A DNA stretch of 28,960 nucleotides from a virus: positions 1-28,960 of IMG/VR virus record IMGVR_UViG_3300035703_000345. The stretch is one strand, 5' to 3'. The notes beneath the pieces are model-generated. The model made no database searches. It saw nothing but the letters and a program-made list of their open reading frames with translations, and had not been told where the DNA came from. A program made the translations under genes and the position numbers. The stretch's first letter is position 1. Every line of letters starts with the position of its first letter. Of this stretch, positions 1 to 28,960 are shown in pieces.

Positions 1-5
1 CCCGA

Positions 6-548
6 TCAGAGGAATGCGTAGAAGCAGCCCATGGTGCCCGTGCTCGACTCGACATGGATCGTGACGTACTGCATCCCGATGGTGTCGATCACCACGCTGG
101 CCGGCGGAGTGCCGGCAGCAGCCGAAGTGCCGGGGCTGTAGACGTTCACCGTGGGGACGCCCGTAGCCACCGAAACCGCATGGAAGAAGTACTGCGTCAC
201 GCCGTTGACCGACAGGCTCGGGATGCTCAATGCCGTGCCGTTGTACGAGCAGGTCACTTCCGCCAGCAGCGTGGGAACGTAGATCGGCGTGCCGCTCGTC
301 TGCGTATAGGTGGCCCAGCCGACCACGCGGAAACTCGGGGTGGTCGCGTTGTTGGCGCTGTGGAATGGCGTCAGACGCAGCAGGCTGGGCTTGTCGCCCA
401 GGTTGGTCGGGATCAGGAACGTCTGCCCGGTGGTTGACGGGAGCGTGGCGGTCGGGACGGCAGCGTCGTACGTGCCGCTGCTGGCGGTCACCAGACCCGT
501 GGTCAGGTAGTTGGGCTTGTCGGTAGCGATGACAATGTCGGTCGGCAT
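6..548 (-). CDS. Beta-rich virion-like protein of unknown function (180 aa)
   Basis: I do not recognise the family. The product is rich in Thr, Ser, Val, Gly and Pro, poor in charged residues, and has no membrane segment or signal peptide, which is the look of a beta-sandwich virion component rather than an enzyme. It is the last gene read in the window, after the tailspikes and the holin-like gene, so it could be a small tail or head decoration protein. The ATG at 548 is preceded by TGAGGACACACC, where the stop of the upstream gene overlaps a GAGGA ribosome binding site, so the start is well supported and the two genes are translationally linked. The frame is complete, ending five bases inside the window edge. 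Function is not assigned. Confidence 0.8.
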   Translation of the reverse strand: MPTDIVIATDKPNYLTTGLVTASSGTYDAAVPTATLPSTTGQTFLIPTNLGDKPSLLRLTPFHSANNATTPSFRVVGWATYTQTSGTPIYVPTLLAEVTCSYNGTALSIPSLSVNGVTQYFFHAVSVATGVPTVNVYSPGTSAAAGTPPASVVIDTIGMQYVTIHVESSTGTMGCFYAFL

Positions 549-557
549 GGTGTGTCC

Positions 558-782
558 TCAGTTCACTAGTTTAGCGAGCCAAGTGCCGGCAACGCTGACG
601 ATTGCGCCAATCGCCGCCGACACTCCCATGAGATACCCGCGAGCGTGCTCGAGGTTGCGAAGCCGTGCGTCGTGATCCTTGAGTTCCTCCTGCTGGTGAC
701 CCTGCATGGCGAGCAGCGAATCGACCTTGCCCTCCAGGCGGCCAATGGCGAGGAACAGTTCGTCGTGGTGGGGGGAGGTCAT
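558..782 (-). CDS. Small coiled-coil plus single-TM protein, holin-like (XhlA-like)
   Basis: Seen: 74 residues. Residues 8-47 form a charged heptad-like helix (IGRLEGKVDSLL, then EELKDHDARLRNLEHARG), followed by one hydrophobic segment at about 50-71 (YLMGVSAAIGAIVSVAGTWL) and a four-residue tail. Known: this N-terminal coiled coil plus C-terminal membrane anchor is the architecture of XhlA/hemolysin-type holin accessory proteins, which often sit just after tail fibre genes in phages. Inferred: a lysis role, as holin or holin partner, with the endolysin outside the window. No endolysin is visible here. The ATG at 782 lacks a strong Shine-Dalgarno and lies 7 bases after the TAA of the tailspike gene, so it probably depends on translational coupling. 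It could instead be a tail-anchored accessory protein. Confidence 0.7.
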   Translation of the reverse strand: MTSPHHDELFLAIGRLEGKVDSLLAMQGHQQEELKDHDARLRNLEHARGYLMGVSAAIGAIVSVAGTWLAKLVN

Positions 783-789
783 GGCATAA

Positions 790-2718
790 TTACGCTGGAG
801 TCACACTTGCGGACCCGTCCACGACGTACCAAGGCGACACGTCCGTAGCGCCGCTCGAGTACATCATGCGGTTGTTGGTGGTGTCCCAGACGAGTTGTCC
901 CGTGTGCTTCCCGCCGAGGTTGATTGCGTTCGTCTTGTCCGCGATGGCGGCTGCCGTGGCCGTGGTTGTCGTGGCGAGAGAGTCGGCACTCGTTGCCTCC
1001 AGGCAGTCGCCAGGAGCCTGGTATCCCTCGATTGTCCACCGGACGTACCGCGCTGTTGTTCCGGTCGTGGCCGGGTGTCGGATGGTGATTCCGCCAGTTG
1101 TTTGATTTCCGGCTGACGCGGTAAAGCGTCCTGCCATCAACGCACTGCTATTGTTGTTGTTGTTGTACGAGACTGGCTCAACCTTGATGATCGGGGCGCA
1201 ATCGATTCCGTTCGTCGCCACCATCGCGGGTGCTGACGCAACCGCCGTCGTTGTCGAGTTGTTCGTGAGCTGCACGACCGCAGAGGTCGGTGAATTGCGG
1301 AACGTGATCGGCCCGGTACGCACCGATCCTGAACCAGAAACGGCAGAAATCACCAGTGTGCCAGCTGCTGTGTAATTGCTGAAAGGAACGTCGATGCTTG
1401 CCTGCCCGATGTATGCGTTGCAGTTTCCAGGAGTTACGTTTAGGGGAGCCGCCCATCCAGCCGTTTCGTTCCTGACCGCGATGGTGCCGAACGTGATGTT
1501 GCTCTGGTTTCCCGGAGAACCAGACTTGTTGTACCAGAGCGCAGTTGAGTTCGGCGTGTTGACGCATGTGAACTGGCTGATGTGGATGCTGTTGCTGTCG
1601 GTTTGCGTGATCAGCGGATACCCGCCGCAACCATCAACCGTCAGGTTGCCGATGTCCACCTCGTTGCTTTGGACGATGTAGCAATCAACGCGGTCGTTCT
1701 CAGGCACGGGATCCTGACCGTTGTTGCGCCCGATGTACGAGCCGATGCTGATGTTGTCGCAGTTGAAGATGTACAAACTTCCTTGCTTGAACGCTTCAGT
1801 GACAATGTTGCCAACGGAAATGTTGCGCAATCCCTGCGCCCCATCACCCTGAAACTTGACTGCCCGGTCTGTGGTGGCACTGGTTCCCGCACCCTGAAGC
1901 GCAATAATTGAGTCGATGGTGACGTTGTTGGTGTCGAGCTGAAACTTGACGCCATAGCCAAAGTTCTGCGCCCAGATCCTGCCGAACGTGCTGTCGCTCA
2001 CATTGACGATAAGTGGGTTTCCCGCCGATCCGCTATTGTTGATGTATGGCGTGTCGCGAACATTGATGTACGGCACGTTCCACCGTGTTCCACTCAGAGA
2101 TACGCCGCCACCCATTGATCCGTACACGGTCGCGCTCAACGTGTTGTCGTAGATTTCGCTTGCCGTTCCACTCGTGTAGAACGCGAGGACATGACCGTTG
2201 CTTACCGTGATGTCCCAGAATGTTCTTGCCAGCTTGTTGACGTACACGGTCGGCGTAAACCAATTGCCCGACGGAGATCCCGGCACCGCAGTCTGGTTCG
2301 CCGAGTTGCCGTCGATGGCGCCGACGAAGCTTGTGTTTGACGTAATCGTGGATGGCGATGGATCTGTGCCTTCGCTCATCAGCACCGAGCATCCGACCGA
2401 TGGCGTGTATTCGCCGTTGCCGAGCTTGATCGTGCTTCCGCATCCAAGCCAGCGCATGCCAGACTTCCACAGCAGGCAGTAGCGCGTTCCTGCCACGCGC
2501 CGAACGAGGTAGGTCTTCCCAGCCGTACCACGCACCTCCTTCAATGTATTCAACGCATTTTGTATCGCCGCGGTGTCATTTGTTACGCCATCACCAACTG
2601 CACCGAAATCCTCTACGCTCACAACATCGCGGAGCTTGTCGAGCGCCGTGCGCTGGGTCGCGCCGGTGCCGGCGGCGAGGAACGTGACCTGTTCGGAGGT
2701 TGGTTTGGTCATGGGCAT
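790..2718 (-). CDS. Second tailspike, pectate-lyase-3 type beta-helix (642 aa)
   Basis: Residues 31-54 (DVVSVEDFGAVGDGVTND and following) are the hallmark start of the pectate_lyase_3/right-handed beta-helix fold found in phage tailspikes and depolymerases. The body (about 100-450) is full of short Asn/Gly-rich strands such as NCDNISIGSY, typical of helix coils. A C-terminal beta domain follows, with GQLVWDTTNNRMMY near residue 610, common at spike tips. Unlike the larger spike two genes upstream, it has almost no N-terminal virion anchor: only a short segment (TSEQVTFLAAGTGATQRTA) precedes the lyase fold, so it may attach through the first spike. The likely role is surface polysaccharide recognition or cleavage. 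Two ATGs (2718, 2712) are possible; GAGGCGAG upstream fits either. The codons for about residues 515-525 include an (AAC)n run giving five Asn. Confidence 0.88.
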   Translation of the reverse strand: MPMTKPTSEQVTFLAAGTGATQRTALDKLRDVVSVEDFGAVGDGVTNDTAAIQNALNTLKEVRGTAGKTYLVRRVAGTRYCLLWKSGMRWLGCGSTIKLGNGEYTPSVGCSVLMSEGTDPSPSTITSNTSFVGAIDGNSANQTAVPGSPSGNWFTPTVYVNKLARTFWDITVSNGHVLAFYTSGTASEIYDNTLSATVYGSMGGGVSLSGTRWNVPYINVRDTPYINNSGSAGNPLIVNVSDSTFGRIWAQNFGYGVKFQLDTNNVTIDSIIALQGAGTSATTDRAVKFQGDGAQGLRNISVGNIVTEAFKQGSLYIFNCDNISIGSYIGRNNGQDPVPENDRVDCYIVQSNEVDIGNLTVDGCGGYPLITQTDSNSIHISQFTCVNTPNSTALWYNKSGSPGNQSNITFGTIAVRNETAGWAAPLNVTPGNCNAYIGQASIDVPFSNYTAAGTLVISAVSGSGSVRTGPITFRNSPTSAVVQLTNNSTTTAVASAPAMVATNGIDCAPIIKVEPVSYNNNNNSSALMAGRFTASAGNQTTGGITIRHPATTGTTARYVRWTIEGYQAPGDCLEATSADSLATTTTATAAAIADKTNAINLGGKHTGQLVWDTTNNRMMYSSGATDVSPWYVVDGSASVTPA

Positions 2719-2720
2719 GG

Positions 2721-2870
2721 TTACTCGCCTCGCGCTTCTTGGATGACCGAACGCAGGTATGCGTCAAGGTCCGTGCCAGACATGCCGGCGACGGTTGCCG
2801 GGTTCACGGCAACGATGGTTCCGTCGATCTTGTATACGCCTTCTGATATCTGCTGCGCTTCCATGTTCAT
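2721..2870 (-). CDS. Small protein between the two tailspikes (49 aa)
   Basis: The reading frame is open further upstream (to 2945), but I place the start at the ATG at 2870, which overlaps the stop of the upstream tailspike as ATGA; a second ATG lies at 2864. The product is MNMEAQQISEGVYKIDGT... ending VIQEARGE, soluble, with no membrane segment. Its middle (GVYKIDGTIVAVNPATV) reads as a short beta hairpin and its end as an amphipathic helix. No strong Shine-Dalgarno is present, in line with coupling to the tailspike. Placement between two spike genes suggests an adaptor or assembly chaperone, but this is inference from position only. I do not recognise the family. Confidence 0.6.
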   Translation of the reverse strand: MNMEAQQISEGVYKIDGTIVAVNPATVAGMSGTDLDAYLRSVIQEARGE

Positions 2871-5506
2871 CCCATTGAAAATAGCGTGAATACACGCGAT
2901 GATCCGAGTCGGTTCTTGATGCGGATCAGGTCGCTTGCGATCCACACATTCAAGTCGGTATCCACATCAGGGTTCGTCGTATTTGCAAACGACACGTTCG
3001 TGCCAGCCGAAATCGAAGTGATCGTGTTCGTTCCTTGAGAGAACAGGAAATTCGTCGTGCCATCAAAATTGCTGCTGATGAAACGCAGGCTGCTTCCGTT
3101 TGGTAGATAGCCCTTTGCCGGGAATGAGTACTCGGCATCGTCAGCAACGACAACGGCCTGCACGGAATACATGCCTCCGTCAGAAGAATCACTCGGAGCA
3201 ACGTCACCGAATCGCGGAACAAATGCCGTGGCTTGCGCCTTGTCAGTGCGCTCTGCCAAACCAATGTTGACATTCCCAAGCGCGATGATTTTTGCCGGGT
3301 AGTACGAGGTAGGCGAACTGGTGTTGATTAGGTGGCGCACCGGAGTTGCCGTCCAGTTCACGTTCCCGGTCGCAACGATGAAGTTCTTGTCGTACGTGCC
3401 GCTCGACGAATTCGACATGAAGCTGCGCGTCATCTTGCTTGCGTGGTTGTCGCAGATCGTCAGGTACATCTCGCCTTGACCAGCACCTCGCAGCGAGATG
3501 TTGGCGAAGTCTTGGACGGCACCGCCGCACACCCGATTGTCCTTGAGCGACTGGAACACCGGGTAGGCGGATGATGTTGACTCACCCATGACCAGCATGT
3601 TGCCAAGCACGCCAGTAGCCTCTGGCACATTGTTGAATGCAACATTTCCAATGGCGGTCACACTGCGCGGGCGTGAATGCGCAGAACCAGGATACAGAGA
3701 AATGCATGAGCCACCAACGGTTCCCAGGGTTCCGGCGGGATCAAATGGATTGAGGTTGCCCGGAGCGACATCGAAGTGCCAGACGTTATGACTGACATCG
3801 CCAGCAGCAATCTGGCAGTTGATGATTCCGCCAGAACCTCCGGTGATTGGCAGCATCGCAAACCTGACCGTGTTGTTGACGATCACGGACTCGTCGTTCT
3901 GCACCTTGATCGAGCGGCCCTTGCAGTTCACGAACGAGTTGTTGCTGATCGTCGCCGTGGACGGGATGTACGTTGTTCCGGTCGTGTTGCCGCCCGTGAT
4001 GACAATGCCGTCGCAATCGACATTGTTTGCGCTTGCTGTGGTTTCGTTGTTCTTGATTTCTTGGAACAGACATCCGCTCACGTTTACGTTCTGCGGGTAA
4101 TACGCCGAAAGAATCCCAACGCCAATTCCAGACGTTCCAGCCGACCCAGGAGTTCCGGCACCTACTGCGCGATTGTGGTCCGAGGCGATGCAGTTCGTAA
4201 TGTTCACGAATCGGTAGCCACCAAGAATCGTTGCTCCGTTGTTGGCGACATACCCATCGACACCACCCACAATGCCGTATGAATTGACAAACGCGCAATT
4301 CGTAAGCGCGATGTCGTTCGTACCCTGCGCTGCGCCCTCGTCAATACGGATACCAACGAGACACATGTTGTTTGCGTCCAGCGTGATGCCTTCCATTGAG
4401 AAGTCGTAGCCCGCTGCGGTCAAGTAGAACATGTGCGAGCGATGCGAACTCGCCGTGCATTTGATGGTTGCAGAATCACCTACAAGCCGAAGGTTTCCAT
4501 TCAACGTAAAGGCAATCTGCCTGCTCGCTGTTCCACCAGTCGATGACATCGCGTAGATGCCAGACGGGAAATACAGCGTCTTGCCAGCGGTCATAGCCGC
4601 CGTCATCGCCGTCTGGATGGCTGCGCGGTCATCCGCCACGCCGTTACCGACCGCGCCGAAATCCTTCACGCTGACCACGTCACCGAACTTGCTCGCCGCG
4701 CTGCGGGCCACCGCGCCCGTACCGCTCGGCGTGTAGGTGACGAGGTCCGCGCTGGTCGCGCCGATGTTGTTCGTCAGGAAGTTGACGAACTCAATGTTGT
4801 TCGTCCCAGCAACCGGAGCCGCCGAGAACGTCAGCGTCGTGCCGGCAATCGTGTACGTGCTGCGCTGCTGGTACACGCCGCCGATGTAGACCTGGGCGCT
4901 GTTGCCAAGCGCACCCGGGTCGCTCGCCAGCGTGAACGCCGTCTGCGAGCCCGTGCCGCTGAACACCTGCCGCGTGATCGTTGCCGGCGCACCGCTCGAG
5001 CCAGCCGTCACGACCGACGGAAGACCGTTGGCGTCGAACGACAGGAACGAGTTGGCGCGTTCGGTCTTTGTCGGCAGCTCCATGTTGAGCGTGCCGTCCG
5101 AGATCGGGATCTTCAGCGTGCGGTCGCCGATGTCGGCAATCTGCTGGATCTGGATCGTGGCACGGTCCAGCGAGTCGGTGATGACCTCGGGGTAGAACCC
5201 GCCCTGATTCGTCAGGTCGGTGGGCTGGAGGTTGGCGATGTCCGACGTGATCGTCAGTGTGAACCCCGAAGCCAGTGCGCCGGCGGTCAGGGTGACGGTG
5301 CCGCCTGGGTTGCTGTTCTGATCGCCGTTGAGCGTCACCGTGTAGTCGGTCGTGAGCACCAGCGTGCTCTCGGTGCCCGTGCTGACGGTCAGCTTGATGA
5401 CGTCCAAGTCCGTGGCAGCAAACACTTTGAACGTGAACGGGAACGCGCTGGCGGTCCCATTACCAGTAAACGGCCCGGCGATTCGCGTCGTGCTGCTAAT
5501 CGTCAT
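2867..5506 (-). CDS. Primary tailspike with T7-fibre-like anchor and pectate-lyase fold (879 aa)
   Basis: Residues 1-125 resemble the N-terminal virion-attachment domain of T7-type tail fibres: an opening MTISSTTRIAGPFTGNGTA, then DYTVTLN, NPGGTVTL, and a helix with DSLDRATIQIQQ. Residues about 177-245 are a second short beta domain frequent in phage fibres (GTGSQTAFTL ... AQVYIGGVYQQ). From residue 276 a pectate_lyase_3 beta-helix starts (DVVSVKDFGAVGNGVADD), nearly matching the downstream spike. The C-terminal part probably trimerises. The role is adsorption, probably with polysaccharide-degrading activity, at the tail tip. The start ATG at 5506 overlaps the stop of the giant gene by four bases (ATGA) and has GGAGAGCAAGCG upstream. 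The beta-helix part looks less G+C-rich than the anchor, consistent with receptor-binding module exchange. Confidence 0.92.
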   Translation of the reverse strand: MTISSTTRIAGPFTGNGTASAFPFTFKVFAATDLDVIKLTVSTGTESTLVLTTDYTVTLNGDQNSNPGGTVTLTAGALASGFTLTITSDIANLQPTDLTNQGGFYPEVITDSLDRATIQIQQIADIGDRTLKIPISDGTLNMELPTKTERANSFLSFDANGLPSVVTAGSSGAPATITRQVFSGTGSQTAFTLASDPGALGNSAQVYIGGVYQQRSTYTIAGTTLTFSAAPVAGTNNIEFVNFLTNNIGATSADLVTYTPSGTGAVARSAASKFGDVVSVKDFGAVGNGVADDRAAIQTAMTAAMTAGKTLYFPSGIYAMSSTGGTASRQIAFTLNGNLRLVGDSATIKCTASSHRSHMFYLTAAGYDFSMEGITLDANNMCLVGIRIDEGAAQGTNDIALTNCAFVNSYGIVGGVDGYVANNGATILGGYRFVNITNCIASDHNRAVGAGTPGSAGTSGIGVGILSAYYPQNVNVSGCLFQEIKNNETTASANNVDCDGIVITGGNTTGTTYIPSTATISNNSFVNCKGRSIKVQNDESVIVNNTVRFAMLPITGGSGGIINCQIAAGDVSHNVWHFDVAPGNLNPFDPAGTLGTVGGSCISLYPGSAHSRPRSVTAIGNVAFNNVPEATGVLGNMLVMGESTSSAYPVFQSLKDNRVCGGAVQDFANISLRGAGQGEMYLTICDNHASKMTRSFMSNSSSGTYDKNFIVATGNVNWTATPVRHLINTSSPTSYYPAKIIALGNVNIGLAERTDKAQATAFVPRFGDVAPSDSSDGGMYSVQAVVVADDAEYSFPAKGYLPNGSSLRFISSNFDGTTNFLFSQGTNTITSISAGTNVSFANTTNPDVDTDLNVWIASDLIRIKNRLGSSRVFTLFSMG

Positions 5507-8500
5507 CGCTTGCTCTCCGGCGTGGCGGTGCCAGTAATCATCCCCCGAATCATATCGTAGCCCGATTCGGGTTCGATCTCGCCGCGTTCAACGTCGATCA
5601 GATATCCGGCAGGGCGACCGAGCGCCGACACCGGGACGCCGGTCAGCAGCGTGATGAGCGTCAGGACGTCACGCACATTGCGGCCCGTCACGTCCTTGTC
5701 CTCGTCGGTCACGGCGATGATGGCCTTGCTTGTGCCGATAGTGGCCGACTCGAGCGCCGCGATGGACGGGCTGGTCGTAATGCGGTCGTCGTACGGCTTG
5801 TCGTTGAACGCCGTAGTAATCGCCGTATAAGCCGTGCTTCCGAACGGCAGCAGCGCCGCCCCCATACGGACCTGGCTTCCGAAGAACCAATCCATGAACA
5901 CGTCCATGTAGCCGTCTTCGTCTTCGTCATCCCAGCCGCCTCCGAGACTGCGGACGATGGCGTCGGACACGATTGCCGGCAGCAGCATGCCCATGACGTA
6001 GATGTAGAGCAGGCGCCCCTTGCCGCTACGCCAGCCCATGTCGCGCACCGTCTTCTGGAACTCGCCAAGGTTCAGGTTGGCGAGCATGTTGAAGTACCCG
6101 GTGAACTGCACGAATGTGCGGTAGAACGGGGTGCCGACCTCAAACATGGACAGGTCTTCCGGGCTCAGGCTGCCCTGCGTCAGGCGTACCGCGGCATCGC
6201 CACGGGCAACGGCCTCGGTTTGCGTTTCACCCTCAGCGAGCGCCTGGTTGTAGGCGCCATGCCAAGTCGTGACGTCCACCATGTTCTGGAACGCCTGCTG
6301 CAAGAAGTAGCCGTGCTTGCTCGACCACTGCTGCAATTTCTCATACTTGCTCGGGTTGAGCAGCAGTTCGTTCATCGTGCCCTGAAGCTCAAACATCTGG
6401 TTGCGCATCCGGTCGGCCATGAACGGCGACAGGACGGCAACCGCCTCGGCGGTCTGCTTGGGCGATCCGAGGTACGTCATCAGGGCCGATTGCAGATAGC
6501 GCCGCTTGACCTTGAGCAGCGACGGGAACCAACCCGTGAACTGTTGCAGCGCGTTGCGCAGGTTGGCAAACATCGTCGCCACGCCGGCGCGGGACCGCAC
6601 GCCGCCCCAGAACTTGTCGGCCAACTTCCACCTACCAGGCTCCATTGCCTGCTGGCGGGCAGCGCGGTTGAGCCACGGCAGCAGCATGTTCTCCATGACC
6701 GCCGGGTCAAACCGCTCAAGCAGAGCCTTCAGGTCGCGGTCGCGCAGGATCTTGAGCGCATCCTTCACCGACGGCTGAATCATGGAGAACCGCAGCACTG
6801 CGTCGGTATGCGTGGCAATCAGGCGCAGGTCAAGCGACAGCGCTTCGTTGTAATCAACGCGGCCCTTCGTGAAGCCGGCACCCGTGGACGGGAGCGAGTT
6901 GCGCCAGTCGCCTTCCAGTTCGTCCATGCTTGCATTGACGCGGGCATCCTGCACCATGAACTTGTCGGTGGCCGCCGGCACATAGCCGCCCCGATACGTC
7001 CCGAACGGCGTCACGACCTCGGTGGCTTCAACTTCCTTGAAGTAGTAGCCGTACATGTCGAAGTGAGCACGCTGGGCGAGCGGCTTGATCTCCTCGAGCA
7101 GATCCCAGATCGACTGCACGAAGTCGTAGTCGGACTTGGTCAACTTGCCCTCGGCGATCATCCGGGCGATGAACGACCGCCATCGGCTGTCGTCCAGATT
7201 GCCATCGGCGTCGAGTTCGCCCCATCCACGACCGAGCAGCAACTTGCGGTAGTTGCCATCGTTACCAGTGTGCATCAGGGCTCCAAGCAGTTCTGCCCTG
7301 CCGATGCCCCCGTTGCCGTTGCCGAACGTGTAGTCAAGTTCAGGTGCCGCGATCTTGCCGACGGTCAGATCGATGCCGTCCAGCAGCTTGACAAACCGCT
7401 CCACGTACTTGTTGCGCTCAATACGGTACGCATCGACCGCTTGCTTGACCGGGCGGAACAGGTACTTGGTGAACGCTCCAGGACCGGCCATGCCATCGAG
7501 TGCGTCAGCCCAAGCCTCAACGCGGCTCATCATGGCACGCAGGCCAAGCAGATGACGATTAGCCTGATCGACGGCACCAGGGGCCTGGCGCTGGCCGACG
7601 CGCTCGCCGACGCCGATGGCCTGCAACCGATCCGCCATCTCCTTCAGGACGAGGTCGAGCGCCACACGCTCGCCATCAACCGTGATCTGGCGGTCACGAC
7701 GAGCTTGGGCCCACAGCGCCTGCACCGTGTCGCGCAAGACCCGGAACTCGGTGACCGTGAGGTCGCGGTAGTCATTCGTGCCTGACAAGGACTTCAGCAC
7801 GATGGGCGCGATCCCGTCGTACAGGTCAGGCGCGTAGGTGCGCAATTGGTCGAGGTACTGGGCCGGCGATTCGCCACGCTTGCCGTACCCGTAGTACGAC
7901 AGGATGGCCCGGGCCGCCATGATCGGCGCCATGTCGCGGGTCTTTGCCAGCTTCTCGTCCGACCGGAAGAACTTGCTGAAGTCCCGGCCGGCGACGGCAA
8001 TCTCCTCCTTTGCCAGCATGGCCTCGCGGGCCAACTGGTTCTGGACGAGCTGCTGACGCTTGGCGCGGCGGGCAACCTCTGCCGGCTCCCGACCGCCGTA
8101 CTTGGCATCGAACTCGGCACGCCGCTCCTGTGCCTTGGCAACCGCCGCTACGCCAGCCTCGGTCGCAGCCACGGTCGCCTCGTCGGGAGTCTGGCCGGCG
8201 GCGATGGCCTCGTTGTAGGCCCGCGTTGCAGCCGCCTGGCCTGCCGTAGACGGGTCTTGGGGCTCCCGGTAGGCCGTGGTAGCCGTCCGCGCAGCCTCGG
8301 CTTCAGCGGCCTCGTAGCGCCTCGGATTGAGTGTCCGGATAACGACACCGCCGATGATGTCTTGAGCGACCTGACGGGCAGCCTGCAACATGTCGTTGGC
8401 CGGGCGCCGCTGCTTCTCAAGCCACCGCTGCTCAACCGCGATGAACCGCGCTCGGGCCTCGTTGTGGATCGCCATGTCCACCGCAGCCTGACGGGCCTCG

Positions 8501-11500
8501 GGGGTCGCCAGGTCGGAGTTCTCGTCCAGCATCCGTTGGTCGGTGCGGGCATCGATCTCTTCCTTGATTGGCTTGGCGCCGAGGATGGCGTTGATGAACT
8601 CCACCCCGCTCCCGTAGCCGAACATCCCAGCCGCCATGTCGGGATCGATACCGCCCTCCTGCACCATCCCGTACTTGCCGTACTTGAGGCTGGCCGGGTC
8701 GAAGCCCGCCGGCATGATCGCACGCACCTTGGCGAGATCAAGCTTGAACGCGCCCGTGGCCGCCGTCACCTCGCCCGTATCGGTGCGGATCGTCCCCTTC
8801 TTCAGGAACTCCATCGCCCGATACACGGGCTCCAACTGCACCTGCGCCGAAACCTCCTCGCGGATCTCCTTGCGGGCGCGGTCGTGCTTGGCTTGGATCT
8901 CGCGCAGGTACTTGCTCTGCGCGTTGCCGTACCACTGCAACTCCTTGAGCGTGGCCTTCGTGAGTTCCGCCGTCGCCGCGTCGGTCGCGTCCTGCTCGAG
9001 CGCCTGATACGCCGCCCACTCAGCATCGTTCATCCCGCTCTGTTCCTGCGTCTGGAACATCGCCTTCATCCCACGCACAACCTGGGCGCGAGCGATCTGC
9101 TCGTCGGTCGCCAGCATGCGGTCCATGACGAGCCGGATCTCGCTGCTCATCATCGGCAGGTCACGACCGAATTGCGCCTTGTACGTCGCGTTCAGCTCGT
9201 CGCGGATCGACTTGTACACGCGCTTCAACCAGGCGGCGAACTGGTTGAACAGCGACTGCATCTCCACGCTCGGCGCCTTGCCCTCGTGCAGGTAAATCTC
9301 GAACGAGTACGCGAACTGCTCGTGGTACTGGCGCTGCTGGTCGATGGTCAGACTCGACCACTTCGCCAGACGTTCTGCTGGCGTGGCGCCCTCAATCCCG
9401 AACCACGTCAACAGCGCATCCATGTCAGCCTTCGTCTGCTGCGGCCCCGTGGCGCTGCGGGCGATGTCGGCAAGGATGGTCAGGTAGAAGTGAGCCGTCT
9501 CGTGCGCAAATGTGCTGAAGTCACGCCCCTCGCGGAGCGTAGTCATCAACTTGGCGGGGTCAAACTCGCCACGCGGGGCGCGGGCCGCTTGGAATAGCGG
9601 AAGGCCCGACTCCAACTTTTTGACCATCTCGGGCGTGACGAGGAGACCGGGCTGATTTCCAATGACGGTCGCTCCGGAAGGTGCTTCGCCACGACCAAGT
9701 TCCTGCCGTTCCATGATGGCCGTCAGGCGTTCCGCTTCGGTCCAGTCACCTCTCCGTTCCGCAGCCATGATTTCATCGTTGGTGACACGACGCTCAGTCG
9801 CCATCGCTACCTGCACCATCTTCCCGCCGCCGTACTTCTTTAGCAGCTTGTTGACCGACGCCGGGACGATCTTGTCGTAGAAATCAATCATCCCCCTGCC
9901 GCCGACCTTCAGGCCGTCTCCACGAACATCTACCCATCCCTCCTTATTGGGCTTTCCGTTGATCGTTTGCTCGGCAACATCTTTGCCAACCGTGTCGGCA
10001 AGTTCTTCAGCCGTCATCACTTTCTGGCCAGATTCGCTAAAGCCATCACGATTACGAAATAGTGGACTTCCGTCAACGCCTTCGATGTACGTCAGATACC
10101 GCCCATCGGCCTGCTTGTTGACCGATAGCAATGAAACCTGCTTGCTCAGGTCGTAGCGATCCGCGCTCTGCTTGCCGTTGACGAACGCCACGCGGTCGTA
10201 GTTGCCCTGCGTAGCCTCAAGCAGGATGTGCTTCAGGCCGAGGTTTAACCAGCCGTCCGTTGTTTCGACGAATGGGGCAAGCGGCACGGCAACAGGTTTT
10301 ATGAACGCAAGTGCATCGGCCTTTGCCTCATCAATTGTGTTTCCATAAAACAAACTGCGTCCGACAATTCCAACTGGCAACTCAACAACCGCCATCTTCG
10401 CGTCATATGGAGAGGTTCCTGGTTCATATAGCTTGGTTCCTGCTGGCAAAGTTGAAAGCATCGGGCTTGCAAAACCCTTCTTCCGTCCCGCCTGCCCCCA
10501 GTCGCTCTGGATCTCCTCAACAAACAGCACGCGCTTTCCGTCCGCATCGACGCGGTCGTTCAGGCGGAAGTGAACAAGGACGTTTGGCTGCTTCCAATGG
10601 CTTGACCTGAAACCTGCTGGCCGTTGACGCAACGTATCTAGCCGTGCAGATTCTTCCTCCGTCATGTTCGCAACATAATCCTCGCCATACTTCTGCTGCA
10701 TCTTTCGCAAATATGTCCCGAATTCATCTTGCTGAAGTCGCGGCAGCATAATCAGCACCTCGCGGTAGTTTGTGCCGCCGGGAAGCGTGTACTGACCGAA
10801 CTTCGTTGTAGTTTTGCCGCTACGCTGCACGCGCTTTACGCGCACGCCGTTGTTCTTGAGGAACTCGGCCACGGCTTCCTTCGTGACCTTGCCATCCTGC
10901 ATGTCAAGCCAGTCCGTAAGGCCGCTCCAGTCAACCTCGTCCTGCTTGACCTCGCCTTTGTTGACAAGCCCCTTGATCCGCTCCTTCCACCCGGACGGCG
11001 CAAGGCTCTTGGCGTCGATAGCATCGACCGCCTTGGCGAGCGCGGAGTAGAAGCCTGGGCTGACGGGAGCCTGCTCAAACATCGCCGCCTGCTCAAACAC
11101 CTTGGGACTCGTGATGTTGAAGCGGCGCGAGAGCGGGACGACGTTGCCAGCCTCGTCGCGGGTGACGGGGTCGGCGAGCTTGATCTTGTTCTCATTGAGT
11201 ACAACAACGGATGTCATCGGCTGCGAATAGTGGGAGTCACGTAGCCGGACAATGTCGTAACCCTGTGCCCTTGCCGTGCGCTGAATGTCTTTCCAACGAG
11301 CACCGGTTCCGTTGCCCTCAAAGTCCCACATACCGCCGGCGAAATATTCCTCTACTGGATCAGCTTCAAATCCAGTAGCGCGGTCGATGAAGTCGTAGCC
11401 TGACTCCTTGGCCCACTCTTGAATCCACGCGACTGCCTCCCTTGATCTTGAAGCCAGATCAAGCGTCTTGCCGCCAACATAGAACCGTCGAACATCACCG

Positions 11501-14013
11501 TCTGCGGCGTAATCCTTGGCGACTCGTTCATCGTACGTCGTGAAGATGCCAGGCTCGTTTCGGCGTCGTGCTGCATATTCCGTGATGTTGAATCGACTGT
11601 CACCGCGCCATACCTCTTCAGTCAGACCACTCGCCTTAGCCGCCTCGTCCACCATGCGCTGCGCCGTCTCCATGTCGCCGCGCTCAACGGCGGCGAGGTA
11701 GTCGGCGTCGATGCGGGAGGCTTGCTCAAGAACTGGTGCGGATGGCAGCCGGTACATCGTTGCGCTGATCGCAAAGTCCTTGTTAGAACCCTTGTTTTCA
11801 ACAAATCCAAGGCGCTTGTACCACGCGATCAAACGCTTCTTGCTTGCCCCAAACTCGCTTGTTGGTGAAACATCAATGCGCTTACCAGATTGATCTGCGT
11901 AAGCGATCAGGCTTTGCATCGCACGTGTTGCTCGTCCTTCATCCCGTAGTTCCGCTGGAACACGAATGATTCCTGGCCGAATCGTCGTGGAGGTTTCCGT
12001 AAGACGCTGTTCAACCCCAAGATCGGCAAATGACTGCTCGACATCCGCTAGCGTCATTTGTGCCGCCTGCTCAAGCGGCTGCCCCTCCTGCACAACCTGG
12101 GGTCCGCGGACGCGGTACGGGTATCGCTCGTAGAACTGCTCCGGCGTAATGCCCATACGCGCAGCCTGAGTCACAGCGAGGTCGCGGAACAGCTCGGCGT
12201 TGGCGCGGACCTCGATGTCCTGCATGCCAGTCTGTCGCAACTGCTCGGCAACGGTCGTTTCTACCTTCTGTGCAGACTCCACGAACGCAGCGTCTGCTTC
12301 CTGCCGCTCGGCAAGAGCAGCCTGGGCTTCCTGACGCAACGCATCACGCTTACGGCTGAAATCCTGTGCCTGCGCAACGCTCATAGCCTCTGGGCTCAGG
12401 CGCACGTGCGGGCGCAGCGCGTCGCCAAGAGACGTGCCGGCGAGCCGAGCCCCGTAGACCGACGTGGGGATCGTCACGTCGCCGCCGTTCTCGAGGGCGT
12501 TGCGCAACTGCTCGCGGATGCCGGGGATCGACTGCTCCAACTGCTCGGCGCTCAGGCCGCTCTGCGCGAGAACCTGGGCCGCAGCCTCAGCCTCAACGTA
12601 GACCGTGTCGGCGGTCGTACCCTTGGCCTGACGGGCGAGGAAGCCCTCGTAGGCGTCGAGGTTTCGCTTGGGGAGCTTGCCGTCCTTCTTGGCTGCGTCG
12701 AGGCCGTCGAAGAACTCCTCTTGCGCAGAAACCGCCTCGGCACGTCGAACATCGACCATCAACGACAGTCCGGGGCCAGCAGCGCCAATCAATGCGCTGC
12801 CTTGCACTCCAGCGGCAAAGTCACTGGCGATATTCTTCGCCATCTGACTCCACGTGAAATCGGTAGGCACGCCGTCGATGGCCTTGCCGAGTTCAGAGAA
12901 CGCATCAGCGACAAGACGCTGACTGCCTTCCTCCGCACCGCCGACAGCCATCTGCTTCAGGGTCTGCTTGCCGAATTCAGCAGCCGCGCTGCGAATTGTC
13001 GGTTTCGCCAACTGCTGGGTCAGTTCCTGCCGCAGGAAACGCGTGATCGGCTTGAACGAACCTGCGAACAACCTGTCGCCGACCAACTCAATAATGCCGA
13101 TGACAGTCCCGCCGGCAACGGATGCGTAGTACGCCGTCTCTGGTTCCACCCCCTGTGCAACCATGTCGTCAAACAGGAAGCCGCCTTCCACTTGGGCGCT
13201 TGTGCCAACGATCCCCGCTTGCAGACCAGCGACGAACCCGGCGGCGGCGCCTGGCGGACCACCGACTGCACCACCAACGCCTGCACCCATCAATGCCACT
13301 GTGCCGACGGGACGGGCCATAGCCAGTGCTTGCGCCGTCACCATTGCCGCACTACCGAAGAACCCGGATGGTTCCTTATTCGCTAATTGCTTCTCTAAGA
13401 AGGCAATGCGATCATTCAGCACCGTCTCGTTCTCTGGCGTTCCACCGAAGGCGACGTAGCCCTTGCGACGTGATTTCAAAGCTCCAAGTTCAGCGCCGAG
13501 TTCACCAATGGCGTAACCATCCTCAAGCACCTTGGCGATGCGCAACGCTTGGCCGGGTCGGCGGTCGAACAGTTCTGGACCGATGAAATTTACCGCCTTG
13601 TCGAACAGGCTTGAAGTCTTCTCCAACGAGTCCAGATCGTCGTGCGCCTGCGCTGCAAACACGGGGTCCAGCAGCGACTGCGCGAGGCGCGGGTTGTTCT
13701 GCAACATCCCACTGCGCTGCACGCTGGCGATCATCGAACGCCGACGCAGTTCGTCCATGTTGCGCAATGCCAAGTCCTGCCCGATGCCGAGCGGCGTGCC
13801 CAACTTCGTGGCCTCTGCCGCCTGGTCAGGGTTGATGCCTGCTACGGCTGACAACGATCCCACCGCCGGTGGCTGCGACACGGTACGCACCGCAGGAGCC
13901 AAATCCATAAATGGATTGTCGGTCGGCATGGTCGGAGCCGCAGGCGGCTTCGACATCCCGGCGGCGATGTCCATGAAGGGATTGACTTCCGTCGGCGTTT
14001 CTTCGTTCTGCAT
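5503..14013 (-). CDS. Giant internal virion protein / large polyvalent protein (2836 aa)
   Basis: This occupies the slot of T7 gp16 and is twice its length. Visible parts: a repeated NPFMD motif (11-15, 33-37); a hydrophobic Gly/Ala-rich stretch (217-275); a region common in phage polyvalent proteins (466-552, with DVTIPTSVYGARLAG); the C-terminal half of a GNAT fold (653-757, EGRATRAM, WYKRLGFVENKG, DFAISATMYRLP); an ADP-ribosyltransferase-like domain (800-948, VWRGDSRF, GIFTTYDERVAKDYA); a conserved domain with VEEIQSDWGQ (985-1470); a zincin with HETAH (1504-1508) and HEQFA (1564-1568); long helical segments (1640-2400); a likely membrane helix (2668-2692); and a conserved end (VSALGRPAGYLIDVERGE, 2795-2812). 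Known: such proteins are packed in virions and enter the cell with DNA. No lytic transglycosylase was recognised. ATG overlaps the preceding stop as TAATG. Individual domain activities are inference. Confidence 0.9.
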   Translation of the reverse strand: MQNEETPTEVNPFMDIAAGMSKPPAAPTMPTDNPFMDLAPAVRTVSQPPAVGSLSAVAGINPDQAAEATKLGTPLGIGQDLALRNMDELRRRSMIASVQRSGMLQNNPRLAQSLLDPVFAAQAHDDLDSLEKTSSLFDKAVNFIGPELFDRRPGQALRIAKVLEDGYAIGELGAELGALKSRRKGYVAFGGTPENETVLNDRIAFLEKQLANKEPSGFFGSAAMVTAQALAMARPVGTVALMGAGVGGAVGGPPGAAAGFVAGLQAGIVGTSAQVEGGFLFDDMVAQGVEPETAYYASVAGGTVIGIIELVGDRLFAGSFKPITRFLRQELTQQLAKPTIRSAAAEFGKQTLKQMAVGGAEEGSQRLVADAFSELGKAIDGVPTDFTWSQMAKNIASDFAAGVQGSALIGAAGPGLSLMVDVRRAEAVSAQEEFFDGLDAAKKDGKLPKRNLDAYEGFLARQAKGTTADTVYVEAEAAAQVLAQSGLSAEQLEQSIPGIREQLRNALENGGDVTIPTSVYGARLAGTSLGDALRPHVRLSPEAMSVAQAQDFSRKRDALRQEAQAALAERQEADAAFVESAQKVETTVAEQLRQTGMQDIEVRANAELFRDLAVTQAARMGITPEQFYERYPYRVRGPQVVQEGQPLEQAAQMTLADVEQSFADLGVEQRLTETSTTIRPGIIRVPAELRDEGRATRAMQSLIAYADQSGKRIDVSPTSEFGASKKRLIAWYKRLGFVENKGSNKDFAISATMYRLPSAPVLEQASRIDADYLAAVERGDMETAQRMVDEAAKASGLTEEVWRGDSRFNITEYAARRRNEPGIFTTYDERVAKDYAADGDVRRFYVGGKTLDLASRSREAVAWIQEWAKESGYDFIDRATGFEADPVEEYFAGGMWDFEGNGTGARWKDIQRTARAQGYDIVRLRDSHYSQPMTSVVVLNENKIKLADPVTRDEAGNVVPLSRRFNITSPKVFEQAAMFEQAPVSPGFYSALAKAVDAIDAKSLAPSGWKERIKGLVNKGEVKQDEVDWSGLTDWLDMQDGKVTKEAVAEFLKNNGVRVKRVQRSGKTTTKFGQYTLPGGTNYREVLIMLPRLQQDEFGTYLRKMQQKYGEDYVANMTEEESARLDTLRQRPAGFRSSHWKQPNVLVHFRLNDRVDADGKRVLFVEEIQSDWGQAGRKKGFASPMLSTLPAGTKLYEPGTSPYDAKMAVVELPVGIVGRSLFYGNTIDEAKADALAFIKPVAVPLAPFVETTDGWLNLGLKHILLEATQGNYDRVAFVNGKQSADRYDLSKQVSLLSVNKQADGRYLTYIEGVDGSPLFRNRDGFSESGQKVMTAEELADTVGKDVAEQTINGKPNKEGWVDVRGDGLKVGGRGMIDFYDKIVPASVNKLLKKYGGGKMVQVAMATERRVTNDEIMAAERRGDWTEAERLTAIMERQELGRGEAPSGATVIGNQPGLLVTPEMVKKLESGLPLFQAARAPRGEFDPAKLMTTLREGRDFSTFAHETAHFYLTILADIARSATGPQQTKADMDALLTWFGIEGATPAERLAKWSSLTIDQQRQYHEQFAYSFEIYLHEGKAPSVEMQSLFNQFAAWLKRVYKSIRDELNATYKAQFGRDLPMMSSEIRLVMDRMLATDEQIARAQVVRGMKAMFQTQEQSGMNDAEWAAYQALEQDATDAATAELTKATLKELQWYGNAQSKYLREIQAKHDRARKEIREEVSAQVQLEPVYRAMEFLKKGTIRTDTGEVTAATGAFKLDLAKVRAIMPAGFDPASLKYGKYGMVQEGGIDPDMAAGMFGYGSGVEFINAILGAKPIKEEIDARTDQRMLDENSDLATPEARQAAVDMAIHNEARARFIAVEQRWLEKQRRPANDMLQAARQVAQDIIGGVVIRTLNPRRYEAAEAEAARTATTAYREPQDPSTAGQAAATRAYNEAIAAGQTPDEATVAATEAGVAAVAKAQERRAEFDAKYGGREPAEVARRAKRQQLVQNQLAREAMLAKEEIAVAGRDFSKFFRSDEKLAKTRDMAPIMAARAILSYYGYGKRGESPAQYLDQLRTYAPDLYDGIAPIVLKSLSGTNDYRDLTVTEFRVLRDTVQALWAQARRDRQITVDGERVALDLVLKEMADRLQAIGVGERVGQRQAPGAVDQANRHLLGLRAMMSRVEAWADALDGMAGPGAFTKYLFRPVKQAVDAYRIERNKYVERFVKLLDGIDLTVGKIAAPELDYTFGNGNGGIGRAELLGALMHTGNDGNYRKLLLGRGWGELDADGNLDDSRWRSFIARMIAEGKLTKSDYDFVQSIWDLLEEIKPLAQRAHFDMYGYYFKEVEATEVVTPFGTYRGGYVPAATDKFMVQDARVNASMDELEGDWRNSLPSTGAGFTKGRVDYNEALSLDLRLIATHTDAVLRFSMIQPSVKDALKILRDRDLKALLERFDPAVMENMLLPWLNRAARQQAMEPGRWKLADKFWGGVRSRAGVATMFANLRNALQQFTGWFPSLLKVKRRYLQSALMTYLGSPKQTAEAVAVLSPFMADRMRNQMFELQGTMNELLLNPSKYEKLQQWSSKHGYFLQQAFQNMVDVTTWHGAYNQALAEGETQTEAVARGDAAVRLTQGSLSPEDLSMFEVGTPFYRTFVQFTGYFNMLANLNLGEFQKTVRDMGWRSGKGRLLYIYVMGMLLPAIVSDAIVRSLGGGWDDEDEDGYMDVFMDWFFGSQVRMGAALLPFGSTAYTAITTAFNDKPYDDRITTSPSIAALESATIGTSKAIIAVTDEDKDVTGRNVRDVLTLITLLTGVPVSALGRPAGYLIDVERGEIEPESGYDMIRGMITGTATPESKR
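9586..12078 (-). repeat. Five-residue inter-domain linker motifs in the giant protein
   Basis: Within the 2836-residue protein the motif [P/V/M]-[L/F]-[E/F]-Q-A occurs at residues 646-650 (PLEQA), 761-765 (VLEQA), 972-976 and 978-982 (VFEQA, MFEQA) and 1472-1476 (PLFQA), at DNA 12064-12078, 11719-11733, 11068-11100 and 9586-9600. Each falls at an edge between recognisable domains. The coordinates given span the set. Confidence 0.6.
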
Positions 14014-16103
14014 TATGGATTTGCCTTTTGTCGGCGCTGGTACTCAAGGTACATGGTTGCCATGTTGGCCTGATTGACAGCCAGACCGTTGGCCTTGAGA
14101 GCCGCACGAATCTGTGTTTGCTGTTCGGTTGGAATCTCGGCCACGATGTCGGCGTATGCCTCGGACGCCTGTTCGGGCGTCATAGCCGCGATGACATTGC
14201 TTTCGCCATACTCATCAAACGCACGGTCCAGCAGCAGCGTGTCGATGACGTGCTGTTTCTCATCACGGTTGAGCGACCTACCAAGGCGGGTCTGCTCGTA
14301 CGAGATAGCCTGCTTGACGTTGTCGCGGAACAGCAGGCTTGCACGCAGCTGATCCTTGTCCCTTGAGTTTGGGAACGCCAGAGTGTCCAGCCCATTGCGC
14401 ACCAGCGTTGATTCCAACTGGTCAGCATCGACCGAAGCCTGCGCCATCTTGCTCGGGTCGGCGGTGTCCTTCAGCAACTTGACGTACGTACCTGGCGTCA
14501 GGCGATTGCGGTTCTTGTCCAAGTAATCGACCGTCAACACGCTCGGGTCACGGGCGATCTCTTCCATGACACCGAGTTCGTCGGTTTCACGCTGCCCACT
14601 CAGCAACTTGGCCTGATCGGTCGGCTTCAGCGTTCCCCACAATTCCGGTGGGATCTGTCCGACGTTGTTTCCGGGGACAGCCAGGAACTCGGTGATCGCG
14701 TCCATGCGGCCACGGTATTCCTCCTTGATGAGCGCGTCCTCCTGCGCGAACTGCGTGCGCAGGTTCGACTGCACCTGCTTGCGAACCTCGGGGTCAGGGA
14801 TGCGCTCAGCCACGTTCAGCGCATCGCGCAGCGTCATAGGTCGGCGTGCCTCGTCGCGGTCAGAGTCTTCAAGGGAGTTGAGGTTGCGCGGGTCGATGGC
14901 CTCGCCGTTGCGGGTCGCGGTGTATCCGATGCGATACAGCCCGTCCTCGGCAGCATCGTTCCTGCCGACAATGCCGATTTGTTCGCCACGAATAATCTCT
15001 TGGCCTTCCTCAAACATGCCGCGCATGTCCACGTTGTCGAGCGTCAGCGTAGTCCCGCCAGCAGTTTCCAACGTGACGGTCGTACCAACGATGCTCGTTA
15101 CGACTGCATTGGCCGGCGCATTCACGGGCGCACCAGGCGGAGCCTCGATGTTCACGCCCTTGCCATCGACGTTGATGCGACCGTTCTCGATGATCTGGTC
15201 GAAGTTCCCCGTGCCGGCGGGCGTGTCCAGCACCCCAGTCGTGCGGATGCTCGTTGTTAACTCGTCCACCATCTGGCGCTTGCGGTTGGCGTCGAGTGAA
15301 GCGATCATCGCGTCGGCCTTGGCCGGGTCGATGCGGTTCAGCTCCAACTGCTTGCGCACGTAGTCGAGCCCATCCTGAAACTGGCCGTCGATCATCAGGC
15401 GGTTCACGACGCCCTGCGCAGCCTGCGTGTAGACCGCGTTCTCGAGCTCGCGCATCTGGGCGCTGTCCTCGGCGTAGCCGCGCAGGCGGCCCACGGTGCG
15501 GATCTCGTTCAGCGCCACGCCTAGATTGGTGTTGTATGCGCCAGTCGGCAGCCCGTCGGTCGTGACCGCATCACGTTCCTTGTAGTCCACGATGGCAAGA
15601 CTGACGTACTGGTTGGCCCGTGCGGTGGCCTCGCCGGCAGCGTAGACCTTGACCTGCTGGTCACGGTGCGTCTGCACCTGCGCCTGGAAGGTCATCATGT
15701 TGCGGGCAAGCACGTTCTGATACAGCCGCTTCTGGCCCTCGTTCAGGCGGTCCATGCTGGCCTGCCCGGCCTGAATCAACTGCTCGTTGACGCTGACGTA
15801 TGACGTTTCGGCGTCCTTGCCGGCGGTGTTCAGGTAGCCGTTCTGGCCCCGCATGATCTCGTTGGCCTGTTGCAGGAACGCGACATCGCTTTCCTTCGCA
15901 GCGGCCTCGTCAATCTGGTCCTGCATCGCATCGCCGATGCTGAACGCCGTCATCCCTGCGCGGGTCAACTGCTGGCCGAACTGCTGGACCTGCTCGCCCG
16001 TGTAGTTGCGCATGGGCTCCACGGCGGGAGCCTGGAACTGGCCGATGTCACCCCCGCCGGGCGGGGTGACTTGCGGGACGAAGGTGGTCGGGACGGTTGG
16101 CAT
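14013..16103 (-). CDS. Internal virion core protein, T7 gp15-like position, with degenerate M23-like domain (696 aa)
   Basis: Position and size between a gp14-like and a gp16-like gene mark this as the second ejected core protein. Residues 35-300 are long Gln/Ala/Arg-rich helices, as expected for a core tube protein. Residues about 303-407 read as a lysostaphin/M23 fold: NVDGKGVNIEAPPGAPVNAP, then ANAVVTSI, then EEGQEIIRGEQIGIVGR, then a strand before RNGEAIDP. In active M23 enzymes the equivalent places hold HxxxD and HxH zinc ligands; this segment contains no histidine or cysteine at all, so it cannot be a normal zinc peptidase. The rest (420-696) is helical again. The ATG at 16103 has TGAGGTATCC upstream, where the previous stop codon forms part of the Shine-Dalgarno. 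Confidence is high for virion core, moderate for the M23 reading. Confidence 0.85.
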   Translation of the reverse strand: MPTVPTTFVPQVTPPGGGDIGQFQAPAVEPMRNYTGEQVQQFGQQLTRAGMTAFSIGDAMQDQIDEAAAKESDVAFLQQANEIMRGQNGYLNTAGKDAETSYVSVNEQLIQAGQASMDRLNEGQKRLYQNVLARNMMTFQAQVQTHRDQQVKVYAAGEATARANQYVSLAIVDYKERDAVTTDGLPTGAYNTNLGVALNEIRTVGRLRGYAEDSAQMRELENAVYTQAAQGVVNRLMIDGQFQDGLDYVRKQLELNRIDPAKADAMIASLDANRKRQMVDELTTSIRTTGVLDTPAGTGNFDQIIENGRINVDGKGVNIEAPPGAPVNAPANAVVTSIVGTTVTLETAGGTTLTLDNVDMRGMFEEGQEIIRGEQIGIVGRNDAAEDGLYRIGYTATRNGEAIDPRNLNSLEDSDRDEARRPMTLRDALNVAERIPDPEVRKQVQSNLRTQFAQEDALIKEEYRGRMDAITEFLAVPGNNVGQIPPELWGTLKPTDQAKLLSGQRETDELGVMEEIARDPSVLTVDYLDKNRNRLTPGTYVKLLKDTADPSKMAQASVDADQLESTLVRNGLDTLAFPNSRDKDQLRASLLFRDNVKQAISYEQTRLGRSLNRDEKQHVIDTLLLDRAFDEYGESNVIAAMTPEQASEAYADIVAEIPTEQQTQIRAALKANGLAVNQANMATMYLEYQRRQKANP

Positions 16104-16110
16104 GGATACC

Positions 16111-16794
16111 TCAGAATCGTTCGGTGGCTACGCCTTGCAGCAGTTCGTCAATGCGCTTGTTACGGGCCCAGTTGGCGCCGATATCGACCGCGCTGCCGAG
16201 CAGGCTGGTAGCCGCCCCGAAGCCCGGCATGATCGTGCCAGCTGCGCTCGACAGGTTCCGGCTCGACAGTTCAGCCATCGTGGCCTGCGTGCCGAGGTTG
16301 AATGCCTGCAACCGGGCAGCCTCCTGCGCCCGGACGGTCGATGCGTTGATGGCGAGGCGGTCAATCTCCTTGACCAGGTCCATGCTGGCGACGACTTCCT
16401 TGGCCGTCCCCTGCCCAAGCGCAATGCCTCGAGCAGCCATCCCCGTGCGGGCGCCGGCACGAGCCTGACCTGCCCGCATCGTGTACTGGCCGGCTGCGGC
16501 CTGCCCCTGTTGACCGACCTGCGTCGCGGTGAACTCGGCTGCCCGACGGTTGATGCGCGTCATCTGCGCGGCGAACGCCGCGTTCTGCGCCTGCATCTTG
16601 AGCTGGTTCTGCTGCGACTTCAGCGAGTAGTACGAGCCGATGGCCCCGGTAAAAGCGCCGAAGATCGAGGCAATGTTGCCGCCGATCTGCAAGCCCTCGG
16701 CCAACTGCGACCCGAGCGTGAACCGTTCGCCGACGGTCGGCACGTCTCCCGGGGTCAGCGAGAACTCTGGACGCATCAATGAGAATTGGCTCAT
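16111..16794 (-). CDS. Internal virion protein, T7 gp14-like (227 aa)
   Basis: The product has a hydrophobic Gly/Ala/Ser-rich segment at about 41-58 (IASIFGAFTGAIGSYYSL), then an unbroken Gln/Ala/Arg-rich helix over about 58-150 (MQAQNAAFAAQMTRINRRAA, GQARAGARTGMAARGIALGQ), and a second hydrophobic region near 182-209. Known: T7 gp14 family proteins have a similar layout, are ejected first and insert into the outer membrane. The place directly after tail tubular protein B and before the two larger core proteins matches T7 gene order. A good AGGAG lies 10 bases before the ATG at 16794 within the end of the upstream gene. Identification rests on architecture and synteny, as sequence similarity to T7 itself is weak. 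Confidence 0.8.
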   Translation of the reverse strand: MSQFSLMRPEFSLTPGDVPTVGERFTLGSQLAEGLQIGGNIASIFGAFTGAIGSYYSLKSQQNQLKMQAQNAAFAAQMTRINRRAAEFTATQVGQQGQAAAGQYTMRAGQARAGARTGMAARGIALGQGTAKEVVASMDLVKEIDRLAINASTVRAQEAARLQAFNLGTQATMAELSSRNLSSAAGTIMPGFGAATSLLGSAVDIGANWARNKRIDELLQGVATERF

Positions 16795-16796
16795 CG

Positions 16797-19490
16797 TCAG
16801 TCTCCTAGCGCAACTTCAAGGGTCAGACCCACGACCGTCAGGGGCAGCGGGTCGGCTTGCCGGATGTAGACCTGACCGCCGGCCCGCCAAGCTGGCTTGA
16901 GGTCAACGTCGATCTCGTCGCTCTTTAGGCTCGGCGGGGTGCCATATGGCTCAGTCGTGCGCTGCTTGGCCTCTACGAGCCGATCCGCCGTCGGGCCAAC
17001 GAAGATGCCGCTCGACTTGAACACCCGCAGGTACGCCTTGTTGACGTTCTTATAACGCCCCTGACCGTAGCCGTCGATGCTCATCACCGCTGGCAGGGTC
17101 TGTAGATCGCTCTCGTACGGCAGGCCGACGTGGATCAGGACTGCGGCCCGGTCGAGCGCCACGGAGCCGCTGGAGACGGTTTCCTGCGGCTGTACGGCCC
17201 CGTCAGCAAGGATGCTGACCGTTGCCCCCTCTAGGTGCGCCAAGCCGCTCACGCTGTCTCTAGCGAACGCCCAGACGGTCGTGGGGGTGTTGCGCAAGGC
17301 AACGGGCAGCGTGACGTCCACCCGAGCCGTCGCCACCGTCGTGCTGCTAGTGCCGATAATGCGAAGGCGGTACTTGTTGCCAGCCGTGTCGGTCAGGACG
17401 ATGGCGTCATTGACGTCGGTCGTGGCCGGATAGGCGAAGATCGAGGTGCTGGACGTGATCGTCAGCACGTCGGACGGTCCCCAAGTCGTGCCGCCAGAGA
17501 CAGTTACGGTCGTTGCCGTGGTGTTCGTTCCGTCGTACGTCAGGCCCGCGTCCACGAAGAAGCAGTTCTCCAGCGTCGTGATCTGGCGAGTTGCCATCCG
17601 CTCCACATAGCGCACCGAGTTGCCGTTGATCGTGCGCTTGACGATGACGTACACGCGGTCCTCATTGCCCTCGGCAACGGCGGTGCACGACTCGTACAGG
17701 CCAAGCGTGTCGTGCTGCGCCCAGGCACCGATCTGCTGCTCGGGCATGTAGGTCAGGCTCAACAAGTTGCCGTTGCTGCTGACGAACCACAGGATCGGCT
17801 GCGGGCTCTTGCTGTAGCACATATCCACCAGAGTCAGGTCATCGAACAGGTGAGCGGCCCGAATGGACAGGTCGCCCGTCACGAAGCCGCTGGCCTGCCA
17901 CGAGTAGCCGAGCTCGCGGACGTGCCCCCCTCGAGCAGCGCAGTACACGACCGTGTTATTCACGATCTCGGGCTGCACGTCGTTCGCACCGATGTACGAC
18001 TGCGGACGCACGCTGATCGTTGTCGGCGTCAGCGCGTCCGAGTTGATCGGGCTGACGCGCCATTCCGCGCTGCTGGTCATCAACAACAACTGCGTCAGCG
18101 GGACGATGTGGTTGATCGTGTTGAGTTCGCGGGCAGCCACGCGGATGCTGATTCGGTCGCTGTCCTTGACTGGCAGCGAGTACGACAGGTCGCTCTCCGT
18201 GCCCGAGCGAGTCATCCAAATCGTCTGCGGCGCGTTGTTCGTGCCGGCGAAGATCCGCCGCTGCTCGAAGTACGACACCGAGCGCGGGTAGTTGTTCGCG
18301 CTGTTGAACGGCGTCTCAACGATGGGCGGCGTGATGCCCATGTCAGGCGCGATGTTGTCATCGTCAAACGACGTGGCAGCCGTCTGCCCGATGTAGCCGT
18401 ACAGGCCGCTCTGACGCTTGTACACGTTGTACCGGAGCGCCCCCGCGACTGCGCTCCAGCTGATCGTGTTCTTGGCGCCGATGGCGTTCAGGTTGTTGAT
18501 GACGTTGCCGCTCGGGCTTGCCGCGCTCTCGTCCACCGCGTTTTGCGCAATGGCCGTCACGACGTAGTAGTTGTCGAAGTCAAGGCTCTTGTCGCCGAAC
18601 TGCACGAACCCGCCGCTCGTCCATGCGGTGTAAGCCGTCGTATCGACCGGGACGCCAGTGTCGTACGCCTTGACTGAGAACGTGTTCGTGGCCGGCGTCG
18701 TGTTGACGAGGTAGAACCCGCTCAACTGCGTCATTGTGCCGCCGTCGATGTACACGCTGTCGCCGATGGCGAACCCGTGATTGCCGACCGTGGTCACGAC
18801 GCCGGGATTTGCGTTCGTGATGCCCGTGATGTTCAGCGCATCGCCTCGGCTGGCCGTGACCGTCGGGGCGCCCGGCACCGCAACGGGGGCAACGAACGTG
18901 ATCGTCGTCAGCGTCCACGTCGTCGCGCCGAGCCGGCGCAGTTCACGCGGAGCGTGATTGGGGTGCACGAGCGTCAGGACGTCGCCCGACTGCACGTAGT
19001 GGATTGAGAACAGGTCGGCCTCTTGGTAGGGCGACGGAATCTCGTAGGCGCTCGACGGCAGCGGATACCAGTACGTGGCGTTGGGCGGCGCGTTGCCGGT
19101 CGTGGCCGCGATGCAGTAGTAGTTCGTGCCGCCCGAGGACACCAGGTCGCCAACCACATAGGCGGTCGCCCCGTTGTAGGCCGCCGGCGTGCCAGCCTGC
19201 AACGTGCTGCCCTGCGTGTGGAATCGGATGTAGCCCTGCCCAAACTCAAGCACCATCGTCTGCGTCGTGCTGTACGTGAACGGCAGCAGTCGCGTGCGCT
19301 TGGTGCTGTCTTTCACCGTCGCCACGTACGTGGTGCCGGGTCGGTTCTCTGCCGGCCCCTGCGGGGTCGGGATGAAGTTCCGCATCTTGGCGGCACCAGT
19401 CTGGAACTTGATGTCATCAATGCGCCCGAACATCTCCGGCGACAGCTCGCCGCCAGCGAACGATCTGTTGTAGATGCGGGTGTTTGGCAT
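16797..19490 (-). CDS. Tail tubular protein B-like nozzle protein with inserted domains (897 aa)
   Basis: The N-terminus (FAGGELSPEMFGRIDD, then NFIPTPQGPAENRPGT and RLLPFTYS) is the signature of podovirus tail nozzle/tail tubular B-like proteins (T7 gp12 role): a hexameric tube closing the tail and opening for DNA exit. Three extra segments interrupt the core. Residues 100-144 resemble a CBM5/12 chitin-binding-like module (YNGATAYVVGDLVSSGGTNY, PPNATYWYPL). Residues 218-298 resemble the small FCCH-like beta domain (ITGITNANPGVVTT, DSVYIDGG, TNTFSVKAYDTG). Residues 302-390 look Fn3-like (ISWSAVAGALRYNVYKR). The remainder matches the core (YFEQRRIFAGTNNAPQTIW, PEQQIGAWAQHDT). The gene starts just after the stop of tail tubular A with AGGA upstream. 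Inserted modules probably face outward and may touch cell-surface sugars. Confidence 0.88.
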   Translation of the reverse strand: MPNTRIYNRSFAGGELSPEMFGRIDDIKFQTGAAKMRNFIPTPQGPAENRPGTTYVATVKDSTKRTRLLPFTYSTTQTMVLEFGQGYIRFHTQGSTLQAGTPAAYNGATAYVVGDLVSSGGTNYYCIAATTGNAPPNATYWYPLPSSAYEIPSPYQEADLFSIHYVQSGDVLTLVHPNHAPRELRRLGATTWTLTTITFVAPVAVPGAPTVTASRGDALNITGITNANPGVVTTVGNHGFAIGDSVYIDGGTMTQLSGFYLVNTTPATNTFSVKAYDTGVPVDTTAYTAWTSGGFVQFGDKSLDFDNYYVVTAIAQNAVDESAASPSGNVINNLNAIGAKNTISWSAVAGALRYNVYKRQSGLYGYIGQTAATSFDDDNIAPDMGITPPIVETPFNSANNYPRSVSYFEQRRIFAGTNNAPQTIWMTRSGTESDLSYSLPVKDSDRISIRVAARELNTINHIVPLTQLLLMTSSAEWRVSPINSDALTPTTISVRPQSYIGANDVQPEIVNNTVVYCAARGGHVRELGYSWQASGFVTGDLSIRAAHLFDDLTLVDMCYSKSPQPILWFVSSNGNLLSLTYMPEQQIGAWAQHDTLGLYESCTAVAEGNEDRVYVIVKRTINGNSVRYVERMATRQITTLENCFFVDAGLTYDGTNTTATTVTVSGGTTWGPSDVLTITSSTSIFAYPATTDVNDAIVLTDTAGNKYRLRIIGTSSTTVATARVDVTLPVALRNTPTTVWAFARDSVSGLAHLEGATVSILADGAVQPQETVSSGSVALDRAAVLIHVGLPYESDLQTLPAVMSIDGYGQGRYKNVNKAYLRVFKSSGIFVGPTADRLVEAKQRTTEPYGTPPSLKSDEIDVDLKPAWRAGGQVYIRQADPLPLTVVGLTLEVALGD

Positions 19491-19493
19491 TGG

Positions 19494-20174
19494 TCAGCGT
19501 CCTGCGATCCAGCCCGTGATGTGCTCCGGCTTGATGTTGCGCTGGTTGGCGTCCGACATGCGGGCCTGTTGCAGGTAGGCCATCATCATCTGCGCCTGCC
19601 GCTTGCCCTCAGCCGCGCCCTGATCGCCCTTGATGACCGGGCCGGCAAGCATGGCGGCAAGGTGGTGCGACAGCGCCATGACGAACAGCGGGTCAAACTT
19701 GGTCGGGTCGGTGACGAGAGCCTGGTATCGCAGCAGCGCGTTCTGCTGATCGGTATACAGCACTTTGTTGCCGAGTGTGTCGGTCTCGATGCTGTACGGC
19801 TGTGGCACGTAACGCCCAGCCGCAACGAGCGGGGCGTAGTTGTGCAGGAAGTCTGGGGTGTCGCTGGGAACGAACTTGGCCGCGTAGTCGTTCTCGGCGT
19901 CGTGTGGCAGCACGCTGACGGCGACCATCATGTCGCCGGGGCAAGCGTACGAATACTTCCACATGGTGTACGGCATCGTCACCTGCGCAAGCAGTGCGCG
20001 GCGAGACGCGAAGTTCCATGCGTGCATCTGGAGGAGGCTGTCGCGGGCGATGGGGTAGAACCGAGCGCAGTGCTCGGCCTGAGCTGACCCTTCCGGCGGG
20101 TCGATGCTGGCGATGGAGGCATCGTCGCCGAGGTGCGCGAGTGCCAGATTGCAGATCTCAACCACGCTTGCCAT
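19494..20174 (-). CDS. Tail tubular protein A-like adaptor (226 aa)
   Basis: The sequence MASVVEICNLALAHLGDD, then RFYPIARDSLLQMHAWNFASRR, then WKYSYACPGDMM is the pattern of tail tubular A/gp11-type adaptor proteins, which form a ring between portal and nozzle. Later NALLRYQALVTDPTKFDPLF and ALSHHLAAMLAGPV also fit. The mostly helical fold and length fit the family. A clear AGGAGG at 20181-20186, six bases before the ATG at 20174, follows a hairpin terminator; this gene is therefore the first tail gene after the head block. No promoter is visible in the short gap, so expression probably depends on read-through. Confidence 0.88.
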   Translation of the reverse strand: MASVVEICNLALAHLGDDASIASIDPPEGSAQAEHCARFYPIARDSLLQMHAWNFASRRALLAQVTMPYTMWKYSYACPGDMMVAVSVLPHDAENDYAAKFVPSDTPDFLHNYAPLVAAGRYVPQPYSIETDTLGNKVLYTDQQNALLRYQALVTDPTKFDPLFVMALSHHLAAMLAGPVIKGDQGAAEGKRQAQMMMAYLQQARMSDANQRNIKPEHITGWIAGR

Positions 20175-20183
20175 TCGATCCTC

Positions 20184-20224
20184 CTAGGAAAAGAGGGGCG
20201 CCGGGTGTTTAGTCCGACGCCCCT
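20184..20224 (-). terminator. Hairpin terminator between head and tail genes
   Basis: The arms lie at 20214-20224 and 20194-20204 (plus-strand AGGGGCGCCGG and CCGACGCCCCT), giving an 11-base-pair G+C-rich stem with one mismatch and a nine-base loop. On the minus strand the stem is followed by CTCTTTTCC, a short T tract. The plus strand has no T tract on the other side, so it acts leftward. It sits in the largest gap in the window, between the 65-residue gene and the tail adaptor gene, the same place as T-phi in T7 between genes 10 and 11. The short T tract suggests incomplete termination, which would give more head than tail transcript. Confidence 0.7.
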
Positions 20225-20244
20225 CCGGGGTCACATGCGTCGTG

Positions 20245-20442
20245 TCAGTCCGCCGTGACGGTGGTCTTGGCTGGCCGGCCTCGCTTGGGTCGCACCACAG
20301 GCACGACTTCAGGCTGCTCCGACTGGCGCGGGGCGTCGATTGGCTCGACGTTCCCGTTGGCAGGACCGTTGTACTCGAAGACTTCGCCCTCCTTGCGGAG
20401 GCCGTTGTCGATGAAACACGTCACGAGTGCGCGGACTTTCAT
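20245..20442 (-). CDS. Small capsid-cluster protein with AT-hook-like tail (65 aa)
   Basis: The N-terminal half (MKVRALVTCFIDNGLRKEGE, then VFEYNGP) reads as a small SH3-like beta domain that I have seen repeated next to phage capsid genes; its role is not established. The C-terminal tail ends in VRPKRGRPAKT (50-60), with the GRP core and flanking basic residues of an AT-hook, a minor-groove DNA-binding motif. The ATG at 20442 follows the stop of the cement gene as TGACATG, with GGTGA upstream. As the last gene before the terminator it should be made at capsid-like levels. It could bind packaged DNA or simply be a basic tail; DNA binding is inferred. Confidence 0.7.
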   Translation of the reverse strand: MKVRALVTCFIDNGLRKEGEVFEYNGPANGNVEPIDAPRQSEQPEVVPVVRPKRGRPAKTTVTAD

Positions 20443-20443
20443 G

Positions 20444-20905
20444 TCAGGTCACCGAGAAGCCGCTGGCGTAGAACTTGCGACCGTCCTGGATGTCCTTCAC
20501 GATCTGGGCGAGAATCGAGCCAGTCGTGGGGGTGGTGCCAGTGACGTCGTAGTAGGCCGCCATGTAGCGCTCGCCGAGGCTAGCGATCTGGGGCGGGATG
20601 CGCACGACGTACTGCTTGCCGGCAGTCAGGTTGGCAAGCAGAACGGCACCAGTCGAGGCGATGGTCGTCGGCGACGACATCGCATCAGTGGTGTCAGTGA
20701 CGACAGCCATGTTCAGGCTGGTCAGGTTGTCGAACGCCGTCACGACGGTGAAGACCATGTACAGGTCTTCGCCTTCGCCGATGTCACGGGCAGTGCCGAG
20801 GTCGATCACGTTGGTGCTGACGGCGTCAGCGGTGATCGCCTGGCCACTGATGGCAGAGCCGGGGTTGTTAGCCCCGGACACGGTGAGGAGAACGTCGGTA
20901 ATCAT
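20444..20905 (-). CDS. Capsid cement protein, Bbp16-like (153 aa)
   Basis: The N-terminal half has SGQAITADAVSTNVIDLGTA followed by RDIGEGEDLYMVFTVVTAF, the signature of the Bbp16 family capsid cement protein of Bordetella phage BPP-1. Later strands (VLLANLTAGKQYVVRIPP, GERYMAAYYDV) complete an expected beta-sandwich, and the length is as in the family. Cement proteins sit on the outside of the HK97-fold shell and stabilise it. The gene directly follows the major capsid gene, 27 bases away, with AAAGGAACCAACACA before the ATG. A perfect six-base-pair hairpin lies in its first codons (20859-20877). Confidence 0.85.
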   Translation of the reverse strand: MITDVLLTVSGANNPGSAISGQAITADAVSTNVIDLGTARDIGEGEDLYMVFTVVTAFDNLTSLNMAVVTDTTDAMSSPTTIASTGAVLLANLTAGKQYVVRIPPQIASLGERYMAAYYDVTGTTPTTGSILAQIVKDIQDGRKFYASGFSVT

Positions 20906-20932
20906 TGTGTTGGTTCCTTTCTGTCGTTCCTA

Positions 20933-21964
20933 TCAGGACACGACGGCTTCGGTGTTGACGATGGCATCCACGCGGCGCAGGGGCACGCCCTGGAACGACA
21001 GCCAGCTGTAGGGCTGACCGAACTGCGACAGACCTTCGTTGACCTTGAGCACGTACTGGCTCTTGTCGAGCGCAGCGATGGCAAGGCCGCTGTGGACGGT
21101 GCGGTTCATGTAGAACGCGGCCCGACCCATGCCCATGTTGGGGATGCGGTACAGGGCGCGGCTCATCAGCTTGATGATGGCGGTAGCAGCCGAAGGAGCC
21201 TGCGTAGTGGTCTGCGCAATCAGGTCATCGGTGTCGATGTTGCAGATGCGGACCACGTAGCGCCAGTCCTTGACCACCAGACCGTTCTTCCACTGGTAGC
21301 GGGTGGCATACGCCTGAAGACGGGTGCCATCGCTGTTGTAGACGGTCTGCTCGCCGAGATCTTCGTGGATCAGGCCGGCGCTGCTGCCCTTGGGGAAGGG
21401 GCAGTACACGGTCTGGTCACCCCACACGACGAGGTAGATCGACGTGTTGCTGGTGGCATCGCTACCGCCAGCCGAGATGATGTTCTGCGAGTTGTTCGGG
21501 CTGCCGGCGCCGATGTCCGAGTAACGCGGCGCGAGGCCGAGGAACTGCTTCGGATCGGTGGCGGGGTTGCCGTAGAACAGGGTGGTTGCCTGAGTCTGGT
21601 TCATCGCCTCGAGGAAGGCGACGTCTTCGGACAGGCGGAACTGGGCGGTGTTGCCGTTCAGCATCGCCAGATCCTTGTCCACCTCGCTGCGGGCTTCCAG
21701 AATGCCGCAAGCCTCATCGACCTGAGCGGTCGTGCTCTTGCTGTTCGGGATGCCCTGGTTGAGGGCGCGCCAGTACACCGAGGGAAGCCCGGTGCGGATG
21801 ACGACGCGCTCGCCCGTGGGGAGGTTGCCTTCCTTGAAGACGCAGTCCTCGAGGATTTCGTTCGACTGCGAGAGGAGTTCCGCGATGACCGGGACGCGGC
21901 CATCCGGATCGGTGCGCTTGGCCCAGTCGGCCAGCGTCAGATTCGACGTAGAGAGAGTTGCCAT
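20933..21964 (-). CDS. Major capsid protein, HK97 fold, Bbp17-like (343 aa)
   Basis: Features typical of BPP-1-type major capsid proteins are present: MATLSTSNLTLADWAKRTDP, an N-terminal helix with VIAELLSQSNEILED, then the loop region GERVVIRTGLPSVYWRALN, EACGILEARSEVDKDLA, and the A-domain strands NIISAGGSDATSNTSIYLVV and VYCPFPKGSSAGLIHEDLGE. The length is normal for the family and no prohead protease cleavage site is obvious. The gene stands between scaffold and cement genes. AAAGGAATCGCAAC before the ATG at 21964 is a good ribosome binding site. It forms the icosahedral shell. Confidence 0.93.
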   Translation of the reverse strand: MATLSTSNLTLADWAKRTDPDGRVPVIAELLSQSNEILEDCVFKEGNLPTGERVVIRTGLPSVYWRALNQGIPNSKSTTAQVDEACGILEARSEVDKDLAMLNGNTAQFRLSEDVAFLEAMNQTQATTLFYGNPATDPKQFLGLAPRYSDIGAGSPNNSQNIISAGGSDATSNTSIYLVVWGDQTVYCPFPKGSSAGLIHEDLGEQTVYNSDGTRLQAYATRYQWKNGLVVKDWRYVVRICNIDTDDLIAQTTTQAPSAATAIIKLMSRALYRIPNMGMGRAAFYMNRTVHSGLAIAALDKSQYVLKVNEGLSQFGQPYSWLSFQGVPLRRVDAIVNTEAVVS

Positions 21965-21989
21965 GTTGCGATTCCTTTGTTGGAGTTAG

Positions 21990-22664
21990 TTACGAGTACA
22001 GAACATCGGCCAGATCGGAGAACGACTTGGGGCCGGCCTTGGCCTGCCCGGTCGAGCCCGTCACGACACGATCCTCACTGATTGCCTTGCCTGCGCGGAA
22101 GAATAACCGGACGATCTCCGGGTGATTCCCCAGACCAGACTCGTTGAGCAGCGTGCGGAGTTCGGTGGTGCCGAACGCATCCAGCGCCTTCTTGGCAACG
22201 GCCAGGTTCTCGGCGAGCGCGGGGCCGCCGAATTCCTTGTCCTGCTTAGATGCCTCCATCCAAGCGCCTTGAACGGCCTGAATCTGAGCCATTTGACGTT
22301 CGGCCATCTTCGGGCCCATGACGTCAAGCAGCTTCTGCGCAGCGTCCTGACTCAGCTTGAGTTCCCGTGCGACCTCCGAGTACGCGGTGATGGTGTCACC
22401 GTCAAACTCCTGACCTTCAGGAGCCTTGAATTCGTACTTCTCAGGCGCGGTCGGCTGGGCGTCGGCGGGTGCCTCGGCTGCCTTCTCTGCCTGTCCGGTC
22501 ACAGGGGCGTCCTGCGCCTTGGCCGTGTCGGCGGGCGCAGTCTGAGGTGCAGACGCCTTCTGCTCGCCATACAACTTCTCCGCCGTCGCGGAGGTGTTGG
22601 TGGCATTCGATGATGTGGGCGCCTCACTGGTTGGGGTCGCCAGCATCGTCGTTGGTTCGTTCAT
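21990..22664 (-). CDS. Capsid scaffolding protein (224 aa)
   Basis: The first 80 residues are a low-complexity Ala/Pro/Thr/Gln-rich tail (APADAQPTAPEKYEF), followed by GQEFDGDTITAYSEVARELK and a strongly helical region (SQDAAQKLLDVMGPKMAERQ) and a C-terminal helical part with LAENLAVAKKALDAFGTTEL and NHPEIVRLFFRAGKAI. This arrangement and the position immediately upstream of the major capsid gene are those of podovirus scaffold proteins; relatives are sometimes annotated as putative protease, but I see no catalytic motif. The ATG at 22664 with AAGGAACACACGA upstream lies inside the end of the Bbp19-like gene, overlapping it by 41 bases in another frame. Confidence 0.85.
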   Translation of the reverse strand: MNEPTTMLATPTSEAPTSSNATNTSATAEKLYGEQKASAPQTAPADTAKAQDAPVTGQAEKAAEAPADAQPTAPEKYEFKAPEGQEFDGDTITAYSEVARELKLSQDAAQKLLDVMGPKMAERQMAQIQAVQGAWMEASKQDKEFGGPALAENLAVAKKALDAFGTTELRTLLNESGLGNHPEIVRLFFRAGKAISEDRVVTGSTGQAKAGPKSFSDLADVLYS

Positions 22665-22968
22665 TCGTGTGTTCCTTCAACATGACCGGATAAAGTTCCG
22701 GGCATACGGCATGGATAATACCAAGTAACTGTAGGCCGTAGTTACGGTTACCTTCAGAGAAGGCCATTGTCATGCTGTTGGTAGCGAACGAGGACCGGAA
22801 CACTCCGGCCCTGTCCAGCAGCCTCCACACCATGCGCCGGCCACGCTTGTTGTTCATCAGCCACTTGACGTCGGCGGCCTCGTTCTCGCGCTCGAGGCGT
22901 TCACGCTGGTCGCGCTCGGCCTTGCTGCGCTCCTGTCCTCGGATGTCGAGGGGGTCGTAGTTGCTCAT
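22624..22968 (-). CDS. Bbp19-like phage protein (114 aa)
   Basis: The core ADVKWLMNNKRGRRMVWRLL, then AGVFRSSFATNSMTMAFSEG and NRNYGLQLLGIIHAVCPELY, is characteristic of the Bbp19 family, found next to scaffold genes in BPP-1-like phages. Its function is not known; the N-terminal 30 residues are a highly charged helix (RSKAERDQRERLERENEA). It starts with ATGA overlap on the upstream gene and its last 41 bases overlap the scaffold start, so the three genes are tightly coupled. A structural or assembly role is inferred from its constant neighbourhood. Confidence 0.82.
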   Translation of the reverse strand: MSNYDPLDIRGQERSKAERDQRERLERENEAADVKWLMNNKRGRRMVWRLLDRAGVFRSSFATNSMTMAFSEGNRNYGLQLLGIIHAVCPELYPVMLKEHTNERTNDDAGDPNQ

Positions 22969-23546
22969 TCGTACGACCCGTCAACCTCGTTGATCGTGGC
23001 GATGACCGACGGGATGATGGGTCGCGTTGGCGACGTCAGGCCGCTTGCCGTGTAAATCGAAATGTCGTTGCTCGGCGTGCTCCACATGATCTGAGCGTAC
23101 TGGCCTGAGTTCATCGACAGGAAGATGTTCCAGGCCGCCACCAGATACCCGTCGCCGCCGGCATGGGTCTTGGGAATGGTGATGCGCGTGTTACTCGCTG
23201 CAACATCGCTGCCGTCGATACGGAACCAGATGTCCGCCTCGCCTTCCTGCCCTGCGCTGTTGCGGAACTGCGCACTGAACTGGATGTTGTAAATGGCTGT
23301 GCGCGTTACGGTTAGGCGAGAATTGCTGGCTACCGTGATGCCCTTGCTGATGTCCGTTACCGGAAATGACAATGCCGTTGCCGTGTTCAGGCTCGCCGTC
23401 TGCGTGCTCTCGCTGTGAAACGCACCAACGTGCGGGATGCGGGCGAACAGGAGCTGGCTGCCGTCTGGATCCGACACCCCAACGATGTCGCCGCTGGTTG
23501 AGTCGTACAGGAACGGGCTGCCTGGGAATCGCTTCTGGATTGCCAT
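22965..23546 (-). CDS. Jelly-roll-like structural protein (193 aa)
   Basis: After a short N-terminal part (FPGSPFLYDSTSGDIVGVSD) the sequence looks like a C1q/TNF-type jelly-roll: a series of strands including ISKGITVASNSRLTVTRTAI, YNIQFSAQFRNS, EADIWFRIDGSDVAASNTRI and NIFLSMNSGQYAQIMWS. Similar proteins appear in phage head modules and are often listed as hypothetical. An outer head decoration or head-fibre role is inferred. A strong GGAGGTCTA lies just before the ATG, and the start overlaps the portal stop by one base (TAATG), so it is translated directly after portal. Confidence 0.72.
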   Translation of the reverse strand: MAIQKRFPGSPFLYDSTSGDIVGVSDPDGSQLLFARIPHVGAFHSESTQTASLNTATALSFPVTDISKGITVASNSRLTVTRTAIYNIQFSAQFRNSAGQEGEADIWFRIDGSDVAASNTRITIPKTHAGGDGYLVAAWNIFLSMNSGQYAQIMWSTPSNDISIYTASGLTSPTRPIIPSVIATINEVDGSYE

Positions 23547-25258
23547 TAGACCTCCAATGCCGACGGGCTGGTGTATCCCGAGAACATGTTCATCACGTCA
23601 GTCAGGGCGTTCTGCTGTCCGGTCGGAGCCTGCGCCATGTTCTTGACCGTCTGCGACGACTGTTGCAATGCCGCTGACTGCTCCTTTGCCGCCATCGCCT
23701 GATTGCGGGCGGTGCGGATGGCAGCAACTTCCTTGTCTGCGATGATGAGCGACGGGTCCACGCCGAGCATGTCGGCATAGATGTCGGCCCACTGGTCACT
23801 GTCGAACTTGTCGAGGATGTCTGGCTTCATCGTGGCGATCTGGCCGAGGTTGCCGACGAAGCGGTCAACCGAGTTCGTGCCGATGGCACGCTGCGCCTGG
23901 GCGAGCATGCTGACGAACTCGACGTTCAGGTCCATGCCCTGCAACTCCTCGGGTGCCGGCGGGATGATGCCACCCTGCAACATGCGGGTGAACGTGATGT
24001 CCACCAGCGGGTCGAGCAGTTCGTTGTGCAGGCGCTCAAGCACGGGCCCGAGCATCAGCAACTTCTCCTCGTGGCGCTCGGCGACCTCGGTGGCCGTCAT
24101 GCGGGTGTTCGGCTGGCCGGCCAGCATCAGGAACATGTCGGCATAGAACGCACCACGAACACGCTCGCGGCAGTCTTGGATGTCGTTCAGCAGGTACTGG
24201 AGGTTCAGGTTGACCTCAAACGCCGTCTTGATGCCGGCTGACGCGCCGTCAACGAACGAGATGCCGCCGGGCAGCGTCTCGACGTCGCGGTTCTTCATCG
24301 ACACGGGCACCTGGAGCGGAGGCTTGGTCTGGTAGTCGATGGCCTGGGCCTTGCGCAACTGCTCGTGCTGGAGCTGCTTGATATCGCCAAGCGCCTCCAT
24401 GCCCGGGCTATTGCCGTAGATGTCTCCGCCGGCGGTGGCCCAGCGCGGGACGAGCGCGGGGAACTGCTCAAACCCGCTCTCTCGCAGGAACACGCCGTCC
24501 TCGCCGCCGACCTCGAAGTACCACGAGCCCCACGCCATGTTCTTGTTGTCGCGCTTCTTGTGGTCGCGGTCGGATCGCGGTTCGATGGCGTGGATGACAG
24601 GAATCCACTGGTCGAGCGTGCCGCGATCCCACATGTTGCGAACGGTCGTGGAGCAGTTCTTGTAGCCAAACTCCTTGACCATCGCGGCGACCGTTATCTC
24701 AAACTCTCGGTACAGCGTGTCAACGCGGCCCTGCGCGTCGGTGGCAATGCAGTACTCGCCCGTCGTAACGGGGTAGTGATGGATGACGTTCTTGAAGTCG
24801 GGCAGCACGATGCTCGTGGCCGTGCCGAACGCACCGAGCTCTTCGTACATCGTGTGCAGTGCGCGGTAGGTGTTGGACTTCTGGAAGACGAGCTGCATGC
24901 GGCGCGTCACGTCGTCGAGCCACAACTTGACGGGCTGGAACGAGTTCAGTTCCGGATCGGCGGTCGCCAGCCTGAACCACTGCCGTGCAGGGCTGGTCGC
25001 GCCCGCCATCATGCCAGCGCCGAGCGTGCGCAGTGCTCGGGTGCCCGTGTTGTCGTAGATGTTGTTGTGCCGGCGCCAGCCCTTGTCGCGGTCCTGGCGG
25101 AAGTATCGCCCGTTGCGCGGGAGCAGGTAGGTCGTGATCTCCTGCCAGTGAGACAGCCACGACGCCCGCTCACTCTTGAGCTGCCCCCACCGCGTGAACA
25201 GCTTGTCGCGGGTCGGTGCGCTTGGGTAGGACTGTGCGTCGCTGGTGTATTCGCTCAC
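23546..25258 (-). CDS. Portal (head-tail connector) protein, T7-type, GTG start (570 aa)
   Basis: This is a T7-type head-to-tail connecting protein: LKSERASWLSHWQEITTYLL near residue 27, GMMAGATSPARQWF at 82-95, ELGAFGTATSIVLPD at 140-154, and the conserved YGNSPGMEALGDIKQL at 281-296 followed by a long helical stem (HEQLRKAQAIDYQTKPPLQV). The C-terminus (ISNF... not present) is instead Gln/Ala-rich, as in podovirus barrels. It forms the dodecameric ring through which DNA is packaged and ejected. The start codon is GTG at 25258, supported by an excellent GGAGGG about six bases upstream (within the previous stop region, CGGAGGGTAATC); no in-frame ATG competes. Confidence 0.92.
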   Translation of the reverse strand: MSEYTSDAQSYPSAPTRDKLFTRWGQLKSERASWLSHWQEITTYLLPRNGRYFRQDRDKGWRRHNNIYDNTGTRALRTLGAGMMAGATSPARQWFRLATADPELNSFQPVKLWLDDVTRRMQLVFQKSNTYRALHTMYEELGAFGTATSIVLPDFKNVIHHYPVTTGEYCIATDAQGRVDTLYREFEITVAAMVKEFGYKNCSTTVRNMWDRGTLDQWIPVIHAIEPRSDRDHKKRDNKNMAWGSWYFEVGGEDGVFLRESGFEQFPALVPRWATAGGDIYGNSPGMEALGDIKQLQHEQLRKAQAIDYQTKPPLQVPVSMKNRDVETLPGGISFVDGASAGIKTAFEVNLNLQYLLNDIQDCRERVRGAFYADMFLMLAGQPNTRMTATEVAERHEEKLLMLGPVLERLHNELLDPLVDITFTRMLQGGIIPPAPEELQGMDLNVEFVSMLAQAQRAIGTNSVDRFVGNLGQIATMKPDILDKFDSDQWADIYADMLGVDPSLIIADKEVAAIRTARNQAMAAKEQSAALQQSSQTVKNMAQAPTGQQNALTDVMNMFSGYTSPSALEV

Positions 25259-25260
25259 GA

Positions 25261-25605
25261 TTACCCTCCGAGGAGTGAACTGCGACCGAGCGCCAAATCC
25301 TGCGGGTTGACGCCAGTCGGTCCAGTCAGCATGGTGCTGGTCGGTCCGCCACCTGCGCCTTCCGCTGCGCCAGCCATGATCTCGCCCATGTTGGGCTGCC
25401 GGCGGTTGGCTGCGGCCATAGCCTGGGCGCTGCGTCGCTGCTGCGATGCTGCCTGTGCGCTCGCCTGCGTTTGCGCTTGCCGCTGCTCGCCGAGCGCCTG
25501 CTTCTGAGCTTCATCGGCACGCTCTCCAGAATAGATTGCGTAGCCAGTTCCTGCCGCCGCTGCCGTTGCTGCCGCCACTGCGGCGATGGTGCTAATCGCT
25601 GCCAT
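25261..25605 (-). CDS. Small Ala-rich protein with N-terminal hydrophobic segment (114 aa)
   Basis: Residues 2-26 are hydrophobic and Ala-rich (ISTIAAVAAATAAAAGTGYA), then a Gln/Ala/Arg-rich helix (QALGEQRQAQTQASAQAASQ), and a Gly-rich C-terminus GGPTSTMLTGPTGV ending in SSLLGG. The GP.STMLTGP...SLLG tail is a recurring pattern in small podovirus proteins lying between terminase and portal genes, with no established function. A strong AAGGAG precedes the ATG at 25605. It might be a minor virion protein or a membrane-interacting ejection component, by likeness to gp14-type proteins; this is inference. Confidence 0.72.
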   Translation of the reverse strand: MAAISTIAAVAAATAAAAGTGYAIYSGERADEAQKQALGEQRQAQTQASAQAASQQRRSAQAMAAANRRQPNMGEIMAGAAEGAGGGPTSTMLTGPTGVNPQDLALGRSSLLGG

Positions 25606-25606
25606 G

Positions 25607-26059
25607 TCAAATCTCCTTGGAATGCATCCGCTCGGTCAGAGTGTAACCCATGATGCCGAGGATTCTTGCGGCAGGTGTCTCATCTCGCCCATTCATCACG
25701 AGATCGCTCATAGCCACGTACTTCAAACCGCGTTGCTTGGCCTCGCGCTCAAACGCCTGCATGAGCCTGATGCCTGCCATGCCACGATGCGCGGGATCAA
25801 CCCACCACGCGAGCTCCACAGCAGTCTGCATGTGCGGCGCAAACCAGAGCGGGCCGACAACGCCAAGGATGCCGCCGATGATTTGCTCGCCGTCGAGCGC
25901 AACGAACGAAACTCCACAGTCGATGACCGCGCTTATACCGTTCGCTAGTTGCTCGTCGGTCAGATGGTCGTTGATCGACCTGTACTCGCTGAACTGGATG
26001 AACTGCCTGCCCATCGTCAGCAGTGCAGGAACGTCATCGCGGTTTGCTAGTCGGATCAT
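25607..26059 (-). CDS. Free-standing GNAT-family N-acetyltransferase (150 aa)
   Basis: I take the ATG at 26059, which overlaps the large terminase stop as ATGA and has GAGGGAATGGA upstream; the frame remains open for another 285 bases but that part is the terminase gene read out of frame. The product shows a complete GNAT fold: MIRLANRDDVPALLTMG start, strand SFVALDGEQIIGGILGVVG, motif A ELAWWVDPAHRGMAGIRLMQ with the acetyl-CoA pyrophosphate loop around R92-G96, and motif B AARILGIMGYTLTERM. Known: GNATs in this slot (between terminase and portal) occur in several podovirus groups with no proven substrate. It probably acetylates a host or phage protein late in infection. Confidence 0.88.
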   Translation of the reverse strand: MIRLANRDDVPALLTMGRQFIQFSEYRSINDHLTDEQLANGISAVIDCGVSFVALDGEQIIGGILGVVGPLWFAPHMQTAVELAWWVDPAHRGMAGIRLMQAFEREAKQRGLKYVAMSDLVMNGRDETPAARILGIMGYTLTERMHSKEI

Positions 26060-27375
26060 TCCATTCCCTCGTATGGGTCGTAGTCGCCTGGCCGTGTGTC
26101 GATGCGGTCGCGCACCTCGCGTGGGAGTTGCTTGCCCACGGGGAACGCGAACGTCAGGGCCAGCGCGTCGGCGATGTCCGGGCTCGCCCCACCCTGTAGC
26201 CGGCGCTTGATGTCGTCCTTGGACTCGAGCACCCGTCTGCCGTTGCTGTCGTACGAGTACGTTGGAGTGGCGAGTTCGGCCTTCAGGAACGGGTCGTTGG
26301 GGATAGCGCCGCCCTGCTCGAGCCATTCCCGCATGGTCCACCACATCTCCGTGCGCCTGTTGACGAAAAGGCCGGGGTTGTTGGGCTTGCCGCCGAAGTT
26401 CACCTCCACGATCCCGTATCCCAACTGGCGCAGACGGTCGATCACGCCGGCACCCCCGCCAACGTCGATGAACACGCCGTCCGGGTCGCGCTCCTCGATG
26501 ACGTTGGCTACCCGACCTGCCAGGCTCATGTTGTCGATGCCTCGGTAGACCTGCGGCTCAAACGCCACCAAGCCCTGACGCAGCATGATGACGCTGCGGT
26601 CGTCGCCGAACCGAGCCGGGTCAACACCAACAACAAGCGGCGAGTCAATGATGTCGCCGTCTGCGTACCGGCGCCGTGCTGCGCCCTCCGCGTCAGACAG
26701 CGTGATGAGCTGATCGTCGCCGGCTGCGCTGAAGTCGCACAGGTACTCGCGTGCGAAAGCCGACTCGGGCATGTCGCGGCGCAGGCGCTTGACCTCGTCG
26801 CGGTCGATGGCGTCCGTATCATCGACGGTATAGAGCGCAGACCACCAGTCCTCGAGGCCGTTGGAACGGTAGAACAACTCGCTGAACAGGTTGATGCCCG
26901 ACGGCGTGCCGATGAACATCGCCCAGCCTTTGCGGTCGGACAGGGCCGGCTGCACGATGTCTGTCCAGACCTCGGGCTTGATCTGGGCAACCTCGTCAAT
27001 CACGCAGCCGTCGAGCCGGACGCCGCGCAGGGCGTCGGGGTTGTCGCCGCCGAACAGGCGGATGGTCGCGCCGTTGTGTTTGAACACGACGGCCAGATCG
27101 ACCTCGTTGATGTCGATGGCCCCGGTCGTGCGCATGGGGCGCAGTTTGTCCTTGAGCCGAGCCCATGCGATGGCCTTGGCCTGGCGCAGGAACGGCGCGA
27201 TGTACACATAGAACCCGAGCGGCTGTTTGCATTTCAGAGCCTTGTCCAGCAGCTCCATGATGGCGAGTTCAGTCTTGCCGGCACGTCGGTGCAGGGCAAG
27301 AACGGTGAACCGCTTGCGCTTCAGGTGACATTCCCGCTGCCACTGGCGCGGGCTGTAGTCAAGGCTTATCGGCAC
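26056..27375 (-). CDS. terL: Terminase large subunit, GTG start (439 aa)
   Basis: The DNA-packaging motor ATPase and nuclease. Walker A is HRRAGKT (29-35), Walker B CVIDE (124-128), the coupling motif FIGTPSG (154-160). The RNase H-like nuclease has acidic residues D252 in VVGVDPARFGDDRS, D304 in GVFIDVGGG and D400/D403 in GGASPDIADALAL, all present, so both activities should be intact. The start is GTG at 27375, inside the small-subunit gene with a 17-base overlap and only a weak AGGCG upstream; the N-terminal sequence DYSPRQWQRECHL matches the normal family beginning. It docks on the portal and cuts concatemeric DNA. The downstream GNAT is coupled by ATGA. Confidence 0.95.
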   Translation of the reverse strand: MPISLDYSPRQWQRECHLKRKRFTVLALHRRAGKTELAIMELLDKALKCKQPLGFYVYIAPFLRQAKAIAWARLKDKLRPMRTTGAIDINEVDLAVVFKHNGATIRLFGGDNPDALRGVRLDGCVIDEVAQIKPEVWTDIVQPALSDRKGWAMFIGTPSGINLFSELFYRSNGLEDWWSALYTVDDTDAIDRDEVKRLRRDMPESAFAREYLCDFSAAGDDQLITLSDAEGAARRRYADGDIIDSPLVVGVDPARFGDDRSVIMLRQGLVAFEPQVYRGIDNMSLAGRVANVIEERDPDGVFIDVGGGAGVIDRLRQLGYGIVEVNFGGKPNNPGLFVNRRTEMWWTMREWLEQGGAIPNDPFLKAELATPTYSYDSNGRRVLESKDDIKRRLQGGASPDIADALALTFAFPVGKQLPREVRDRIDTRPGDYDPYEGME

Positions 27376-27913
27376 TGGGCACGCCTGTGATGACGGTCAG
27401 GTTCACGCCGCCGGCATGGTCCACGCCGACCTTGTCGCCGTACTTCTTCGGGTTCCACTTGGCAAGAAGCTTCAGCCGCGTCTCGACTTGGAGGCGACGC
27501 CACGCCACCTCGACCTGATCGGCTGGCTTGGTGTCGGCCAGTTCCTTGCACTCGTCGGCGATCACGTCATGCCCGTCCTCACGTGCGCGTGCGATGCGTG
27601 CCACAAAGTCTGGATCCTTGTCCATCCAGTGGTACACAGTTCGCCATTCCGGGTTTCCTGGCTGCCTGCACCATTCGCGCAGCGGCTTGCCCAACGTGAG
27701 CCAAGCGACCAAGTCGTCGGCTAGGTCTTGCGGGACGGGCTCTGGCGGTCGGCCTATCGGGCGCGGCGCTTGGCTGCCTTCGACTTGTCCGCTCGCACGA
27801 ACTTCTTTGCGACGGACATAGGGACGCCGACCTTCTTTGCGAACGACCGGGAGTGTGCTGCCGCCTGCATCAGGCGCTTCTGGGCGGGTGATTTGCTTGG
27901 CATCAGGTTTCAT
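27359..27913 (-). CDS. terS: Terminase small subunit, Sf6-type (184 aa)
   Basis: Start chosen at the ATG at 27913; upstream codons in this frame translate the preceding gene out of frame. Residues about 1-60 are a basic, Pro-rich tail with GRRPYVRRK and PIGRPPEP. A helix-turn-helix-like region follows at 64-112 (LADDLVAWLTLGKPLREWCR, TVYHWMDKDPDFVARIARAR), then a helical oligomerisation region (GHDVIADECKELADT, AWRRLQVETRLKLLAKWNPK, KKYGDKVG), all typical of Sf6-like small terminases. It recognises the packaging site in phage DNA and recruits the large subunit. Its Shine-Dalgarno is weak and its start overlaps the upstream gene by 11 bases. Confidence 0.88.
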   Translation of the reverse strand: MKPDAKQITRPEAPDAGGSTLPVVRKEGRRPYVRRKEVRASGQVEGSQAPRPIGRPPEPVPQDLADDLVAWLTLGKPLREWCRQPGNPEWRTVYHWMDKDPDFVARIARAREDGHDVIADECKELADTKPADQVEVAWRRLQVETRLKLLAKWNPKKYGDKVGVDHAGGVNLTVITGVPSADKP

Positions 27914-28148
27914 TCTTGTATGAAAGGTGGATTTCCAGTCCAACGGATTCGGCGATGGCGATGGCGCTGGCGAGGTTGCAGCCCTTGCGGCGGATCTTAG
28001 GGGCGTCCGAGAGCAGGCACCGCACGTTGTGTGCGGCCATGCGGTCCTCGGCGTCCATGCGGACGGCCAGCGCGTTGGTGACCTGCCCGGTCTGTGCCAT
28101 GTGCTCGCGCACGGCGGCCTTCCAGTCCTCAAAGCTTCGTACGATCAT
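27903..28148 (-). CDS. Small protein, possibly HTH DNA-binding (81 aa)
   Basis: The product (MIVRSFEDWKAAVREHMAQT ... LASAIAIAESVGLEIHLSYK) is soluble and helical. The C-terminal part, with CLLSDAPKIRRKGCNLASAI and IAESVGLEIHL, resembles the last helices of small Xre-type DNA-binding domains, in which a hydrophobic helix ends with a short 'GLEIHL'-like strand. The assignment is weak and based on pattern only. It lies directly before the small terminase gene and overlaps it by 11 bases, so it could regulate the late operon or belong to the packaging complex. No strong Shine-Dalgarno is present. Confidence 0.65.
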   Translation of the reverse strand: MIVRSFEDWKAAVREHMAQTGQVTNALAVRMDAEDRMAAHNVRCLLSDAPKIRRKGCNLASAIAIAESVGLEIHLSYKNET

Positions 28149-28160
28149 GGCGTGATTATA

Positions 28161-28448
28161 TCAGTCCTTGGTGCTGTTTATTCCAAAATCTTGGATAGTT
28201 GCAGCCCAGACGAGTCGCGGTGTTCCCGGACCCATCCATCGTGCCTCGATCTCGTCGGTGACGAAGCACCGGGCTTCGACCTGGGTCATGCCCTGATCGT
28301 CGCGTAGTCGGGCTGCGATCATGTCCGCGCTGTAGACGACCACTGGCGGCCCGGTCTCGCCGGCTCGAGGGTAGTGAACGCCGAGGATGCAGTCATCGAG
28401 GCCCGCCAGCAGCACCTGCTTCCCCTGACGTCTGCGCTTGCGTGCCAT
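28161..28448 (-). CDS. Conserved small phage protein of unknown function (95 aa)
   Basis: A basic start (MARKRRRQGKQ) is followed by LDDCILGVHYPRAGETGPPV, then VVYSADMIAARLRDDQGMTQ, VEARCFVTDEIEARWMGPGT and PRLVWA. This pattern (a D-x-A/C-I-L-G strand, Y-(S/D)-x-D-x-I helix, GM-x-x-x-E-A helix, N/D-x-E-x-x-x-x-G-x-x-TP loop) is one I recognise from small phage hypothetical proteins, but no role is known to me. It overlaps the upstream gene by 56 bases. A GTG at codon 12 preceded by AGGGGAAGCAG is an alternative start with a better ribosome binding site and a shorter overlap. Confidence 0.7.
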   Translation of the reverse strand: MARKRRRQGKQVLLAGLDDCILGVHYPRAGETGPPVVVYSADMIAARLRDDQGMTQVEARCFVTDEIEARWMGPGTPRLVWAATIQDFGINSTKD

Positions 28449-28960
28449 GACCGGGATTGTACGGGCCGGCCAGCCGTGCCCTCCACACGGCTGCGATGTT
28501 CCGGACGCTCTTGTCGGCGAGATCGTTGCGCACGACGGTCGCTGGCGATGGTCCTCCGTCGAGGTACTCGGCTAGCCAGCGGCGGTAGAGCGATTCTGCG
28601 TCTGCGTCGGACAGTCCGTTCGTGCGCAGTTTGGCGAGCGTGAGCTCGCGCTCCTGCTCGACCTTGGCGGTCATCACGGTGATGCCATCGGCAATGACCT
28701 CATCCTCGGTGACAGCCCTCTGTTGTCCGTCCTCTCCCTTGACATACCAATCCCCCGCCCCCGCCCGTTCGACCCGCGTACGCCAGGCTGGCTCGCGCAT
28801 CAGCAGACGTCGCATCGCGTCTCGAGGAAGGGGGGTAGGGGGGGTTTTGTTTGTAGTTGTGGTTGTGGTTGTAGTTGCTGAAGCCACCCTAGTAGGGTTG
28901 CTTGAGCCACCCTGCGTTTCTGCTGGTAGGGTTGCTTGAGCCACCCTAGTAGGGTTGCTT
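28393..28960 (-). CDS. Unknown protein, 5' end uncertain or beyond the window
   Basis: The body from about the ATG at 28815 (MRRLLMREPAWRTRVER) to the stop at 28393 is coding-like: helical, charged, with DGGPSPATVVRNDLADKSV and NIAAVWRARLAG. The frame remains open to the window edge. Its upstream part, with a possible GTG at 28944, encodes a repeat-derived low-complexity stretch with eight consecutive Thr and PPTPLP, which looks more like untranslated repeat DNA than protein. Two choices remain: a start at 28815 (141 residues, weak GAGA ribosome binding site) with the repeats as leader, or a start beyond the window. I do not recognise the family. Placed upstream of the terminase genes, it may be the head of the packaging operon. 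Confidence 0.6.
   Translation of the reverse strand, partial: SNPTRVAQATLPAETQGGSSNPTRVASATTTTTTTTNKTPPTPLPRDAMRRLLMREPAWRTRVERAGAGDWYVKGEDGQQRAVTEDEVIADGITVMTAKVEQERELTLAKLRTNGLSDADAESLYRRWLAEYLDGGPSPATVVRNDLADKSVRNIAAVWRARLAGPYNPGHGTQAQTSGEAGAAGGPR
28830..28880. repeat. Low-complexity tract: G runs and GTTGTG-type repeats
   Basis: On the plus strand two runs of six and seven G (28830-28835, 28838-28844) separated by TA are followed by short repeats of GTAGTT/GTGGTT up to 28877. On the minus strand, if translated, this gives poly-Thr and Lys-Thr-Pro-Pro-Thr-Pro. The runs are prone to slippage and sequencing error. Confidence 0.75.
28882..28902. repeat. Operator-like inverted repeat, copy 1
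   Basis: A 21-base near-perfect palindrome: ten-base half-sites around a central G, AGCCACCCTA and TAGGGTTGCT, with one mismatched pair. An identical copy lies at 28939-28959. See the matching finding for interpretation. Confidence 0.8.
28939..28959. repeat. Operator-like inverted repeat, copy 2
   Basis: Identical to the palindrome at 28882-28902, 57 bases away. A 21-base direct repeat made of its half-sites in the opposite order (starting TAGGGTTGCTTGAG) also occurs at 28893-28913 and 28927-28947, 34 bases apart. The array reaches the window edge, so more copies may follow. Confidence 0.8.

Follow-up and report, generated by a model that had tools for sequence, protein, structure and literature searches.

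Array and host gene

The window, i.e., the whole stretch of DNA analysed (28,960 nucleotides), is an entire virus record that stops at position 28960, and at this right end the 3' part of a putative replication-initiator gene carries an array of short palindromes (Table 1). The repeats pointed out by the first-pass annotation were re-found in the sequence at the same positions: two identical 21-base palindromes, AGCCACCCTAGTAGGGTTGCT, at 28882-28902 and 28939-28959 (57 bp apart), and two direct repeats, AGGGTTGCTTGAGCCACCCT, at 28894-28913 and 28928-28947 (34 bp apart). A one-base-pair difference between the half-sites AGGGTTGCT and AGCCACCCT makes the palindromes near-perfect rather than perfect. 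Pairs of half-sites build a 20-bp palindrome, AGGGTKGCT-NN-AGCMACCCT, present as four units with spacings of 23, 34 and 23 bp, of which one is degenerate and one truncated. The control region proposed for this edge thus has real repeats, but not an intergenic position, as they lie inside coding sequence; likewise, the limits of 28882 to 28960 enclose copies of the repeat, but the array extends both ways, to a degenerate copy on the left and, as the relatives indicate, to further copies beyond the contig end on the right. Searched on both strands, the 9-bp half-site AGGGTKGCT occurs six times in the window, always within 28882-28959 (0.3 copies in dinucleotide shuffles), and ten times in a relative of 39.8 kb (G001), always from 24868 to about 25095 in one gene (0.4 in shuffles). 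Among relatives, the palindrome including its 2-bp gap is the recurring unit, the AGCCACCCTAGTAGGGTTGCT-type 21-mer being the junction of adjacent units; the exact 21-mer had no match in the genome contig collection.

Table 1. Features of the array, its host gene and the neighbouring packaging genes.
Feature	Position	Strand	Basis or remark
Large terminase	26056..27375	-	Neighbour, outside the putative origin
ORF with small terminase (Sf6-like, PF20901, residues 135-236)	27359..28132	-	Neighbour, outside the putative origin
Putative replication-initiator gene, 3' part, 188 codons visible	28393..28960	-	Reading frame; full-length relatives L002-L013, L114
C-terminal helical domain of the putative initiator	28393..28829	-	Common to phages with differing N-domains and repeats
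Poly-C tract AAAACCCCCCCTACCCCCC	28830..28848	-	Right boundary of the exchanged cassette; A vs B identity resumes here
ACAACC-type hexanucleotide array, encodes a Thr run; candidate strand-opening element	28847..28873	-	Equivalent position in relatives
Degenerate candidate iteron	28871..28890	-	A single clear half-site (AGCCACCCT, 28882-28890); 23-bp spacing from the next unit
Candidate iteron AGGGTTGCT-TG-AGCCACCCT, 20-bp palindrome	28894..28913	-	Sequence
Candidate iteron AGGGTTGCT-TG-AGCCACCCT, 20-bp palindrome	28928..28947	-	Sequence
Candidate iteron truncated by the contig end	28951..28960	-	Complete in relatives

The 5' part of the gene, with an N-terminal DUF1376 domain, is expected from the relatives to lie beyond the contig end. 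Among the 48 related loci compared, the full-length genes encode, in this order, the DUF1376 domain, the repeats in a disordered linker, the ACAACC array (27 bp at 37% GC vs. 62% for the genome), the poly-C tract and the helical C-terminal domain. The match to PF07120 (DUF1376) exceeded the curated cut-off in L011, L019, L040 and L043, and several of the PHROGs families matched by relatives are named primosomal protein. In named phages, the DUF1376 gene is annotated as "replication protein" or "primosomal protein", adjoins DnaB and has linker repeats, and neither the window DNA (blastn) nor the visible protein found a match when searched against named phages. In the window, no recognisable helicase loader was found next to the initiator gene. 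As to the remaining coding capacity, a reading frame of 2836 amino acids on the minus strand (5503-14013) probably encodes a large virion protein, G001 has one of 3226 amino acids at 335-10015, and just upstream of the G001 initiator gene the minus strand of L192 (3780-4319) gives a PHROGs "ferredoxin" match (E 5.6e-8, 40 residues).

An AlphaFold2 model (mean pLDDT 83.8) predicts a helical domain with a beta hairpin, a long helix and a folded helical C-domain, the last two separated by a stretch of low confidence at about 120-166. The main array of type A, the repeat type of L114, maps to the low-confidence linker, and one iteron and an extra half-site lie within the wing predicted between the strands of the hairpin, at codons ~73-83. 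Foldseek returned nothing significant for the full model among solved structures (best E 0.6). The VIA-align matches were mostly winged helices, including ORC2, DnaD and the N-domains of RepA-like initiators (Z 4.8-6.4); all had Z <8, below the level of kinship, and indicate at most a shared fold. An alignment of the highly diverse DUF1376 domains was too variable to serve as a search query.

Joint exchange of domain and repeats

Visual inspection gave five repeat types besides type A: B (GCAATGC/GCATTGC), C (GGTGACCGT), D (GGTGCA...TGCACC, where HTH_36 takes the place of DUF1376), E (CCAATGGC) and F (AGCATG). Phages of types A and B share ~90-92% identity on either side of a replaced cassette of ~760 bp, which spans the N-domain, the repeats and the hexanucleotide array and ends at the poly-C tract; their palindromes are entirely different, and the C-domain and terminase genes are retained. 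Two C-terminal variants were both found with each type (14 and 4 loci for A, 16 and 2 for B), and in type D an HTH_36 or "replication initiation O-like" domain stands upstream of the C-domain common to the DUF1376 types. The N-domain and the palindromes are therefore exchanged jointly. The conserved GGGGGGTAGGGGGGG tract at the cassette boundary, 28830-28844, is possibly a recombination joint or a G-rich structure, and a similar C-rich tract is also seen at the E. coli ydaU junction.

The same comparison bears on other functions that palindromes at this place might have. A packaging (pac) site, recognised by the small terminase encoded just downstream, had been considered in view of the nearby Sf6-like gene; yet the unrelated A and B palindromes replace each other wholesale where the terminase genes belong to one continuous, ~92% identical stretch, and the position of these genes in the conserved flank uncouples the repeats from packaging. 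It is the N-domain with which the palindromes change, and E. coli prophages share the arrangement with a helicase loader, not a terminase, as the next gene, so that a pac site is very unlikely. Disordered linkers tolerate any DNA site, and a partition site or another protein-binding site might merely be located there; nevertheless, the sites and the presumed N-terminal DNA-binding domain are swapped as a single unit, the scanned part of G001 showed no recognisable partition gene near the array, and we regard this explanation, too, as scarcely probable. The operator array of the first-pass annotation, at which the gene product or another regulator would control transcription, draws on the palindromic half-sites and on the possible autoregulation by a winged-helix protein that binds its own gene. 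Two points nonetheless make an operator unlikely: the sites are situated >200 bp into the gene, and the DNA-binding domain is exchanged along with them. Moreover, sites at codons ~73 to ~150 followed by the hexanucleotide array are a pattern found again across diverse DUF1376 genes and better explained by an origin, although the sites may have a secondary regulatory effect.

Selection on DNA

Repeats within a gene can be a by-product of a repeated peptide, and a low-complexity linker whose repeats are largely in frame, as in type C and some type E genes, would be compatible with such an origin. In L114, however, the four 20-bp units lie at frame positions 0, 1, 0 and 1 and are read as RVAQATL or GGSSNPT/GGSSHPT, an identical 20 bp being read as both RVAQATL and GGSSNPT inside the one gene, and the unit in the wing loop reads RVAQATLP in L114 and KGGSSHPQ, in a different frame, in L153. 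As the same unit is read in two frames, what is conserved is the DNA and not the peptide. L114 has 43 out-of-frame direct and 25 inverted 9-mer repeats, against means of 1.6 and 4.8 in synonymous-codon shuffles, none of 300 of which reached the observed counts. Most other repeat types exceeded synonymous shuffles in at least one measure; L128/L129 and L162/L163 did not, and the repeats of type C are nearly all in one frame, which makes the frame test uninformative for that type. Taken against the two-frame reading within one gene, the differing loop frames and the shuffles, an origin of the repeats at the protein level is extremely improbable, and for type A it is contradicted. Selection on DNA rather than protein, as argued earlier from the sequence of the window, is thus supported, as is the "iteron-like site" named among the early suggestions, and where relatives keeping the peptide while the palindrome decays would have spoken for the protein, the opposite was seen: the palindrome was kept and the peptide changed.

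A putative origin inside its initiator gene

We take the palindromes for initiator sites of an origin inside a gene, on the strength of the repeats themselves, their reading in two frames, their exchange together with the N-domain and, in E. coli prophages, the pairing of C-domain and helicase loader. Judged from sequence, they are very likely the iterons to which the initiator binds, part of a phage replication origin situated within the gene of its own initiator. The N-terminal DUF1376 winged-helix domain would bind the palindromes, carried by the codons of the disordered linker, the strands would open at the A+T-richer ACAACC array after the iterons, and the helicase or its loader would be recruited by the C-terminal helical domain; binding to DNA, opening of the strands, recruitment of the helicase and the status of a working origin are what we infer from this arrangement.

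In lambda O and ori-lambda, and likewise in the origins of Stx phages, the initiator gene carries iterons and an A+T-rich tract in its middle (PMC7466680). As in lambda, repeated candidate initiator sites lie inside the initiator gene here, and in the E. coli examples a helicase loader is encoded next door (ydaV; a lambda-P-like gene in L307). Unlike lambda, the N-domain is DUF1376, some sites are located in what is predicted to be the wing of the DNA-binding domain, and the window phage is without an adjacent loader gene. The Pfam search of full-length relatives gave no lambda O-type family, only DUF1376 or, in type D, HTH_36 with weaker HTH-type matches. The Rac protein YdaU, of the family PF07120 (PHROGs "primosomal protein"), shares with the phage proteins the N-terminal domain, the linker repeats and a separate C-domain, whereas Pfam records the function of this family as unknown. 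In the literature consulted, the papers naming DUF1376 do not deal with its function and no description of an origin inside DUF1376 genes was met; in-gene origins of the lambda type are already known, and the DUF1376 version is apparently undescribed there.

On a broader level, DUF1376 is probably, though less firmly, the origin-recognition domain of portable cassettes made of an initiator and its own origin, which are exchanged at a fixed junction and whose C-domains follow the helicase loaders; each DUF1376 version would carry the cognate sites in its own linker and, for some clades, in the binding-domain wing as well. If true, this would assign a role to a widespread phage domain whose function is unknown, allow replication origins to be located from sequence in phages and prophages carrying DUF1376, illustrate cleanly how a protein and its DNA target move together as a unit, and make the location of E. 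coli oriJ testable.

E. coli prophages

The Rac prophage has an active origin, oriJ (PMC3945230), and its DUF1376 gene ydaU, with linker repeats, adjoins a DnaC-like gene. In K-12, ydaU matches DUF1376 with 92 bits, its linker contains copies of the GTTCAAACA repeat, one of them inverted (repeats TGTTCAAACA), and ydaV encodes the DnaC-like loader. Among E. coli prophages, DUF1376 and its repeats are combined with either of two C-domains, and each C-domain goes with a helicase loader of its own: L307 has the N-domain and repeats of K-12 with a DnaT-type C-domain and a lambda-P-like loader. Conversely, one C-domain is also found with another N-domain and other repeats, L305 combining the C-domain and ydaV of K-12 with a different N-domain and GTAACGC/GCGTTAC repeats. 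The exchange junction again lies directly after the linker. The shuffle test was modest for ydaU (16/1000; 35/1000 for the control ydaV). No placement of oriJ relative to ydaU was found in the literature on oriJ; a position inside ydaU is predicted, as a direct corollary of DUF1376 being the origin-recognition domain family-wide. In E. coli strain 10159 (L308, 1801-3971), an IS3-family transposase interrupts ydaU near the linker.

Occurrence in bacterial DUF1376 genes

The main sample comprised 71 non-redundant bacterial loci, with 182 neighbouring ORFs as controls. Out-of-frame and inverted 8-mer repeats reached p<=0.05 in 26 of the 71 DUF1376 genes vs. 14 of the 182 ORFs, and p<=0.01 in 10 vs. 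2, many DUF1376 genes being individually not significant. In 23 of the 55 loci long enough for the repeat-window test, the strongest window of the locus fell in the DUF1376 gene (12.5% expected, p=5e-8), mostly at codons 97-124. Repeat clustering was also present in 12 of 25 loci of a second set (p=0.017), in which a single common motif was not supported. A universal GCANTGC-type palindrome was tried and rejected: it was tenfold denser in the DUF1376 linkers of the 71 loci (4.55 vs. 0.46 per kb), part of which had been seen when the motif was picked, and its excess in the 25 loci of the second set (1.08 vs. 0.45 per kb) was not significant. For these reasons only clade-specific repeats are claimed.

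The DUF1376 genes of L128/L129 had no clear repeats, and the short DUF1376 proteins (~125 aa) of L162 (3001-3375) and L163, without linker, C-domain or repeats, depart from the pattern. Dipeptide arrays, for the most part Pro-Ser/Ser-Pro and with TCA nearly always as the serine codon, were found in 21/71 DUF1376 genes vs. 4/182 ORFs. In the DUF1376 genes of L193-L272, hexanucleotide arrays at codons ~112-216 encode SP, HS, QS, ST and SE, again almost always with TCA for serine and hence with TCA every 6 nt, which looks like a DNA-level element, possibly involved in strand opening.
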